Part shown: piece by piece, positions 1 through 58,478 of the stretch | Layout: each line of letters starts with the position of its first letter | Numbering within the stretch: the stretch's first letter is position 1 | From: a virus | DNA: 58,478 nucleotides | Virus record (IMG/VR): IMGVR_UViG_3300021170_000022 | Location: 1-58,478 of that record | Strand: one strand, 5' to 3' | Made by a program: the position numbers and the translations under genes | Notes under the pieces: generated by a model | Database searches by the model: none | What the model was told of the DNA's origin: nothing | The model's input: the letters and a program-made list of their open reading frames with translations, nothing else

Positions 1-258
1 TGGCGCCTCCGACGTGCGATAACACTTCTGCCAAGCTCGCACTGGACGTTCAACCGAGATCATCTTACGGACGTGGCCGCCTCGGATGATCAAGCTAAAG
101 GTCCCAGAAGCCGCCATCGAAATGGCCACATCACGGGTCACACGCTCGACTGCCTGCCCGCGGACGAGCGTAATCAACCGGTCCGCTGATGCAGCTTCGA
201 GGACGACCTGAATATTCTCTGTTACTTTAGACACACGAAAGGGAAGGCGCGAACTCAC
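1..258 (-). CDS. Small protein of unknown function, split by the window ends (upstream of terS)
   Basis: A GTG-initiated frame starting at 258 stays open for 86 codons to base 1. If the window is circularised it continues in frame from 58478 for 15 more codons and stops with TGA at 58433-58431. That TGA overlaps the GTG start of terS in the common GTGA arrangement. The joined product would be about 101 residues, basic, with no motif I recognise; it contains the stretch ITLVRGQAVERVTRDVAIS. Its place directly before terS suggests a packaging or late-region accessory protein, but that is position only. No clear Shine-Dalgarno precedes the GTG. Confidence 0.5.
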   Translation of the reverse strand, partial: MSSRLPFRVSKVTENIQVVLEAASADRLITLVRGQAVERVTRDVAISMAASGTFSLIIRGGHVRKMISVERPVRAWQKCYRTSEAP

Positions 259-403
259 GCCAGAGGACAGGCACTTTGTTAACCCGGTGGCCATCCGGAC
301 GCACAAACATTATGCGATCAAAATGTTTGAATTGGCAAGGGAAAACTTGAATAAGTGGAGTGCTGTCTTATATTTACTGACAGTTTCTGGAATATGCTGA
401 TTT

Positions 404-622
404 CTACTGCTTAATCCACACGGGTGCGCCATGCGTCTTGTCGACCTTATATCCGGGACATGCGCCTTTAGTTCTTCCAGTGGCCGGGCAGGCGTGCGTG
501 CGCTTATACGAGCGCATCAGCTCAGCTCGCGGCTCTTCGTCGCGGGCTTGGGCCTTAATGGCCCTCGCTTGAGTAGTAGATACGGACAGAAGTAGCGTAA
601 CCAGCAGCAATAGCTTCGTCAT
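404..622 (-). CDS. Exported small protein with a truncated CPxTGxxxGxCPGY motif
   Basis: This 72-residue protein starts with a clean Sec signal peptide (MTKLLLLVTLLLSVSTTQARA). A GGAGG lies just before the ATG. The second half contains ACPATGRTKGACPGYKVD. From memory this is the N-terminal signature of a family of small secreted HNH-like proteins whose next residues are DHxxPLxxGG. Here the frame diverges right after VD and ends 11 residues later, so the expected His/Asn part is absent. It is either a truncated relative or a non-nuclease variant. It sits alone between the putative origin and the gene before terS. Confidence 0.6.
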   Translation of the reverse strand: MTKLLLLVTLLLSVSTTQARAIKAQARDEEPRAELMRSYKRTHACPATGRTKGACPGYKVDKTHGAPVWIKQ

Positions 623-1027
623 ATGGCCTCCGAGGATAGTGGTTTCACGCCGCGATTCCTCTCATCAGAACATTCGAAGTGACGCAGTGACGGGCTTGAC
701 GCGACATTTGTATAAAGTTACCAATACATAAGAGAGTATCTATTTCTCATATACATAATTGGCGTCACATCGTCACATGTCTTTATAATCAGTTACCTGT
801 AAGATGGTATATTTCATCGATACCGACCATCAAGCTATTCGATATCAATGATTTACATAAAACGTGACGCCACAGTGACGGGGCCTGTCACAAAATGACG
901 TTACTTCGCTGAGAAGCGCAGACACACAAATCCCGTAGCGTCACAGCGTCACGCTTGCCCCACCGAACGCCAACCAGCTTACGATTCCGCGCTCAGAGCC
1001 ACCAGGTCCTAAACGCGCAATCCCGAG
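623..1027. other. AT-rich intergenic region, candidate replication origin
   Basis: No gene is visible in these 400 bases, which lie directly after the primase-helicase stop codon. The middle part (about 710-860) is much richer in A and T than the rest of the genome. It is bordered on both sides by paired GTGACG repeats, listed separately. AT-rich DNA flanked by short iterated sites next to a replication initiator or primase gene is the usual layout of a phage or plasmid origin. The region may also hold the promoter of the gene at 404-622. Confidence 0.5.
679..952. repeat. Eight iteron-like GTGACG/CGTCAC repeats in four pairs
   Basis: GTGACG occurs at 679-684, 687-692, 864-869 and 875-880. 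Its complement CGTCAC occurs at 763-768, 771-776, 939-944 and 947-952. The copies come in pairs with start-to-start spacing of 8 bp (11 bp in the 864/875 pair). The pairs alternate in orientation. A partial copy (TGACGC) lies at 697-702 and further partial copies around 887-900. By hand, a hexamer on both strands should appear about 0.1 times in 275 bp, so this is not chance. Iterons for an initiator, or operator sites, are the likely readings. Confidence 0.7.
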
Positions 1028-3553
1028 CTAGTCGTCTCCGAATAGTCTTCTGCCATGACCCGATCGCGCTGCAGCTTCGACCTCCACTTCTATGCCAGTC
1101 CGCAAAGATATGCCCTTCCACGTGCGCATCTGTTTGCCGCTGGCGTCTCGACTCGAACGGCTGTATCCAAACCCCTTGCTGCGCAGCCGTTCCGCGAACG
1201 CCACGCGCCCCAGCGGTCTCATCTCGCGATTCTCCTGACACCACCAGGCGTAGGCATGCGAAAGCAGCGAGCTTCGCACGGATCCCTCGGGATCATCAAC
1301 CTCGCAGCAATCTTCCAGGAAGTCTCGGAGCGGATCATCCGCCTCGCGCCACTCGGCGTTCGCGTCAGCGATCTCCGGGGGCGCCCCCAGGCCGTCAGCT
1401 CGCCACGCTTTGCAGCCACGGACAGCCCACGCTAGGATCCCCGGGAACTCAGCCTCGAGCTTCTCGATAAGCTTCGGATCGAACTCTTCACTGGCACGAT
1501 CGATCTTGATCTCAAACGGAATCGACTTCAGACGTTGCCAGATGGCGTCATCAGTCCCGCGGACCTTCGGCCGGTAATTGCAATCCATGAACAGCTTGTG
1601 CGATTGCTCGAACTCGATCGGGTTTTCGTACTTCCGGCATGTCTTGATCTTCCCCATGCCGGCGGTGATGTACTTGAGCTTTGCTTCCCCGAGCTGGCTA
1701 CCACTCTCGACTTCTGACGTTGTGACGAACCGCGCCCCGCGCAACGACGCCAAATCGGCGCGCATCGCGGCGTCTAGCATCCGGCTCGCCATCAGCGTAT
1801 TGATGTCGATCTGTGCACTATATTCACGCAGCAGGCGCGTGAAGACATTCAGGAGCGTGGTTTTGCCGTTGTCTCCCGACGATCCCCAGAACACGAATAC
1901 GCATTTCTCGCTAACGTCGCCAGTCAGCCCGTAGCCGAATGCCTTTTGCAGAAAAGCCACCAGGCGCGTCGTCTTAACCGTTGGATCGGCTTCAGGATTG
2001 CAATCGCCCATCGCCCACTGAATAAACTTCAGGAACCGCGGGCATTGGGCCTCGGGATCGTAGTCCACATCGCACAACTTGGTGATCAGGTATTCGCGAT
2101 CGTGCGGGACCAGCTCGCCCGTGCGCAGGTCGACCACGCCGTTCCGGCAATTCAGCAGATACTGATGCGCGTCCAATCGATCCGCCGAAATTGGGATCCC
2201 TGGTTCTGACGCCGCGCGATCGAGCGCAGCCATGATCGACGCACGCGACTCCGACGTCCGAGCCCACTTCGATCGCCTCTCGTCGCCAATGGCCTGCAGG
2301 TACAACTCACGCGCCATGATCTTTGCGCGCTGCGTCGCTTCACTCTTTTCGTCGATCGCCCAGCGCTGGCCGTCCCACATCAGCCATTTCTTCATCTCGA
2401 TGCAGTAGCGCATTTCCTTGCCGAACAGCGCCACGATGCGCTCACCATTGCCGGAATCCGTTAGCGGATACCCGAGGAGGTCAGGCTGATGCGGACCAGG
2501 CGCCCGCACCCCGTCTCCCGGCGGAAACGGCATCTGCACGACGTTCGCCCCCGCCGGCTGCGGATCCCCTCGTCCCGATCGCAATAGCCTCAACGCATCA
2601 TCGAAGTCCCCAGCTCGCCAATCCTTCCCGAAGTGCATCCGCAACTTCGTCTTCGCTAGCAGCATCGCCACCGGAGGCAACTTAGCGACGTCGCCGGCAA
2701 GGTTCATGGCGCCTAGCAGATCGTTGCGAGCAATCATCGCGTCGACCGCTTTCTCGATATCGTCCTGCCCGAGCGGCGCTTCTTCTTCACCACTAGGACG
2801 CCGCGGACCAACACCGAAAAGGCCTGGCTTATACTTCGCAGCCGATTCCGCGATCGTCCGGACCTCGGCCTCGTCCAACGGCGGATTACACCGGCCGCCA
2901 TTGAGCACTTTTAGTGACGCGAAAATCTCTTCCGCGGTAAATCCGCGCGCGCGCAGGCCTGCGCCGACACGAAACAGCTTATCGTTACGGCCGCCCTTTG
3001 TGATCTGCTCCGGAATCTGCGTGGGAGCCTGGCGACGTCCTTCCGCTTCCTGGATAAGCGTGAGCAGCCACGCAGGCGCCGGCGCGATCGGCTGCTTCTC
3101 GAATTCATCGAGGCAGTCCCAGCTGTATTCGCGTTTTGTGACTGGATGGATGCTCGGAGGCGCGACAATGTATCCGCCAACACCGCGGATGTCGAGCCCC
3201 GCACCAATCCTAGAGACTGAGTTCTTAACTGGAAATCCCGGCATCGCGAACAGGATATGGCGGCCGCCGCTGCCAGTCAACTGTTGCAATGTGTCGGGAA
3301 TTTTGAGGCCGTACTTATGGCGAAGCGAATCCCAGGTCTCTTCACCGTCCTTGTTCAGGTCAATGTCGAGTACAAAGAATCGGCCGCCCGTGACGACACC
3401 GATGTTCGCCCGTGGCCACTTCTTCCACCAATTTTCGACTTGAGCCGGGTTGATCGATGCCTCGGATAGCCCGTGCTCGACAAGTGGCTCTTTTCCGGAG
3501 CAAGGGAAGACGGGCCAGCCGAGCTTGATGTACCTCTGCGCCCACTCGAGCAT
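1028..3553 (-). CDS. Primase-polymerase / SF3 helicase fusion (D5-type replication protein)
   Basis: This 841-residue protein would synthesise primers and unwind DNA during phage replication. The N-terminal bifunctional primase/polymerase domain (about 10-180) shows the catalytic VLDID at 61-65 and GSGGRH at 94-99. Residues about 185-245 (KGGRNDKLFRVGAGL onward) look like a primase C-terminal (PriCT) helix bundle. The D5/SF3 helicase follows, with Walker A GSSGDNGKTT at about 557-566, a Walker-B-like region in RFVTTSEVE, and a sensor/arginine-finger region around DDAIWQRLKSIPF. The length and order are typical of temperate phage and plasmid primase-helicases. The putative origin lies immediately downstream. 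Confidence 0.95.
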   Translation of the reverse strand: MLEWAQRYIKLGWPVFPCSGKEPLVEHGLSEASINPAQVENWWKKWPRANIGVVTGGRFFVLDIDLNKDGEETWDSLRHKYGLKIPDTLQQLTGSGGRHILFAMPGFPVKNSVSRIGAGLDIRGVGGYIVAPPSIHPVTKREYSWDCLDEFEKQPIAPAPAWLLTLIQEAEGRRQAPTQIPEQITKGGRNDKLFRVGAGLRARGFTAEEIFASLKVLNGGRCNPPLDEAEVRTIAESAAKYKPGLFGVGPRRPSGEEEAPLGQDDIEKAVDAMIARNDLLGAMNLAGDVAKLPPVAMLLAKTKLRMHFGKDWRAGDFDDALRLLRSGRGDPQPAGANVVQMPFPPGDGVRAPGPHQPDLLGYPLTDSGNGERIVALFGKEMRYCIEMKKWLMWDGQRWAIDEKSEATQRAKIMARELYLQAIGDERRSKWARTSESRASIMAALDRAASEPGIPISADRLDAHQYLLNCRNGVVDLRTGELVPHDREYLITKLCDVDYDPEAQCPRFLKFIQWAMGDCNPEADPTVKTTRLVAFLQKAFGYGLTGDVSEKCVFVFWGSSGDNGKTTLLNVFTRLLREYSAQIDINTLMASRMLDAAMRADLASLRGARFVTTSEVESGSQLGEAKLKYITAGMGKIKTCRKYENPIEFEQSHKLFMDCNYRPKVRGTDDAIWQRLKSIPFEIKIDRASEEFDPKLIEKLEAEFPGILAWAVRGCKAWRADGLGAPPEIADANAEWREADDPLRDFLEDCCEVDDPEGSVRSSLLSHAYAWWCQENREMRPLGRVAFAERLRSKGFGYSRSSRDASGKQMRTWKGISLRTGIEVEVEAAARSGHGRRLFGDD

Positions 3554-3696
3554 CGCTTATAACTGGCCGCCATCCAATTCGTCCGCGCAAAGCCCACCAG
3601 TGTTTCGTTGAGGAATGAAGTAGTCCCGTCGCGGGATCTCCCCGCGCACCATGCTGCTGGGCCGCGCGCGCGCAGATCGGATGGGACAGATGGCTT

Positions 3697-3951
3697 TCAC
3701 CATTCCCCTATAGGTGCCGCGTGCTGCTTGAGAAATTCGCGACCAGCGTCAGTGATCTGGTACAGTCCGCCTAGAAACGAGGGCGCCTCAATCGTCCGAA
3801 AAAGGCCGCGCTGAGCCAGACGCTCGCAGGTGCGATCGGGCGGCGTGTAGTCCTGGTAGCAACCGTCACCTCGGTTGGCCGCCACTTCCAGCGGCCACAT
3901 CTCGTTACTTAGAGTCTCTTCGGGCGTCAAAGGTCCTCGGTACTCAGTCAT
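3697..3951 (-). CDS. Small winged-helix-like protein, unknown function
   Basis: This is an 84-residue protein if the ATG at 3951 is used. I choose that start because ATGACTGA carries both this ATG and the stop of the upstream gene, which implies translational coupling. The C-terminal half (ERLAQRGLFRT... then GLYQITDAGREFLKQH) resembles the wing and last helix of a winged-helix fold, where YxITDAGRxFL is a common ending. There is no zinc or catalytic motif. A small DNA-binding regulator is possible. It sits between the primase and integrase genes. Confidence 0.6.
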   Translation of the reverse strand: MTEYRGPLTPEETLSNEMWPLEVAANRGDGCYQDYTPPDRTCERLAQRGLFRTIEAPSFLGGLYQITDAGREFLKQHAAPIGEW

Positions 3952-4156
3952 GATTTCTGGCGTTCTGGATCGCACGTTCCAACTCGTTGGCCGAAACCGT
4001 CACGTTTCTGCCATGAAAGTCTAGAATTACCAATCTGTTATAGATTCGGTGGGCGGAGACGATAAGCTGATCTGCATCGTTCGGCAATCCCTTGACCTCG
4101 GCCCCACTCACCTCAATCGCGTCAAGCCTCGTCTCTATTTTCAACACTGCGCACAC
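3944..4156 (-). CDS. Hypothetical 70-residue protein
   Basis: I do not recognise this family. The product is small and mixed in charge (MCAVLKIETRLDAIEVSGAE...). It has a predicted beta-rich middle (RLVILDFHGRNVTVSANELERAI) and no signal peptide or membrane segment. Its stop overlaps the start of the winged-helix-like gene, so the two are probably co-translated. It is the first gene after the attP-like region, so its promoter should lie in 4157-4275. Confidence 0.55.
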   Translation of the reverse strand: MCAVLKIETRLDAIEVSGAEVKGLPNDADQLIVSAHRIYNRLVILDFHGRNVTVSANELERAIQNARNHD

Positions 4157-4275
4157 ACCTCCCTTGCTCCTGTAAACAAACTCCCACTTAGGCGCTCAGA
4201 GTCAGCGCCATCCGTCAATGAAAATTTCTGGTGTTAACGCGTCCTATCGCGAGGCAGGCTAAGTGGTTGAAACGT

Positions 4276-4298
4276 TGGTAGCGCTAACGGGAATCGAA
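4276..4298 (-). other. Candidate attP core mimicking a tRNA 3' end
   Basis: Read on the minus strand these 23 bases begin TTCGATTCCCGT and end with TACCA. They fit a tRNA end from the T-loop on: T-loop TTCGATT, T-stem 3' half CCCGT, acceptor 3' half TAGCGCT, discriminator A, then CCA. The bases before it do not form the other T-stem strand, so it is a fragment and not a tRNA gene. Tyrosine-integrase phages often carry such a fragment beside int to restore the tRNA after integration. It lies about 130 bp past the integrase stop. The implied first base pair (A-T) is unusual, so some mismatch to the real target is possible. Confidence 0.45.
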
Positions 4299-4426
4299 TA
4301 GTATTCTGCGCTTACTGACCATCACTGTTCCTGCCTAAGTCACTGTTATTATTGCGTACCTTAACTATGTAGCGCTCCAAAACATCTCCATTGGGACCCA
4401 TCGTGTTATCGCGATCCTACCTCCTT

Positions 4427-5632
4427 TCACTGCGTTTTCTCGCTTACCACCGATCGATTCTTCTTCTGGAATTCCTCCCAGAGCCTTGCCGCCTCTGCGT
4501 CCCGCCCTGAGACGACGTGCGAGTAGATCTCCGCCGTTACCTTCACCGACGAATGACCCAGCCTCTTCGACACCACCGGCAGCTCCACACCGGCGGCGAG
4601 CTGGTGTGACGCATTCGAATGCCTGAACGTGTGCAGGCTACCATGAAGCTTCAGCCGCTTCGCTAGCAGCGACACCGCCGATGACACCGAATTCGGTTTC
4701 AGCATCGATCCGTCTTCATTCGCGAAAATGAGATCCAGATCAGCCCGATAGTGTGGCCCAAACTGTCGACGGAACCCTGACTGCCGTTCGCGATGCGCCG
4801 TCAGCGCTGCCATCGTCGACACCGGCAGCGTAAAGACCCGGACACTATCGTCGGTCTTCACCGACTTGACAAACGCGCCCAAAGCCTTCGTCTGACACAG
4901 CGACCTCTCTAGCACCAGCTGATCCCCGACCAGATCCGACCACCGCGCCGCCAGCAACTCACCCCGCCTGGCTCCGGATCCTGCCGCCACTTCCAACAGC
5001 GTCGACAAGCACCACGGACCGCCGGCCGCGCCTACCATCAGATCCTGCTGCGCCGTCGTGAACACGAGCTTCATGCGCTTCTTAGGCACCGGCGGTTCAC
5101 TGTCCGTCGCCGGATTTCGCAGCAGCAATCCCCACTTCACGCCGCGACCCAGTGCGCTCGACACGAAGCCGGCAATATTACGCACCGTCTTCGGCTTTAG
5201 CGGCCGCGCCGCTCTCGTCTTGCGATGATGACCGCCCGACTCGAGCAGCCGAGTCCACTCCCGATTCAAATGCAGAGGGGTAATCTCGTCAATCGGCATA
5301 TCCAACAGCGGCGCCGACAGATAAGGAATCGATTCGCGATATCGCTCCACCGTCTTCGGCGCCAACTTCCTGTCACCATGCTCGACGCAAAACTCTAACA
5401 GCAGCTCGCGCAACGTCCGCGGGATCGCAGCTACCGGCTTAACTTCCGCGAGCGCCGCGGCCGCCTGCTGCACCTCGATCCGCCGCACAGCCTCCGCGTC
5501 CACAGCCTCGCCCTTCGAACTGAATCCCCATTTGACGACCTGGAGTCGCTTCTCGCGCGTCGATCCGGCAGTGCTGAAGTTGTAACCCCAGACCACCGCA
5601 CCCGATTTGTACTTGCGCTTAAATATCGCCAT
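4427..5632 (-). CDS. int: Tyrosine recombinase, phage integrase
   Basis: This 401-residue integrase catalyses site-specific recombination between attP and the bacterial attB. With the ATG at 5632, residues 1-60 resemble an arm-binding/AP2-like region, about 70-170 the core-binding SAM-like domain, and about 190-385 the catalytic domain. The catalytic residues can be placed: Arg222 in GSGARRGEL, His334-x-x-Arg337 in HTFRHSNASH, His360 in RLGHSS and the nucleophile Tyr370 in EIYSHVV. I rejected the upstream in-frame ATG because it would overlap the whole end of the excisionase-like gene. The gene order xis-int-attP candidate supports the role. Confidence 0.95.
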   Translation of the reverse strand: MAIFKRKYKSGAVVWGYNFSTAGSTREKRLQVVKWGFSSKGEAVDAEAVRRIEVQQAAAALAEVKPVAAIPRTLRELLLEFCVEHGDRKLAPKTVERYRESIPYLSAPLLDMPIDEITPLHLNREWTRLLESGGHHRKTRAARPLKPKTVRNIAGFVSSALGRGVKWGLLLRNPATDSEPPVPKKRMKLVFTTAQQDLMVGAAGGPWCLSTLLEVAAGSGARRGELLAARWSDLVGDQLVLERSLCQTKALGAFVKSVKTDDSVRVFTLPVSTMAALTAHRERQSGFRRQFGPHYRADLDLIFANEDGSMLKPNSVSSAVSLLAKRLKLHGSLHTFRHSNASHQLAAGVELPVVSKRLGHSSVKVTAEIYSHVVSGRDAEAARLWEEFQKKNRSVVSEKTQ

Positions 5633-5642
5633 GAGCAAAATT

Positions 5643-5876
5643 CTACGCGATCGGAGCCGTCTCCGCATCCCGCTCCGTGCCGGCGGAGCCGGCAGTTCCG
5701 GTTCGCATACCATTGGTTTTTTCCCAGGTCTCAAAAGCATGGCGCGTGACCAGCCATTGGCCGCGGCCGCCGACGCGTATAGCGGGGAGCTGGCCAGTTC
5801 TCAACATCGCGTAAACAGAGTCCCGCCCGATCGCCAGGCGCTCCATGATCTCCTTGATTGTCATCCGGCCGCTCAA
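5643..5876 (-). CDS. Excisionase-like MerR/HTH_17 DNA-binding protein
   Basis: This small protein of 60-odd to 77 residues has a winged-HTH of the excisionase/HTH_17 type. It reads MTIKEIMERLAIGRDSVYAM, then LPAIRVGGRGQWLVTRHAFETWEK, the usual sequence of helix-turn-helix and wing. I place the start at TTG 5876 because GGAGG lies 7 bases before it and TTGA overlaps the upstream stop; ATG 5864 is the alternative. Its position just before int makes it the likely recombination directionality factor. It could also regulate int. Confidence 0.8.
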   Translation of the reverse strand: MSGRMTIKEIMERLAIGRDSVYAMLRTGQLPAIRVGGRGQWLVTRHAFETWEKTNGMRTGTAGSAGTERDAETAPIA

Positions 5877-6358
5877 GTTAACACCTCCGGATCCCAATCC
5901 CAAAGCGACAAAGCGCCCTTCGCCGGCATTGGCACGGACAGCTGAACTACATCCTCAAACAGAAAGCCGAAACGCCCAGGGCTATAATCTCCAAATGCTT
6001 TTTCCTGCTCCGTGAACGGACGAACGAATGTCGGAATCATCTCCGTCTCAAGACAGTGGACTATCTTCGCCTCGGCGATGACGCATCCCAGCGGTAACGA
6101 CTTGAGTACGCGCGCGGCTTCCGTCACCCAGGTAGGTTTGGGATCACGATAGAGAAGCTCGGTTTCGTCCGGAAGCCCAAGGGCCTTCACAAATAGAGGC
6201 CCTGAATAACAGAGATCCTTCGCCCACGCGGGGAATGATTTCGCCGCGTGGATCGCGATCGGCCCTCGATACTTCGTGCTCCAGTTCCGCGTTTCAATTC
6301 GCTTCGCCCCGATGGCGACCAGCGTCGCCCATGGCTGTGTGAGTGTAATGGCCTTCAC
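5873..6358 (-). CDS. ASCH-domain protein
   Basis: The protein starts VKAITLTQPWATLVAIGAKR followed by IETRNW, the classic ASCH opening (KAITLxQPWAxLVxxGxKxxETRxW). ASCH domains are PUA-like folds linked to RNA or modified-nucleoside binding; some family members hydrolyse N4-acetylcytidine. I choose GTG 6358, which overlaps the upstream stop as GTGA, over the ATG at 6376. The 161-residue length fits a one-domain ASCH protein. What it does in this phage is unknown; binding of RNA or modified bases is the best-grounded guess. Confidence 0.85.
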   Translation of the reverse strand: MKAITLTQPWATLVAIGAKRIETRNWSTKYRGPIAIHAAKSFPAWAKDLCYSGPLFVKALGLPDETELLYRDPKPTWVTEAARVLKSLPLGCVIAEAKIVHCLETEMIPTFVRPFTEQEKAFGDYSPGRFGFLFEDVVQLSVPMPAKGALSLWDWDPEVLT

Positions 6359-6537
6359 GATCCGCCACCAGCCCATCCGCGCGGAATCCAGCTATCGACC
6401 ATAACCGATTCAGGCACGCGAACCGGCTCGTCCTTGTCCACCTGGCATTGAATGCAATAGCGCGCATCAGGCACGGCTGCTAAGCGCCTGGCTGGGATTT
6501 CTTGGCCACATTTCTGGCAGGCCCGACCCTCAGCCAT
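6355..6537 (-). CDS. DksA/TraR-type zinc-finger protein
   Basis: This 60-residue protein starts at ATG 6537, which overlaps the upstream stop. It has a C4 zinc finger in the DksA/TraR arrangement: CQKCGQEIPARRL, then DARYCIQCQ. TraR-like phage proteins bind RNA polymerase through the secondary channel and alter promoter choice. The acidic tip of the coiled coil needed for that is missing at this size, so this may be only a zinc-binding module. The rest (VPESVMVDSWIPRGWAGGGS) is low in complexity. Confidence 0.7.
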   Translation of the reverse strand: MAEGRACQKCGQEIPARRLAAVPDARYCIQCQVDKDEPVRVPESVMVDSWIPRGWAGGGS

Positions 6538-6808
6538 TCTGACCCTCCAGCGCCATCTCGGCCGCAACCGCCGCGAACATGATCTCATCGACGTCGGTCA
6601 AATCACTGCGGCAATCCGCAAGGATCCTACTCAGCGCGAGCTGTGGACTGCTGCCCACTACTCGCATCGTCACCTTGATCGCCTCCCGATAAGGACCGCA
6701 CAGGCTCTCGAATTTGTCGCCGAAATACGCCCGCGCCAGTTGGAGAGCAGATCGCAGTGCTTCCGAGTGTGTCAGCGATAAAGCCGTGCAGGCGCTAGCC
6801 ATGGACAT
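6530..6808 (-). CDS. Hypothetical alpha-helical 92-residue protein
   Basis: I do not recognise this protein. It appears all-helical, with Ala/Leu-rich stretches (LRSALQLARAYFGDKFESLCG, TDVDEIMFAAVAAEMALEG), and has no signal or membrane segment. The ATG at 6808 overlaps the end of the Gp37/Gp68-like gene by 14 bases; a second ATG two codons later is an alternative. It is probably translated by coupling within the early operon. Confidence 0.65.
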   Translation of the reverse strand: MSMASACTALSLTHSEALRSALQLARAYFGDKFESLCGPYREAIKVTMRVVGSSPQLALSRILADCRSDLTDVDEIMFAAVAAEMALEGQNG

Positions 6809-7823
6809 TCCCCGCAGTTACCGAAGGAAAAGCTCTCAATTCGCGTCCATCGAGCATCGCTCCGGCGGCCTTCTTACCGACACGCTTCATCGCAGTCGCA
6901 TAGCCCTGGCCGGAATCGACCCTGACTCCATCCGGATCAAAGATGTGCGTTCCCAGGTACTCGCCCCATTGTTTAAAGAAGAATGCAACCCCGGCGCCCG
7001 CGCATTGATCGCGCACATCGCGAAACCACCGCGGACTGGCCGGCCGCGCGCCAGGACCAGACTCACCTCCCGCAATAATCCAATCAAGCTTTCCTGCCCC
7101 GCGTTCAGATAATCGACGATCAGGTAATGAATCCCGCCCCTTCCATGCGGCGGTGTAAAGCCCCCGAAGCGCGTCCACGCAAAGGTCCACCGCGCCGCCG
7201 ATACTGACGTGGCCATACAGTCTGGCAAAATCGACCGGACCTAACGCAGGCTCGTAACTCACGAATCGTACGGCCGCCAGCGTCTGCAGTAGGAACGGAA
7301 TGCGTTTATCCGCCGTAACCTGGTCTTCGACGGAGACACCAAGCCACACGTTCGGCAGCGGCCAAGTGAACCTCCCGCCATCGAAGCGCTCCCATTCCTC
7401 ACGGACGTACGCCTCTATCTCGGCCAAAATGACCAGTAAACGCTCGGCACGCTTGGTCAAAATCTGATAATCGTGCTGCCCGGCTTCAGCCATTACCGAA
7501 AACACGCGCGCAATCTGGCGAACCGACAGAGATTCATGAAACAGATCGCTCATCGAATTGACGAAGACCCGCCGAGGCTTCTTCCATCGCAGCGGCTCCT
7601 CCAGCTTCGATTCGATCAGATCGACTTTCCCCGTCCAAGCCGGGTGACCATTGACCGTCTCGACATAGCCCACAAAGTTTCCCGCCTCAACCGATCCGGG
7701 AATTGCAAATCGTGCTGCTGTACGCTCCGCATAGCAATTCCGGCAGCCCTCGCTCACCCTGGAGCATCCGCGCACTGGATTCCACGTCGCGTCCGTCCAC
7801 TCGATTTTGCTGTTCTGGCCCAT
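6795..7823 (-). CDS. Phage Gp37/Gp68 family protein (DUF5131, three-Cys motif)
   Basis: This 342-residue protein opens with IEWTDATWNPVRGCSRVSEG and then CRNCYAE, placing cysteines at about 20, 27 and 30. This is the hallmark of the DUF5131 / phage Gp37/Gp68 family. Other family signatures are FVNSMSDLFHE, YQILTKRAER, NVWLGVSVE, RFVSYEPALGP, WIIAGGESG and FFFKQWGE. The fold resembles a radical-SAM-like barrel, but the activity is not established; some relatives pair with a partner called TcmP, which I do not see here. Its start overlaps the preceding stop (TAATG). Confidence 0.9.
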   Translation of the reverse strand: MGQNSKIEWTDATWNPVRGCSRVSEGCRNCYAERTAARFAIPGSVEAGNFVGYVETVNGHPAWTGKVDLIESKLEEPLRWKKPRRVFVNSMSDLFHESLSVRQIARVFSVMAEAGQHDYQILTKRAERLLVILAEIEAYVREEWERFDGGRFTWPLPNVWLGVSVEDQVTADKRIPFLLQTLAAVRFVSYEPALGPVDFARLYGHVSIGGAVDLCVDALRGLYTAAWKGRDSLPDRRLSERGAGKLDWIIAGGESGPGARPASPRWFRDVRDQCAGAGVAFFFKQWGEYLGTHIFDPDGVRVDSGQGYATAMKRVGKKAAGAMLDGRELRAFPSVTAGNVHG

Positions 7824-7981
7824 TAGGTATTGCGCTTTTCGAATTCCTGCACGAACTCCTCTGCCTGATCAAAGCTGCCATTGGGCGCTCCCAAGGTGCG
7901 CAACTGGAACACTAGCGCCACAATTCCGACGATGAACGGTCGCGCCTGGCTGAATACCTGCTTATCGTCTTCGCTCATCAT
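7823..7981 (-). CDS. Hypothetical 52-residue protein
   Basis: This short gene fills what would otherwise be a gap. It begins with tandem ATGs at 7981 and 7978 that overlap the upstream stop (ATGATGA), and ends with TAATG overlapping the Gp37/Gp68 start. The product is MMSEDDKQVFSQARPFIVGI and so on, with a hydrophobic middle (PFIVGIVALVFQL) and an acidic/helical tail (DQAEEFVQEFEK). The hydrophobic run is short for a membrane segment. No family is recognised. Coupling on both sides supports a real gene. Confidence 0.6.
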   Translation of the reverse strand: MMSEDDKQVFSQARPFIVGIVALVFQLRTLGAPNGSFDQAEEFVQEFEKRNT

Positions 7982-8178
7982 CTTTCCGCCTCCACTAGCT
8001 CGCGAGCCTTCTTCGCATCCGCTTCCACGCCCAGCTCGATCGTTTCAATCCCGGAGAACACGACAGCCCGATGCTCTTTCCATCTCACGTGCTTCACCTG
8101 TCCGATTAGTTCGTCCCCCACCAGCAGCGAATCCACCAGCGGCCCTACAAACCACCGCACCAGCCCGACGTCAGTCAC
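7978..8178 (-). CDS. Hypothetical 66-residue protein
   Basis: I use GTG 8178 because GTGACTGA combines this start with the stop of the upstream gene; an ATG at 8220 is possible. The product is mainly beta, with a small SH3-like or Hfq-like look (GDELIGQVKHVRWKEHRAVV, FSGIETIELGVEADAKKARE). I do not recognise the family. Its stop overlaps the tandem ATG of the next gene. Confidence 0.55.
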   Translation of the reverse strand: MTDVGLVRWFVGPLVDSLLVGDELIGQVKHVRWKEHRAVVFSGIETIELGVEADAKKARELVEAER

Positions 8179-8467
8179 GATCCCCGGCCTGCGCCCTCTT
8201 CCAGTCCCAATCCGCGGCAACTCGCTTAGGAACGTCCGGAACAGGTTCCTTCTTGTTCTGACACGTACAATCCGTCGAGCCCGTCAAAATATCAATGTCG
8301 AATGCGTCCTCGCCTAGTAGCCTAGCTAGCCTTCGACCTTCCGCTTCAGAATCGACACGCCGCGAACAACTCAGCGGTGGAAGATCCACGCGCTTCTTCA
8401 TCCATGTCAGCCGTACCTCGATCACTTGCCCCGTGTTGCCGCATCGCAAACACCGCGGTGCCGGCAT
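8171..8467 (-). CDS. Small protein with an N-terminal zinc-ribbon half and dispersed cysteines
   Basis: This 98-residue protein starts MPAPRCLRCGNTGQVIEVRL. The CxxCGNTG knuckle is typical of zinc ribbons such as the DnaJ-like cysteine-rich type. Further cysteines follow in LSCSR and TDCTCQNKK, enough for one zinc site. The C-terminal half is charged (DWDWKRAQAGDRD). Zinc binding is likely; the function is unknown. Several small zinc proteins cluster in this early operon. Confidence 0.6.
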   Translation of the reverse strand: MPAPRCLRCGNTGQVIEVRLTWMKKRVDLPPLSCSRRVDSEAEGRRLARLLGEDAFDIDILTGSTDCTCQNKKEPVPDVPKRVAADWDWKRAQAGDRD

Positions 8468-8470
8468 GAT

Positions 8471-8596
8471 TCAAAACCACCACATGTTCGCCAAAACCTT
8501 GGCAAGCCAAAGCAGCATCGCGACCGACAGAAGATAGACTCCCAGCGAGACGGCCGGCCCCATCGCCCGCCTGCCGCGCCTCGGCCGCCGAGCCAT
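8471..8596 (-). CDS. Micro membrane protein, 41 residues
   Basis: The ATG at 8596 overlaps the upstream stop (TAATG). The product has a strongly basic N-terminus (MARRPRRGRRAMG) followed by one transmembrane helix (SLGVYLLSVAMLLWLAKVL) and ends NMWWF. This is the topology of a one-pass inner-membrane peptide with its N-terminus in the cytoplasm. Phage early regions often carry such peptides, for host takeover or superinfection exclusion. The exact role is unknown. Confidence 0.6.
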   Translation of the reverse strand: MARRPRRGRRAMGPAVSLGVYLLSVAMLLWLAKVLANMWWF

Positions 8597-9024
8597 TACC
8601 GCCCTTGGAAACCCACCGCTAATTTGGAACACCATCCGTCCTCCTTTCGCAATTGCGTCTCTTTCAGCAGCGCATCCAGGTAGGTTCCTCCGTTCCACGC
8701 GCGCGCGATCTGTTCCACCGTCATGCATCGCTCCAGCTTTGCTTTCAAGTCGTTTTTCTCGGCCAATCGGCCATCCGCGAGAGTCCGGAATCGTGCGTAA
8801 CCGTTGGCGAGCCGCTGAGCGTTCCTCTGGCCCGCAAAGGCCAGGCAGCCGGGATTATTCCAGCTGACGCAGTTTTCATGCCGCGCAATCGATCGCTCGA
8901 GTCTGGCCAGAATCGCGGGCCGGATGTCGATCGCCACAGGCATGATCGCGGGCCGCGCCGGCGACAATAGCGGCGACGTCGGAATCAGCAGCGCGATCGC
9001 TAACCGGATCACCACGCGGATCAT
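8596..9024 (-). CDS. Exported protein with an NNPG-type (peptidoglycan hydrolase-like) domain
   Basis: The N-terminus is a Sec signal (MIRVVIRLAIALLIPTSPLL, then SPARPA). The mature part contains WNNPGCLAFAGQ, GYARFRTLADG and QIARAWNGGTYLDALLKETQL. This order matches a phage domain I recall as NNPGN..GyarFxsxxdGxxAL..I..WaPpxxNxTxxYi, often annotated as structural or peptidoglycan-hydrolase-like. A role in cell-wall degradation is inference, and catalytic residues cannot be assigned. The start overlaps the parB stop by one base. Position in the early operon is odd for a lysis protein. Confidence 0.6.
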   Translation of the reverse strand: MIRVVIRLAIALLIPTSPLLSPARPAIMPVAIDIRPAILARLERSIARHENCVSWNNPGCLAFAGQRNAQRLANGYARFRTLADGRLAEKNDLKAKLERCMTVEQIARAWNGGTYLDALLKETQLRKEDGWCSKLAVGFQGR

Positions 9025-10643
9025 CAGCGGCCCTTCGCTTTCTTCGGGCCCGTCTTCGCTGGCGACGCTTTCTTTTCCTTAGCCACCGCTTCGCCCTTAC
9101 GCGATTTACGCAACGACGCCTCAAACCGGCCAATCAACGGCCCCGACACCTTCTTTTTTAGCGCCGCCTGGTCGATCCCCAGCAACTTGACGGCGTCCTT
9201 GTCGATGTTGGTCCAACGCAAGCTGACAGCTGCCGCTAGAAACGCCAGGTAATCTCCAAGACGCCGGCGAGCCTTCAGGCCCGCTAACAAAGGCCCCGCA
9301 AAATCGGTGGAGTGCTTGCTCTTGATTCCCTCGACCCCCAGCGCCGCGGACAGCTCACGCTGATCGTCGTGACCCATCCTTTCGATAAGCGATTTGCCGA
9401 TGTAACGAATGAGCCGGTGCGGGTTCGCACCGTTAGTCTCCGTGATCTCCCGCAGCACCGCCCGCCTCGTCTCCATTTCGATCCGCGCATCGAGCAGTTG
9501 GCGCTTTCGTTTGAGCTGCTCGGAGGCAGACGCTTTCGGCACTACTCCGCCGCCCTGGTGCTGGCCGAGCTGCCGCCAGTGCTTCTTGCATGTCTTCGTC
9601 CGGCAGATCTCCAGCTTCTCCCCCACGCGGCCACGCCCCATCACCACCACGGCCGCCTCAACATGCTCGCAGCGATCCTTTTTGCTTACCTCGCGAAAGG
9701 CGTCTCGCCCGATCGAGCCCTTTTCGATCTCGTAATCGGTGCTCACCCGCACCACCGGCTTGCCTTCCTGTTTGCCGGTCTCGACCACACGCGCAATCAG
9801 CGCCGCGCGCTTGGCCTGATAACAGCTCGAATCTGTGCAGAAATCGCCCTTCTTAATGTCGTCGAACAGCGTAGGGTTGGATCCGGTCCGCTTGGGACAC
9901 GCGCTGCACGCTCCAGCCACCGGCAGCAGCTCGGCGTCGTCTTTCTTCCAGGGCGCCGCACTCAGATCCAGCAGAATCTCTTCGCGAACGGTTCGCTCGA
10001 GCTGTCCAACTGTGATGTCCGCGGGAACGTCAAAGTTTGGGACTCTCCCACCCTTTCCCCAACGGGTCTCGAAACACTCGCCGAACGCCTTCATCTGATC
10101 GACGCTCGATCCCAACCTGGCGATCGCCAGCGCATGCCCGATACTGATCCGGCCAGCCAGGAACGCATCTTTCACTTCTCGCGGGATCCGCACCAGCGTA
10201 AGCCGCTTGTAGACATAGCTCCGGTCTTTACCGACCCGCTCCGCGATCCATTCTGGCGTGTATTCTTTGTCGATTTTCATCAGCCGCGCATACCCTTCGG
10301 CTTCTTCCACCGGATGCACGTCCTCGCGCTGCAGATTCTCGATTAGTTGGATCTCCAGCACCTGCTCTTCCGTAAGGGTCGCCACCCGCGCTGGAATCGC
10401 CGTTAGCCCGGCCAACTTCGCCGCGCGCAAGCGGCGCGACCCCGCAATGACGCGGTAATCGTCCTTGGCCATCTCCTGGACTACTAACGGCTCGACCACG
10501 CCCAGCGGATTAGCCTTGATCGATTCACTCAGCTCATGCAGTTTCTTCGGATCGTAAGTCTTGCGCGGATTCGTCTCCGATTCGCGAATCATCGCGATCG
10601 GCAGCGCGGCTTCGTAACGAGACACTTCTGGCATAGCGTTCAT
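9024..10643 (-). CDS. Large ParB/RepB/Spo0J-domain protein
   Basis: The N-terminal ParB domain (about 10-110) shows IRESETNPRKTYDPKKLHEL, PLVVQE, YRVIAGSRRLRAAKLAGL and IQLIENLQREDVHPVEEA. A KorB-like HTH follows (EYTPEWIAERVGKDRSYVYKRLTL). The long C-terminal half carries a cysteine cluster (CSACPKRTGSN, FCTDSSCYQAKR) and a Lys-rich tail. At 539 residues it is nearly twice a chromosomal ParB. Similar extended forms occur in phages and plasmids and may act in partition, gene regulation or as nucleases. No parA is present, so classical partition is doubtful. Confidence 0.9.
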   Translation of the reverse strand: MNAMPEVSRYEAALPIAMIRESETNPRKTYDPKKLHELSESIKANPLGVVEPLVVQEMAKDDYRVIAGSRRLRAAKLAGLTAIPARVATLTEEQVLEIQLIENLQREDVHPVEEAEGYARLMKIDKEYTPEWIAERVGKDRSYVYKRLTLVRIPREVKDAFLAGRISIGHALAIARLGSSVDQMKAFGECFETRWGKGGRVPNFDVPADITVGQLERTVREEILLDLSAAPWKKDDAELLPVAGACSACPKRTGSNPTLFDDIKKGDFCTDSSCYQAKRAALIARVVETGKQEGKPVVRVSTDYEIEKGSIGRDAFREVSKKDRCEHVEAAVVVMGRGRVGEKLEICRTKTCKKHWRQLGQHQGGGVVPKASASEQLKRKRQLLDARIEMETRRAVLREITETNGANPHRLIRYIGKSLIERMGHDDQRELSAALGVEGIKSKHSTDFAGPLLAGLKARRRLGDYLAFLAAAVSLRWTNIDKDAVKLLGIDQAALKKKVSGPLIGRFEASLRKSRKGEAVAKEKKASPAKTGPKKAKGR

Positions 10644-10678
10644 AAAATGGATCCACTCTGTAAAAAAAATAAACGGCG

Positions 10679-10978
10679 CTATTCGCGCACTCGCTCGCGG
10701 ACCGCCCGGTCGCGATTCCCGCGCGACTCCCGAGGATCGGGACGCGATTCCTGAACATTCAGCTTGCGGCCCATGAACTCTTTCTGGTCCAGCTCGCGGA
10801 CGGCGCGCATTCCATCCGACGCCGAATCGATCTCGACGAAGGCGAATCCGCGTGATCTTCCGGAATCCTTGTCCGTGATCACTTTCACCGAGTTGGGGCT
10901 GAACCCCGCCATCTCGAAAAAGGCATCGAGATCCTCATCCTTGGCGTCATAGTTCACGTTCGAAATAAACAATTTCAC
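10679..10978 (-). CDS. RRM-domain RNA-binding protein
   Basis: This 99-residue protein is a single RNA recognition motif with a basic tail. RNP2 is LFISNV at 3-8 and RNP1 is RGFAFVEI at 43-50, both with the aromatic residues that stack on RNA bases. The tail (about 78-99) is rich in Arg and Glu. The layout equals the bacterial Rbp-type RRM proteins of cyanobacteria and other bacteria. It overlaps the upstream membrane-protein gene by 4 bases. RRMs are uncommon in phages; it may stabilise or silence phage or host transcripts. Confidence 0.92.
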   Translation of the reverse strand: MKLFISNVNYDAKDEDLDAFFEMAGFSPNSVKVITDKDSGRSRGFAFVEIDSASDGMRAVRELDQKEFMGRKLNVQESRPDPRESRGNRDRAVRERVRE

Positions 10979-11250
10979 TGGCCCGCTCCTTTGAATTTGA
11001 AAATGCGGCGCGCGCGGCGAACACCGCCCCTAAAAAGACGAATGCCATTTTCCAAGAAATGGCCCGCACGCGCCGCGAACGCCGGCCAGCTCAGGTTGGG
11101 AAGGAAACCGGCGGATAATTCTTCGTCGCGCCACGCCAGCAGCACCAGCCACATCAGCACCAGCGTAATCGCCATGAAGGCTACGCGCGCAATCACCGCG
11201 AGGATGAACATGACGTCCTCCAGCGCCGCGGCGTCGAGTAGCCAGGTCAT
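10975..11250 (-). CDS. Small membrane protein
   Basis: This 91-residue protein has one long or two short membrane helices at about 12-42 (LEDVMFILAVIARVAFMAIT, LVLMWLVLLAW). An amphipathic, basic C-terminus follows (RLFRGGVRRARRIFKFKGAGQ). It shares a 4-bp overlap with the genes on both sides. No family is recognised. A cytoplasmic-membrane protein with a basic cytosolic tail is the safe reading. Confidence 0.65.
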   Translation of the reverse strand: MTWLLDAAALEDVMFILAVIARVAFMAITLVLMWLVLLAWRDEELSAGFLPNLSWPAFAARAGHFLENGIRLFRGGVRRARRIFKFKGAGQ

Positions 11251-12047
11251 GCCGCGGCCTGGCCCTCAATGAGACGGTCGAGGAGAGCAAATCCAGAATC
11301 GATCGAAGCTGCCTTGAGCGGCGCAATTCGTTCCCTGATCGTAGCTTTCAGTTCCTCTACCGTTGCTCCTTTGTTTTTCGCAGACGCGTTCGACGCGGCG
11401 ACCGCGGCGAACGCGTCGACCGCGGCGAACGCGGCGAACGCGGCGAACGCGGCGACCGCGGCGAACGCGTCGACCGCGGCGAACGCGTCGACCGCGGCGA
11501 ACGCGGCGAACGCGTCGAACGCGGCGAACGCGTCGACCGCGGCGAACGCGGCGAACGCGTCGAACGCGGCAGGAGGCAGCTTGGCACAATAAGCGGACCT
11601 GGCTGCGAGCGTAGCCTTCTTCGCATTAGCGAAGAGCGGCCGCGCCGAAGCCAGGTCCTTTGTGGTTTTTATTGGCGCTATCTCGCGCAGAATGCGAGCG
11701 TGCTCCTTTAGCTCTTGCACTTGATCGAGCCAGAAGGGCGTTCCCTCGCGGACTAGCCAATCCGCAGCCAAGTAACAACGGGCCTTACTTTTGCCGTCAT
11801 TCGCGGTATTCAGCAACCGCGCCAGATAGGGCTTGAGACGTTGCCGATTCTCATCGTCCAGCCGGTCATTAAACGGGCTGACAAATCTCCGCAGAACCGG
11901 ACACACACAAACAGGATTGGCCGTGTGCTTTTCGCCCGCTAGCCATGCCGCCGCCTCGAGCGCGCATATGCCCTCGTCGCGGCTTCGATGCGTACCGCGA
12001 AGCAGAATGATCTTCTCGATATCTGGAATAGCCACAGCCGATGTCAT
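11247..12047 (-). CDS. Ala-rich tandem-repeat protein with a conserved N-terminal domain
   Basis: The 266-residue product starts at ATG 12047, with AGGAGG before it. Residues about 10-115 (EGICALEAAAWLAGEKHTAN, CVCPVLRRFVSPFNDRL, ARCYLAADWLVREGTPFWL) match a conserved domain I recall from phage and actinobacterial hypothetical proteins. That family characteristically carries long Ala-rich A-A-x-x repeats. Here the repeats (about residues 160-221) are built from DAFAAF/AAV units. The closing 40 residues (ATVEELKATIRERIAPLKAA) are helical. The function of the family is unknown. The repeat tract should be length-variable. Confidence 0.8.
   Translation of the reverse strand: MTSAVAIPDIEKIILLRGTHRSRDEGICALEAAAWLAGEKHTANPVCVCPVLRRFVSPFNDRLDDENRQRLKPYLARLLNTANDGKSKARCYLAADWLVREGTPFWLDQVQELKEHARILREIAPIKTTKDLASARPLFANAKKATLAARSAYCAKLPPAAFDAFAAFAAVDAFAAFDAFAAFAAVDAFAAVDAFAAVAAFAAFAAFAAVDAFAAVAASNASAKNKGATVEELKATIRERIAPLKAASIDSGFALLDRLIEGQAAA
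11386..11570. repeat. In-frame 9/18-bp tandem repeat tract
   Basis: About 185 bp of the Ala-rich gene consist of near-perfect units such as GCGAACGCG and GCGTCGACCGCG, repeated many times. They encode AAF, AAV and DAF steps. All units are multiples of 9 bp in the same frame, so copy-number slippage would change protein length without breaking the frame. The tract is very G+C rich compared with its surroundings. Confidence 0.9.
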
Positions 12048-12067
12048 AGGTTTCTTCGCCCTCCTGC

Positions 12068-12481
12068 CTATGCTGCCTGCGCCACCACATTGAAACGCAT
12101 GACGAATTGGTTGTCGCCCGAGGTCAGTTCCGCCGGCACGCTCGTCGCGCCGTCGTCGATGCTCTTGCATGCCGATAACAGCTCATCGAACTGACCGCGC
12201 CATGCCGTCAGTTGCTGAGAGTCCCCGTGCTGCTCATTCTCTGTCCCGTCCTGCGGACCGAGCTTTGTGAAGAAATGCCGCATCCCAGCAGCATCCAGAA
12301 TGTCGATCTGTTTGTTATCGTCCGAGCCAATGAAATCCGCCGCGGCTTTTTTCTGCGCAGCCAGGTTCTCATCGTCGGTTCCATCCTGCGGAGCCGCCGC
12401 GATCGCGGCATCGTAGCCCCTCAGCACGGAAAGCAAATCATTGAAATTCGACCGCGTTACGGTCATCGAATCTTCAGTCAC
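12068..12481 (-). CDS. Hypothetical acidic protein, 137 residues
   Basis: I do not recognise this protein. It starts at GTG 12481, with AAGGAG five bases before it. The sequence is acidic and probably helical, with two APQDGT/GPQDGT turns (AAPQDGTDDENLAAQKKAAA and TKLGPQDGTENEQ). It ends in a beta-like stretch (DNQFVMRFNVVAQAA). It lies between ssb and the Ala-repeat gene in the early operon and may be a replication accessory protein, by position only. Confidence 0.65.
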   Translation of the reverse strand: MTEDSMTVTRSNFNDLLSVLRGYDAAIAAAPQDGTDDENLAAQKKAAADFIGSDDNKQIDILDAAGMRHFFTKLGPQDGTENEQHGDSQQLTAWRGQFDELLSACKSIDDGATSVPAELTSGDNQFVMRFNVVAQAA

Positions 12482-12523
12482 ATCGTCTCCTTGAAAATTA
12501 AGAACAAAAATCTCAGAACGGTT

Positions 12524-12952
12524 TTAGAACGGAACGTCCTCGTCGCTGATCCCGCCCTTCGGCACCTTTGCGCTTGCCCTTTGCGCATCGGAACCTTCGC
12601 TGCCAGCCGGTGAATTCTGCCCAGGCTGACCGCCCAGCAGCAGTACCTCGTCCGCGATCACTTCCGTCACCCACGCCTTCGCGTCGTCCTTTTCGTAGCT
12701 CCGGGTCTGCAGCCGGCCCTCGACGTACACCTGCTTGCCCTTGGTCAGATACGGCCCAAGCTTTTCGCTACGCCACAGCACCACATTGGTCCACTCTGTC
12801 GCTTCTTTCCATTCCCCGCTCGCCTGATCTTTCCAGCGCCGGTTCGTTGCCACCGAAAACTTAGTGACCGCAACCTGCGAGGCCGTGAACGCCGTTTCCG
12901 CATCGCGCCCTAGGTGGCCGATCAGGATCACTTTGTTGACGCTGCGAGCCAC
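12524..12952 (-). CDS. ssb: Single-stranded DNA-binding protein
   Basis: This 142-residue protein is a classical OB-fold SSB. It opens MARSVNKVILIGHLGRDAET and continues FSVATNRRWKD, WTNVVLWRSEKLGPYLTKG and QVYVEGRLQTRSYEKDD. It then has a short flexible linker and the acidic tip GISDEDVPF. The tip is the docking site for replication and repair proteins, so it probably recruits either host or phage enzymes. It protects single strands during replication started by the primase-helicase. Confidence 0.97.
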   Translation of the reverse strand: MARSVNKVILIGHLGRDAETAFTASQVAVTKFSVATNRRWKDQASGEWKEATEWTNVVLWRSEKLGPYLTKGKQVYVEGRLQTRSYEKDDAKAWVTEVIADEVLLLGGQPGQNSPAGSEGSDAQRASAKVPKGGISDEDVPF

Positions 12953-12955
12953 CGT

Positions 12956-13150
12956 TTATGCCGCCTTCCCGATCGTGTCTAGCCAATCGATCACGCAGTA
13001 CGCTTCCTCGCGCGTCAGCTCGGCCAGTTCGGTCCGCTCGAAGTTGGCCAAAATGTAGTCCTTGACCGTGACCTCTGACGTCCGGCTGCTCGCCTGCAAG
13101 ATCGCAATGCAGCGCAACTGGTCTGCCGTGGCCAGTGCCAGCTTGGTCAC
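12956..13150 (-). CDS. Small protein with an LTxEEAxxxIDWL domain
   Basis: The start is GTG 13150, which overlaps the stop of the upstream micro-protein as GTGA. The 64-residue product reads MTKLALATADQLRCIAILQA, then TVKDYILANFERTELAELTR, then EEAYCVIDWLDTIGK. I recall this layout from a helical module at the C-terminus of phage recombination and SSB-annealing proteins, where LTxxEASxLIdxL is the closing helix. Here it stands alone. The gene at 13251-13448 carries a similar ending. A protein-interaction adaptor for replication or recombination is a reasonable guess. Confidence 0.65.
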   Translation of the reverse strand: MTKLALATADQLRCIAILQASSRTSEVTVKDYILANFERTELAELTREEAYCVIDWLDTIGKAA

Positions 13151-13257
13151 GCCGCCGCCCTCAACGCCAGACAGCAAGCCGTTCCAACTCCGGCCATGAA
13201 AATCGCCACCGCTGCGCACACTACCATCAGCGTCCGATTCCGCGGATCGCTCAACAT
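13147..13257 (-). CDS. Micro membrane protein, 36 residues
   Basis: The ATG at 13257 overlaps the upstream stop (ATGTTGA) and the stop overlaps the next GTG (GTGA). The product is MLSDPRNRTL followed by a hydrophobic run (MVVCAAVAIFMAGVGTACCL) and ALRAAA. One membrane helix is clear. Linkage by overlapping start and stop codons on both sides is the main reason to call this a gene. The function is unknown. Confidence 0.55.
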   Translation of the reverse strand: MLSDPRNRTLMVVCAAVAIFMAGVGTACCLALRAAA

Positions 13258-13448
13258 TTGTTTTCTCCCTTATCGCGGTTCAGTGCCGTGAGCGCCTTGA
13301 TGATGCGGTCCGCTTCCTCGCCGGTCAAATCCGTGATCTTTTCAATCGGACGCCGCACCGTCTCGCGAGCCATGCGCAGGATCTCTTCGCCAGGCACGTC
13401 CAGACTGACCGCCAGCTGCTCGATCGCTTTGAATTGCTCGACGGTCAC
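13251..13448 (-). CDS. Small protein with an LTGEEADRIIKAL module
   Basis: This 65-residue helical protein reads MTVEQFKAIEQLAVSLDVPG, then EEILRMARETVRRPIEKITD, then LTGEEADRIIKALTALNRDK. The last helix resembles that of the product at 12956-13150, suggesting two diverged copies of the same interaction module. It overlaps the upstream gene by 4 bases. It may act as an adaptor in the recombination/replication set with SSB. Confidence 0.65.
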   Translation of the reverse strand: MTVEQFKAIEQLAVSLDVPGEEILRMARETVRRPIEKITDLTGEEADRIIKALTALNRDKGENKC

Positions 13449-13723
13449 GCGGCCTTCCTCTCCAGGCGATCCACTAGAAGACCGACAACCTCGCGAACGG
13501 TCACGCCATGATTACGCGCAATCCGGCGCACGTCGCGCGTCCTGATCACCTGCCGGATGACCAGCTCGGCGCGGCATTCCAAAAGCCTGCCGGCCGGGCG
13601 ACTGCCGCTGGCAAGTGGCGCAGATGGAGGAGGTTGCGGCTCCGGTGCATTGCTCTTAGCCGGGAAATCCAGCACCCTGTTTGAGATGATAGGCTTGCGA
13701 TCAACTAAATCCTTACGCGGCAT
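13445..13723 (-). CDS. HTH-containing small protein
   Basis: I choose ATG 13723, which overlaps the end of the RHH-like gene (AATGCCGCGTAA). The 92-residue product has a Pro-rich linker (APEPQPPPSAPLASGSRPAG). It then has a C-terminal helix-turn-helix: VIRTRDVRRIARNHGVTVRE followed by VVGLLVDRLER. A small DNA-binding regulator is likely. It shares a 4-bp overlap with the next gene. Confidence 0.6.
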   Translation of the reverse strand: MPRKDLVDRKPIISNRVLDFPAKSNAPEPQPPPSAPLASGSRPAGRLLECRAELVIRQVIRTRDVRRIARNHGVTVREVVGLLVDRLERKAA

Positions 13724-13910
13724 TCGATCTCTCCGAATCCGTCGGTGTGGATGGCTTAGGTCCAAGGAACGCCCCGAGAGCCTCCTCAACCACGGAGCCC
13801 ATGTCCTTTCCGAGCCGGGCCGCTTCCGCCTTCAGGTGACGCCGCAGGGAGTCGCGTACTGTCACCGCCAGCATCACCTGTTTCTCTTGTACCTGTGGTA
13901 TCTTTCGCAT
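13713..13910 (-). CDS. Ribbon-helix-helix-like regulator, first gene of the early operon
   Basis: The 65-residue product has a short beta strand (EKQVMLAVTVRDSLRRHLKA) followed by helices (EAARLGKDMGSVVEEALGAF), the size and pattern of an Arc/CopG repressor. It is the first gene after the early promoter and lies a few bases from a perfect palindrome, so autoregulation is plausible. A divergent small gene with a similar strand-helix-helix start lies across the same gap. Confidence 0.65.
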   Translation of the reverse strand: MRKIPQVQEKQVMLAVTVRDSLRRHLKAEAARLGKDMGSVVEEALGAFLGPKPSTPTDSERSNAA

Positions 13911-13918
13911 TGGTTCAA

Positions 13919-13928
13919 TCGGTACCGA
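13919..13928. promoter_or_regulatory. Palindrome TCGGTACCGA at the early transcription start
   Basis: TCGGTACCGA is a perfect 10-bp palindrome. It lies just downstream of the -10 element of the early promoter and just before the first ATG. A second short palindrome, GTAGCTAC, sits inside the promoter spacer at 13942-13949. Either could be the operator of the RHH-like proteins encoded on each side. Confidence 0.4.
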
Positions 13929-13933
13929 AAAGG

Positions 13934-13962
13934 ATTATTGCGTAGCTACATCACTATGTCAA
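13934..13962 (-). promoter_or_regulatory. Sigma70-like early promoter
   Basis: On the minus strand TTGACA (13962-13957) and AATAAT (13939-13934) are separated by exactly 17 bases. This is a perfect -35 and a five-of-six -10 hexamer. Transcription would start near 13927 and enter the early operon at 13910. It is the best promoter sequence I see in the window and the natural main early promoter. Confidence 0.75.
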
Positions 13963-13996
13963 TACGTTGGGATGTAATAACGCCGCTAAGTATCTG

Positions 13997-14353
13997 ATGC
14001 CACGGCAGAAAAAAATATTCGGAGAGGTCGTTCGCACCACCGCCCTAATCCCCAAAGACTTGTACGGATACTTTTTCGAGGGCAGAAAAGAACATGTAGC
14101 CTCCACAATCAACGAAGCATTGGCCACTCTGAGAGCTGCCCGACAAGCCAAATCAGGACACAAACCGACTCCCCAGCCGATCTCGACCAACGAGCCGGAC
14201 CGCTGGCATCGGATGCTGTCGGCCATCCTGGCGTCCGGTGACACGGAGGTCATTCAGGCAATTCAGCAGAATCTCAAGGCTTTTTCACGCGTCTCGCAAC
14301 TTTTCTCCCCGAAACCGACAAGGAAGGAACGAGCCGTGGAGCGGGGGGGCTAA
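13997..14353 (+). CDS. Divergent small regulator-like protein
   Basis: I use ATG 13997, giving 118 residues beginning MPRQKKIFGEVVRTTALIPK. The first 50 residues (strand RTTALIPKDLYGYFFEGRKE, then HVASTINEALATLRAARQ) have the pattern of a ribbon-helix-helix protein. The tail is longer and helical (RMLSAILASGDTEVIQAIQQ). It is transcribed away from the early operon across an 86-bp gap that holds the early promoter. With the RHH-like gene opposite, it could form a lysis/lysogeny or early-control switch; no CI-like repressor was seen. Confidence 0.55.
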   Translation: MPRQKKIFGEVVRTTALIPKDLYGYFFEGRKEHVASTINEALATLRAARQAKSGHKPTPQPISTNEPDRWHRMLSAILASGDTEVIQAIQQNLKAFSRVSQLFSPKPTRKERAVERGG

Positions 14354-14528
14354 CCAAGTGATTGAAGCAATCCACACAGAGCACGCGGGGCCGCCCAGCA
14401 GACAGCAGCACATAGAGGTTCATCAGCACCAATTGGCGTCCTCCGATCTTTCTTTCCAGGACTGGAATCTCCGACGCACACTCGGAACAAGGACCTATCA
14501 GGGCCAGCACCCGCTGATGATGCACCAA
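14274..14528 (-). CDS. Possible zinc-binding small protein
   Basis: This frame contains two well-spaced CxxC pairs: GPCSECASEIPVLERKIGGR and RPRVLCVDCFNHL. The stretch between them is natural-looking (QLVLMNLYVLLSAG). Two CxxC knuckles about 35 residues apart fit a treble-clef or ribbon zinc fold. The start is unclear (TTG 14528 or upstream), and the end overlaps the 3' part of the plus-strand gene by about 80 bases. I list it because the protein looks more real than the plus-strand reading of the same bases. Confidence 0.35.
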   Translation of the reverse strand: MVHHQRVLALIGPCSECASEIPVLERKIGGRQLVLMNLYVLLSAGRPRVLCVDCFNHLVSPPAPRLVPSLSVSGRKVARRVKKP

Positions 14529-14578
14529 CTTTCACAGCCGATCAATGGGCGATTTCACCTATTTGCCACGAGGTTTTC

Positions 14579-15013
14579 ATGAAATGCATCGAATTCCTAG
14601 TTTTGGCGTGCGTCTTCGCTAGCTTTGCCAACGCCCAAGACAGGCCACGGGTCTTTGTCGGTGAATCGGAAACATTTTTCGCCAGCTCTTTCGGAAGCGC
14701 TCTAGCCACGGGCAATAGCGCCAGCGCTGCGCACACCTCAGCAGCTGGAATTGAAAAGATGACCGTGCTCACAATGAAGGCGCTTAACGACAAATGCCCT
14801 GCAGTAACCGTGGTGAACCAACCGGATAAAGCCGATTATTTTCTAAGACTGGACCGCAACGGGTTCCTTATACGCTCAAGTGCAATCGCCGTCTTCAATC
14901 GAAGCGGCGAGATGGTTTTCGTCGCAGCAGGCGTCAACCTCGGTAAGGAAATTAAGCGGTTCTGTAGCGGCATTCCTTACCAAACCAAACCGGCAGCTTC
15001 CGTTAAGCCCTGA
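14579..15013 (+). CDS. Exported cargo protein of host-like type
   Basis: This 144-residue protein has a typical signal peptide (MKCIEFLVLACVFASFANAQ). The mature part contains LNDKCPAVTVVNQPDKADYF, AIAVFNRSGEMVFVAAGVNL and GKEIKRFC. I recall proteins of this pattern (CP-VtVtn--dkADY...avfnrdGd...slgnaVKd-C) from Acidobacteriota genomes. Its position on the strand opposite to all phage operons suggests a lysogenic-conversion gene picked up from a host. Confidence 0.65.
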   Translation: MKCIEFLVLACVFASFANAQDRPRVFVGESETFFASSFGSALATGNSASAAHTSAAGIEKMTVLTMKALNDKCPAVTVVNQPDKADYFLRLDRNGFLIRSSAIAVFNRSGEMVFVAAGVNLGKEIKRFCSGIPYQTKPAASVKP

Positions 15014-15079
15014 ATATGCACTTGCGTTTCAGCACGCGGATTTGATAAAGTTCAGGCCGTCAGACCGAGGAATGACGAC

Positions 15080-15424
15080 ATGAATTCAGTACGCATTTGG
15101 CTTTTGCGGTTGGCGGCTATAGCAGCGATCCTCTTCGGAGTCGCATCTCTCTACGATTCCTATCAGGATTTTTCATGGGGACGCCTCGCGATCGCCGAAA
15201 CCGGAGGCCTCTCTTCCATTTCCACCACGATCGTGGGCGAGATCGCAACCCAATCCGAAATCAAGAACCGAGACGGCCGAGCCGCCCAAAACGCCGGCCT
15301 GCTTCTAATCGGCGTCGGCCTGCTTCTTGAGGCGATAGCTGCAGCCTTAAAAAAGCTAACAATCAACCAGAGCCCGGAAGCCGTCGGCCTCGCAGCCGAA
15401 TGGCGCGCCGCAGGAACGCCTTAA
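15080..15424 (+). CDS. Membrane protein with two transmembrane helices
   Basis: The 114-residue product has a first helix at about 5-26 (IWLLRLAAIAAILFGVASLY) and a second at about 70-90 (NAGLLLIGVGLLLEAIAAAL). A periplasmic or cytosolic loop of about 45 residues lies between them. No family is recognised. It follows the exported cargo gene by 66 bases and is probably co-expressed with it. Its stop codon overlaps the stop of the converging gene at 15421, so no terminator fits between the two operons. Confidence 0.65.
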   Translation: MNSVRIWLLRLAAIAAILFGVASLYDSYQDFSWGRLAIAETGGLSSISTTIVGEIATQSEIKNRDGRAAQNAGLLLIGVGLLLEAIAAALKKLTINQSPEAVGLAAEWRAAGTP

Positions 15425-16926
15425 TGGAAAATTGGAAATCCGTAGGACGGAGCCGCAGCAGCTGCGCTTTGAACGGCCCCAATATCCAGGCCGCCCGTTG
15501 TAGTCCCTGCCGGAAAAGCTCCAGGCCAACAGGCTCCTCGAGCTGCCGCGCCACCACCGGCTGTATTGTTCAGCGAGTAATCGCCGCCGCCGCTGTTAGT
15601 GAATGGTCCCGCGCTTAAGGTGACATCGCCATTACCCGCCGCTAAATTATTGATGTTTCCGCTGCCATTTGACCCATACGCGTTCGTCCTGTTGAGCATG
15701 ATCGCACCCGGACTAGAAGGAGCATTCACGCCCCATCCTGTATTTCCATAAACGAGGTTGCAATCCATCGATAAGGACGCTGCACCCAAGAGGGAAGTCG
15801 CAATCGTCACTCCGTCGCTTGAATTGTTGGCGATCGTGTTGTTGTGGAGATCTAACTGGGGGCCCGCCGTGGCTGCAGCCAACCCATGCGTTGCGTTTAT
15901 GCCGTGCACATTGGAAACGATGACATTTCCGATGAATTGTGCGTACCATCCGCCCACGGCAGAGTGCGCCCCAAAGGTAAATCCATCGCCGCCGCAGCCG
16001 TGAATATAGTTATTTTTGAAAATGCCGCCTTCCGTATTGATAATACAGTGGCTCACGGAACCAGTCAGCTCGGAGCTGCGAATAGCTAAGTACTGCATCG
16101 GAAAATCAACCTGATCTTCCCCGTTGACCAGCACGTTACATCCAGAAAGTTTGGAATTCGCAATTGTGAGCCCTACCCAAGTATTCGTGGCGTGAAAGCA
16201 GTCTCCCTTGGTCGCTGCCGTGCTGTTGACGGTAATATTGCAGAACATGGTGTAATTGGACGCGTTCGGCCCATTGTTGAAAATGTTCACCGAGTTCGTG
16301 GAACTCGTGATCAACGGCCTGGTATCGCTCTGCGCTTCGCAGTTCGATATCGTGTGATGGCTTGTCTGGTAGCCGATGAGCGCGTAATTTTGCAGCGTAG
16401 TATTGCCAAGGCTACTCGTTATGGTATACGTGCCAGCCTTGAGATGCCCTATGTTGCCATTCACTGCGCTCGAATAAAACTTTGATATTGTCAACAGCGG
16501 TCCGCCGATCACGCCCACGCAGACATTGCCGCTCGACCCCATCGCGCGATCAAAGGTGCCGGTCCCGGACGCCTGACTGTTTAACTCATAAAGACCAGTT
16601 GAGCAGCCGGATCCGCTCGCAATCAAAATGCAGTTGCCTGGACCGTGAGTAGTGCTCGTGAACGCCGGCGACCCGGTTCCCGTCGTGCCGGTTCCCGTCA
16701 GCGTAATGGTAATCGCCGTTCCCGCCCCCTGACTCTCATCGGTGCCCGGGTTTGCCACAGATGGATCAAAACATCCGGCATTCGTGTCCGCCCCACCGGT
16801 TTGAATATCGAAGTTGGCCGTCGACGCGATCGCCAGCGGAAATCCCAACCTAAACGAGCTGGCCTCAACAACCTGACAGAGCAGGATGAGCCAGATCCCG
16901 AGAAGCGCTTTGAAGTGGTTTTTCAT
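15421..16926 (-). CDS. Exported right-handed beta-helix protein
   Basis: This 501-residue protein has an N-terminal signal (MKNHFKALLGIWLILLCQVV, then EASS). A long region of parallel-beta-helix repeats follows from about 185 on, rich in N-x-I/V and G-N-x-I steps (IFNNGPNASNYTMFCNITVN, ANSKLSGCNVLV, FKNNYIHGCGGDGFTF, IGNVIVSNVHGI, LHNNTIANNSSDGVTI). Such helices are typical of polysaccharide-binding or -cleaving tailspikes. It is the last gene of the late operon. A signal peptide on a tailspike-like protein is unusual; it may act on the cell surface. Confidence 0.75.
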   Translation of the reverse strand: MKNHFKALLGIWLILLCQVVEASSFRLGFPLAIASTANFDIQTGGADTNAGCFDPSVANPGTDESQGAGTAITITLTGTGTTGTGSPAFTSTTHGPGNCILIASGSGCSTGLYELNSQASGTGTFDRAMGSSGNVCVGVIGGPLLTISKFYSSAVNGNIGHLKAGTYTITSSLGNTTLQNYALIGYQTSHHTISNCEAQSDTRPLITSSTNSVNIFNNGPNASNYTMFCNITVNSTAATKGDCFHATNTWVGLTIANSKLSGCNVLVNGEDQVDFPMQYLAIRSSELTGSVSHCIINTEGGIFKNNYIHGCGGDGFTFGAHSAVGGWYAQFIGNVIVSNVHGINATHGLAAATAGPQLDLHNNTIANNSSDGVTIATSLLGAASLSMDCNLVYGNTGWGVNAPSSPGAIMLNRTNAYGSNGSGNINNLAAGNGDVTLSAGPFTNSGGGDYSLNNTAGGGAAARGACWPGAFPAGTTTGGLDIGAVQSAAAAAPSYGFPIFH

Positions 16927-16933
16927 GGGTTCC

Positions 16934-18370
16934 TCAATTCGTATTCACCTGCAGATATACATTTGTCCAAGTCGCGGTCGAAGGGCTGGTCATCTGAAAA
17001 CAAAATTCCGAACCAGCGGTGACGGTCGTCACCCAACTAGTAAGATTTGCGAACGTTGCATTTGTCGCGGACGAAATCGATGGCGCCGTCCCTCCGCCAG
17101 TCACATCCGCGTATCCTGCAAAACCAGCCGTACCTGTGTAGGACGCGAACGCCACACTATGCACGGCGAAGGTCGCCGAACCCGAAACGTCAGTGTCCAC
17201 GTACCATCCGGCGATCGTGCCGGCGAAGCGCACCAGCGTGCAGTAGGTCTTCGTGCCAGATAGTGCCGCACCGCCACCATCGAAGTGCATCCCAATCTCG
17301 CGGATGTTTCCGTTCGCCGTGCCGGTCGGAGTACAGGACCCTCCCAGAGGGCAGCTCACACCGTTGATCGTGATTGACGTGTTGAACAAGCCGCTGGCAA
17401 AGTAATTTGTCCCATCTGACACAACATAAGCCCACGTGGGCGCCGTAGTAGACCCAGCCGCAAGGGTGAGACTTGTTGTGCCGCCGTTGATATTTTGTCC
17501 GTTGCGAGCAATCGTGACCACGCCCGATCCATAGTTGATGACAGTAATGCATTGGCCGCCTGCAGGCTGTGGACCACCAGAGGCGACCAGCGTGATGGTG
17601 AATGTGCCGGATGCTACGGGAATAGTCTTGCAGCTAGAGAAATCCGCGGCTACAGCCTGGTACGTCGACGTCTGCGCGTTCGCGTTGAACAGCACTACCG
17701 CGCCGGTGCTGGTATTGACCGACGTGACCTTGCTCGTCAGCGCGACAGCGCCGGTCTGGGCAGCACCGCCATCGATCGCTACGCTCGCGACGCCGATGAC
17801 GCTGGCTTCATAATTCGTGCCGTCTGAAACTATATAAGCCTCCGTAGGGGCCGTCGCCGAACCGGCCTGCAGAGAAAGACTCGTTGTGCCGCCGTTAATA
17901 TTCTGTCCGGACCGCGTGATGGTCACGGTACCCGATCCGTAATTGATGACCGTGATGCACTGCCCCGCCGGTGGCTGCGATCCGGAAGCGACGAGTGTGA
18001 TCGTGAAAGTTCCAGAAGCGATCGGAATAGTTTTGCAGCTAGCAAAGTCTGCGGCGAGAACCTGATAGGTCCCCGTCTGTGGATTGGTCGCAAACAGCGC
18101 CACCGCGCCCGTATTCGTGTTCACGCTCGATACGGCTCCGGCAGCTGTGATCCAATCGGCCGCCACCGTGCATCCGCTCGGGTTGTTGCACGCGTAAATG
18201 GCGCCGCCCGCAGTCTGGCACTGCTGGCGATATGCCCCTGTCGTGTTCCCCGGCGTTCCCGCGCAAGCGATCACCGAAGTACCCCCGCTCGATGACGGAG
18301 TCAGCGCCTGCCCAGCAGCCATCACCGCAAAAAACGCCGCAATCAATACTACACTCACACGCTTCATCAT
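16934..18370 (-). CDS. Exported fibre-like protein with an internal duplication
   Basis: The 478-residue product begins with a signal peptide (MMKRVSVVLIAAFFAVMAAG). Residues about 81-190 and 215-325 are two copies of one domain (S-V-N-T-x-T-G-A-V at the start, then SCKTIP-ASGTFTITLVASG, ITVINYGSG and NGQNINGGTTSL). The C-terminal part (IREIGMHFDGGGAALSGTKT onward) resembles phage collar/fibre tip sequences. Glycine, Thr and Ser dominate. It is probably a receptor-interacting or surface-display protein. It lies 8 bp from the beta-helix gene and is probably co-translated with it. Confidence 0.75.
   Translation of the reverse strand: MMKRVSVVLIAAFFAVMAAGQALTPSSSGGTSVIACAGTPGNTTGAYRQQCQTAGGAIYACNNPSGCTVAADWITAAGAVSSVNTNTGAVALFATNPQTGTYQVLAADFASCKTIPIASGTFTITLVASGSQPPAGQCITVINYGSGTVTITRSGQNINGGTTSLSLQAGSATAPTEAYIVSDGTNYEASVIGVASVAIDGGAAQTGAVALTSKVTSVNTSTGAVVLFNANAQTSTYQAVAADFSSCKTIPVASGTFTITLVASGGPQPAGGQCITVINYGSGVVTIARNGQNINGGTTSLTLAAGSTTAPTWAYVVSDGTNYFASGLFNTSITINGVSCPLGGSCTPTGTANGNIREIGMHFDGGGAALSGTKTYCTLVRFAGTIAGWYVDTDVSGSATFAVHSVAFASYTGTAGFAGYADVTGGGTAPSISSATNATFANLTSWVTTVTAGSEFCFQMTSPSTATWTNVYLQVNTN
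17396..18130. repeat. Direct duplication of a ~330-bp coding unit
   Basis: The DNA at 17800-18130 and 17396-17728 encodes the two copies of the fibre domain. The copies remain alike at DNA level, including the blocks around the NINGGTTSL and ITVINYGSG codons. About 70 bp of linker separate them. Duplicated fibre domains expand and shrink by recombination in many phages. Confidence 0.75.
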
Positions 18371-18399
18371 TCTCAGCCTCCCCTTCTGCCCTGAGAACA

Positions 18400-18414
18400 G
18401 TCTCCGCCGGAGAC
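18400..18414. repeat. Dispersed palindrome GTCTCCGNCGGAGAC, copy 1
   Basis: This copy lies between genes, 30 bases before the start of the exported fibre gene. The arms extend to CAGTCTCCG/CGGAGACTG, a 9-bp stem with one central base. It is one of six exact copies in the window, all in the late region. It could act in DNA as a protein site or in RNA as a hairpin. Confidence 0.85.
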
Positions 18415-18424
18415 TGCTCGCGAT

Positions 18425-18997
18425 CTACTTCGCACCGCCCTGAGGGTCGCGCACCGGCGCGACATGCTTCTCTTCCATCACCGTGACCACCTTTTCCACC
18501 TTCATGTCCGGAGAAGAATCCGGCGTCTTGATGATCTCGGTTTCCTTACTCACAGACAGTTTTGTTTCATTGCTCTCTCCGAACTCGCGCTGGATCTCTT
18601 CTGGCGTAGCCGCCCGAACCTTGGCCCGCGCCAGCGCGCTGACGATGACCGCCGGAATCGGCAAACCAGCCGTGGCGCAGTTCTCGATGATCGACATTGC
18701 CTCATAGACGATAAACGCCAGCGCTGCAATCGATTCGAACTCGAACGGCAGACTCAGAGGTTGCTCTACAATGTGCAATAACCCAAGCAGGGGAAACACC
18801 GCTAGTTTTTTAAACAGGCCGCGTACCATAACGCTGCTGTTCACCGACTTGACCACAACGGCCGCGATGATCCCGCTGACCACATCCAACCCCATGAGCA
18901 TCAGCAGAATCTGGATGGTGTGCGGGATTCTAATCCAAACACCGGTCACGGCTATACTCGCGATCATTATCCATTTAGCAGCGCTGGATGAATTCAT
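18425..18997 (-). CDS. Holin-like membrane protein
   Basis: The 190-residue product has an N-terminal hydrophobic half with three or four short helices (WIMIASIAVTGVWI, TIQILLMLMGLDVVSGIIAA, KKLAVFPLLGLLHIV, ESIAALAFIVYEAMSII). The layout of MGLDVVSGIIAA and GLFKKLAVF resembles the Phage_holin_4 family. The C-terminal half is long, charged and cytosolic. Holins open the inner membrane at the end of infection. An AGAGAGGGG stretch precedes the ATG. Its place next to the lytic enzymes fits. Confidence 0.8.
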   Translation of the reverse strand: MNSSSAAKWIMIASIAVTGVWIRIPHTIQILLMLMGLDVVSGIIAAVVVKSVNSSVMVRGLFKKLAVFPLLGLLHIVEQPLSLPFEFESIAALAFIVYEAMSIIENCATAGLPIPAVIVSALARAKVRAATPEEIQREFGESNETKLSVSKETEIIKTPDSSPDMKVEKVVTVMEEKHVAPVRDPQGGAK

Positions 18998-19034
18998 TCG
19001 TCGAGCGTCCCCTCTCTGATGTTGGTCAATACTT

Positions 19035-19075
19035 CGGGCAGCTTCCGGCGCGTTTAGGCGAGAGGAAGCCGCCCG
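19035..19075. terminator. Intergenic hairpin before the holin gene
   Basis: CGGGCAGCTTCC (19035-19046) pairs with GGAAGCCGCCCG (19064-19075), 11 of 12 positions, with a 17-base loop. It sits in the 105-bp gap between the gene ending at 19103 and the holin start at 18997. No long T tract follows on either strand, so it may only slow transcription or process the messenger. Confidence 0.35.
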
Positions 19076-19102
19076 ATTGTTTCAATTGCGGCCAAAATAC
19101 TT

Positions 19103-19981
19103 TCAGGACCTCGCTGGAGGCTTGAGCCCCAAACCGGCCAGCATGCCGTACACCGCGTGCAGCATGGTGCGATCGTCGCTATTGAATCCATCGCCGGTCG
19201 CGGGCTGCGCCGGATTCACCATGTCCGTCCTCTGGATCGCCAGCGCCAGGCTGATAGTCGCGACCTTCTCGTTCGGCAGCAGCTCACGAACCGGCGGCGC
19301 GATCTCCGCCCCAGGCTGTGGAGCGCCCGTGTCGATCCCATCCGGCGGATCCGCCGCAAACACCAGCATCGGAACGGAACCGCTCAGATCCCAGCTGAAT
19401 GGATGGCCGATGCCCTTCGCATACTTGGCCTCCAGCAGTTCGCCCACTTCCTGCGCCTGGCCTTTGAACAGGACGCACCAACGGCGCCGCAGCTCGTAAG
19501 GCGGATAGGTAGTCCCGAAGACCGGGTTCCCAAATTCCGAATCGAACACAGCCGAGGCATCTAGCCCAAGCTCTTTGGCTATCTCAAAAGCCTGGTCCTG
19601 CGTGCTGAGGGCATTTTCGTTGAGCGGTTCGCGCGCGGTTCCGATCGTGGCGTCCGTCTTCGCGATCACGTAGACGGGATAGGGAACTAGCCCGGGCAGA
19701 TTGACCGAAGCCGCCAGCTTCGCGCTGATGGTCTTCTTGGTGATCGCGCCGCTCTGTGCATCGATCACGCCGTAGGTGTATGTCGCACCCGGCACGGTCG
19801 GATCCACCGTCGAATCGAACCACCGCTTCTCCGGCTGCGTCGCATCCCAGTTGGGAGCGTCCACACCAAACGCCGCCTTATACGAATCGCGATCGAACAA
19901 TTTAATGCGCAGCAGCGCGCTGAATGGATAAATGAGCTGATTCGGCTGGGCCGGATCAACAGGAATACTCACAGGGGTCAT
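19103..19981 (-). CDS. Hypothetical 292-residue protein
   Basis: I use ATG 19981, preceded by AAAGGAG; it overlaps the stop of the zinc-binding gene. The sequence has no signal peptide and no motif I recognise. It has a globular look (LIYPFSALLRIKLFDRDSYK, ELRRRWCVLFKGQAQEVGEL) and a Pro-rich segment (DTGAPQPGAEIAPPVREL). It lies in the exit/receptor part of the late operon and could be a tail-associated or lysis-associated protein. Position is the only clue. Confidence 0.65.
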   Translation of the reverse strand: MTPVSIPVDPAQPNQLIYPFSALLRIKLFDRDSYKAAFGVDAPNWDATQPEKRWFDSTVDPTVPGATYTYGVIDAQSGAITKKTISAKLAASVNLPGLVPYPVYVIAKTDATIGTAREPLNENALSTQDQAFEIAKELGLDASAVFDSEFGNPVFGTTYPPYELRRRWCVLFKGQAQEVGELLEAKYAKGIGHPFSWDLSGSVPMLVFAADPPDGIDTGAPQPGAEIAPPVRELLPNEKVATISLALAIQRTDMVNPAQPATGDGFNSDDRTMLHAVYGMLAGLGLKPPARS

Positions 19982-20166
19982 AGTCTTTCTCCTTTTGAAT
20001 TCTTGGCGCACACCGGACAGGTCCAATCTCCGCGCGAACCTCGCTCGGCGTGCAGGCTGCAAATGTTGTGGGGCGGATTCGCCGTGCAATCCGCCGGAAA
20101 GTTCGCTTCGTTCCCGGAATCCGGAATTTCTTCGACACGCCCGTCGACGTCGCAGGTGATCGTCAT
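19978..20166 (-). CDS. Small cysteine-rich putative zinc-binding protein
   Basis: This 62-residue protein is linked by ATGA overlaps on both sides. Cysteines and a His are spaced as in zinc ribbons: ITCDVDG, PADCTANPPHNICSLHAERG and DWTCPVCAKN. The N-terminus is acidic. No signal is evident. It could be a structural zinc protein; the function is unknown. Confidence 0.55.
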   Translation of the reverse strand: MTITCDVDGRVEEIPDSGNEANFPADCTANPPHNICSLHAERGSRGDWTCPVCAKNSKGERL

Positions 20167-20816
20167 GGAAGAACCGCTTTCACCGATTTGAATCCGATGA
20201 TCAGTTCTCCAAAGAAACCGTGTTCTTCACATGAATTCGGAGCTAGCTTCATGGTTATCGCCGGATCCAACAATGTCTTCATAACCGCGGCCGCGGTCTG
20301 CTGCCGTTGAGCCTGCGCGGCATTGAGTGGAACCTGGACCGCCTGTAGCACGCCAGTTGTGGCTGCGCTGCCGGCAGCGATCTCGGCCGGGACTTTAACC
20401 TTTGCGGCCGTCGTGAGCGCTGCGTTAGCGCCAGCCGCCACGCTCAGCGCGATGAGTCCGACTTTTATACCGGAGACTGCCAGAGACGTTCTGCTCCGCG
20501 ATTCGGCGCGGGCTGCGGTCGGCTGGGAGTTGGCGAAATCTACGACGTTGATCTTCGCGACGTCGCCGGCTAATTGCTTGACGACTCCCTGCGATCGCTC
20601 GATCGGAGCCGACGTATAATTGCAGGTTTCCGAGCTGTATTCGGCAATCTTCACCAGCCGGCCGCCAAAAACCGCAAGGAATGACTGTAGCGGCTGAAGA
20701 GAAAACTGGACCGTTACCGTCGGCTTCTCCGTCACGATCGCTTGACCGCGCGCTCCATCGCGGCGGCGCCAGGCGAACAACAGCACAAAGATCAGAAATG
20801 CAATCCGACGGTTCAC
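20163..20816 (-). CDS. Membrane-anchored protein of the exit cluster
   Basis: The start at GTG 20816 overlaps the upstream stop as GTGA. The 217-residue product opens with a membrane anchor or signal (NRRIAFLIFVLLFAWRRR). A second hydrophobic stretch lies around 115-145 (VSGIKVGLIALSVAAGANAA). Between them is a soluble domain (TVTVQFSLQPLQSFLAVFGG). The topology suggests an inner-membrane protein with one domain outside. A spanin-like role was considered but nothing in the sequence proves it. Confidence 0.55.
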   Translation of the reverse strand: MNRRIAFLIFVLLFAWRRRDGARGQAIVTEKPTVTVQFSLQPLQSFLAVFGGRLVKIAEYSSETCNYTSAPIERSQGVVKQLAGDVAKINVVDFANSQPTAARAESRSRTSLAVSGIKVGLIALSVAAGANAALTTAAKVKVPAEIAAGSAATTGVLQAVQVPLNAAQAQRQQTAAAVMKTLLDPAITMKLAPNSCEEHGFFGELIIGFKSVKAVLP

Positions 20817-21289
20817 TTCGCCGTGTCCCCGAACCGCTTCTTCCACTCCTTCAGCCAGTCGCCCGTCAGAATCTTCTGATCTTCCTCGAGCGTGATCTTG
20901 CCCGCACACAGATCCCGATGCAGCGCCGTTTCCACCGCGTCTTTCTGACGCGCCCCAGGCTTCGGCTCGTAGTACTCCGGCCACAGATTCTCGATCTCAT
21001 TCGAGCCGCCGTTTTCCAGGCTGATCAGGTGATCGATCTCCACCTGGTGCAGTTCGGTCTGCGGAAGCCCGTACCGCCGCATGACTTCTTTCTTCATGCT
21101 CTCGGGAACGTTCCGCACTGTCGCTGTATAGCCCACTACGCACACAGTCTTGTGAATCGTCGCTTGCGTGACGTGCGGATCTTTCGCTCCAGGCGTCAAT
21201 TTCTTATCTGGATAGAGCGATCGTTTTTCGTCGCCCGAAGAAGCGATCGCAGCCAGGCAAAAACCGAACACTATCAGTTTCGTTTTCAT
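20813..21289 (-). CDS. Exported HNH-motif protein
   Basis: This 158-residue protein begins with a signal peptide (MKTKLIVFGFCLAAIASSGD). It contains VEIDHLISLENGGSNEIENL followed by WPE at about 84-105, a clear His-Asn (HNH, beta-beta-alpha-metal) core with His87 as the general base. From memory, small secreted HNH-like proteins of this kind occur in many bacteria and phages. If active it would cut DNA outside the cytoplasm, for example host DNA released at lysis. ATGA overlap links it to the patatin gene. Confidence 0.75.
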   Translation of the reverse strand: MKTKLIVFGFCLAAIASSGDEKRSLYPDKKLTPGAKDPHVTQATIHKTVCVVGYTATVRNVPESMKKEVMRRYGLPQTELHQVEIDHLISLENGGSNEIENLWPEYYEPKPGARQKDAVETALHRDLCAGKITLEEDQKILTGDWLKEWKKRFGDTAK

Positions 21290-22161
21290 TTGCTTCCTCC
21301 TTGAAGCGCAGCTACTAGCCCCTTCGCTGTTGCCTGACTCGCTAGAGCCTCCGCGAATAACCCGAGCGCCGCGAGATTCTTCGCCGACGCATCGTCCATT
21401 TCGGGATTAACATCGTCGGGCAGCTCGCCCGTGATCCGCAGATAATTCGATTGCCCGAGGCAGACGCTCGCCATGTAGTCGACATCCGCCGCCGGCGCAT
21501 TAAACAGCGTTCCCACAATCGGCTTCGCCCACTGCATCAGCCCGCCGTTCGCCGGATATTTATCGTGGCCGCCCTTAAAGCCGGTGCCGATGCTGAGCAT
21601 GAATAGTTCTTCGCGCGGCCAGAGACAGCGAGCTTCCGCGTAAGCATTCATCGCCGGATCGTTCGCAAATAATCCGCCGTCGACGTAACGCCCTTGCGCA
21701 GCCGGAAAGTAAGTGGGAGCGGCCGACGTCGCCCTCGCAACTTCCCTTACCAGCCACGAGTTCGGCTTCGTCCATGATTTGAGATGAAAGGGAGCGGCCG
21801 CCTGGATGTCATAGGTCGGAATCAGCAGGTTCGTTTTCGACCATCCGAACGGGATCGCCCCGAAGACATCGCCGAGCACCCGTTCAATACCATGCGCCGA
21901 ATACTTCGCCATGAACGCGAAAGGCCTGTACCACGGCCGGCTGAAGATCTCGGCGCCGCGAGTCTTGTACATCTCCCACAGCCGCCATGCCTCGATACCG
22001 GATCCAAGCCCGCATGCGATGATGCCGCCCGTGGACGTGCCTGCGATCAGGTCGAACATCTCCATGCAGCGCCGGCCCGTCGACTGCTCTAGCCGCGCCA
22101 GAATCACCGCGGGGATCACTCCACGAATGCCGCCGCCATCGATGGAAAGAATCCGTTTCAT
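21286..22161 (-). CDS. Patatin-like phospholipase
   Basis: The 291-residue product shows the full patatin signature. The oxyanion loop is DGGGIRG at 8-14, the nucleophile elbow is GTSTGG with Ser43, and the catalytic Asp is in VDGGLFANDPA (Asp161). Relatives hydrolyse acyl chains of membrane phospholipids. No signal peptide is present, so it acts from the cytosol or through the holin lesion. It sits between an L,D-transpeptidase-like gene and an exported HNH gene with 4-bp overlaps. A role in membrane disruption at lysis is likely; an abortive-defence effector role (CapV-like) is less likely without a partner cyclase. Confidence 0.9.
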   Translation of the reverse strand: MKRILSIDGGGIRGVIPAVILARLEQSTGRRCMEMFDLIAGTSTGGIIACGLGSGIEAWRLWEMYKTRGAEIFSRPWYRPFAFMAKYSAHGIERVLGDVFGAIPFGWSKTNLLIPTYDIQAAAPFHLKSWTKPNSWLVREVARATSAAPTYFPAAQGRYVDGGLFANDPAMNAYAEARCLWPREELFMLSIGTGFKGGHDKYPANGGLMQWAKPIVGTLFNAPAADVDYMASVCLGQSNYLRITGELPDDVNPEMDDASAKNLAALGLFAEALASQATAKGLVAALQGGSK

Positions 22162-22646
22162 CCCGCCTCCGTGATATTCGCCAGAAACTCCGCTGGCTGA
22201 TTTTGGTCGTAGAACGCCAGAATCCGCGCGATGTCTTCGTCATGCGATCGCAGGCATCCATCCGTCGGCCGCAAGCCGCCCCAATACCCGAATGCCGAAT
22301 TCAGACCGCCGCCATGCCACTCGATTCCACGGCGGCACGCGGGCGGATCTTCCGCTACCACACAGGGCCCCGACTTAGGCACCAGCAGCAGCCGGCGGTT
22401 CGGGCCATAGCTGTGCTGATTAGGACTGGCAGGAATCACCACGCACACATACACGCCAAGCGGCGTGTCTCCAAACGGCTTCATCGGATCGCGCTCGGCG
22501 TTCTTATGCTCGAGAGCCATCGCGTTGTCCGCTTTTCCAAGCACCGGGCAGTCCCCCAGCAATTGCTGGCCTGAACCATCGATAAGAGAGAACCGCCCTA
22601 ATTTCGTGCGGTCCGCGGGCAGAAGTACATTAAGCGTGAGATTCAT
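22158..22646 (-). CDS. L,D-transpeptidase-like (YkuD/DUF2778-type) cell-wall protein
   Basis: The 162-residue product contains IEWHGGG at about 108-114 and RPTDGCLRSHDEDI at about 126-139. This pairs a catalytic His with the S/T-x-G-C-[IL]-R nucleophile motif (Cys131) of the L,D-transpeptidase fold. The length suits a one-domain enzyme. No signal peptide is present, so it would reach the wall through the holin. A peptidoglycan-cleaving or -remodelling role in exit or entry is the best guess; it may replace a classical endolysin. Confidence 0.75.
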   Translation of the reverse strand: MNLTLNVLLPADRTKLGRFSLIDGSGQQLLGDCPVLGKADNAMALEHKNAERDPMKPFGDTPLGVYVCVVIPASPNQHSYGPNRRLLLVPKSGPCVVAEDPPACRRGIEWHGGGLNSAFGYWGGLRPTDGCLRSHDEDIARILAFYDQNQPAEFLANITEAG

Positions 22647-22683
22647 GGGAGAAATTGGAAATTCGAGCAGAACTTACTAACTT

Positions 22684-23907
22684 TCAGTTATTGCCGGGCT
22701 GGTTGTGCCTCTTGATGTACTGTGGAACGAAACGAGTCTTCAGCGGCGGAACACCGTAAAAGATCATGGCACAAGAAGGCGCGATGGGTTCCCCCAAAGA
22801 CGCAAACGCAGCTGTTTCAAAAGACAAATCGACAGGCAGCAATTTCTTGACAAACGCGTAAGGTCCACCGACTGGGCATTCCCAAACAGCATTTGCTCCA
22901 TCATGCCAATCATCATATGGGAGCAAAATAATTCCATTCCAGAGCGAGCCATAGTTGACGCCATCGGAAGTTCCGAAAGCATTTCCGATTGGAGGTGGAA
23001 AGGTAAAAAGAGTGGAACCAATAACACCAGCACGCGTAACTTGAAAGTACGATACCTGGGATGTCTGGTTATTGGCAGCGTACATAAATGTATGGACCAG
23101 GTCATTTGCCGTGTCCATTATGAGGTTTGCAAAAAAGCTCGGACTCGGTCTGAGTACGATCTGACTACCCCAAGATGCACTACCGATAGAGTACAGTCGA
23201 TAATACGATTTCAGCCCCGTCCCACCTAAATTTCCATTATAGAAAACGCCTATGTCCCCGTTTGCATAAACAACAGTCTGTCCCTTAGAGGCTGCGTTTA
23301 TAAGGATCGGGAAATCCGTTACTGTTCCAAAGGGTGAACTCCACGCGAGCACACCAGAACTCATATCAAATGTGAACAGTGACCACCCAGCTGAAGGAGT
23401 CTGAACAAGGTTTGTAACTAGGCTTGTTCTTCCGTCCCAGTATGGATTGATATCGTTCGTGATCAACGGTGAGTTGCTAGAATCCAGTTCTGACCATGTT
23501 AATCCGCCGTCGGCGCTGCTAAGACATGCGAGATATACGTGCCCTCCAGAAGCCTTAACAACAAATAAAAAATAACGACCTTGGTAGAAAAAACATCCGC
23601 TAGCGTTTTCCCACAGTAACGTATGAAAGCTATAGGCAGTTCCAGGTGGAGGAGCAACTACTACCGGATTAAACGGCGGTCCGTTTTGAAAAAAGTTGAT
23701 ATTGTTATCAAGAACAGCAGTAATCCCTTGCGTAGCCGAGTCTGATGTGTTCACGGAACCAGCGCTGAACTGCCCAATGAAGTGCGTGAACGTGGGATCT
23801 TTGTATATCGCACCTTCTGCTTGCCAAACTCCCGAGACGGGATCTCGGAACGAGCGATATAGAGCGTTGCCGCTCATGATATTAAGCGCAAACGGAACCG
23901 TGCTCAT
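22684..23907 (-). CDS. Sialidase-like beta-propeller receptor protein
   Basis: This 407-residue protein follows the tail-tip gene with an ATGA overlap. It contains an Asp-box (SSADGGLTWSELD, pattern SxDxGxTW) and repeating beta-strand/aromatic pieces typical of a six-bladed sialidase-like propeller. Catalytic Arg triad residues cannot be assigned with confidence, so it may bind rather than cleave sugar. The gene is clearly richer in A+T than its neighbours, which points to recent acquisition and fits a fast-changing receptor-binding gene. Confidence 0.65.
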   Translation of the reverse strand: MSTVPFALNIMSGNALYRSFRDPVSGVWQAEGAIYKDPTFTHFIGQFSAGSVNTSDSATQGITAVLDNNINFFQNGPPFNPVVVAPPPGTAYSFHTLLWENASGCFFYQGRYFLFVVKASGGHVYLACLSSADGGLTWSELDSSNSPLITNDINPYWDGRTSLVTNLVQTPSAGWSLFTFDMSSGVLAWSSPFGTVTDFPILINAASKGQTVVYANGDIGVFYNGNLGGTGLKSYYRLYSIGSASWGSQIVLRPSPSFFANLIMDTANDLVHTFMYAANNQTSQVSYFQVTRAGVIGSTLFTFPPPIGNAFGTSDGVNYGSLWNGIILLPYDDWHDGANAVWECPVGGPYAFVKKLLPVDLSFETAAFASLGEPIAPSCAMIFYGVPPLKTRFVPQYIKRHNQPGNN

Positions 23908-26900
23908 GTCCTGACCGTCACTCCAAGATCCTGCCCAGGTGTCGTCATTCCAACCTGCGTGACGATGAAATCGATCCAGCCTCCCTCGGCGAACACTGCA
24001 AAATTGCCATGATCGATGACTGGCGGTGCACCGCCGGCAGCAAGCTGTAATTGGCCGTTGGCATCGAAAGGGTCGACCACAACCGGGAGCACATTCGGCG
24101 GCCAGTCTCGGCCAATGCCAGCGTAGGGAGCCCAGCCGCCGCTGTGGTAGGGCATATTTCGACCTTCGGGAGGATTGCCGGCTAAGTACGTGTCGAAAGC
24201 GCCATCGCCGAACTTCAATATCTCCAGGAGCCCGGCCGTACTCCTATCCGGAGTGATGTACACGACGTACACGATTACCGTTGCATCACCGCTCAGGCCA
24301 GTCGACGGCGTGGCCAGATCCGCGCTCATCGCGGTAACGCTCTCGGGCGCTCGAACCTGAATCCGCTTGTCCGCGACCGTGCCGACACGGCTCCCGCCGG
24401 CTCCAGCAGTCAGCGGCACACCCAGTGCTCCGAGATTGTATTGGGCGCCGTTCAGTAGCCGAAGCCCCGGAGCCGGTGGCGCATCCGTCGCACGCGACAA
24501 ATTCAGGGTGTACAGCGGACCGATGCCATTCGATCCAATTGCCTGTGCCGTGACCGCAAGCGGCATGCGATTGGCAAATGCCCACTCATAGACGGCCGGC
24601 ACGCCAGTAGCTCCGCTATTCGGAGTCGCTTCGGAGAGTGCGCGCGCGGATGTGGCCCTGAAGAATGTGCCGAAGCTCGCCTTCATCGTGCTGCCAAATT
24701 GAGCTTGGCTGGTAGGCACCCCGCCACCGGGATTGCGCTGAACGGTCAGAGCCCCATCGTCCCCAACGGCTATGATTAGATCAATTTCATAATTCGTGTC
24801 GTTCCAGACGATATAGTCGCCAACACCGAAGCCTTTTCCCAGCCTGCTGCTTCCGCCATAGCTCGGCACAAAGGTGTAGGGATCGGTGACATCGTCGATC
24901 GCTCCAATTCCCCACCACCCCGAGTCGCTCTCGTCCACCACAGGAGCCTCGAACTGCACCTGCTTGACCGCCCCGATTGTCGAAATCTCAGTGACCTGAA
25001 GATCATTGATCGTCAGCGTCGCATATCCCTCGCGCACTACTGTGAACGGAGTCCCGCTGAGCGCAGCCTGGCTGCCGAAGACAAAGACCATCCGGAACGG
25101 CCCATCGCCATCCTCGGACTCCTCACCCGTGACGTCGATCAAAAATGCCGCCAGAAAAATGGACTGCTGCGCGAAATCGCTAATCGGCAGCAGCACTGTC
25201 ATATCCTGGAATGGACTCGCCGTATCGATCTTGGTCGAATCGATCACATAAGGCCAGCCGGCTTCTACAATGATCCACACCGAATCCGGCCCGATCGTGA
25301 TCGGCGAATCCAGGATGTGCGTCGTTCCTGTGTTGGCGATGATGTTCGCCTTAGCCCCCCGCGAGGTTCCTTTGATCACTCGCAGCACCATGCCGCGCTC
25401 CAGATCCGGCGTTAGCCCGCTGTGCGGCGTTGGCGTTCGCGTATTGAAATCGTAATTGAGCGCATTGCTCCAGCCGGAATCGGTGATCCGGTAGGGATCC
25501 GCCGAGTTGTTATAGCCGAGAGTCGAAACCACGAAGACGTCCCCCGGCAGCACGATTCCATCCGCAACACGATCCAGCCCGAACGTTCCCGTGCTCGGGT
25601 CATACGAAAGGATGTTCGCGGCCCAGAACGGAATACTCGATAGCGGCAAATTAGCGTTGTCCCGGCCAATAATGATGAGCTGCCGCCCAACCCAGTTATC
25701 CTCGCCGGTCGGATCCCCAGCCTCCTTCGAGACCACGGAGCTACCGACCACGCTGTCGACCGCAGCACCGATGACACCTAGGTGGTAGCCGATGGTCGCC
25801 TTCAGCCGGATCGTCCGCAGATTCGGATTCGGTGCCGCATACGTCGACCGCAGCAGCGCCCCATCCGGAGGCGAGGACGGCGGCGACGCAACGAAGCCCA
25901 GCAGCGTGATCGTTCCCGGGTTGTATCCTCCAACCGGAGATGTAGGCGTCAGTGCTCCGGTCTGCTGGGCCCCCATCACATCCACTAGAAAATAAGCGTA
26001 GATTGTGAAATTGACCAAGCCGGGGAAGTTCGGCCAGGTTACATCCAGCTGCACCGAATTGATCGCGGCCGGCGGAGAAGACTGCGGAATCTCCACCGGA
26101 AATACTGCCGATGGCAACGTGTAATTTCCGTTCCCGTCGTCCGCCGTGACGCTGACATACAGGATGATCCCGCCCTGGATCGCACCGCCGGTTGGAACGA
26201 CTCTCGCCGCCGTGATGATCGGCGCCGGACATCCATCGATGACCTCATTGACCGGCTCGACTCCCGTAACATTCAGCCGCGGAAGCGCCCCGCCATCCGC
26301 CAGCGTGACCTGCGCACCGATCAGGTTCGAATACCCGAGCGCCACGTCAAAGGTGTGCTCCAGCGGATACATCGCGTCGTCCGCTGCCGCCTGAACCTCG
26401 TATGGCTGCCACTGCGGTGGAATCGGGAGCGGGGTATAGTTCAGGCTCACCCAGATCGACGGCACGCCAGCGCGATTCACCGAACGCAGCTCGAGCACGT
26501 ATTGCGTACCAGGGAGAAGCACCGGCAGCGGCATCTGCGTGACGCTGTCATCCACCGTCCCTAGTGAGATCCAGATCCCCGGCGGGCTCGCGATCAGTTG
26601 ATAGCGGCCCTGGATCGTCGTGACATAGGGATCCAGCGGCGCCGTCCAGGCTAGCGCCGTCCCGCCGCTGTCGTCGAAAATGACGTGCAAATTCGTCGGA
26701 GGGTCCGGCGTGAAGACCGTGTTCGGCAGCCCAGGATACTGGAATCCCTGCGGACTCAGCTCCTCAATGATCTCCCAGTCATAGACCGACGGATCCGTTT
26801 CCTGAACATCGATCTCGACCCCCAGCAGCACGATCTGTGCGCCGGCATCGTTCTGCTTTTCCAGTTTGAACCGTGATGCCAGCACCTCGAGCAGTTTGTC

Positions 26901-28634
26901 GTCCCAGCCGAAATAGGCCAGCGAAACCGCGAGGATGTCCAGCGGCGCAATCTGGTAGCCCACCATATTGAGCAGGAACGTGCCCGTGCCCTGCTGCCGG
27001 CGCCTCAGCAGCTCGATCTTGGCAAGCCTTTGCGCGGCCGCACAAGAAATTGTGAATGGAAGCTGAATATCCAGCCACCGGCGATCGCCACCGTCGTTCG
27101 CCAGGTTCTGGTCGTAGTCGTACTGCGGCGGACCATCATTATAGCCGTGCTCGGAGTCCTGCGCATACCGCGGAAAGTCGCTCGATTGCCAGTTGTTCGC
27201 CGGAGAAATATAGGTGCCCTTGACTCCATTGAAAAGCTCAGCGATCGTAACCGACGATCTCCACCGGATCGGCCCCGCCGCATTACTCGGGATCCAGTTG
27301 GCCGCCAGCGTAAGCGAAACTCCCGGCCAGATCGCCGGATAAATCACGATCGGAAAAATGTCCGGAACAATTCTTCCGCCGCACGACGTCAAGAGATTCT
27401 GTAGGATCTCGCCGCGCTTCATGGTCAGGTTGAAATGACCGCAGCAGGTATATCGCGGCTCGGTCGTCAGCGGCGAAGTCAGCGGCGAGGCCAGACCAAC
27501 TGGCTCATCACAGACATTGGCCGCGGCGATCAGCCCGGGAATCGAGACATCCGTTCCCAGAACATACTTGAATCCCCACGTCTGCTGCGTCAGGTAATCC
27601 GCAATGCACAGCGCGGCATTTTCGGTGTATCCGACGGTCGGCGGCGAGGTCCTCGGATCGACGATGTCGTTCTTGCCGCGGAGCAGAAAACTGATCTGCG
27701 GGATCCCGCCCGGGAAAATCTGCGAATCATACTCTAGCCGGATATGCACCGCCGTGAACCCCACCAGCGAGCAGAAGTTCGTCCAGGGATTCGGATTGTG
27801 CTGATTGTTCTGGACCAGCGTTCCGGTGTCGCCTTGTTTCGGCGTCCCGTTTGTCATGCCGACGAAAGTCTCACCGACCGTCTGTTGATGCCCCAGCCGG
27901 TTGTATGGCCCGGAATCTCCGATGCTCTCCAGGTAAACGTTCTTTTTGTAGTCCGCCCATGTCGTCTGGACCTGACCGGAATTGACGATGACACCCGGCG
28001 GGATCGGCGCTCCACCGGCAAGGAAATAGAAATCTATGCTGCCCGGCGTTCCTGGAACGTGACGAATGATCGTTACGGGGAATTTTCCGTTGATGCCCAA
28101 GCTCACCGGATGCACACCCGAAACGATCACCTGATCGCCATCGGAGAGCAACGGAATGTCGTGATTCAAATGGATGGTGACAACGTCGCCGATGCGCGTA
28201 ATATCGCTCGGATGGTCGATGAGAACAGTCTGCTGCAGCGGAGTGAAGCTGGTATTATTCGCCCCGATCTGGACGCGCTGATTGTCGAACAGCAGCTCGT
28301 CGACGCTTTGGCAGGAATGCGCCGCCAGCACGATGACCATGTCCAGCCATTTGTTGCTGTCTCCAAACTCCGCAAGGTAGACGATCGTTCCGCCGATGCG
28401 CGTGCGGCCGTAACAGACATCCCACGGCGCGATCGGATTGCGTGTAGTGGTCGCGAACCCCTGGACGGGCCCCTTAGCTAGCATCGTGCCGATGCCGCTG
28501 AGCACCAGGCCGGCGCCGGCGGTGATCAGCATCGCCGTAAGCGGCGTCGAGGCGCCAAACGTGACCACCTCGAGCACAATACCCGTGGCGATCAGCGCTG
28601 CGCCGGCAACCGTTTCTATGATGCCCTTAGACAC
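23904..28634 (-). CDS. Tail tip / host-specificity protein (J-like)
   Basis: This 1576-residue protein is the central tail-tip protein. The N-terminus has a hydrophobic segment (GAALIATGIVLEVVTFGAST, then PLTAMLITAGAGLVLSGIG). The NPIAPWDVCYGRTRIGGTIV block follows, as in many siphophage J/tip-attachment proteins. The middle carries a fibronectin-type segment around 650-740 (PPTNLHVIFDDSGG, then YQLIASPPG and LPGTQYVLELRSVNRAG). The C-terminal third is beta-rich and should carry the receptor-contact region. Upstream neighbours NlpC-like and DUF2163-like are the expected partners. Confidence 0.9.
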   Translation of the reverse strand: MSKGIIETVAGAALIATGIVLEVVTFGASTPLTAMLITAGAGLVLSGIGTMLAKGPVQGFATTTRNPIAPWDVCYGRTRIGGTIVYLAEFGDSNKWLDMVIVLAAHSCQSVDELLFDNQRVQIGANNTSFTPLQQTVLIDHPSDITRIGDVVTIHLNHDIPLLSDGDQVIVSGVHPVSLGINGKFPVTIIRHVPGTPGSIDFYFLAGGAPIPPGVIVNSGQVQTTWADYKKNVYLESIGDSGPYNRLGHQQTVGETFVGMTNGTPKQGDTGTLVQNNQHNPNPWTNFCSLVGFTAVHIRLEYDSQIFPGGIPQISFLLRGKNDIVDPRTSPPTVGYTENAALCIADYLTQQTWGFKYVLGTDVSIPGLIAAANVCDEPVGLASPLTSPLTTEPRYTCCGHFNLTMKRGEILQNLLTSCGGRIVPDIFPIVIYPAIWPGVSLTLAANWIPSNAAGPIRWRSSVTIAELFNGVKGTYISPANNWQSSDFPRYAQDSEHGYNDGPPQYDYDQNLANDGGDRRWLDIQLPFTISCAAAQRLAKIELLRRRQQGTGTFLLNMVGYQIAPLDILAVSLAYFGWDDKLLEVLASRFKLEKQNDAGAQIVLLGVEIDVQETDPSVYDWEIIEELSPQGFQYPGLPNTVFTPDPPTNLHVIFDDSGGTALAWTAPLDPYVTTIQGRYQLIASPPGIWISLGTVDDSVTQMPLPVLLPGTQYVLELRSVNRAGVPSIWVSLNYTPLPIPPQWQPYEVQAAADDAMYPLEHTFDVALGYSNLIGAQVTLADGGALPRLNVTGVEPVNEVIDGCPAPIITAARVVPTGGAIQGGIILYVSVTADDGNGNYTLPSAVFPVEIPQSSPPAAINSVQLDVTWPNFPGLVNFTIYAYFLVDVMGAQQTGALTPTSPVGGYNPGTITLLGFVASPPSSPPDGALLRSTYAAPNPNLRTIRLKATIGYHLGVIGAAVDSVVGSSVVSKEAGDPTGEDNWVGRQLIIIGRDNANLPLSSIPFWAANILSYDPSTGTFGLDRVADGIVLPGDVFVVSTLGYNNSADPYRITDSGWSNALNYDFNTRTPTPHSGLTPDLERGMVLRVIKGTSRGAKANIIANTGTTHILDSPITIGPDSVWIIVEAGWPYVIDSTKIDTASPFQDMTVLLPISDFAQQSIFLAAFLIDVTGEESEDGDGPFRMVFVFGSQAALSGTPFTVVREGYATLTINDLQVTEISTIGAVKQVQFEAPVVDESDSGWWGIGAIDDVTDPYTFVPSYGGSSRLGKGFGVGDYIVWNDTNYEIDLIIAVGDDGALTVQRNPGGGVPTSQAQFGSTMKASFGTFFRATSARALSEATPNSGATGVPAVYEWAFANRMPLAVTAQAIGSNGIGPLYTLNLSRATDAPPAPGLRLLNGAQYNLGALGVPLTAGAGGSRVGTVADKRIQVRAPESVTAMSADLATPSTGLSGDATVIVYVVYITPDRSTAGLLEILKFGDGAFDTYLAGNPPEGRNMPYHSGGWAPYAGIGRDWPPNVLPVVVDPFDANGQLQLAAGGAPPVIDHGNFAVFAEGGWIDFIVTQVGMTTPGQDLGVTVRT

Positions 28635-29084
28635 TCAAACCCGCCACGCCCGCACCGCTCGATCCATCGCAATGGGCCCGAACCCCACCTCGGCCGCGAT
28701 CAGAATCCTTAGCCCATTCATCGCCACAATTCCCAACGAAAAATCGCGCGGCCGCCGAACCAGCACCATGTCCCCACGCGCAGCTCGCAAAGCTGGAACC
28801 TCGCCCATCTGGTGCGTTGCCGCGACTGCTTCCACAATCCGCGCGACTGGCGATCGTCTTTCGTGCCCTGCCGCACCGCAATACCGCGCGATCGCCCCCA
28901 TCGCCGCAGCCCGCGACCGATACACCCCGCGAAACTCCGCCGCGATATCGATGCCGGTCATCGCCTGAACGGCATCTGCCACAAACAAGCAGCAGTCCCA
29001 CGATCCGTATGCGAATTTGCGCGCACGATTCTCAGCCAGAAAACTTTCTAGCCTTCGCGTCCAATCAGGCAATCGAATCAGCAC
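28635..29084 (-). CDS. NlpC/P60-like tail peptidase (DUF6950-type)
   Basis: The 149-residue product contains YGSWDCCLFVADAVQAMTGI at about 26-45, then DIAAEFRGVY, which I recall from DUF6950-type NlpC-like phage proteins just before the tip gene. A Cys in WDCC is the likely nucleophile; the matching His is not obvious. Such proteins open peptidoglycan during DNA entry or help tail-tip assembly (compare lambda K). GTG 29084 is used as the start. Confidence 0.75.
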   Translation of the reverse strand: MLIRLPDWTRRLESFLAENRARKFAYGSWDCCLFVADAVQAMTGIDIAAEFRGVYRSRAAAMGAIARYCGAAGHERRSPVARIVEAVAATHQMGEVPALRAARGDMVLVRRPRDFSLGIVAMNGLRILIAAEVGFGPIAMDRAVRAWRV

Positions 29085-29085
29085 T

Positions 29086-29667
29086 TCAGATGTTGTTGGT
29101 TGATTGTGGAACCGTGCCCCAATAAAGCGTCACTTCTTGTAGCGACGGTACAAACTGCAGCCCTAGATCGCCTGGATTCGACATCTGGGCATCCTGCAGC
29201 GTGAGGCGTCTATCGACCGCAACGTTCATATCCATGAGCCGGTTCTCGCATTTGAGCGAGATCACGGCCTCACCGCCCGAAATCAGAAACTCCGGCTGGT
29301 CCATGCGCCCGGACCACGATGTCAACGGATCGGCGATCAGCGCCCCACTCGAATCGAACAACGCGAGGAAGACGCTAACCGGCAACCCAATCTGGATCTC
29401 CTGAAGCGCATCCGCCAGCATCGCGGGATCGATTCCACTGAGCGTAAGCGTGACCCCTTTCGCCTCGATCGTCGCTCCTTCTTCGATTACCGAAATGCCG
29501 CCAAAGGTCCCAACCCCGACATAGGTTTGGCCGTTCCAGACCATCGGCCCGGTTCCGCTCCACACGTACACCGTTCCGGTGACAAAGTTTAACTGAACAA
29601 GGATCGCCGGATGCAGGATGGACGCCTGAAGCGCCGTCAGCATCGCGCCGCTCATTGGACGTGGCAT
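29086..29667 (-). CDS. Distal tail protein (DUF2163-like)
   Basis: This 193-residue beta-rich protein is located where lambda L/M-type proteins lie. It contains TYVGVGTFGGISVIEEGATI and EAKGVTLTLSGID, followed by IQIGLPVSVFLALFDSSGAL and WSGRMDQPEFLI. These are typical of tail proteins that join the tube end to the J-like tip. Its ATG overlaps the preceding stop (TGATG). Confidence 0.75.
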   Translation of the reverse strand: MPRPMSGAMLTALQASILHPAILVQLNFVTGTVYVWSGTGPMVWNGQTYVGVGTFGGISVIEEGATIEAKGVTLTLSGIDPAMLADALQEIQIGLPVSVFLALFDSSGALIADPLTSWSGRMDQPEFLISGGEAVISLKCENRLMDMNVAVDRRLTLQDAQMSNPGDLGLQFVPSLQEVTLYWGTVPQSTNNI

Positions 29668-29942
29668 CAGTAGAACAGCCGGTAGACTTTATCGCCGGCC
29701 TTTTCGAAATAGAGGCACCACGAATTCAATCCCGCGCTCCCGCCGCGGCCTTGCACAAAGTTCGTAGCGCCGGGCTTCATCGGAATTCCCATCTCTGCCG
29801 CGATGTCAGGACCGCCGATCCACACCTTGCCCTGGTTGCCGCTATCGGCGTAAAGCTGGGCTGCACTCAACAGATAGAGATTGGCGCCCAACGGGAGCCT
29901 TTCTCCGTCCTCCGATGCAATCAATGGTGCTGGCGCGTTCAT
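29667..29942 (-). CDS. Small virion-associated protein
   Basis: The 91-residue product reads ANLYLLSAAQLYADSGNQGK, then VWIGGPDIAAEMGIPMKPGA and TNF. The piece VWIGGxxIxxxxGIPMKPG resembles small beta-sandwich head or tail decoration proteins (nVyiG...V..stG.pL.pG). The ATG lies 4 bases after the previous stop. It is probably part of the particle surface. Confidence 0.6.
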   Translation of the reverse strand: MNAPAPLIASEDGERLPLGANLYLLSAAQLYADSGNQGKVWIGGPDIAAEMGIPMKPGATNFVQGRGGSAGLNSWCLYFEKAGDKVYRLFY

Positions 29943-29945
29943 AAC

Positions 29946-30359
29946 TTAATCGAAGATGACGGTGAGGTTTGTAGCGCCGCTGGTCAACACGCAAATCCCG
30001 TTGGCGAACGATTGCTGAAACTCGATCGTGAATGGATTCGACACCGTCGAAGGTAACGTGATCACAGCCTTCGGATTCGTCGACGGCGTCCCCGTGCAGC
30101 TCGCCGAAGCCAGATCGAACAGTTTGATCGTCGCGCTAGCCACCTCGGTGGTAACCGTGATTCTTCGAAGCGTCCCGGCAGTGGCCTTCACAGCCGTGGT
30201 AGCCGCCGCGATGATCATCGCCGAATTGGAAGCCACAGGCTGTACCGTCCACGTGGCGGATTGCGACACAGGAGTCGCGTTTGCGGATGGATTGAGATCG
30301 GCCCGCGTCGACGCGACCAGTAGGATCAGGATGACTACGACCATCTGGAAAATCTTCAT
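29946..30359 (-). CDS. Exported beta-rich protein (virion-operon secretome)
   Basis: The 137-residue product starts with a signal peptide (MKIFQMVVVILILLVASTRA). It continues as a Thr/Ala/Val-rich beta-sandwich-like domain (TLRRITVTTEVASATIKLFD, then VSNPFTIEFQQSFANGICVL). Two cysteines (SCTG and GICV) could form a disulphide after export. The body resembles small phage appendage domains. Being encoded inside the tail operon yet carrying an export signal is the odd point. Confidence 0.65.
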   Translation of the reverse strand: MKIFQMVVVILILLVASTRADLNPSANATPVSQSATWTVQPVASNSAMIIAAATTAVKATAGTLRRITVTTEVASATIKLFDLASASCTGTPSTNPKAVITLPSTVSNPFTIEFQQSFANGICVLTSGATNLTVIFD

Positions 30360-30363
30360 GTTT

Positions 30364-31044
30364 CTACTCCCTGGTCACCAGGTGCAGATTCAGCGCCGAT
30401 GAAGTTCCGGCGATCGCGGTGATTCCGGACGCCATGATAACGCCGGACAAATTGATGCCATTGTTCCCCCCGAATCCCATGTTGGAGTTGGCCGGAACGG
30501 TGAAATCTGCGTTTCCGCCTAACCAGATGATCGGCGTGCCGGTTTTGTCCGCCAGCCTGAACGTGACCGCCGAGTTCGTAATGTTATTAACGAATCCTTC
30601 GACGATACATCCGGTTACGGAGCTGACGCTGGTTCCGGCGCCGGTCGCGATGCCCACCGTGTTATGAACCACCAAAGACGATCCGGAGCCGCTGCATCCG
30701 GCCGGCAAGGACATAATAAACCCCAGCAGATTAGTCCCAGCAGGAAGTGCATTTGTGATTGACGTGATGGTTCCTACATTCACAGTCCCGCTGTCCGTGA
30801 TCACATGACCGATGACATTTGATCCCGGAGGCAGGGCGTTCACGGAAACCGTCCCTGAAATGGGCTGCGTGACACCGCTTCCATCGACCTTCCACGCCGA
30901 GGCACCAGATGGCCCCTGAGTAGCCGTAACACTCGACCCCGGTCCACCGGATTGATTCAATTGCGCCATCATGGACCCGGCGATAAACAAGGCGCATATG
31001 ATCAGCGCCATCCAGACGCTCGGCGTCATGTGAAATCTTTTCAT
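30364..31044 (-). CDS. Exported or membrane-anchored fibre-like protein
   Basis: I use ATG 31044 (MKRFHMTPSVWMALIICALF), preceded by AAAGGGGG. The signal/anchor (IAGSMMAQ) leads into Gly/Ser/Val repeats (ISGTVSVNALPPGSNVIGHV, SGTVNVGTITSI). A C-terminal beta domain follows (NNITNSAVTFRLADKTGTPI, then IWLGGNADFTVPANSNMGFG). The last part resembles phage decoration/fibre domains. Two cysteines are far apart. It is probably placed on the cell envelope or added to the particle after export. Confidence 0.65.
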   Translation of the reverse strand: MKRFHMTPSVWMALIICALFIAGSMMAQLNQSGGPGSSVTATQGPSGASAWKVDGSGVTQPISGTVSVNALPPGSNVIGHVITDSGTVNVGTITSITNALPAGTNLLGFIMSLPAGCSGSGSSLVVHNTVGIATGAGTSVSSVTGCIVEGFVNNITNSAVTFRLADKTGTPIIWLGGNADFTVPANSNMGFGGNNGINLSGVIMASGITAIAGTSSALNLHLVTRE

Positions 31045-31071
31045 TTTTAGAATCCCCCTTTCGTCTAACAA

Positions 31072-31482
31072 TTAGACCGGTAAGATGAAATATTCCGCGT
31101 CGACTTCGCTGTTCGGCGGGGACGCCGTGCTCACCGCGACCATCGCCGGCACCGTGACGCCCGCCGGAAGTTCCATCAGAATGCAACGTCCGGAGCTGCA
31201 TCGCCCCAGCACCGTGCCGCTAACCGCGGAAAGAAGCTCGATCACGTCCGTCGCAGGCCCATTATTCTTGATCAAAATCTCGCCCAACACCGTTGGCGGC
31301 GACGTCAACAGCGGCCCAAGTGGTATCGCTAGCCCAGCACCCCCAACAGGAACCTGCATCGTGGCGAGCTGGTAGTCCTTACCAGCAGTCTGAAATCCCG
31401 CCGCCGCGATCGCCAGCGACTTGGTGGCGATATTGTTTTTCGTGAACTGCAGCAGTACATTGATAGTGCCGTTGTTCGCCAT
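31072..31482 (-). CDS. Virion-type beta protein
   Basis: This 136-residue protein has no signal peptide. It reads MANNGTINVLLQFTKNNIAT and continues with AMVAVSTASPPNSEVDAEYF and short Gly/Pro turns. The layout resembles small tail or decoration proteins lying between tape measure and tip genes. The two cysteines in GRCSSGRC are close together. Function by position only. Confidence 0.55.
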   Translation of the reverse strand: MANNGTINVLLQFTKNNIATKSLAIAAAGFQTAGKDYQLATMQVPVGGAGLAIPLGPLLTSPPTVLGEILIKNNGPATDVIELLSAVSGTVLGRCSSGRCILMELPAGVTVPAMVAVSTASPPNSEVDAEYFILPV

Positions 31483-31497
31483 TGGTCTTTTCCTCTT

Positions 31498-31905
31498 CTA
31501 GATGGCTTCGCGAATCTCGAAGCTGATGCCGTACAGCCGAGAGTCATTGATCGACCACTTCCGCGTGTTCGACTTTAGCCGCCAGTAACGCGGCTGCGGT
31601 GGACTCGTTCCCGCCGTGATGCTTTCCGGATACTTTGCCGCGAACGCCGAGGTGAACTGGAATACATTCGCGATGCCCTGCAACGCGCGTAGAAATGCAA
31701 GCCATTCCTGAGCATCCGTGTCGGTCATCGGCGGCATATACACCATCGCCTCCATGTACGTCGCGCCCCACTGGTAGACCTGCATCTGCCCGGTGAACGG
31801 CGAGACGTTGCCCGAGACGATATCGACTACTGAAAACTCGATCGACGCCGGCGCCGGCGGCGTTCCCGGAATCGTGATCACATTCCAACCGTTGTAAAGC
31901 GGCAC
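31498..31905 (-). CDS. Distal tail / tail-tube-end protein
   Basis: This 135-residue protein directly follows the tape measure gene. The motif VSPFTGQMQVYQWGATYMEA, then MVYMPPMTDTDAQEWLAFLR and ALQGIANVFQF is typical of a widespread siphophage protein (SPFTGxxQvxxWxaxxxxxxvxxPPMxxxxAxxWxAFLxxLxG). The family is placed at the distal end of the tail tube. Good match to the family length. Confidence 0.75.
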   Translation of the reverse strand: MPLYNGWNVITIPGTPPAPASIEFSVVDIVSGNVSPFTGQMQVYQWGATYMEAMVYMPPMTDTDAQEWLAFLRALQGIANVFQFTSAFAAKYPESITAGTSPPQPRYWRLKSNTRKWSINDSRLYGISFEIREAI

Positions 31906-31908
31906 CGG

Positions 31909-34900
31909 CTATGCTCGCCCTGGAGGATTTCGTCTCACGCGATCACGCGAGGCCCTGATTGACATCCCCACAGCCGAATTGTGGGCCGCCCGAATCGCAG
32001 CCTCTACCCGGGCCCCTGTGAGCACCGGATCGGTTCCGCGGGCATCGATCGTATAGAAATGCGTACCGCCCGTCTCGCTGAACATCCGCTCAGAGGCTTC
32101 ATGGCTTAGGATGGCCCCGCTCTGCCCTGGGAAAAATGGCTCCGGACCGCGTTCCCCCACCATGTACGCCTCACCCGCCGACACATCGCCGCCGGCCGCG
32201 CGCGGCTTCAGGGATCTCGGCGCGGCGGTAGCATGACTAACCCGAGCTGCACCCGGTGACGGACCACGGCGACGGTCGGTAAAGATATTTGTCTCCGTCG
32301 GAGACGTACCCTTCATAAAGCTCGAAACAGCAACATCGCTGCGCAATAGCTTCCGGGTAGTATCGTGATCGATAATGTGGCCAGCGGTTTCAGGAACGAA
32401 TAACTCCTCGCCCTTTTCGCCCACCTTATACGGTCTGCCCTTCACTACAGGACCACCGGAAGCACGTGGGGAGGCCCCCGCTCCGGCGCCGGCTGATCCG
32501 ATAGCCGCGCCCGTGATCGTCGCACCAATGGTCTGAAGAAAATTAGGGCCGGACCCCGCACCTTCTGTCCGCACATAGAAAGGATTTTGCGGCGTGCCAT
32601 CCGGCTTCCCGATCCCGATCGATGTTCCCACTGGAACCGGCGTCTCCGACGGAGACGTCGCGATCTTCGGAACCTGCCCCGTGCCCAGCAGCCCACCATT
32701 ACCGAACGTTATGCTTCTCTCAGTAGGTGTACCAGGCCCGACACCGGGCGCCCTGACGCCAATTCCAAGAATGCGCCGGAGCGCGCCCAGTATGCCGCCA
32801 CCGCCGGACGTATCCTTATCGGCCGACGTTGGCCCTCCCGCACCGGGCGCTCCAGGAACACCGGGAAGCGCGCCGATGCCGGCCATACGCACCCACAGCG
32901 GATTCGACCGCGACCCGTCTGGCTTACCTTCGAAGCCGAGCTTCTTCCCCAGCTCGCCCAGCCCCCTTTGCAGCATGCTCTTGACCGAGCTTTTGAGGAC
33001 CTCCTCGCCGATCCCCTGGAACATCTTGGCCCAGGCCGTCTTTTGCCCGGTCATCAGCTTGGTCAGATTGTCGGAGACCTTATCCAGGGCGGAATTCAGC
33101 GCCTCTTCCACGATCGCCGAGGCCTGCTTGGCCTGCGTCTGCATCTCGATAAAGAACGCCCGAATGCCGTCCTTTGCGCCGCCCATCTGAATCGATAGGT
33201 CCGCCATCAGCTTCAGATTCGCATCTCGCAGATTGCGCAACGCCACGAACTGGTCGAGCATCGCCCGCAACCGCTCGTTTTCCAGATTCCGCAACGATGC
33301 CGCGATCGCCAGGCGGTTCTCATCGGTCACCACGATTGCCTTGAGCGCCTCAATCTGCTTATCCACCGATTCGAGCTGGTTTCGGTATGCGAGCCCAACC
33401 TTGAGCGCTTCCGCAGTCAACCGCTGCTGATTTTCGGCTTCGTCGGCCCCACGTTCCGCCTGGATCGCCTCCGGCTTCACTCCTTGACGCTTCATCTCTG
33501 CGTACTTGTTCTCAAGGACCGCTTTGCGCTCAGCCTGGGCGCCTTCCGCGATCGCCGCGGTAACCCGCTTTACTCCCGCCACCCGTTCATCGATCTTCGC
33601 GATCTCCCCAGCCGTCGCGTTGTCCCGCTGCGCATTATAGAGTCCGATCTCCGCCAGCATCTGCTTGCGCGTCGCTTCGCTCAGCTCGCCAGTTGCCGTC
33701 CGGACGCCCTGCTGCCGGATTTCCAGGAGCCGGTAGGCTAGGGTCACCAGCCGGATCGCCTCCGCGCCCTGGCTCTGAGCCGCCGCCAGATTCTTCTCCA
33801 TCTCGATCTGCGTCTCAAGTTTGTCCACCGCGGCCGCGGCCGCCTTGGAATGTTCGGCATCGAAGGCCTCGCCGGCGGCGCCGCGCAGCTTATCCAGATC
33901 CTTCTTCGCGGTAGGATCGTTGTACCGCTCGGGTCCCACTGCGCTCATAACCGTGGATTCGACATTGGCAGCCTTGACCGCCAGGTAGCCCTTGCCAATC
34001 GCAGCCGTGAGCATCTCCTGAACCTTGACCTGATCTAATAGCCTCTTGCTGGTCGCGTCGATCTTGTCGCCCCATGCGAGCTGCTCTTTAGCGGCGCCGA
34101 TCTTCTGGAAGATATCCCGCACGCCCTGCGCCTGCGCGGCGGAAATGTGCAGCTTCGGATTGATCCGGCTTAGCCCCTTGTCGATTTCCTCGATCGCCTT
34201 GGCCGCCTCCGCGAACGATTCCGCGATTACCTTCTCCGCCTGCGTCCCTCCGATCACGGCGATCTTCTGATTCACTCCGTCCAGTTCAGCCTTAAGCGCC
34301 TCGATCTTGTTTTCAAACGGACGGTCCAGCCTGGCGTTATCGTGCGCAGCTTGTGCGGCATCCTTCGCCCGCGTCGCCGCGGTGAGCTGCGAAGTCAAGT
34401 CGATTGCCTTGTTCTTTTCGTTCAGGACCTCGATATACTTCTGCATCTGCGAGATCGCCGCCGTCATGTCCTTGCCAGCGACGGCGCCGCCGAAAACCTT
34501 GGCCCCGGAAGCCGTCGTGATCTCATGCGATGGCGTACCAGCTTGAAGCTTCTGATACTGCGCCAGTAGCCGGTTGGCGTCGGCCAGTTCGTCGTTCAGA
34601 ACTTTATGCAGCGCGATATCGCGCGCCGTCTCCGCGGCCGCCAGGGTCTGCGGCGTTTTCGCCTGCGCGATCCCGACCTCGCCTTCCAGGTTCGCCTTCT
34701 CCAGCTTGGTCTGAATTCCAGCCGTCCCCGTAAATCCGCCCGCCATCTGTCGAACGTCGAAAGTCGAACCTTCGCCCAGAAATTGCCGAAATGCGCCGAC
34801 TTTATTCTCTTCCGCGAATTTCGCGAATTCCTTGAACGATTTATTCAGTGATTCGGCGAGCTGATCGGCGGATACCCTGGCCTCATCCAGAGCCAGCTTG

Positions 34901-35382
34901 AGCGTGTTCTGCCGGAGCCCAAGTAGCTTGGCGATCTCATTATTGACACGATCCACACTGACAGCAAGTTCATCGTTGCTAAGCTTGATCGGCGCGTTCA
35001 GATCCCGCCACGCTCCCGCCATCTTCTCCGGTGCGTCGCGCAGGTCGGTATAGAACTTGCGGACCTCCTCACCGAGCTTTCCCAGCAGTCCCAGAAAAGC
35101 CAGGCCACCGATCACCGGAAAAGCCGCCTGCAGCACCGGCCCAAGTCCGAGTACGTTGGCAGTGAATCGTTCCGCCGCGCGCAGATTGTTATTAAGGCCG
35201 CCCTCGAGCACCCGTAGCGCACCGCTCGTCGCCTGCACGCCGCTGACGCCATGCTGCCCCGCCTGCTGCGCCGCCCGCCCGAACTGTCCGAGCTTCGCGT
35301 TCGCCTTATCCATATCGACCAGGAACTTCGCAGTCCCTGCATCGACATTGATCGTGATAACGCCGGCGCGCTTTGCAGCCAT
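31909..35382 (-). CDS. Tail tape measure protein
   Basis: At 1157 residues, and by the usual 0.15 nm per residue, it would set a tail of roughly 170 nm. The N-terminus (VITINVDAGTAKFLVDMDKA, NAKLGQFGRAAQQ) is typical. A hydrophobic segment follows (VLGLGPVLQAAFPVIGGLAF). The long middle is coiled coil with many Ala/Lys/Glu heptads. The C-terminal part has two ASGGPVVKGRPYKVGEKGEE/AAGGDVSAGEAYMVGERGPE repeats, common at tape-measure ends. Two copies of the dispersed palindrome lie inside this gene. Confidence 0.95.
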   Translation of the reverse strand: MAAKRAGVITINVDAGTAKFLVDMDKANAKLGQFGRAAQQAGQHGVSGVQATSGALRVLEGGLNNNLRAAERFTANVLGLGPVLQAAFPVIGGLAFLGLLGKLGEEVRKFYTDLRDAPEKMAGAWRDLNAPIKLSNDELAVSVDRVNNEIAKLLGLRQNTLKLALDEARVSADQLAESLNKSFKEFAKFAEENKVGAFRQFLGEGSTFDVRQMAGGFTGTAGIQTKLEKANLEGEVGIAQAKTPQTLAAAETARDIALHKVLNDELADANRLLAQYQKLQAGTPSHEITTASGAKVFGGAVAGKDMTAAISQMQKYIEVLNEKNKAIDLTSQLTAATRAKDAAQAAHDNARLDRPFENKIEALKAELDGVNQKIAVIGGTQAEKVIAESFAEAAKAIEEIDKGLSRINPKLHISAAQAQGVRDIFQKIGAAKEQLAWGDKIDATSKRLLDQVKVQEMLTAAIGKGYLAVKAANVESTVMSAVGPERYNDPTAKKDLDKLRGAAGEAFDAEHSKAAAAAVDKLETQIEMEKNLAAAQSQGAEAIRLVTLAYRLLEIRQQGVRTATGELSEATRKQMLAEIGLYNAQRDNATAGEIAKIDERVAGVKRVTAAIAEGAQAERKAVLENKYAEMKRQGVKPEAIQAERGADEAENQQRLTAEALKVGLAYRNQLESVDKQIEALKAIVVTDENRLAIAASLRNLENERLRAMLDQFVALRNLRDANLKLMADLSIQMGGAKDGIRAFFIEMQTQAKQASAIVEEALNSALDKVSDNLTKLMTGQKTAWAKMFQGIGEEVLKSSVKSMLQRGLGELGKKLGFEGKPDGSRSNPLWVRMAGIGALPGVPGAPGAGGPTSADKDTSGGGGILGALRRILGIGVRAPGVGPGTPTERSITFGNGGLLGTGQVPKIATSPSETPVPVGTSIGIGKPDGTPQNPFYVRTEGAGSGPNFLQTIGATITGAAIGSAGAGAGASPRASGGPVVKGRPYKVGEKGEELFVPETAGHIIDHDTTRKLLRSDVAVSSFMKGTSPTETNIFTDRRRGPSPGAARVSHATAAPRSLKPRAAGGDVSAGEAYMVGERGPEPFFPGQSGAILSHEASERMFSETGGTHFYTIDARGTDPVLTGARVEAAIRAAHNSAVGMSIRASRDRVRRNPPGRA
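32291..32305. repeat. Dispersed palindrome GTCTCCGNCGGAGAC, copy 2
   Basis: This exact copy (central base T) lies inside the tape-measure gene and is read in the frame S-P-T-E-T. It is 351 bp from copy 3, the closest pair in the window. Confidence 0.85.
32642..32656. repeat. Dispersed palindrome GTCTCCGNCGGAGAC, copy 3
   Basis: This exact copy (central base A) has arms extending to CGTCTCCG/CGGAGACG. It lies in the tape-measure gene and is read as S-P-S-E-T, the same frame as copy 2. Confidence 0.85.
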
Positions 35383-35850
35383 CTAATGTTGTCCTTGCGG
35401 AAATTCAGATTTCACAGTTTGCTCGATCGACCTGGCGAATGCCGCGATCGCCGCGTCCGCGCTGGCATCCGCCGCCGGCCGCATAAATGGATACGCCGGC
35501 ACACCTTTCAGCAGTTTCTTGAGCGGCCTATGTCCCACCAGACGGTGACCATACTCCACCCACAGGGCAACTGAGCCGTTCTTGCCGAATCCGACCTCGG
35601 CGGATCCGCCGCGGAGCTGCGAATCCAGCGTAACCGCTACCATCAGCGATTCCCTCAGGACGCCCTTATCTAGCAGCCCGCCGGTATCCTCCGCCTTGAT
35701 CGGAGTTCTGGCTTCTACCGCATCGGCGACCACATTACCCGCAGCGGACAATGCCCTCACATAGCCGCGCGCCACAATCGTCTTCGGCGCTTCGCGCAGC
35801 ATCCGCTGAACGTCCTCGAGCCCGGTAACGGTGATGAGGGACGTCGCCAA
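35383..35850 (-). CDS. HK97 gp10-like head-tail / tail completion protein
   Basis: The 155-residue product begins TVTGLEDVQRMLREAPKTIV and has VADAVEARTPIKAEDTGGLL, then LRESLMVAV, HRLVGHRPLKK and PAYPFMRPAADAS. This is the HK97 gp10 / minor-tail family pattern, in which G-x-L-...-P-FMRPA is diagnostic. The family joins tail to head or completes the tube. Its location between the chaperone genes and the tape measure, instead of next to the head adaptor, is unusual. The start codon appears to be TTG, directly after the previous stop. Confidence 0.8.
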   Translation of the reverse strand: MATSLITVTGLEDVQRMLREAPKTIVARGYVRALSAAGNVVADAVEARTPIKAEDTGGLLDKGVLRESLMVAVTLDSQLRGGSAEVGFGKNGSVALWVEYGHRLVGHRPLKKLLKGVPAYPFMRPAADASADAAIAAFARSIEQTVKSEFPQGQH

Positions 35851-35852
35851 AG

Positions 35853-36161
35853 CTATTCGTCCGCGGGCGTGACCGCGGTTTCCTCTTCGCTTAGAATCAC
35901 CTGGCCAAGCGCCTTCATAACCTTTTCACGATCGCGTGACATCAGATCCCCCGCCTCGCTCAGCAGCACTTGCGGATGGGCCGTTTTAAGACACGCATAG
36001 AGCAAGCCACGAAAGGCGCGGGCGCTCATCCCGCCCCCCATCGCCGCCAGCAGGTTACACCCGCATACTTCCTCGGCGTTCACGATCTCATTGAAGTCGT
36101 AGCAGAGCTTATACTCGACCGGATCGCCCTCGAATGTGAAACTGACAAATTCTCTTTCCAA
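35853..36161 (-). CDS. Tail assembly chaperone-like protein, short form
   Basis: The 102-residue product (FVSFTFEGDPVEYKLCYDFN, EIVNAEEVCGCNLLAAMGGG) resembles the first half of the 210-residue product encoded just upstream, so the two are probably paralogues. The start is a TTG with AAGGAG seven bases before it. Many siphophages make two chaperones here by ribosomal frameshifting; here they look like two separate genes. Confidence 0.7.
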   Translation of the reverse strand: MEREFVSFTFEGDPVEYKLCYDFNEIVNAEEVCGCNLLAAMGGGMSARAFRGLLYACLKTAHPQVLLSEAGDLMSRDREKVMKALGQVILSEEETAVTPADE

Positions 36162-36172
36162 CTCGATTCTCC

Positions 36173-36805
36173 TTATTGCTTCAATTTCGCCATCTGCTTC
36201 ATGATCTGGTCGCCAATCGGCAGCTCCGGCTCCGGAGGCAGCTTGTGAAGCATGAACGTTTCCGGTGAAACTGACTTCTTGGGCGCATAGAACGAAAAAT
36301 TCTCAAACGTCGCCGCTAGAACGCCAATCAGTAACTCTTCGCGCTGCATCTGCTCGATCCGGGCGTTCTCAAGCGCTGCGACCTGCCGCGGAGTCATGTC
36401 CAGCCATTCGTCGTCCGAAAGCTTGAGATCGTATCGCGCCGCCGCCCAGGCCTCCGTCCAAGTCCACCGGCGCGAGTTCTCTTCCGATAACGGCAGCCTC
36501 TTCGGTGGCTCCGCCATAGACGCCATCCACGCGTCGCATAGCGTTTCCCTGACCGTCCCCACGTTCGCCCGCGTAATCGATCTCCCCACCTCCTCAAGCG
36601 AGCACGCGGCGCCGGCGCAGGACAAAGCGGCAAATAGCAGCGCCCTGATCATCGAGGCCGATGGATCGATCATTCTTGTCGTAAGCATGTCCACTCCGGT
36701 CAGTTCCTGGCAGATAAGCAACGTCCGGTGCGTAATAATGAGGGGCCACGGGCGCCCCTCAAGGGAGAATTCCACACGCCGGACCAGCCACTTCGCAATC
36801 GCCAC
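36173..36805 (-). CDS. Tail assembly chaperone-like protein, long form
   Basis: The 210-residue product has an N-terminal part (VEFSLEGRPWPLIITHRTLL, ICQELTG, ALLFAALSCAG) like that of the short chaperone. Its C-terminal part (WTWTEAWAAARYDLKLSDDE, then WLDMTPRQVAALENARIEQM) matches the usual chaperone ending, where a helix before the W-x-L/M-T-P-x-x-x block is conserved. It should coat the tape measure before tube polymerisation. GTG 36805 is the apparent start. Confidence 0.75.
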   Translation of the reverse strand: MAIAKWLVRRVEFSLEGRPWPLIITHRTLLICQELTGVDMLTTRMIDPSASMIRALLFAALSCAGAACSLEEVGRSITRANVGTVRETLCDAWMASMAEPPKRLPLSEENSRRWTWTEAWAAARYDLKLSDDEWLDMTPRQVAALENARIEQMQREELLIGVLAATFENFSFYAPKKSVSPETFMLHKLPPEPELPIGDQIMKQMAKLKQ

Positions 36806-36813
36806 ACGAACGT

Positions 36814-37278
36814 TTAAGTGACGACTTCGGTGAACACACCAGTCATCTGAATTTCGGCGGAAAACTCATTCGCTTTGTCGTTTTCGAACGGACCGGGCTT
36901 ATACGCGGCCATGAATCCGTTCGTGGTCATCGTGTACGTCTTGGTGTTGCGCTGGACCGGAGCCACAATCCTGAACGGGAAGATCGTCTGGGCCTTCGCA
37001 AGAGTCGCGATGTTCAGCTGGGTAGCGTCGGCAATCAGGTTTCCACTGAACGCGACCTTACCCGGCTTGATCATGCCCGGTACAAATTCCCGCGTGTTGC
37101 CCGGCGAGAGCAAGTGCGTGTTATCCACTTCGGGCATCGAAATCAAGTCCGCCGAGAACTGCTTGATTTCGGCGATCGTAGTGTAGTTCGGAGGGCTCGC
37201 GAAATCCCCGAGCTGGAAGATCGCAAGGTAGCCCGTGTTCGCCTGGCTGGCAACCGTGGCCGGAGGTGTAAAAGGCAT
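36814..37278 (-). CDS. Major tail tube protein
   Basis: The 154-residue product starts MPFTPPATVASQANTGYLAI and contains FSADLISMPEVDNTHLLSPG, then FVPGMIKPGKVAFSGNL and FEAYKPG-type turns (AAYKPGPFENDKANEFSAEI), typical of siphophage tail tube proteins. Its place before the chaperones and tape measure is canonical. It polymerises into the tail tube for DNA passage. Confidence 0.9.
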   Translation of the reverse strand: MPFTPPATVASQANTGYLAIFQLGDFASPPNYTTIAEIKQFSADLISMPEVDNTHLLSPGNTREFVPGMIKPGKVAFSGNLIADATQLNIATLAKAQTIFPFRIVAPVQRNTKTYTMTTNGFMAAYKPGPFENDKANEFSAEIQMTGVFTEVVT

Positions 37279-37338
37279 GAGAATTCTCCTTTGGGTTTTG
37301 AGTTTGTGAAAAGAAACGTGAAAGGAAAGCGCCGGGCG

Positions 37339-37734
37339 TCAACTCTGCGCGAACAGAATTTCGTATTCCAGCATGCGGCGGTAACTCCGCCTCGCATCAT
37401 CGAAGAAATCCATTACGTCCGTCGATAAACAGCTGCTCACGAACGTGGCGTCCGGATCCGGCAGCCGCCCCGCATATCCGTTCAGCACCGCATCGATCTC
37501 CGCGCCCAGCGTGATCGCCTCAGCGGCCGTCGTCCCATAACAGTCGATCTGCAGCCGGCGCCTATTCAGGCCCTTCGAGCTTGTGAGCGTCGTATCCGAC
37601 GTCTGACCGGCCGATAGATAAGTCCAACTCGGCAATGGCTGATCCTTGGGCAGCTCCACAAAAAATCCGCCGATCGTCGACGGCGGACTACTGAGGCCGG
37701 CATTGACCAACTTGACGATCCCCAACTCAAGCAC
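37339..37734 (-). CDS. Tail completion/terminator protein (DUF3168-like)
   Basis: I choose GTG 37734, which overlaps the stop of the upstream glycosyltransferase gene by 8 bases, giving 131 residues. The sequence (VLELGIVKLVNAGLSSPPST, FFVELPKDQPLPSWTYLSAG, then RRRLQIDCYGTTAAEAITLG and AEIDAVLNGY) matches the DUF3168 / gpU-type layout. It caps the tail tube. The tail block starts here after about 10 kb of accessory genes. Confidence 0.75.
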   Translation of the reverse strand: MLELGIVKLVNAGLSSPPSTIGGFFVELPKDQPLPSWTYLSAGQTSDTTLTSSKGLNRRRLQIDCYGTTAAEAITLGAEIDAVLNGYAGRLPDPDATFVSSCLSTDVMDFFDDARRSYRRMLEYEILFAQS

Positions 37735-38425
37735 TCGGAGCCCACCAGTCCCACAGCGCCGAATCTTCCGGTCCGTAATTGGCCCAAGGCCGCTGCTCGC
37801 CGCCAGCAATATACTTTCGCGACAAACCTGCCCATGGCTCCATCGGGAGCCGGTCCAGCAGAAAAACGTTCAGCGGAGGACAGATCCACCCCTTCTTGAC
37901 TTCCGGATGCGCCAGCTGCCAATCGGTGAACCCGCCGTAGGTCGAATGCGGCCGCATTGGATCCCGGCCGGCAAATGCGCTCCGCCGCATCAGGCCAACG
38001 CCGCCAATCGAGTCCGCCTCGGCGTACGTCCCGTGCCGTCTCGAAAGGTCCAGCCTCACCGTGCTCGACGGCGGCTCGATCCCCAGTAGTCCCAGCTCTG
38101 GATGCGCCTCCATCACATCAAGACAGCGCTCCAGCCACCCGGGCGGAACGATGACATCATTGTCGATCTTGGCGAAAATCGGGGAACCTCCGTTCCTTAG
38201 AAAATCGTTCATAACAGCCACCGGGCCGCCAAACGGTTCGTAAAAGAAGTACGTCTCCGACGGAGACTTCAACACAAATCGCGCGCCAGGCTCATTTCGA
38301 GAACCGCCGTCAAAATACACATGCACGCTCTTGACAGAGCCCCAGTCCGTGTTGGAGAGAAGTGCCCCCGCGCTCGCCTCGGTGAACTCCGATCGACCCT
38401 TCGCCAGATAGAGAATGTCGATCAC
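37727..38425 (-). CDS. Glycosyltransferase-like protein (GT-A fold)
   Basis: The 232-residue product contains PIFAKIDNDVIVPPGWLERC, a DxD-like metal motif followed by the P-P-G-W-L step of GT2-like enzymes. GGVGLMRRSAF and YGPEDSALWDWW occur later, where the acceptor-side residues lie. The N-terminal sheet is IDILYLAKGRSEFTEASAGA. It is a short, soluble enzyme that probably adds a sugar to phage or cell-surface structures. A palindrome copy lies in its N-terminal third. GTG/ATG overlaps link it to its neighbours. Confidence 0.75.
   Translation of the reverse strand: MIDILYLAKGRSEFTEASAGALLSNTDWGSVKSVHVYFDGGSRNEPGARFVLKSPSETYFFYEPFGGPVAVMNDFLRNGGSPIFAKIDNDVIVPPGWLERCLDVMEAHPELGLLGIEPPSSTVRLDLSRRHGTYAEADSIGGVGLMRRSAFAGRDPMRPHSTYGGFTDWQLAHPEVKKGWICPPLNVFLLDRLPMEPWAGLSRKYIAGGEQRPWANYGPEDSALWDWWAPSA
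38253..38267. repeat. Dispersed palindrome GTCTCCGNCGGAGAC, copy 4
   Basis: This exact copy (central base A) lies inside the glycosyltransferase-like gene. It is read as S-P-S-E-T in LKSPSETYFF, the same frame as the copies in the tape-measure gene. Confidence 0.85.
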
Positions 38426-38712
38426 ACCGCTTCTATGGGCTTAAGCAATTCAACCCTACCCCGAAGCGTCTGACTGAACGCGCCATTCGGCGGTGCGTCA
38501 ACGTTCAGACCTTCCAGCGAGAAATCATGCGGTGGCATATCAGCAACCGCATGCACTTTTCCATCGTGAAACACGTCGTAGGTTTTTGCGATGCCCGCGT
38601 CCGTATCGGCATACCAAACCAGCTTTATCTCGACGCCATCGACAAAGCAACGGCCTCCCATCATTTCGGATGTCTCTTTCGATAGGGGATCTTGCTTACA
38701 GTTGATGATCAC
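38422..38712 (-). CDS. Hypothetical protein of the sugar-modification island
   Basis: The GTG start at 38712 overlaps the upstream stop (GTGA). The 96-residue product (MMGGRCFVDGVEIKLVWYAD, then TDAGIAKTYDVFHDGKVHAV) has no motif I recognise. It seems to be a mixed alpha/beta protein. It is linked by 4-bp overlaps to the deacetylase-like gene on one side and a glycosyltransferase-like gene on the other, so it may serve the same pathway. Confidence 0.55.
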   Translation of the reverse strand: MIINCKQDPLSKETSEMMGGRCFVDGVEIKLVWYADTDAGIAKTYDVFHDGKVHAVADMPPHDFSLEGLNVDAPPNGAFSQTLRGRVELLKPIEAV

Positions 38713-39263
38713 ACCATGTACTCGCGCAAATCCATAAAATGTGGCCAACAACCGAGCGCGTCAATCTCGAGCTGCGTCCGGTAACATGCCAGCGCCCTTA
38801 GCTTCTGCAGGACCATCGCACCGCTACATGCGACCGCATTTCCCCAGGTTGACTTCCCACCCGTCCGCGTATAGGTCAAATAGCCGCTGATCTTCTTACC
38901 CTTGAACACTTCGAGCGCAATCTCGCTCACCAGATTATGCTGCTCATGGCCGCCGGCCTCGATGGCGGGAATCCAGATTTCGTCTGCGTATCCGTCCCAG
39001 TTCATTAAACACGCTCGAACCAATTCCGCCGCCGAAGCGCGCGGCAGATGGTCAGGTACATATCCGCAATCGAACGTACACCCCAGAACAGCCATCGCCT
39101 GGATGTCTTCGCGCCGGCGAGCATCCGCCGAGCATTCCGGATGCCCTCGCTGAACCTGAACATGGCTGTCGAACATAGTCAGCACCGTAGGATGTTCCCG
39201 CTGTAGCGTAAAAGCGGCAAACAGAGCCGCGTCGTCGTTATGCGGCGAGACGAACAATTTCAC
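38709..39263 (-). CDS. PIG-L/LmbE-family deacetylase
   Basis: This 184-residue protein shows the zinc-binding PIG-L pattern: VSPHNDDAAL at about 5-14, ARRREDIQAMAVLG, then EAGGHEQHNLV with His106/His109. Family members remove N-acetyl groups from GlcNAc-containing sugars or related compounds. Placed beside glycosyltransferase genes, it probably de-acetylates an amino sugar in a surface glycan or precursor. No signal is present, so it works in the cytosol. Confidence 0.85.
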   Translation of the reverse strand: MKLFVSPHNDDAALFAAFTLQREHPTVLTMFDSHVQVQRGHPECSADARRREDIQAMAVLGCTFDCGYVPDHLPRASAAELVRACLMNWDGYADEIWIPAIEAGGHEQHNLVSEIALEVFKGKKISGYLTYTRTGGKSTWGNAVACSGAMVLQKLRALACYRTQLEIDALGCWPHFMDLREYMV

Positions 39264-39829
39264 AGTACCGCGAGCCTCCGCTTGATCTCCACCAGATCAT
39301 CGCCGTGCCGCGGTTCCATCCACATGCATCCCGGCTGCGAAGCGTGCTCAAGATCACATATTGGCAGAGCTATCCATTTGAACCGATCCCGATTCAACCA
39401 AGTGAAGACGCGGTCACATTCGCGCTCAAAGACCTCATCCTGCGGGAAGCGCGCCAGATAGGCGGAGAAATCAACGAGGGACTTATCGAACACACTTCCA
39501 TGCCCGATCAGAGCGATTCCCGTTCCACGATAGGCATCGTGGTGGCCGGGCTTCATATTGCAGACCAGCTTGCCCGGTTCGTATTCACTGACGATCTTAG
39601 CGACATCGACCAGCGCATCGTCATCCACCGTAAAAATGACATCGTGCTTGGCGCGCCCAATAGCCTTGTACCGGCCATAGACCAGATGATTCTTCTCACA
39701 CGAGTTGTCCCAAACCACAACTTCGCCCAGGCACCGCATCTGGTCGATCACCTGATGTATGTCCCGATTTCCACGCGTGACCACCACGCCACTGACGAGC
39801 TTCAGATCGATCACAACGGGTGCCTGCAT
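39260..39829 (-). CDS. Glycosyltransferase-like protein (GT-A fold)
   Basis: With ATG 39829 the product has 189 residues. It reads VVIDLKLVSGVVVTRGNRDI, HQVIDQMRCLGEVVVWDN, then YGRYKAIGRAKHDVIFTVDD and DALVD. The run from a nucleotide-binding start to VxxVDDDA fits a GT-A fold with a DxD metal motif. A second part (ERECDRVFTWLNRDRFKWIA) completes the usual length. The 4-bp overlap to the deacetylase gene suggests they form a unit. Confidence 0.75.
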   Translation of the reverse strand: MQAPVVIDLKLVSGVVVTRGNRDIHQVIDQMRCLGEVVVWDNSCEKNHLVYGRYKAIGRAKHDVIFTVDDDALVDVAKIVSEYEPGKLVCNMKPGHHDAYRGTGIALIGHGSVFDKSLVDFSAYLARFPQDEVFERECDRVFTWLNRDRFKWIALPICDLEHASQPGCMWMEPRHGDDLVEIKRRLAVL

Positions 39830-39833
39830 ATCA

Positions 39834-39926
39834 TCACTCACAGTTCGGATCGTCCCAGATGACCAGGATCGGCGTGCCATCTGTTCCCGCCAGAATCGAA
39901 GCCAATGCGAATAGGATCGTCCTCAT
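39834..39926 (-). CDS. Possible 30-residue exported peptide
   Basis: The ATG at 39926 overlaps the preceding stop (ATGA) and the stop lies two bases before the glycosyltransferase ATG. The product is MRTILFALASILAGTDGTPI followed by LVIWDDPNCE. The N-terminal half is signal-like. It may be a leader needed for coupling rather than a functional peptide. Short length keeps confidence low. Confidence 0.35.
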   Translation of the reverse strand: MRTILFALASILAGTDGTPILVIWDDPNCE

Positions 39927-40615
39927 AACGCCATCGGATATTCTCCGTTGATCGCGTACATACGCTCGCCGCGCGGCTTTAATTCTTTCTCACGCATGCT
40001 CGTGATCGTTCTGAGATATCTATTACCCAAAAGCAGATCGATAAACCACTCGGCCGATACCTTCCTCAGATCGATGAGCCCTGGATGCAGGGCCACGAAT
40101 ATGCGAATGTTATCGTTCGAATAGAACCAGGGCGAAGTTTCTAGCGTTTCACCTAGATGCTTTATGTCCAGAGACGGTAGCTTCGTTCCTTTGATATACC
40201 CCAATGCCGTGTATTTTGCGAGCGTCTTATATTCCAATCCCAAGGCATCGGAAAGCTGTGAGAGATTTAGTCCGTCCAGATTAGTACGGAGCTTGTGGTG
40301 GTTAATCCTTTTTATGATCGACCCGCACGTGCGTCTGTGATCTGAAATAGCTTTCAGCTTTTGCTGAATGCTTTCGACACATAGGTGTGCATTCTCACTT
40401 AGACACTCATCTTCAGCCTGCGTCCAGCGCACCTTATCGAAAGTGCGAGTCAGACCAAGCTGCATAGCACGGCGGCAAATAGAGCGCCTCGATCTTCCAG
40501 GAATCTTGCGGGCAGCCGTATTCAGGGAATCGTGTGAATATGCCTGGTCAGCAAAAGACTCGCGCAGGATTTGATCCTCACGATCGCTATAGGGAACCCA
40601 CATATGCGGAGGCAT
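39923..40615 (-). CDS. DNA-binding protein with SANT/Myb-like segments
   Basis: ATG 40615 gives a 230-residue product. The start (MPPHMWVPYSDREDQILRES, then ARKIPGRSRRSICRRAMQLG) and the second segment (VRWTQAEDECLSENAHLCVE, then RRTCGSIIKRINHHKL) have the W/aromatic-ED-x-x-L and IxxRxxxLGL pattern of SANT/Myb-like GcrA-type domains. A further HTH follows (NLSQLSDALGLEYKTLAKYT). A regulator inside the accessory island is plausible. The gene is A+T richer than its surroundings, and its first codons occur again upstream of the gene at 41010. Confidence 0.65.
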   Translation of the reverse strand: MPPHMWVPYSDREDQILRESFADQAYSHDSLNTAARKIPGRSRRSICRRAMQLGLTRTFDKVRWTQAEDECLSENAHLCVESIQQKLKAISDHRRTCGSIIKRINHHKLRTNLDGLNLSQLSDALGLEYKTLAKYTALGYIKGTKLPSLDIKHLGETLETSPWFYSNDNIRIFVALHPGLIDLRKVSAEWFIDLLLGNRYLRTITSMREKELKPRGERMYAINGEYPMAL

Positions 40616-41130
40616 TGCGTTCAAAGTCCGTGCTGACGTAACCATTGATCCCACGCTGGGTATTGGTGTAGCATCGTAAACCAGGCTGAGGGTGCGTGCT
40701 CAAAACGCAGTATGGTGCCAGAGTGGTCGTTTTGGAAAATGGGCACGTAGGATAAGAGATAGTTGGCGTTGGCGTGGATGTCTGGAGTAATCGCTAGAAG
40801 CAGGCAAGTCCAGCCGGAAGAATCGGTGCACGGTGTAAAAAGCGTCTTGACGGTGTCCGAAGCGATCTGGTTCCTAGGATCGATTCGCGTTCCTCCGTAA
40901 GGACCAAACCAGATGTTCACCTGATTTTGGTTTCTAATCTGGGAAGGAGAAACACGAGTCTGAGCAAAACACGCCGTCCAAAGAGAAACCGCCAACAGGA
41001 TTTTCACCATGTGCTCAAAGCCGCCCTTTCCCATTGCCCCGTCGCTGTATGGGACCCATCCACGCGCAGGCATAGCCTTCAAAGCCCGCGCTCGCGCAAC
41101 CACTGATCCCATGCCAGGTCCTGGCGCAGT
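40585..41130. repeat. Imperfect ~90-bp direct repeat flanking a duplicated module
   Basis: The DNA at about 40585-40673 and 41041-41130 aligns at roughly three of four positions. Each copy covers the end of an exported-protein gene (W-D-Q-W-L-R-x-x-G-L-stop) and the following start of the SANT-like protein (NAMPPHMWVPYSD versus KAMPARGWVPYSD). Only the lower-coordinate copy leads into a full SANT-like gene. Confidence 0.7.
40621..41010 (-). CDS. Exported protein, paralogue A
   Basis: ATG 41010 gives 129 residues with a signal peptide (MVKILLAVSLWTACFAQ). The mature protein reads TRVSPSQIRNQNQVNIWFGP, then ASDTVKTLFTPCTDSSGWTC and ends PAWDQWLRQHGL. It is paralogous to the next gene (TRVRPSQIRNAAQLNIWPAN; DLAWDQWLRERGL). 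The two cysteines could form a disulphide. The function is unknown; it forms part of a set of five exported proteins in tandem. Confidence 0.65.
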   Translation of the reverse strand: MVKILLAVSLWTACFAQTRVSPSQIRNQNQVNIWFGPYGGTRIDPRNQIASDTVKTLFTPCTDSSGWTCLLLAITPDIHANANYLLSYVPIFQNDHSGTILRFEHAPSAWFTMLHQYPAWDQWLRQHGL

Positions 41131-41528
41131 GTCAGAATCGCAGCAGGCGAGAAGCAATAACTCAACAAAAACACCTTGAAATCGCAGAAATCTCCGATCA
41201 CGAACTGACCCACGGTACCGTGATCGATGCCAAGTGCTGGGCCGTGATCCGCCAGCGCGTAATTAACAGTCGCCCGGCCTAGATCGGTCGTGGTCACCGC
41301 CTGTACAATGCACACTTCTCCAGCGTCCTGATAGGTCGAGTGGAAGAGGGCGACGACGGTGTCCGTGTTGACCTGACTGACCGGGTGAATCTGAGTCCCG
41401 CCGTTCATATTCGCCGGCCAGATGTTCAGCTGAGCCGCATTTCGAATCTGCGAAGGGCGGACGCGCGTCTGAGCAGAGCAAATCGTCGCGAACAGCACGA
41501 ACAAAATGGTTTTCAGGGAGCTTGCCAT
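41079..41528 (-). CDS. Exported protein, paralogue B
   Basis: ATG 41528, with GGAG six bases before it, gives 149 residues. The signal (MASSLKTILFVLFATICSAQ) is followed by TRVRPSQIRNAAQLNIWPAN and NTDTVVALFHSTYQDAGEVC, then the shared end AWDQWLRERGL. Similarity to paralogue A through the whole length shows duplication followed by divergence. The first 16 bases overlap the end of the preceding gene. Confidence 0.65.
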   Translation of the reverse strand: MASSLKTILFVLFATICSAQTRVRPSQIRNAAQLNIWPANMNGGTQIHPVSQVNTDTVVALFHSTYQDAGEVCIVQAVTTTDLGRATVNYALADHGPALGIDHGTVGQFVIGDFCDFKVFLLSYCFSPAAILTLRQDLAWDQWLRERGL

Positions 41529-42238
41529 ATAGTACTCCACATATTCGGAGAGGAACATAACTTAACAGCCTTAATTGTATTGCCGACCGTCGTTTCGTAC
41601 ATCTCACCGAATGCGCATGTCGGCGGATCGCCAACAGCGAATTTAGCCGGAATCGTCTTGGCTGCGTTGCTGGCGTCCTCGCTGCCAGTATAGGCGTTAT
41701 ACCCTCCCAAATCAGGCACGGTTGCTGAATCGCGAGAGATTAAGCACGGGCCGAGCGTGCAATCGACAATGATCCCATTCCCGGCCATCATTGCATTCTG
41801 CGAGAACACCGAACGCTTATCGGCAACCGCCGTGAATTGACCGTCGACAATCGTCAGATCGGCAACCGGAAACGCCGTATCCGGCACACTCGGATTGATT
41901 ACCGCCTGAGCTGTGATGCTGATATTGGTCGTATCGAAGTTCAGCGTGAAGGCGTTTGGATACTCCAACACTAGAGCGCACGAATCAGCGATATACAGCT
42001 TACCGACCATCGGACCTGAAGAGCCGGATAGCAAGCGAGCTAAAGAAGTGGAAGTGAAGTTATCGCAGACGCGCGTTAGAAACCTCACGCGACCAGCCGC
42101 TACGGTAAGCAAGCCTCCATGGATGGTGGGAGTGAAATCGAGGACCTGCACTCCCGCCAGCCTGGTTTGCCCGAAGCTGAAAGTCAGCGCCAGTCCCAGG
42201 AGCAACCCGCAAAGCAATCCCGCAATCGACTTATTCAT
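41513..42238 (-). CDS. Exported protein, 241 residues
   Basis: The signal peptide is MNKSIAGLLCGLLLGLALTF (then SFGQ). The mature start QTRLAGVQVLDFTPTIHGGL resembles that of paralogues A and B (QTR...). The middle is beta-rich (PNAFTLNFDTTNISITAQAV). The end (ASNAAKTIPAKFAVGDPPTC, then AFGEMYETTVGNTIKAVKLC) matches the C-terminal pattern of phage fibre tips with a GDxxF/Y-ND-like metal or collar motif. A displayed adhesin-like protein is a reasonable inference. Confidence 0.65.
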   Translation of the reverse strand: MNKSIAGLLCGLLLGLALTFSFGQTRLAGVQVLDFTPTIHGGLLTVAAGRVRFLTRVCDNFTSTSLARLLSGSSGPMVGKLYIADSCALVLEYPNAFTLNFDTTNISITAQAVINPSVPDTAFPVADLTIVDGQFTAVADKRSVFSQNAMMAGNGIIVDCTLGPCLISRDSATVPDLGGYNAYTGSEDASNAAKTIPAKFAVGDPPTCAFGEMYETTVGNTIKAVKLCSSPNMWSTIWQAP

Positions 42239-42241
42239 AGG

Positions 42242-42769
42242 TCACTTTCTATAGCGGCAACTGAAGGTGTCACCAGGCTGTGGCACAGTTGCCGTGCTGA
42301 CAAACGTCATCACATTCGCTGACGTTCCAGTTCCAAGGGAGAAATCTACCGGCAACGCTGTTCCGATGACCGCCGTCAACATCAGACCGTTGCGAATGCA
42401 TTCCAAACTCGTGGACGGATTCGGCGCGTCCGGGAGATTGAAGACCAAGTTCACGCCGTCTTGTGTTCCTGATGGGACAACAGGACCCACGAACGTCGGC
42501 CCGGTATTTCCGCTGTTCACGTGCAGAGTGATCGGCGCCGTCTGCGTAGCGGCCGTGATCGTGAACTGCGACGAATCGAGAGCGACGCATCCGAGAAGTA
42601 CGAACACTCCGAACTGAGTCGAGAAGGACACTCCGATGGTCGCCGGAATCTGGATCAATCCGTTGGCGATCGCAGGCACGGGACATTTGATTTGCCCCGC
42701 TGAAATAGCGGTCGGCTGAGCCGCTACAGCCGCCGCGCAAAACAGAGTTGCGAGCAGGATCGATTTCAC
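42242..42769 (-). CDS. Exported appendage-domain protein 1
   Basis: The 175-residue product has a signal (MKSILLATLFCAAAVAAQP). Its C-terminal domain reads GTQDGVNLVFNLPDAPNPST, then SLECIRNGLMLTAVIG and ends PGDTFSCRYRK. The pattern DGVNxxFxLPxAPxPxxSLxxxRNGxxL...GD.....Y is a well-known phage tail/fibre appendage domain. It is paralogous to the next gene. ATGA overlap links the two. Confidence 0.7.
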   Translation of the reverse strand: MKSILLATLFCAAAVAAQPTAISAGQIKCPVPAIANGLIQIPATIGVSFSTQFGVFVLLGCVALDSSQFTITAATQTAPITLHVNSGNTGPTFVGPVVPSGTQDGVNLVFNLPDAPNPSTSLECIRNGLMLTAVIGTALPVDFSLGTGTSANVMTFVSTATVPQPGDTFSCRYRK

Positions 42770-43275
42770 TTTCGGTACTCCCCTGTCGTGATTACCGCTC
42801 CCACTTGAGGCTGCGATCCGCTGATGAATGTGATCACGCCTCCGCCGGCACTACTCGCGGCGACTGTATATTGTGCACCCTGTCTTTGATAGATGCCATT
42901 CACATAGAGCGAAAGGCTTGTCGATGGATTTGGGGCAGCAGATATAGTGAAGATCAGATTCACGCCGTCGATCGTGCCGCCAGGAGTCTCCGGTGGAGAG
43001 AAATTCAGCGGCGTACTCGATCCACCGATTACGCGCAAGGTAGGCGGCTTCGTGGAAGGATCGATCTTGAATCCTATAGGGTCAAACTGCACGCAGGCGA
43101 ATCCAAGCCCAGTTCCCAGCGATGAGCTAACCGGCACCACGACAAAGACGTAGGCCGGGACGCCCGGAGGCACAGCAGTCGGACAGGAGTTGAGCTGCCA
43201 CGGCTGCACCTGGGCATAAATGGAGGCCGATGCCAGCAGCAGAACGATGAGCAGGAAAACGTTTTTAGCTTTCAT
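42766..43275 (-). CDS. Exported appendage-domain protein 2
   Basis: ATG 43275, with AAAAGGAG upstream, gives 169 residues. The signal is MKAKNVFLLIVLLLASASIY (then AQ). The C-terminal domain GTIDGVNLIFTISAAPNPST, then SLSLYVNGIYQRQGAQYTVA and VGAVITTGEYRK is the same appendage fold as in the previous entry. A degenerate copy of the dispersed palindrome (42986-43000) lies in it and again encodes S-P-P-E-T. The alternative GTG 43302 overlaps the upstream stop. Confidence 0.7.
   Translation of the reverse strand: MKAKNVFLLIVLLLASASIYAQVQPWQLNSCPTAVPPGVPAYVFVVVPVSSSLGTGLGFACVQFDPIGFKIDPSTKPPTLRVIGGSSTPLNFSPPETPGGTIDGVNLIFTISAAPNPSTSLSLYVNGIYQRQGAQYTVAASSAGGGVITFISGSQPQVGAVITTGEYRK
42986..43000. 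repeat. Degenerate copy of the dispersed palindrome
   Basis: The sequence GTCTCCGGTGGAGAG differs from the consensus GTCTCCGNCGGAGAC at two right-arm positions. It is read in the same frame as the exact copies (S-P-P-E-T). Confidence 0.55.
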
Positions 43276-43298
43276 AGTTCTAAATCTCCTTTTCGCGA

Positions 43299-44081
43299 TC
43301 ACAGCAAGTCACTGAATAATCGGCGAGCCCGATCGGCAGGAATCTGCTGCCGGCGGCTACGGCCTCGAAATAATGGATCCATCGCGCTGCCCAGATTCAC
43401 GTAGGTCCGTTCGGGAAAACGTTCCCAGCACTGAATCGCCGGAATATTCCCCGCCATGCCGGCGCCATACAGCAGCACGTCGAAGTCGCGAGTTATCAGT
43501 TCATCGGTAAGGGCGCCGGTGTGCGCCAATAGATTTTCCATTGGCGTTTCGATAAATTCCGCACCGAGCATCCTCGCTGCGCCAGCGTTTCCAGCCGGGC
43601 CCATGAACATCTTCCGCCGCGGATCTTCCTTGACAGCCCGATAGAAATCGACCAGAGCAGCCGACTCTCTCATCAGCAGCAACGCCTCGAAGTGCAGCCA
43701 GGTCGGATCCGCATCGCCCACCAGCTCGGCGTAGTCTTCTGCGTAGCGCGAATGCTCCGACAGCGAATCGAATGAAGCCGAAAGCCAGTCGCCAACAAAT
43801 GTGTTCGGACCATTCACCACGCTTTCCCAACACCGCCGCAGCTCTGCGCCGAGGAAATCGGAGTAAGCCTCGCGATCGCACGTCTGCCCGCGCTTTCCGC
43901 GAATGCACTCCAACGCGCCATCTCCATAGCGAACAAAGAAGAATGGATCCCGCGCGCGGATCTCAGCTGCCAGGATCGTCGCACTTGTATCCGCGTTGAC
44001 GGTCGCGTATCGCGCCGGCGCACTATTTTTGGGAATTATATACTTGACTCCCGCACGGGAGTAATCTACAATGGTTGACAT
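43299..44081 (-). CDS. GT-D-fold glycosyltransferase-like protein, N-terminus replaced by IS insertion
   Basis: The product contains DPFFFVRYGDGALECIRGKR, the RxGDGE-like motif of GT-D (DUF1792) glycosyltransferases, and later DVLLYGAGMAGNIPAIQC. The IS element inserted just after its first codons. The present frame begins inside the left IS end (ATG 44081; MSTIVDYSRAGVKYIIPK) and joins phage sequence at NSAPARY. Removing the IS and one target repeat restores a start MAVLLKNSAPARY overlapping the methyltransferase end. The enzyme core is intact, but its native coupling and start are lost. Confidence 0.7.
   Translation of the reverse strand: MSTIVDYSRAGVKYIIPKNSAPARYATVNADTSATILAAEIRARDPFFFVRYGDGALECIRGKRGQTCDREAYSDFLGAELRRCWESVVNGPNTFVGDWLSASFDSLSEHSRYAEDYAELVGDADPTWLHFEALLLMRESAALVDFYRAVKEDPRRKMFMGPAGNAGAARMLGAEFIETPMENLLAHTGALTDELITRDFDVLLYGAGMAGNIPAIQCWERFPERTYVNLGSAMDPLFRGRSRRQQIPADRARRLFSDLL
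44023..44030. repeat. Left target-site duplication CTATTTTT
   Basis: The 8 bp CTATTTTT directly before the left inverted repeat are identical to those directly after the right one (45695-45702). Eight-base duplications are usual for IS1595-type elements. A perfect duplication indicates a recent insertion. Confidence 0.95.
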
Positions 44082-44451
44082 GAAAACAACTCCTTCCGTT
44101 CACACCACACCGGGTCCGTGGGAAGTTCGCACTGGACAGAGAACTACTTTCATCGTTCAACCGCATCAGTTCATCGAATCCGGCGTCTATGTTGCTGAAG
44201 TTTCGCCTCAAGCTGCTGGCGCTGATGGACGGCCAATCCCCGAACAAAGAGCCGCCGATGCTCGAATGATTTCCGCCACGCCCGATCTGGCTAAAGCGCT
44301 TCGCGATCTTTACATCTGCTTTGGAGATCGCGAAGGTGAATCCGAATGGTGGGAAGAATGGGCGGATATTCCAGGAATTGACACGTGCGAGGTCCGTAGG
44401 ATTTGCCTCGATAAAGCTCGCGCTGCGCTTGAAAAAGCAGGGGTGTGCTGA
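44071..44451 (+). CDS. IS passenger protein with an HTPGPWxV...DARxIxxxPDLxxAL pattern
   Basis: This 126-residue protein reads HTTPGPWEVRTGQRTTFIVQ, then AADARMISATPDLAKALRDL and ends in KARAALEKAGVC. The same layout is common in small hypothetical proteins of phages and proteobacteria. It is therefore probably a phage-derived gene carried by the IS. An ATG three codons in (44080) is an alternative start. It ends one base before the transposase ATG, so the two are co-transcribed. Confidence 0.7.
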   Translation: MVDMKTTPSVHTTPGPWEVRTGQRTTFIVQPHQFIESGVYVAEVSPQAAGADGRPIPEQRAADARMISATPDLAKALRDLYICFGDREGESEWWEEWADIPGIDTCEVRRICLDKARAALEKAGVC

Positions 44452-45378
44452 ATGTCTCGCTCTACAATCAGCACCTTTAAACTCTTCGAACTGTTCCCCG
44501 ACGCCGAGTCCGCGCGAACCTATCTCGAAGGCAGGCTGTGGCCCAATGGACTGGCCTGCCCCGAGTGCAAAACCTCGGATCGGATTACGACGCGCAAGGC
44601 CGGTTTCTACCGCTGCAACGCCTGCGGGGATTTCGATTTTACCGTCCGAACCGGAACGATTTTCGAGCGGTCGCACATCCCGCTTAATAAGTGGGTCTAT
44701 GCCATGTATCTGCTCGTCACTGCTCGCAAGGGAATCTCTTCGATGCAGTTGGCTAAGGAGATCGGCGTTACCCAAAAGTCCGCTTGGTTCATGCTTTCCC
44801 GCCTGCGTGAGGCTTGCGGCGATGATTCGGGCATCGATAAGTTGCGCGGGACGGTCGAGGTTGACGAGTGCTTTGTGGGTGGCAAGGAAGCCAACAAACA
44901 CGAATCCAAGAAACTGCACGCCGGTCGCGGCTCCGTCGGTAAGGTTGCGGTTTTGGGGCTTAGGGAGCGCGGCGGACGGACACGGGCAAAGATCATTGCC
45001 GACCGCACCATTCAGACGATCCAAGGTGAGATTCATGCAGGCGTCGAAGTCGGCGCTCAACTTTACACCGATGAGCACGTTGCCTATACAGATCTGGACG
45101 GACTGTTCTTTCGCCATGACACCGTGAACCACTCGGCAGGCGAGTACAAGCGTGGCGCGGCGCACACGAACGGCATCGAGTCCGTATGGGCGGTCCTGAA
45201 GCGTGGGCTTCACGGCGTCTATCACCACGCCAGCCCGAAACACCTTGGACGCTACGTTGATGAGTTCACCTTTAGGCTGAACGAGGGGAACGTCGGGCGA
45301 CACACACTGGAACGCCTTGACTCGTTCGTGGACCGGGTGTCCGGCAAGCGGCTGACTTACGCTAGGTTGACCGCATGA
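44452..45378 (+). CDS. ISXO2-like (IS1595) transposase
   Basis: The 308-residue enzyme has an N-terminal zinc ribbon (Cys36/39 and Cys55/58: CPECK, CNACG). An HTH follows (SSMQLAKEIGVTQKSAWFML). The catalytic domain has Asp138 in VEVDECFVGG, Asp207 in YTDEHVAY, and Asn240/Glu243 in HTNGIESVWAVLKRG. This DDN-type triad plus the SVWxxLKRG helix is diagnostic for IS1595. Length is normal and no frame break is seen, so it should be active. Confidence 0.97.
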   Translation: MSRSTISTFKLFELFPDAESARTYLEGRLWPNGLACPECKTSDRITTRKAGFYRCNACGDFDFTVRTGTIFERSHIPLNKWVYAMYLLVTARKGISSMQLAKEIGVTQKSAWFMLSRLREACGDDSGIDKLRGTVEVDECFVGGKEANKHESKKLHAGRGSVGKVAVLGLRERGGRTRAKIIADRTIQTIQGEIHAGVEVGAQLYTDEHVAYTDLDGLFFRHDTVNHSAGEYKRGAAHTNGIESVWAVLKRGLHGVYHHASPKHLGRYVDEFTFRLNEGNVGRHTLERLDSFVDRVSGKRLTYARLTA

Positions 45379-45542
45379 AGCGCAAGCGGACCAATCGCTT
45401 GACATTGGAGCAACGGTTGGCGAGGGCGCGTCAAATCGCCGAGGATAACGCCAAGCGCCGATGCCCCGATTGCGGGCGTCTATGCCGGTGGACAGCCGGA
45501 AACTACGGAATGCGTGCTCAATGTGAGCACTGCGGAGGCTAA
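45375..45542 (+). CDS. IS passenger: small zinc-ribbon protein
   Basis: The ATG at 45375 overlaps the transposase stop (ATGA). The 55-residue product has a basic helical start (MKRKRTNRLTLEQRLARARQ) and a zinc ribbon (CPDCGRLCRW, then CEHCGG). Such a ribbon could bind nucleic acid and assist the transposase. It is too short for standard gene finders. Confidence 0.6.
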   Translation: MKRKRTNRLTLEQRLARARQIAEDNAKRRCPDCGRLCRWTAGNYGMRAQCEHCGG

Positions 45543-45671
45543 ATGAACAAACCTGTTCCTCCCGAACTGGACCGGATAACCGACAAGGTTTTGGCATACA
45601 AGCCGAAGCCAAAGACGAAGGCCGCGAAGCGGCGCAAGCGAAAGAGGCAACGCGATGCAAAGAAAGGTTAA
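45543..45671 (+). CDS. IS passenger: very basic 42-residue peptide
   Basis: The ATG lies immediately after the zinc-ribbon stop. The product is MNKPVPPELDRITDKVLAYK followed by a Lys/Arg tail (PKPKTKAAKRRKRKRQRDAK). It ends one base before the right inverted repeat. The tail would bind DNA or RNA. It may be a transposition accessory peptide. Confidence 0.5.
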   Translation: MNKPVPPELDRITDKVLAYKPKPKTKAAKRRKRKRQRDAKKG

Positions 45672-45694
45672 CGGGAGTCATGTATATAAATCCC

Positions 45695-46246
45695 CTATTT
45701 TTGAGCAACACAGCCATATCCAAGCGGGAAATTGAAAACGCCCAGCGAAACACGAGCGCGCGGTTCGTGGACAATGACCGAAAACCCAAAGTCACGCAGT
45801 AAGCGCTCCATGCCGGCCTTCGTGAACCGCCATAGATCGGAATCTTCGACCTCGTCCCAGTTCGTGACATAGGTCAGGATCAGGTGGCCACCGGGACGCA
45901 ACCACGCAGCAAAGCCGCGGAGCAGCTCTGGCACGTGTTCGATGTACTGCAGCACCTGGTTGCACATGATCGCGTCCAGCGGCCCCATCGCGGGACTGCC
46001 GTTTAGCCCGTCCCCGATTTCGAACGGAATATACTGGCCGCCCTGCACGAGATCGCTGTATGGCATCTTTCCGCAGCCAAAATCCAACACGCGGCCCTGC
46101 AGATACCGCCGATGCTTTTCCATGAACTGGCGGATACTCGCCCGCTCGATCTGCCTGACCTGGTCGAACCCGGCGAAGTCCCGATCCAGATCGCACTGAC
46201 TCGCGCCGTCAAGCTCCGGCGCCCGCAGGTACCGCAAGCTGATCAC
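45695..46246 (-). CDS. Class I SAM-dependent methyltransferase (third of three)
   Basis: I use GTG 46246: GGAGG lies eight bases before it and GTGA overlaps the upstream stop. The 183-residue product has motif I VLDFGCGKMPYSDLV, then AIMCNQVLQYIEHVPELLRG and LRPGGHLILTYVTNWDEVED. The target cannot be read from the sequence. The last codons lie in the IS target site; the stop TAG is part of CTATTTTT read on the minus strand, so this protein is unchanged by the insertion. Confidence 0.85.
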   Translation of the reverse strand: MISLRYLRAPELDGASQCDLDRDFAGFDQVRQIERASIRQFMEKHRRYLQGRVLDFGCGKMPYSDLVQGGQYIPFEIGDGLNGSPAMGPLDAIMCNQVLQYIEHVPELLRGFAAWLRPGGHLILTYVTNWDEVEDSDLWRFTKAGMERLLRDFGFSVIVHEPRARVSLGVFNFPLGYGCVAQK

Positions 46247-46839
46247 GCCAGCTTCCTCCACACGCCGACCAGCGTCCTACACGGAAACCCATCCAAATCC
46301 TGATCCAGAATCACGCGACGCTCTTCGAACAAATTCGTATAAGAAAGATGCTTGTCCAGCTTCTCTTCCGTCAGCGAATGATCGTGGATCAGGTTGAGCA
46401 GCTCCGGAGGCCTCAGATTGACATGGAGATAAAACCTCCCGCCTGGCTTAAGCAATCGCGCCACCTTTAGCACGACGTAAAAGTCCATCTCGCCATGATC
46501 CAGCGCATTGGTCGTCAAGATCGCATCGAACGTCTCGTTTGTGTCCCAGCGTTCGAAGCATTCGTCGACCTGGCGGATGTCGCCCCGGTCCTCGAGGATG
46601 CCGGCCGCATGATATACCGGGAACAATGGATCGACCGCAAACTTAAGATGGGCGTCTAGATATGGCAACAATCCCCAATGCGGGCCCGTACCGATCTCCA
46701 GAATCTGCGCGTGGCCCCTCGGCACCGTGATCCCGAGCGCCTCCAGATACTGCTTGAGCTGCGCTCGCTCATCGCCCATATCGGCACGAAGCCAATGCTT
46801 CAGCTCGAGCAGATCCTTGTGCGTGAGCGTGAGGCTCAT
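46243..46839 (-). CDS. Class I SAM-dependent methyltransferase (second of three)
   Basis: The 198-residue product has motif I ILEIGTGPHWGLLPYL, then DAILTTNALDHGEMDFYVVL and LLKPGGRFYLHVNLRPPELL. The HEHxxx-type post motif suggests a small-molecule or sugar methyltransferase, not a DNA methylase: no NPPY or DPPY motif is present. It is linked by 4-bp overlaps to the other two methyltransferase genes. Sugar or lipid carrier methylation is a fair guess from the neighbouring glycosyltransferases. Confidence 0.85.
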   Translation of the reverse strand: MSLTLTHKDLLELKHWLRADMGDERAQLKQYLEALGITVPRGHAQILEIGTGPHWGLLPYLDAHLKFAVDPLFPVYHAAGILEDRGDIRQVDECFERWDTNETFDAILTTNALDHGEMDFYVVLKVARLLKPGGRFYLHVNLRPPELLNLIHDHSLTEEKLDKHLSYTNLFEERRVILDQDLDGFPCRTLVGVWRKLA

Positions 46840-47345
46840 TTCACAGCCTCCAGGATCACCATAATTTTATGGCGTTCAGGAGCGTCCGGCGCATACTGGA
46901 TCGGCGTCCAGTTTTTTCCGCTTCGCCCGCCAACGGTTCGGAACAATGCCGTGACCCCCATCCCCGGCCCTAGGCGTCCGCGCTCCCCTCCTCGGTGGTT
47001 CCACTCTTCACAAAAGTAATAACGGGTGTCCGCCGTCCATACCGAAACATGTGTCGGATCGACCCAGGGAGCAACCCCGGGAAGGCACGGAACGTACAGG
47101 TCGAGCTTCCCGCCTGGCCGCAGCACCCTATGCGCTTCATTCAGGCACCAGATGATCCCTTTGTTGCCAGGGAATTCGGCGTTGTCCAGGTGTTCGAACA
47201 CATCATGCGCAAAAATCTCGTTGGCGCTCGAATCCCCCCAGGGCCACGGCTTTCGCAGATCCGCAATCACATCCGCCGGCGCTACGCGGTCGACGTTCAC
47301 ATAGCCGGGCCTATGATCGTCCGAACATCCGAGATTCAGCTTCAT
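46836..47345 (-). CDS. Class I SAM-dependent methyltransferase (first of three)
   Basis: ATG 47345 overlaps the stop of the glycosyltransferase gene (ATGA). The 169-residue product starts MKLNLGCSDDHRPGYVNVDR, the compact motif I of the LNLGCG-type sugar methyltransferases. It continues FAHDVFEHLDNAEFPGNKGI and LRPGGKLDLYVPCLPGVAPW. Such enzymes often sit in surface-glycan clusters. It forms a translationally coupled run with two further methyltransferases. Confidence 0.85.
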   Translation of the reverse strand: MKLNLGCSDDHRPGYVNVDRVAPADVIADLRKPWPWGDSSANEIFAHDVFEHLDNAEFPGNKGIIWCLNEAHRVLRPGGKLDLYVPCLPGVAPWVDPTHVSVWTADTRYYFCEEWNHRGGERGRLGPGMGVTALFRTVGGRSGKNWTPIQYAPDAPERHKIMVILEAVK

Positions 47346-48022
47346 GCCCCCGCGCTCCATGCGTACCCCGGGACTCCAGCAAACCCGGGAACTTTCTGCC
47401 AAGGACCGCCCGAGGTCCGCCGCGGGCTATTGTTCCCGGGATGAATCGTCGCCACCATCAGATCGCCGGCGTCAGCGCTGGCCAGCTGCCCGGCGTTCGC
47501 CGCTTCATTGCTGAACAAAACGTCCGAACCGACCTGCATCGCCGAAAACCGGTGCTTCTCCCACCAATCCCGCCGGAAGCACAGCGATGTCCCCATGGCG
47601 AACGTTGGCGGACCTGGATATTTCCACCAGTCGCGCCCGTCGGTAAACATCATCGTGTGGTAACCGGTCACCGCCTTGCCGCTTTCCTGCAGCCGCTGGA
47701 CCTGGTCCGCCACGCGGCCGGGAGCGCTATAGTCGTCGTCGTCCCACTTGCACACGATCTCCGTCTTCGAAAGCTCGCAGCACAGATTGAACTTCTCCCC
47801 ACTGGTCCGCGGCCGCTCGGGATCCCGAAGCGTGCACAGCGAAATCCGCAGATCGTCTTTCGGGATCAGATCCCCCACTTCTTCTCCGTCCGCGATGATC
47901 AGCATTCTCAAATCCGCGTAGGTCTGCGCCTGAAAGCACGCGATCGCCTTCGGCAGCCACCGCCGCCGATTTCGCGTCGGACAGAAGCACGTGACGCTCG
48001 GATTCGCGTTCATCTCATCCAT
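47342..48022 (-). CDS. Family-2-like glycosyltransferase
   Basis: The 226-residue enzyme has the GT2 start VTCFCPTRNRRRWLPKAIAC (then FQAQTYADLRMLIIADG) and the metal motif EIVCKWDDDDYSAPGRVADQ. YHTMMFTDGRDWWKYPGPPT and ACEA-like VGSDVLFSNEAANAG follow. It transfers a sugar from a nucleotide donor. No membrane helix is present, so its acceptor is cytosolic, on a carrier or on a phage protein. It is the first accessory gene after the head adaptor. Confidence 0.85.
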   Translation of the reverse strand: MDEMNANPSVTCFCPTRNRRRWLPKAIACFQAQTYADLRMLIIADGEEVGDLIPKDDLRISLCTLRDPERPRTSGEKFNLCCELSKTEIVCKWDDDDYSAPGRVADQVQRLQESGKAVTGYHTMMFTDGRDWWKYPGPPTFAMGTSLCFRRDWWEKHRFSAMQVGSDVLFSNEAANAGQLASADAGDLMVATIHPGNNSPRRTSGGPWQKVPGFAGVPGYAWSAGA

Positions 48023-48028
48023 CCGCGG

Positions 48029-48397
48029 CTAATCATTCGAACCCAGTGCCATGCATGTCAATTCCATCCACCGATTCCGCTCGAGAACATTCTGTACCGC
48101 CCGAATTACATACTGGCTGCCGTTGGGCGCCTGAATGCGACGATTGGCGAGCACATCGCTGCGATATCGAAGGGTGATCATAATCATGACCTGCGAAATA
48201 TCTTGACCAGCTTTGATAACATCGATTCCGCGGAATGGAGCAATTTCAGCCCGCGCCGTCTCCGGCGGAGACGAAGCCACCCAATCCACCTCGGCGCCGG
48301 CGTTGGCTATGCTCGTGACCGGATTCAAAAAAGTAATCAGATGACGCAGCCTGCCTGGATCCATCACCGGCTCGCCGTTGACGATTTTGACCGGCAT
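48029..48397 (-). CDS. Head-tail adaptor (SPP1 gp16/Phage_H_T_join-like)
   Basis: The 122-residue product reads MDPGRLRHLITFLNPVTSIA, then VDWVASSPPETARAEIAPFR, ISQVMIMITLRYRSDVLANR and YVIRAVQNVLERNRWMELTC. This is the standard layout of head-closure proteins (G-R-L-R-hhx, RY-x-x-D, N-x-x-E-R-N-x-x-M-x-L-x-C). It plugs the connector after DNA packaging and gives the tail docking surface. A palindrome copy lies in this gene and encodes S-P-P-E-T. Confidence 0.85.
   Translation of the reverse strand: MPVKIVNGEPVMDPGRLRHLITFLNPVTSIANAGAEVDWVASSPPETARAEIAPFRGIDVIKAGQDISQVMIMITLRYRSDVLANRRIQAPNGSQYVIRAVQNVLERNRWMELTCMALGSND
48258..48272. repeat. Dispersed palindrome GTCTCCGNCGGAGAC, copy 5
   Basis: This exact copy (central base G) has arms extending to CGTCTCCG/CGGAGACG. 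It lies inside the head-tail adaptor gene, in the S-P-P-E-T frame. Confidence 0.85.
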
Positions 48398-49290
48398 CAG
48401 AATCTAAAATCGCGCACGGGCGCTAAAACAGCCTTGACCTGCGCGGGAATATCGTTCTCATCGGCCATGCGGATATCGAACCAGCGATTCACCAACATCT
48501 TGATGCCAGACTTGATCAATCCCCAATGCGCTGGATTTCCGCTAGGCGCATTTACTAGAAGCGCTGTTTGATTCGAATAGCCCTGCGCTGCCGGATCACG
48601 CAGGATAGCGTTTGAGTCCGGCGGGGAACTGATTGATGCGATCACCGTATTCAGCGTTCTTCCGCTTGGCCCCGCAGCCGGGATCGAGATAGGGCGCCCG
48701 ACGTCCGCTGCGGCGAACATATATGCATTCGCCGTCACCGCGCTAAGGTTCGGTGGCGAGCCTCCCGCCGAAACGACCACCGGCATCGCATATCCCATCG
48801 TGAAATCCACTTGGATCGCATTCACCACCACCCGCGCTACTGGCCACATCCTTCCGAAGGGAGGCGTCAAACGAGCCGGGTTCGATTGCAGATCCGCCGT
48901 GAAATCCGTCGCCGGATTCATCACAGTGACGTTTCCGTTAGCATCCAGATATTGGAACAAGACGAGGCTCCGCACGGGAGGGTAGGGCAATACGATCGCA
49001 TATCGAATGCCCACCAGAACCGCATTCGAGCCGCTCACGAACGGACTCGAAACCTTCTGCCCCGCGAGCTTCAGGTCGATGTATCCGGGAAAAAAATCCA
49101 TCAGCAGGCGCCACGTTTGCTGCACGAAGCGCCTGCTGGTATAGGTTTCCGCCCAAGCGCGCGCGGCCATTTCCAACGCAAGAATTACGTCGTCTTGCGA
49201 AGTATCGCCGGCATCCACCTGCAGGAAGTCCTTAAGCTCTGCAAGCGATACCGGCTCGACGACCGGCGGGTTGAGCAGGATCAAGGCCAT
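48397..49290 (-). CDS. Head-tail connector protein (gp6/gp8-like) with an inserted domain
   Basis: This 297-residue protein begins PPVVEPVSLAELKDFLQVDA, then DDVILALEMAARAWAETYTS and RRFVQQTW, the usual connector start. The expected C-terminal helix follows at the end (HWGLIKSGIKMLVNRWFDIR). Between them about 65 residues (GGSPPNLSAVTANAYMFAAA, then DVGRPISIPAAGPSGRTLNT) look like a small beta domain inserted into the normal fold of about 200 residues. It might form a neck decoration. Confidence 0.8.
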   Translation of the reverse strand: MALILLNPPVVEPVSLAELKDFLQVDAGDTSQDDVILALEMAARAWAETYTSRRFVQQTWRLLMDFFPGYIDLKLAGQKVSSPFVSGSNAVLVGIRYAIVLPYPPVRSLVLFQYLDANGNVTVMNPATDFTADLQSNPARLTPPFGRMWPVARVVVNAIQVDFTMGYAMPVVVSAGGSPPNLSAVTANAYMFAAADVGRPISIPAAGPSGRTLNTVIASISSPPDSNAILRDPAAQGYSNQTALLVNAPSGNPAHWGLIKSGIKMLVNRWFDIRMADENDIPAQVKAVLAPVRDFRF

Positions 49291-49304
49291 CGCTTAACGA
49301 TGCC

Positions 49305-49622
49305 CTATGCAGCCTTTTTCTGGTCCGCGAGGGATGTGACGATGCCGGCTTCTTCCAGCTTGTACGCCAGCTGCTCCGGCAGTTCCGTTTCATCGCCCGC
49401 CTTGAATGAAATATCGCGCCCGAATCCGACAGGTTTCTCCGCGTACCGGTCGGCTTTTTTCATCTCGGCGATTTGAAAGTTAATCGTCGACGGCTTGAGC
49501 TGTTGGTTCTCCGGCTTCGCCGCGTTCTGATCGCGAAGGAGCTGATATTTAGCATCCAGCGCCTTCACATTTGGGTCAGCCAAATGCGCCCATGAATCCA
49601 AGAATTTAACTCGTTTTTTCAT
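49305..49622 (-). CDS. Small head-region protein
   Basis: The 105-residue protein ends with VGFGRDISFKAGDETELPEQ, then LAYKLEEAGIV, a pattern (aGdevelPeelAxxLxeaGxv) found in small phage proteins between capsid and connector genes. The first half is helical and basic. It may be a minor head or connector-associated protein. The gap before it contains a hairpin after the capsid gene. Confidence 0.6.
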   Translation of the reverse strand: MKKRVKFLDSWAHLADPNVKALDAKYQLLRDQNAAKPENQQLKPSTINFQIAEMKKADRYAEKPVGFGRDISFKAGDETELPEQLAYKLEEAGIVTSLADQKKAA

Positions 49623-49671
49623 TTTGCATTTTCCCCTTCAAGAAAGATTTTGTACTTGCATTCCCTGATCG

Positions 49672-49713
49672 GCGGGCCCGGCCATCGAGCCGAAACCGGA
49701 TGGACGAGCCCGC
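49672..49713 (-). terminator. Hairpin after the major capsid gene
   Basis: GCGGGC (49672-49677) pairs with GCCCGC (49708-49713), and CCATC (49682-49686) with GATGG (49699-49703). Together they give a long two-part stem about 20 bases past the capsid stop. No T tract follows on the minus strand. It may partly terminate transcription or protect the capsid messenger, so that capsid is made in excess over connector proteins. Confidence 0.4.
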
Positions 49714-49730
49714 TCAGATTCAGGAAAAAC

Positions 49731-51134
49731 CTAAACAGCGCTCTGCTGCATCACCGCAAGCGGGTGCGTGCCGGCGTCGATTTCGTTCGAATCGAAACGC
49801 ATGAAAGCCTGCAGTCCGATCTGCAGATAATCGGCATACCGCTCCACCAAGCGAAGCACGGTAACGCCGCCAGCGACCTTGCGAACCTTGAAGCAGCTCA
49901 TGTCGCCGAACACCATCGTGTAGGCGCTCGCGGCCGGCGTTGCCATATCCTGGTTGATCACATACGGATGGTCCAGAATCGTTGGCTTCGACGCCGTCAG
50001 ATCCACCGCCGCACCTTCGCGGAAGCTAGCCGTCAATCCCGGTTGCCACAGCGGCCGGTTATTGCCATCCACCAGCTTTTTGATGAGCTTCAGCATTGCG
50101 TCACTCATCATCCACCGAGTCGCCGGATTATACCGGTATGCCGGATCGACCGAATGCTCCAGGTCAACAAGGTTGTTGTATGCGATTGACGCGGTGTTGC
50201 CATTTGCCAAGGTCAGGACCGTGCCATTCGCAGCGACTGCGGTCACAATGCCCGTCGGACCGCCGACGCCCGTGCCCACAGTGCACTGGAAATTCAACAG
50301 ACGGCCGAGGCGGATCCCGAGCAGGCGCGCCGCCAACGCGTCCATGTCGAAATACGAATCTTCCATCAGCGCAAGCGGAATCAGGATGATATCGCTCGAT
50401 CCGATATACGCGTTGAACGTGACCTGCCCGAAAACCAGGTCGGTTTCGGTGACCTGCACGTTCTGCCCGATGATCCGGCCTTTATTGGTCGTATCGTTGA
50501 TAGTCGGCCACGGCCAGGGATTTCCCGAACCGGTTTCGAATTCATCGACCACGCCATCGATTCCACCGAACCACTTCATCGCCTCGAAGAGATCTTTCGA
50601 GAATCCGGTCGGGATCACGTATCCGCCCTGACTTCCGACATTCCCACTCTGCGCGTTCTGAATCTTCGTGATCTCGCTGAGAACGTGACGGTCTTCATCC
50701 GTCAAGCCCTCAATGCTCTTGAATTGCCGCGCCTGGCGTAGGTAGTTGTGAAACGCCCGTTCATGGAGTTTTTGGGCGATCATTTCGGCGCTGTCCCCGA
50801 CCTTCGGAGTCCTGGCCTCCACGCGCGCCTTGACAGCGGACGGCGTGAGCCGGAATTCGGTCAGATACTCCTGAAGCTGTTCCGGACCAGCGATCACCAC
50901 TTGCGCCGCGCCGGGATTGGCCGCGGGCTGTCGCAACGCAGCGAAGCGATCTTCCGAGCGTTCGCGTGCCACCACCATTTGCTCCTGGTTGGTGTAGTCC
51001 TCTTCCATCCGCTGGTATTCGGTGCGTTCGTCAACCGTCCAGGGCCGGTTTTGAGCGTCGATTTTCGACATGTGGTCGCGCATCTGCGTCGCAAGACGAT
51101 CCAGTTGTTCGCGACCCTTTTTATCAAAGGCCAT
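49731..51134 (-). CDS. Major capsid protein, HK97 fold
   Basis: The 467-residue product has an N-terminal scaffold-like delta domain of coiled coil (about 1-150; EQLDRLATQMRDHMSKIDAQ onward). The HK97 core follows: SGNVGSQGGYVIPTGFSKDL, then GQNVQVTETDLVFGQVTFNA, and in the A-domain TRWMMSDAMLKLIKKLVDGN, then PTILDHPYVINQDMA and MVFGDMSCFKVRKV. The delta domain is normally removed by the prohead protease encoded upstream. AAAGGAG precedes the ATG. Confidence 0.95.
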   Translation of the reverse strand: MAFDKKGREQLDRLATQMRDHMSKIDAQNRPWTVDERTEYQRMEEDYTNQEQMVVARERSEDRFAALRQPAANPGAAQVVIAGPEQLQEYLTEFRLTPSAVKARVEARTPKVGDSAEMIAQKLHERAFHNYLRQARQFKSIEGLTDEDRHVLSEITKIQNAQSGNVGSQGGYVIPTGFSKDLFEAMKWFGGIDGVVDEFETGSGNPWPWPTINDTTNKGRIIGQNVQVTETDLVFGQVTFNAYIGSSDIILIPLALMEDSYFDMDALAARLLGIRLGRLLNFQCTVGTGVGGPTGIVTAVAANGTVLTLANGNTASIAYNNLVDLEHSVDPAYRYNPATRWMMSDAMLKLIKKLVDGNNRPLWQPGLTASFREGAAVDLTASKPTILDHPYVINQDMATPAASAYTMVFGDMSCFKVRKVAGGVTVLRLVERYADYLQIGLQAFMRFDSNEIDAGTHPLAVMQQSAV

Positions 51135-51280
51135 GAGTTTTCTCCTTTTTCAAATTTTGAATTTATACTTCCCTGACGGTTGGACCGCCCCACCGCGACC
51201 CTAGCCGCGGCTGCCTGTCCTGCGGAAATCCCGTTCAACTCTCCTAAGTGGTGAGCCGGATTTTGCCAGGATCCGATTTT

Positions 51281-52231
51281 TTAAACCTGTTTCAGAGCCC
51301 GCTCGCGATCACGTTGCCTCTGTCTGGCCCTCGCCATATCCATCTGCGTGATCTTGGCCGAGGCCTGTTCCTGCATTGGACAATCAACGCAGTTTTCGTC
51401 TACGCAGTCCGGATTTGAACATTTGGCGCAGTTGCCCTCAACGCATTCCTCGCACCGGCATTCACATTCAGCCTCAGAATTCTGAGGCTCGCTGGTCGTC
51501 GGTGGATTTGGCGGCTGACCCCTGAGCGCCTGGGGAAGTTTCTTCAGCCGCGCAAGTACCTTGAAGCCGCGAGCCATTGCCATTGCAGCCCGCTCTTCCT
51601 CCGCCGGAGGCTCGACGATCGCAGTCGCGAATCCCTGTTCAACGCAATCCTGCGCAGAAAGCCAGGTCTCCTCGTCCATCAACGAACGGATATCTTCTGC
51701 CTTTAGTCCCGTCCGATCGAAATAGGCTGCGGCGATGCTTTCGTCGATCTTATCGAGCGCTTCCGCCATTTTCTGCATATCGCGCGAATTTCCAATACAC
51801 CCAGCCCAGGCGTCGTGGATCATCATCATCGCGCTGCGGCCCATGATCCGTTGGCTTCCAGCCATTGCAATGATGCTGGCGGACGAAGCCGCGATCCCAT
51901 CCACTTGCACAATCACCGGCTTTCCGCTCGAAGTAAGCAGCGAATGGATAGCCATACCCTCAAACGCGTCTCCGCCCGGTGAATTGATCCTCACGCGGAT
52001 GGAGGAATATCCCGTCGAGCCATCGAGGGCCTTCTTCACGGCAATTGCGCTGACGAATCCATCCGTGGAATATCCCCATGCTTCCAACATCGAGATAGTC
52101 GCTGCGTCCACGATATCGCCGTAGATCATCAATTCGAGTACACCGTCGCTCCCGACGGCGGCCTGGAAGTACCGGCGCGAATCTACCTGTGGCGCTGGAA
52201 CCGCCGAGCGACCAAATGCGAATTTGCCCAT
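51281..52231 (-). CDS. ClpP-type prohead protease with a Cys-rich tail
   Basis: The ClpP-like domain (about 20-210) has VRINSPGGDAFEGMAIHSLL, nucleophile Ser116 in GIAASSAS and His139 in MMIHDAWAG. It cuts the capsid delta domain during head maturation. The C-terminal 100 residues are Pro-rich and then unusually rich in Cys and acidic residues (about 15 Cys in CECRCEECVEGNCAKCSNPD and the following stretch). This looks like a metal-binding tail, which I recall from some other phage proteases. Confidence 0.9.
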   Translation of the reverse strand: MGKFAFGRSAVPAPQVDSRRYFQAAVGSDGVLELMIYGDIVDAATISMLEAWGYSTDGFVSAIAVKKALDGSTGYSSIRVRINSPGGDAFEGMAIHSLLTSSGKPVIVQVDGIAASSASIIAMAGSQRIMGRSAMMMIHDAWAGCIGNSRDMQKMAEALDKIDESIAAAYFDRTGLKAEDIRSLMDEETWLSAQDCVEQGFATAIVEPPAEEERAAMAMARGFKVLARLKKLPQALRGQPPNPPTTSEPQNSEAECECRCEECVEGNCAKCSNPDCVDENCVDCPMQEQASAKITQMDMARARQRQRDRERALKQV

Positions 52232-52695
52232 TAGAGTTTCTCCGCAATATACTCAGCCTCGCCGCCGAGTGTTTTGATCAACCGCAGCTGCTGCTCGAGC
52301 CAAGCCACGTGTTCCTCATGCCATTTCAGGAGGTGTTCAAACAAATTCCGTGACGTATCATCCAGGGCTTTCATCGCGATCTGCACCGCGGCTTCGAATG
52401 GGCCTATGATGGCCATCTCGAGAAGTAATTCATTTTGAAAAATTTCCGACAATGTGGCTTGATCGCTAATGTGGCCGATCTCATAGTTGGTGTCGCCCCC
52501 GAGTAATAAGATCCGATCCGCCACTTTTTTCATAAAGCCGTGGGTTTCTGTCCCCAGTTTGTGAATCTTGCGGCTCACCTTACGTATGCCCATGAACTTC
52601 ACGATTCGCCAATCGTGGCGATATTGAACGTTCAAGTGCGCTTCGACCGCGAGCGCCGCTTGTAAGGCCTTAATAACTTCCGAGTTGCCGTTCAT
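52231..52695 (-). CDS. Bacterioferritin-like four-helix protein
   Basis: ATG 52695, six bases after GGAGG, gives 154 residues, the normal bacterioferritin length. Glu18 and Tyr25 (ALAVEAHLNVQYRHD) fall exactly where the E. coli Bfr ferroxidase residues lie. The helices FMKKVADRILLLGGDTNYEI, NELLLEMAIIGPFEAAVQIA and LLKWHEEHVAWLEQQLRLIK align with Bfr. The ExxH pairs are shifted or altered (TETHGF; HEEH), so iron oxidation may be reduced or different. It overlaps the protease gene by one base, among the head genes. Confidence 0.85.
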   Translation of the reverse strand: MNGNSEVIKALQAALAVEAHLNVQYRHDWRIVKFMGIRKVSRKIHKLGTETHGFMKKVADRILLLGGDTNYEIGHISDQATLSEIFQNELLLEMAIIGPFEAAVQIAMKALDDTSRNLFEHLLKWHEEHVAWLEQQLRLIKTLGGEAEYIAEKL

Positions 52696-52714
52696 CATCC
52701 ACCTCCCGCGCGAT

Positions 52715-53149
52715 TTACTTCGCGAAATATCTCCGCGTTCCGTCGCCCTGCTCATCCACACGGCTTTCGATCAGACCCTTCGATTTAAGGCCTGAGCACG
52801 GCGCATATACCTGTTGCGGCTCCAAACCCAGCGCTTGACCGATTTCGAGACTGGACATCGGCTTCTTTTTCAGTGCAGCCAGGATCCTGCCAGGGATGCT
52901 CTCCGAGCTAATTGAACCGGCAGTTTTAGCCGGCAATTTCTTGTGCCGCGCCGCCGGGGCCGGCAATGCATTATTTAGCCGGCCTCGTTTCAGAGGAGGC
53001 CCATTCTCCACGGCCGATGCTCCGGTCGACCCGGGAACACGATGCGTCTCCATTTGACGCCCACCCCCCCCCAGTACCGCCGCCAAGACGTCGCCGAATC
53101 CTCCCGTCGCATCCTCAATCTCGATCTGGACTACACGCAATTTCGCCAC
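52715..53149 (-). CDS. Winged-helix DNA-binding protein within the head operon
   Basis: GTG 53149 gives a product of 144 residues. The N-terminal half is loosely folded (EIEDATGGFGDVLAAVLGGG, then a Pro/Lys linker). The C-terminal winged helix is clear: IPGRILAALKKKPMSSLEIG, then QALGLEPQQVYAPCSGLKSK and GLIESRVDEQGDGTRRYF. It looks like a transcription regulator but could be a head-assembly protein. No palindrome copy lies close by. Confidence 0.65.
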   Translation of the reverse strand: MAKLRVVQIEIEDATGGFGDVLAAVLGGGGRQMETHRVPGSTGASAVENGPPLKRGRLNNALPAPAARHKKLPAKTAGSISSESIPGRILAALKKKPMSSLEIGQALGLEPQQVYAPCSGLKSKGLIESRVDEQGDGTRRYFAK

Positions 53150-53156
53150 GTTATTT

Positions 53157-54740
53157 TTACTCCAAAATCTCTGCTGCAAGCGCGCGATATGTCTGCTCGG
53201 TAGTGCGCGTCGCGATTGCGGACGCATCCTTACTCGCCCAGCTGGCCGCAGCCGTTGTCAGCTCCCTAATCTGCCCGTCAATGACGGCAAGTTCACGCCG
53301 TGTTAGCTCGCAGTTTCCGAATCGGAGGGCCAGCATCGCCTGAGCCATCGAGCTAATGACGGGCCTCATTGCGACCGTGCAGGCGTGCGCCCGCTTGTCG
53401 GGCTCTCTCCGGATGACCCTCCCCACTGCATCCCTGAAAAGCTTCCGATAGGCTGGCGCCAGGCGGTTGAATGGCTGCGATGCACCTTCATCGCTGTCGG
53501 TCTCGCTGGTCTCAGGAGAGGCCTCTTCCAGCAGCAGCGCAGTCAATGGAATCATCGCTCCCTGAACAGTCCGCACGTCCCCGCCTTCTTCAGATGGGAT
53601 CGGGTTTTGACGCATGGCCTTCAGAATGTCGTTTGCCGAATAGACCCCGATGTTCCGCAGCGTTTGAAATCCGCTGGTCTGGCTGGCGAAATCGCCCCGT
53701 TGCAGATCGTTTAGATTGTGCTCCATGATGAATGGACCGTCGAGCAACTTCCGATTCACTTCCTGCTCGATCCTGACAGCATTAGGTCGCAAGCAATAGC
53801 GCACATGATCGAGCGATTGATGCTCGATATTGTTATTCGTGGCGCGCTGTAGGTCCTGCAGTAGGTGCATCGCCATGCGATACAGGGATGCAATTTCAAC
53901 CCGCTGGAACTGACGTGTAGTCAAAAATTGCGCTTCGTTTGGAGGAATGGTGATCTGCTGCCACTTCATTCCCTCCTCAAGCACGATAGGACGGAGCGCC
54001 TGATCGCCAGTCATGAGCTCCCGGAGAGATTTCTTGATGTTCTCCTGCGCTTCTTCTTCCAGCACTCCAGGGTGCGTGAGTATCCCTGTCGCCCTTGCAC
54101 CGTTGCCGAAAAATTGAGCCCCGAATTTCTCCGCCGCAAGAGCTAGGCCGAATGCATTTTTACATAGCTGAATGGGACTGAGCCCATTTACCCCATCGAA
54201 ACTTGCATACATGATATGCAGTACGTCTTCGGGATCCAGATGGACCGCGGCGCCGGTGTCCGTCTGCGTCGTCGCATATTTGAGTTCACCGGTAGGCAAT
54301 CTAACTGAAGCCGTCTTTCCAGACTCCAATGGCACCAATTCAATCACGCGAGCTGCTCGGTCCCGTTTGATCCAAGCGTAGCCGTTGCCCCATGCGAGCA
54401 TCGATGCCAGCAACGCGCCCCAGAATACGGATGCCGTCATATGACGATTCGGCTGATCATGGAGAATTGCCCACAATCGGTGATTCGTTGCCAGCCGCAC
54501 GCTGCCATCCGGCATGTGTTGCAGAATTTCATGGGACGTTGTTCCAAGGTCCTCGCTGATGATCTTGATGCAGGCCAAAGCGGTCGTAATCCGCATCGCC
54601 TGCTTTTCATTGATGAGAACACCGGCATCCGATCGCCCCAATCCAAGAGATTCGAACAGCGCTGACTGAGGAAGCAGCGGCTGGGCCGGATCCTCGAGCG
54701 TCATTGCTTGCACGCCAAGACTACGGCTTAGCAGCCCCAT
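53157..54740 (-). CDS. Portal protein, HK97/lambdoid type
   Basis: This 527-residue protein reads MRITTALACIKIISEDLGTT, then HRLWAILHDQPNRHMTASVF and WGALLASMLAWGNGYAWIKR, followed by LDPEDVLHIMYASFDGVNGL, FGNGARATGILTHP and the EGMKWQQITIPPNEAQFLTT block. All are hallmark portal pieces in the right order. It forms the twelve-part ring for DNA packaging and exit. Its length is slightly above the usual 400-470, due to a C-terminal helical extension. Confidence 0.95.
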   Translation of the reverse strand: MGLLSRSLGVQAMTLEDPAQPLLPQSALFESLGLGRSDAGVLINEKQAMRITTALACIKIISEDLGTTSHEILQHMPDGSVRLATNHRLWAILHDQPNRHMTASVFWGALLASMLAWGNGYAWIKRDRAARVIELVPLESGKTASVRLPTGELKYATTQTDTGAAVHLDPEDVLHIMYASFDGVNGLSPIQLCKNAFGLALAAEKFGAQFFGNGARATGILTHPGVLEEEAQENIKKSLRELMTGDQALRPIVLEEGMKWQQITIPPNEAQFLTTRQFQRVEIASLYRMAMHLLQDLQRATNNNIEHQSLDHVRYCLRPNAVRIEQEVNRKLLDGPFIMEHNLNDLQRGDFASQTSGFQTLRNIGVYSANDILKAMRQNPIPSEEGGDVRTVQGAMIPLTALLLEEASPETSETDSDEGASQPFNRLAPAYRKLFRDAVGRVIRREPDKRAHACTVAMRPVISSMAQAMLALRFGNCELTRRELAVIDGQIRELTTAAASWASKDASAIATRTTEQTYRALAAEILE

Positions 54741-54981
54741 TCGCCCCCGTGCTCACCAGCGGTTTCTTTGACCGTTCAATCAGCCACGCAAAGAGTAAAC
54801 ACCACACTGAGGCAAGTACTAGTGACGCCGGCCACCAAATCACCACCGCCGCGCCCTCCGAAAAGCAAATCCCGCCAATCAGCAACCAGTCCTGCAAATC
54901 CAGGTTTTTTGGTTCGGCCGGCGCAGGGACGCTTCCCGTTTGCGCCGGCGCGTCTTCGTCGATGATGATTCTGCGCCCCAT
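54721..54981 (-). CDS. Small membrane protein before the portal gene
   Basis: The 86-residue product has a soluble start (MGRRIIIDEDAPAQTGSVPA) and two adjacent membrane helices (WLLIGGICFSEGAAVVIWWP, ASLVLASVWCLLFAWLIE). The C-terminus is short and basic. It overlaps the portal start by 20 bases. A palindrome copy lies 18 bases before its start. The function is unknown; a holin-like or superinfection role is possible. Confidence 0.65.
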   Translation of the reverse strand: MGRRIIIDEDAPAQTGSVPAPAEPKNLDLQDWLLIGGICFSEGAAVVIWWPASLVLASVWCLLFAWLIERSKKPLVSTGANGAAKP

Positions 54982-54998
54982 CGATTTAAGCCCGTTTT

Positions 54999-55013
54999 GT
55001 CTCCGCCGGAGAC
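54999..55013. repeat. Dispersed palindrome GTCTCCGNCGGAGAC, copy 6
   Basis: This intergenic exact copy (central base C on the plus strand) has arms extending to TTTGTCTCCG/CGGAGACAAA, giving a 10-bp stem. It lies between the decoration-like gene and the small membrane protein gene. Confidence 0.85.
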
Positions 55014-55043
55014 AAATTCAATTCCGGGCAGATTTTTAGATTT

Positions 55044-55373
55044 TTAGGCGACCGCGACACCGTTCAGGGGGCCGGTATACCAATTTCCGTTGCGCGAGAT
55101 CAATTCCACGGCGCTTCCCTTCGTCCCATTGAACGTGAGCGTAGAATTCGAGCCGCCGTTTAGGCCAGCCGTAGGAGGGGAGCCGTTCGGTGCGATCGTG
55201 ATCACATGCGCGTGACCCGTCTCATCGATAAATCGAAGTATCTGTCCGTCCACGGTCGGAAGCGCAAGCGTCAAAGCTAGTGCGCCAGCTGCGTTGATGT
55301 GATTTAGCTCGGCGGGCGTGATCGCGCCGGCTAGCGTGATGACGTTCGGAGCTCTATTCGGAACACTCGACAT
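55044..55373 (-). CDS. Virion decoration/fibre-like beta protein
   Basis: The 109-residue protein reads VITLAGAITPAELNHINAAG, then VDGQILRFIDETGHAHVITI and LTFNGTKGSAVELISRNGNW. This is a single copy of a small beta domain common in phage fibres and decoration proteins (G..l.f.d.tg.aH.iT...; ..g..veL.s.nG.W). No signal peptide. A head decoration or fibre role is likely. Confidence 0.6.
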   Translation of the reverse strand: MSSVPNRAPNVITLAGAITPAELNHINAAGALALTLALPTVDGQILRFIDETGHAHVITIAPNGSPPTAGLNGGSNSTLTFNGTKGSAVELISRNGNWYTGPLNGVAVA

Positions 55374-55397
55374 AATTCAGTTCTCCTTTTTTGTGAT

Positions 55398-55718
55398 TTA
55401 TTCCCCGCGGGCCGTCCTGGCCGAATGGCACGAATGGCACAGCGAAAGACAGTTTGATTCCACTAAACGCAATTTCGGATACTGAGTGATCTTCCGGATA
55501 TGATGCACTTCAGTCGCGGCGCGCTCACAGTCCGCGCACACAGGATGGCGCCGCAAGAACCAGGCGCGAAATCTGCGCCAGATTGCGTCATATCCCCGCG
55601 CTGATGAATTTCCACGCCAGGAGTCCGGTTCTCCGGCGTGTTCCGCGCAGCGTCCGGATCGAAGTGCGTACTCTCCGCATCCCGGGTGAATACATGGCCG
55701 GACTGGAGCATCGGGCAC
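55398..55718 (-). CDS. HNH endonuclease of the packaging region
   Basis: The 106-residue product has two CxxC/CxxH pairs and the core HPVCADCERAATEVHHIRKI, then NCLSLCHSCHSARTARGE. HNH genes of this small type lie next to terminase genes in many HK97-like phages, where they nick DNA and support terminase cutting of packaging sites. The catalytic His is in VHHI. Confidence 0.9.
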   Translation of the reverse strand: MPDAPVRPCIHPGCGEYALRSGRCAEHAGEPDSWRGNSSARGYDAIWRRFRAWFLRRHPVCADCERAATEVHHIRKITQYPKLRLVESNCLSLCHSCHSARTARGE

Positions 55719-55720
55719 CC

Positions 55721-56203
55721 TTATTGACCATTCGTTCGCTCAACTTCATCCCACAGCAGCGTCATCTGTACTGTTCCCGAAATGGAATTAGTCCGAAACG
55801 AGTAATTTCGTGGCTGCGCCTTGAGCATCTCCAACCCCGCCAGGTTGACCAGGATCGATGTGCCGGCCGAAACCTGAAAAGCTTGAGACAGAATAGTTCC
55901 GCTTCCCACATTGCTCCCGGTGAAAACCAGTACGCCGGCGCTCGGGGCCTCCTGGGTGGAACTCGCGGCGGTCCCGGCGGTCGCCGTCGCAGCGGACCCA
56001 TCCCTTTCGACCTGCACCGTGCAGGCGACGGAGCAATAGATACTTACTGAACGCAGGATGGCGTGAACGATCGGAGTGGCGGGCTGCTGGACGGTCAAAA
56101 CGGCGGCCGACGAGCTGACGGTCGCATTGTAGACGGTCGAATAGTGAAAACTTTGGCCGTAAGCTGCACCAATCGCTACAAGCCACAACAAAATTCCTTT
56201 CAC
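55721..56203 (-). CDS. Exported beta-rich protein between TerL and HNH genes
   Basis: The 160-residue product starts with a signal peptide (MKGILLWLVAIGAAYGQ) and continues as a Ser/Thr/Val-rich domain (FHYSTVYNATVSSSAAVLTV). It has two cysteines in YCSVACTVQV and a beta end (SISGTVQMTLLWDEVER). It shares its style with the exported proteins near the tail genes. It is located between terL and the HNH gene with short gaps, so it is part of the packaging transcript. Confidence 0.65.
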   Translation of the reverse strand: MKGILLWLVAIGAAYGQSFHYSTVYNATVSSSAAVLTVQQPATPIVHAILRSVSIYCSVACTVQVERDGSAATATAGTAASSTQEAPSAGVLVFTGSNVGSGTILSQAFQVSAGTSILVNLAGLEMLKAQPRNYSFRTNSISGTVQMTLLWDEVERTNGQ

Positions 56204-56219
56204 GGTTTTAAGTCCTCCT

Positions 56220-58121
56220 TCATGCGCGAATTGCCATTGAATCCGCGGGCAGCGTCAACAAGCCCCTGCTGGCGTATATTGACCGCTTCGGCGCGCTTAC
56301 CAACAGCCTTGATAGCGTCATTAAGGCCGCCACAGCGCCGTCGATCTTGTTTTCGTCATCGTCCTTTCGCGGAAAAACGTGCTCATTAGCATCCTGGTGC
56401 GCCGTAACGTTCCCGATCATCCAGTTCATGATCGGATTCCCATCGTGATGGATGCGGCCCTCAACAATCAGCGCGTCCATCTCTTTCATCAAGGGAGAAA
56501 GCGTTTTTACGTTGCGCGGCACTTCCACCGGCTGCGCCTTCGTAAGCTTGCCGATGCATTGCGACAACTGCGCAGCATTCCACGGGTCATATGCGAGCTC
56601 TCGAGCCTTATACTCGCGGACATCATCCAGCGTCTCGTTCTGGACCAGCTCCAAGTCCACGACCGCGCCGGAATGGATCGTCATGTGCTCTTTCCAGCCG
56701 TGATAGTGTTGCGACTCCGGCCGCGCCACCTGCGCCTGCGGCAAATAGAACCGCGGGAAGAGAAAATAATGATCCTTTCCGTTGACGATCTTCTTGAATC
56801 CGATAATCCGCGCCGTGAAATCGCGCTTCGTCGACAAGTCCAACCCCACCGCGCACGGCAATCCTACGAATTGACGCGGATGTAGCGAAGCGTCGCCCAA
56901 CTCTTTCCATTGCTGGAGATTGAAATAGGCCTCATTAGCGCCTACCCACACACACAGGTGTTTGGTCTTGAACACACCCTGCTTCCGCGCGGTTTGAATC
57001 GCGGCCGACTGCTCCGTCACCAGGTAATCGCGAAAAACGCTCACATCGAAGTTCGGATTGGCCTTAATCAATGCGGCTTCCGACGTCCAGTCGTCCTTCG
57101 GATCGATCGTGTAAATGATCCCGAATACCTCGTCGCGTACCACGGACCCTGCCAGGATTTTCACGATATCGACCTGCAAGAGTTTGCACGGCCCCGCCAA
57201 CTTGAATCCAGCCGTCGTGATTACGAGTTGTATCGGCTGCTGCCGCGCTCCCATGCCGGTACGCAGCGTATCGAAGAGCGTGTCCGAGTCGTGTTCGTGA
57301 TATTCGTCGACAATCCCGCAGGTCGGCGACGCGCCGTCTCCCGGCTTCCGGACTACCACTTCGAAACGCGACCCATCCTCCGGAATGCGCATTTCCTGGC
57401 TGGTCGGGCTCGCGATCTTCACGCCGAGGAATTGCCGCAGCTCAATGCTTCGGTGAAGCATTAGCAGCGCCGGCCGGAAAACCTCCATCGCCTGGTCTTC
57501 CTTGGTCGCACCGCTATAGACCTCCGCGCCGAATTCGTTGTCGCAGGCGAACATATAGTCGCCGATGATCGCAGCCAGAATCGATTTTGCGTTTTTCCGC
57601 CCCACCTCGACGTAGGCGAGCGAAAATCGTCGCATCCCCGTCGAGCGCTTTACCCACCCGAAAAGGCAGCACAAGATGAAAATCTGCCACGGCTGCAAAA
57701 CTATCAGCTCCGCATTCGCCGCCCAACTGCCCTTCACATGCGGTAGCAGCTCTGCGAACCGGCAGATTCGATCCGCCTTGGCCTGATCGAACCGGTAGCC
57801 CCAGTCCCTCTTCGCTAAATCGTCCAAATGCCGGCGGCAGGCCATTTTCACCGTGTCACAAGCTGAAATTTCATCGCGAATTACCCGCCACGCATAATCT
57901 TCAGCGATGCCCGAAAAATCCTTAGATGCGGATCCCGATGCGAACCAACGGGCCGCAAACCCGATACTCAGCTTCGGCTGGATCTCATCCCATGCCGCGC
58001 CTCGTTCCGCCTCGGATTTAAACGCACTCGCACCATTCGGACCGAGGAGCAATTCGATTACCTGCGCCCGCGAAATCTGGTCGCCCGGCCTTACCCGAGC
58101 TTTACGATTAATTCTTGCCAT
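56220..58121 (-). CDS. terL: Terminase large subunit
   Basis: This 633-residue ATPase/nuclease pumps DNA into the head. The ATPase half has LQPWQIFILCCLFGWVKRST, Walker A VEVGRKNAKS at about 171-180, YSGATKEDQAMEVFRPALLM and Walker B CGIVDEYHEHDS. The nuclease half has the Asp-rich AVGLDLSTKRDFTARIIGFK and later AYDPWNAAQLSQ and HDGNPIMNWMIGNV. This is the classical large type that pairs with P27-like small subunits. The start overlaps the terS stop. Confidence 0.97.
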   Translation of the reverse strand: MARINRKARVRPGDQISRAQVIELLLGPNGASAFKSEAERGAAWDEIQPKLSIGFAARWFASGSASKDFSGIAEDYAWRVIRDEISACDTVKMACRRHLDDLAKRDWGYRFDQAKADRICRFAELLPHVKGSWAANAELIVLQPWQIFILCCLFGWVKRSTGMRRFSLAYVEVGRKNAKSILAAIIGDYMFACDNEFGAEVYSGATKEDQAMEVFRPALLMLHRSIELRQFLGVKIASPTSQEMRIPEDGSRFEVVVRKPGDGASPTCGIVDEYHEHDSDTLFDTLRTGMGARQQPIQLVITTAGFKLAGPCKLLQVDIVKILAGSVVRDEVFGIIYTIDPKDDWTSEAALIKANPNFDVSVFRDYLVTEQSAAIQTARKQGVFKTKHLCVWVGANEAYFNLQQWKELGDASLHPRQFVGLPCAVGLDLSTKRDFTARIIGFKKIVNGKDHYFLFPRFYLPQAQVARPESQHYHGWKEHMTIHSGAVVDLELVQNETLDDVREYKARELAYDPWNAAQLSQCIGKLTKAQPVEVPRNVKTLSPLMKEMDALIVEGRIHHDGNPIMNWMIGNVTAHQDANEHVFPRKDDDENKIDGAVAALMTLSRLLVSAPKRSIYASRGLLTLPADSMAIRA

Positions 58122-58434
58122 ACAACTTCAATTGCTTCCCGCTAGCTTCCTGATCCATCCCCAGCAACCGGAACGCCCGATGCATGATCAAAGTCGAATC
58201 GCGCTCGATCGATGTAGCCGGATTCACCTTCAGCACCCCAAACCGATCCTTGATGAGCGCCCCATGTTCAGCGATGGAAGTCCGTGCCTCATCCCGCCGT
58301 TCCAATGCATCAAAAAAGGTTTCCAGAATCCGCGCCGCCGCCGAATCGATCTCATACTCATCAACGATCCGCGTCCACCGCTCCTTCGAAAGCTCCGTAA
58401 GATGCCCCGGAGCCGCTATCTTTTCTACGCTCAC
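58108..58434 (-). CDS. terS: Terminase small subunit, P27-like
   Basis: The 108-residue product begins at GTG 58434 and contains APGHLTELSKERWTRIVDEY, then FGVLKVNPATSIERDSTLIM and HRAFRLLGMD. The patterns GxLKxNPAxxIERDSxxxMxRAFRxLGxD are diagnostic for the phage P27 small-terminase family. It recognises the packaging site. The GTG shares GTGA with the stop of the ORF that continues at the other end of the window. Confidence 0.92.
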   Translation of the reverse strand: MSVEKIAAPGHLTELSKERWTRIVDEYEIDSAAARILETFFDALERRDEARTSIAEHGALIKDRFGVLKVNPATSIERDSTLIMHRAFRLLGMDQEASGKQLKLYGKN

Positions 58435-58478
58435 GCAAAATAAATTTTAGGGAATTCCCCATCCGCCTTTTTTTCGCG

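Follow-up and report, generated by a model that had tools for sequence, protein, structure and literature searches.

The window analyzed here, an IMG/VR virus record of 58,478 bases, carries on its minus strand a gene for a 154-residue protein (positions 52231..52695) that we tentatively assign to a phage-specific branch of the bacterioferritin (Bfr) fold, encoded by an accessory gene of the head-gene block. Our main reading, to which we give a probability of about 0.45 on the basis of sequence comparison and modeling, is that this is an accessory protein made together with the portal, with a Bfr-type fold and a remodeled metal site, that would work with the prohead.

Results

Genomic context of the Bfr-fold gene

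Apart from its head genes, the window encodes an integrase, a ParB-like protein, and long tail-type ORFs. The head block runs along the minus strand in the order terminase large subunit (56220..58121), portal protein PF04860 (53157..54740), winged-helix gene (52715..53227), Bfr-fold gene, ClpP-type head maturation protease of 316 residues (51281..52231), and major capsid protein PF05065 (49731..51134). The terminase, portal, protease, and capsid were identified by profile search, and the Bfr-fold gene by profile match, alignment, AlphaFold, and Foldseek. The winged-helix gene, the start of which is uncertain, was recognized by weak MarR/HTH matches and by a C terminus resembling that of its counterpart in locus L040. 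The Bfr-fold gene therefore lies between the protease and a winged-helix gene, as the original prediction had it, with the portal beyond. It is preceded by a Shine–Dalgarno sequence, GGGAGGTG (52700..52707, minus strand), and its stop codon shares 1 nt with the protease start in a TAATG junction (52229..52233, minus strand). While these two elements of the predicted operon arrangement are present, the expected overlap on the 5′ side is not, as a gap of ~20 nt is found there. Because two ATGs stand side by side at the start of the gene, an additional Met may be present at the N terminus. No second Bfr gene is present in the window record.

Several other features of the window were recorded. An IS1595-type transposase gene (44452–45378, plus strand) lies within the minus-strand structural region and is possibly an insertion in this phage. 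Glycosyltransferase 2, methyltransferase, and PIG-L-type deacetylase domains are encoded between the tail and head genes (38709–48022, minus strand), and a patatin-like phospholipase (21286–22161, minus strand; PF01734, 1.2e-23) is encoded in the tail/lysis region. In addition, ~20 copies of a 9-bp unit (11393–11570) inside a minus-strand ORF encode an Ala/Phe-rich repeat.

Fold and family assignment

The protein matches PF00210 Ferritin with an E-value of 2.9e-16 and 60.1 bits, against a cut-off of 24.5, and is thus a member of the ferritin superfamily. It also matches TIGR00754 bfr (7.5e-20), although at 71.5 bits the score is below the equivalog cut-off of 125.55 and does not mark it as a bacterioferritin. 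Along its full length it aligns collinearly with Bfr, apart from a single 1-residue gap. An AF2 model built from 18 sequences has a mean pLDDT of 95.0 and contains five helices, including the short helix E; the best Foldseek matches in the PDB are bacterioferritins, with a TM score of 0.96, an RMSD of 1.1 Å, and ~30% identity. Structure prediction thus returned the Bfr fold and no other, in agreement with the original description of a full-length Bfr-like protein. The divergent member L114 is also modeled as a confident helix bundle, with the last helix in one piece with helix D. The mean identity of the phage family to sampled cellular Bfr is ~26%.

Relatives and selection

We found 24 relatives in IMG/VR, all on viral contigs and 46 to 72% identical. 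A first scan yielded L002 (72%), a scan with the L002 protease yielded L082, and an alignment of the three sequences led to the 24 loci; further scans that used different peptide patterns, one of which covered the N terminus only, returned no new loci. The motifs FEHLLKW (residues 119–125) and A[LF]DDT[TS]RN are invariant partly by construction, because both served as search patterns, and loci recovered by N-terminal patterns alone still carry them; E18, E93, H126, and H129 were absent from the family-scan patterns. Two scans of GTDB bacterial genomes with narrow patterns of the window/L002/L082 type returned no family member, and given that specificity prophage copies may exist. None of 18 members matches any PHROG (v4) at an E-value of 0.001.

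The family is under purifying selection, with dN/dS values of 0.05 to 0.14 in pairs with dS from ~0.1 to 2, which indicates that the remodeled protein is maintained and excludes a decaying gene. With 24 homologs under such selection, the match of the window gene is not due to chance. Inactivating changes in relatives had been named beforehand as evidence that would count against the proposal, and none of the relatives appears inactivated. We also rejected the idea that the gene was recently captured from a host, since no relative above ~33% identity was found in plasmid or phage records and none in the narrow bacterial-genome scans. The INPHARED match CAKLQH020000007 was set aside as it includes smc and ligA, bacterial genes by annotation, and appears to be chromosomal; the further INPHARED matches, MT837148 and MT835709, are both unannotated. 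That ordinary Bfr is carried in head modules was likewise rejected, a control scan with canonical Bfr having returned two contigs, in both of which Bfr lies near a prophage integrase.

A remodeled metal site

Ligands were counted in 25 sequences, the 24 relatives and the window protein, with E. coli Bfr numbering, and were located in the window by alignment (all on the minus strand). E18 (52642..52644) is kept in all 24 family sequences that reach the position, and E94, which is E93 in the window (52417..52419), in all 25. The segment T51-H52-G53-F54 (52534..52545) has lost E51 and H54, which are replaced across the family by A/T/S and F/W/Y, respectively, no member keeping either residue. E127 is His in 25 of 25 (H126 in the window), while H130 (H129) is retained in 23 of 25, giving H126-x-x-H129 (52309..52320) in place of E127-x-x-H130. 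Among six sampled cellular sequences, E51 and E127 are present in all, and H54 and M52 in five. The original prediction was borne out in its statements that Glu18 and Tyr25 are kept and that both E-x-x-H pairs are changed; the retention of E94 and H130 and the replacement of the heme ligand go beyond it. Position 52, the heme Met of Bfr, is His in 21 of the 25 sequences, the window included, and Gly in four, as in the L114 group, so the family lacks the bacterioferritin heme ligand.

No member, then, has the complete set of Bfr di-iron ligands (E18, E51, H54, E94, E127, and H130): with E51, H54, and E127 replaced, every sequence lacks the two bridging glutamates of the center and one of its histidines. 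Ordinary Bfr ferroxidation and Met–heme ligation are unlikely because the di-iron ligands and Met52 are replaced family-wide, and heme binding through Met52 was discarded as the residue is absent. For the same reason, iron storage, which had been offered as one possible function, is unlikely to proceed by the normal Bfr mechanism. If the geometry is that of Bfr as we take it to be, a single metal could be held by the surviving E18, E93, H126, and H129, and the phage protein probably binds one metal per subunit.

A conserved slot beside the portal

Upstream context is available for 23 relatives, and in 21 of them the Bfr-fold gene lies directly after the portal gene and ahead of the head protease gene, and in most relatives it overlaps the portal stop codon by 4 nt (ATGA). 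The other two are L103, in which a short stretch separates it from a Mu-F gene upstream, and L117, in which it lies between two Phage_capsid genes (L117:8796-12055); the remaining relative, L113, is truncated. In the window itself, the winged-helix gene separates it from the portal. The genes upstream encode portals of the PF04860 or the lambda-type PF05136 family and, in one case, a Mu-F protein; the downstream proteases are of the ClpP, S78, or S49 type or are PF25209 capsid fusions. In L110, the portal gene has an in-frame TAA (L110:7422-7424) close to its 3′ end, which may reflect a sequencing error, a truncation, or recoding.

In the window, L040, and L083, a winged-helix gene occupies the portal–protease gap, which is empty in L007; the Bfr-fold gene is absent from L007 and L040. 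No other ferritin takes its place in portal relatives, none of 50 records having any ferritin match. The Bfr-fold gene is thus dispensable and patchy among portal relatives. That phages with unrelated heads keep the gene in the same slot suggests a function, so far undescribed, in assembling the head or late in infection. Of the originally proposed functions, a putative head-linked role is favored by the conserved portal-adjacent position across unrelated head modules.

As a second metal-type feature, the protease of the window carries a Cys-rich C-terminal tail, CECRCEECVEGNCAKCSNPDCVDENCVDC, with nine Cys in ~30 residues (51380..51466, minus strand; from sequence), and tails of the same type occur on ClpP-, S78-, and S49-type head proteases of these phages. 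The Cys-rich cluster was found in 12 of 14 carrier clusters versus 4 of 47 portal-ascertained non-carriers (Fisher 8e-8, a value confounded by kinship). These clusters were drawn by hand at ~95% portal identity, and L107 and L103, which depart from the common motif, were counted by Cys density. Many tail-bearing phages have no Bfr-fold gene, and the apparent association of tail and gene is a lead only.

Exchange between head modules

Between groups, portals are 14 to 43% identical versus 45 to 72% for the Bfr-fold proteins, and the Bfr tree rejects both the portal-A/ClpP group (AU p 0.0007) and the portal-B/S78 group (AU p 0.003) as single clades. A comparison of L097 with L108 places the exchange at a single gene. 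Nucleotide identity is 91 to 98% in the portal gene, falls to ~60% in the Bfr-fold gene, and returns to 94 to 99% soon past the protease start; the portal proteins are 97% identical, whereas the Bfr alleles share 65%. In this pair, sequence identity along the locus indicates that the Bfr-fold gene was swapped as a single unit and kept in place. As portal and protease were unchanged by the swap, it argues against tight coadaptation with head proteins, including any one portal, and so favors an accessory or cargo role over that of a shell part.

Discussion

We propose that the Bfr-fold protein would be made in late infection, its translation keeping step with that of the portal. In place of the di-iron pair, a single Fe or Zn may be bound by E18, E93, H126, and H129, in which case the protein would not be a fast ferroxidase. 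It may assemble into a Bfr-like dimer or shell and would act as cargo or an accessory component, either at the prohead or within it, with a logic like that of the ferritin-like cargo of HK97-fold encapsulins. That the di-iron-stripped fold is a prohead or virion component, a metal-binding cargo beside the portal that forms a phage counterpart of encapsulin–ferritin and travels as a one-gene cassette across unrelated heads, is a possibility that we hold with some doubt.

The main rival, which we think unlikely, is a host-directed late protein that joins host Bfr shells as a ferroxidase-dead subunit without the heme methionine and alters host iron storage or release, its place in the head operon providing late timing only. 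Bfr shells are known that combine subunits of different function, one of them without ferroxidase residues (PMC6529640, PMC12120770), and the in-place swap of divergent alleles between near-identical phages would fit adaptation to different hosts. However, the low mean identity to sampled cellular Bfr speaks against such partnership, and timing alone leaves the strict portal-adjacent position across unrelated head modules unexplained.

Gene position also bears on the remaining explanations. In one, which takes up the protection of packaged DNA from oxidation suggested at the outset, the protein would be an antioxidant or metal scavenger, the remodeled site of which would bind Fe or Zn and shield packaged or replicating phage DNA from Fenton chemistry, with no need of a place in the head. 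The four retained ligands are consistent with this, as are the Dps-type ferritins of other phages, for which a protective role has been proposed (PMC6669764, PMC8008677); but with E51, H54, and E127 gone, the known route by which Bfr oxidizes Fe(II) is closed, and the gene placement is left unexplained; we consider this reading improbable. We give still less credence to a passenger gene without head function, carried in a portal–protease gap that tolerates extra genes. The varied content of that gap and the patchy presence of the Bfr-fold gene are what a passenger would show, but its repeated arrival beside highly divergent portals, the 4-nt portal coupling, and purifying selection exceed what tolerance of the site predicts. 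The accessory protein working with the prohead is the reading we prefer.

Compared with known systems, the family is closest to bacterioferritin (TIGR00754), with which it shares length, the five-helix subunit, and positions E18, Y25, E94, and H130, whereas E51, H54, E127, and Met52 are replaced, the score is sub-equivalog, and the gene belongs to a phage head operon. Hetero-oligomeric Bfr, such as Magnetospirillum Bfr2 and Shewanella SoBfr12, likewise combines the Bfr fold with a degraded di-iron center (PMC6529640, PMC12120770). However, Bfr2 supplies heme binding and has a paired cellular subunit, whereas position 52 in the phage family is His or Gly and the window record has a single Bfr gene. 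Encapsulin systems resemble the phage arrangement in having a ferritin-like gene beside that of an HK97-fold shell protein, a likeness known in the phage case from gene order only; the encapsulin cargo EncFtn has two main helices (PMC5012862) rather than a full Bfr-type fold and belongs to an organelle rather than a phage head. Host Bfr has been found, by two peptides, in CsCl-purified AXL1 virions (PMC9206674).

Members of the ferritin superfamily are also encoded by phages. Dps-like proteins occur in Lactobacillus phages (PMC6669764), where the copies lie near replication genes, and in Gratiaviridae (PMC8008677); in BFVD, phage proteins that bear the name Dps or prohead protease have ferritin-like regions of 12 to 16% identity. 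Unlike the present family, these phage proteins are of Dps or another ferritin type, at 9 to 16% identity, and none forms a Bfr branch beside the portal. Three BFVD entries from uncultured phages, A0A6J7WIS1, A0A6J7XDU5, and A0A6J7WPK9, carry the name prohead protease and match our model with TM scores of ~0.72; structure match and name suggest that ferritin-like domains are fused to head proteases elsewhere. The one paper joining Dps, ferritin, and prohead protease is apparently a Xenorhabdus OxyR study and was put aside. No description of a portal-coupled, Bfr-derived family was found in the literature searched, a body that leaves most subscription journals and preprints outside its coverage. 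Ferritin-like proteins are already known in a few phages, and a Bfr-derived family fixed next to the portal across several kinds of unrelated head module is apparently undescribed within this partial coverage.

If the Bfr-fold protein acts on host ferritin, it would represent a new late host-takeover device. If instead it sits in particles, iron in phage heads would become directly testable, and encapsulin–ferritin biology would be linked to true phages.
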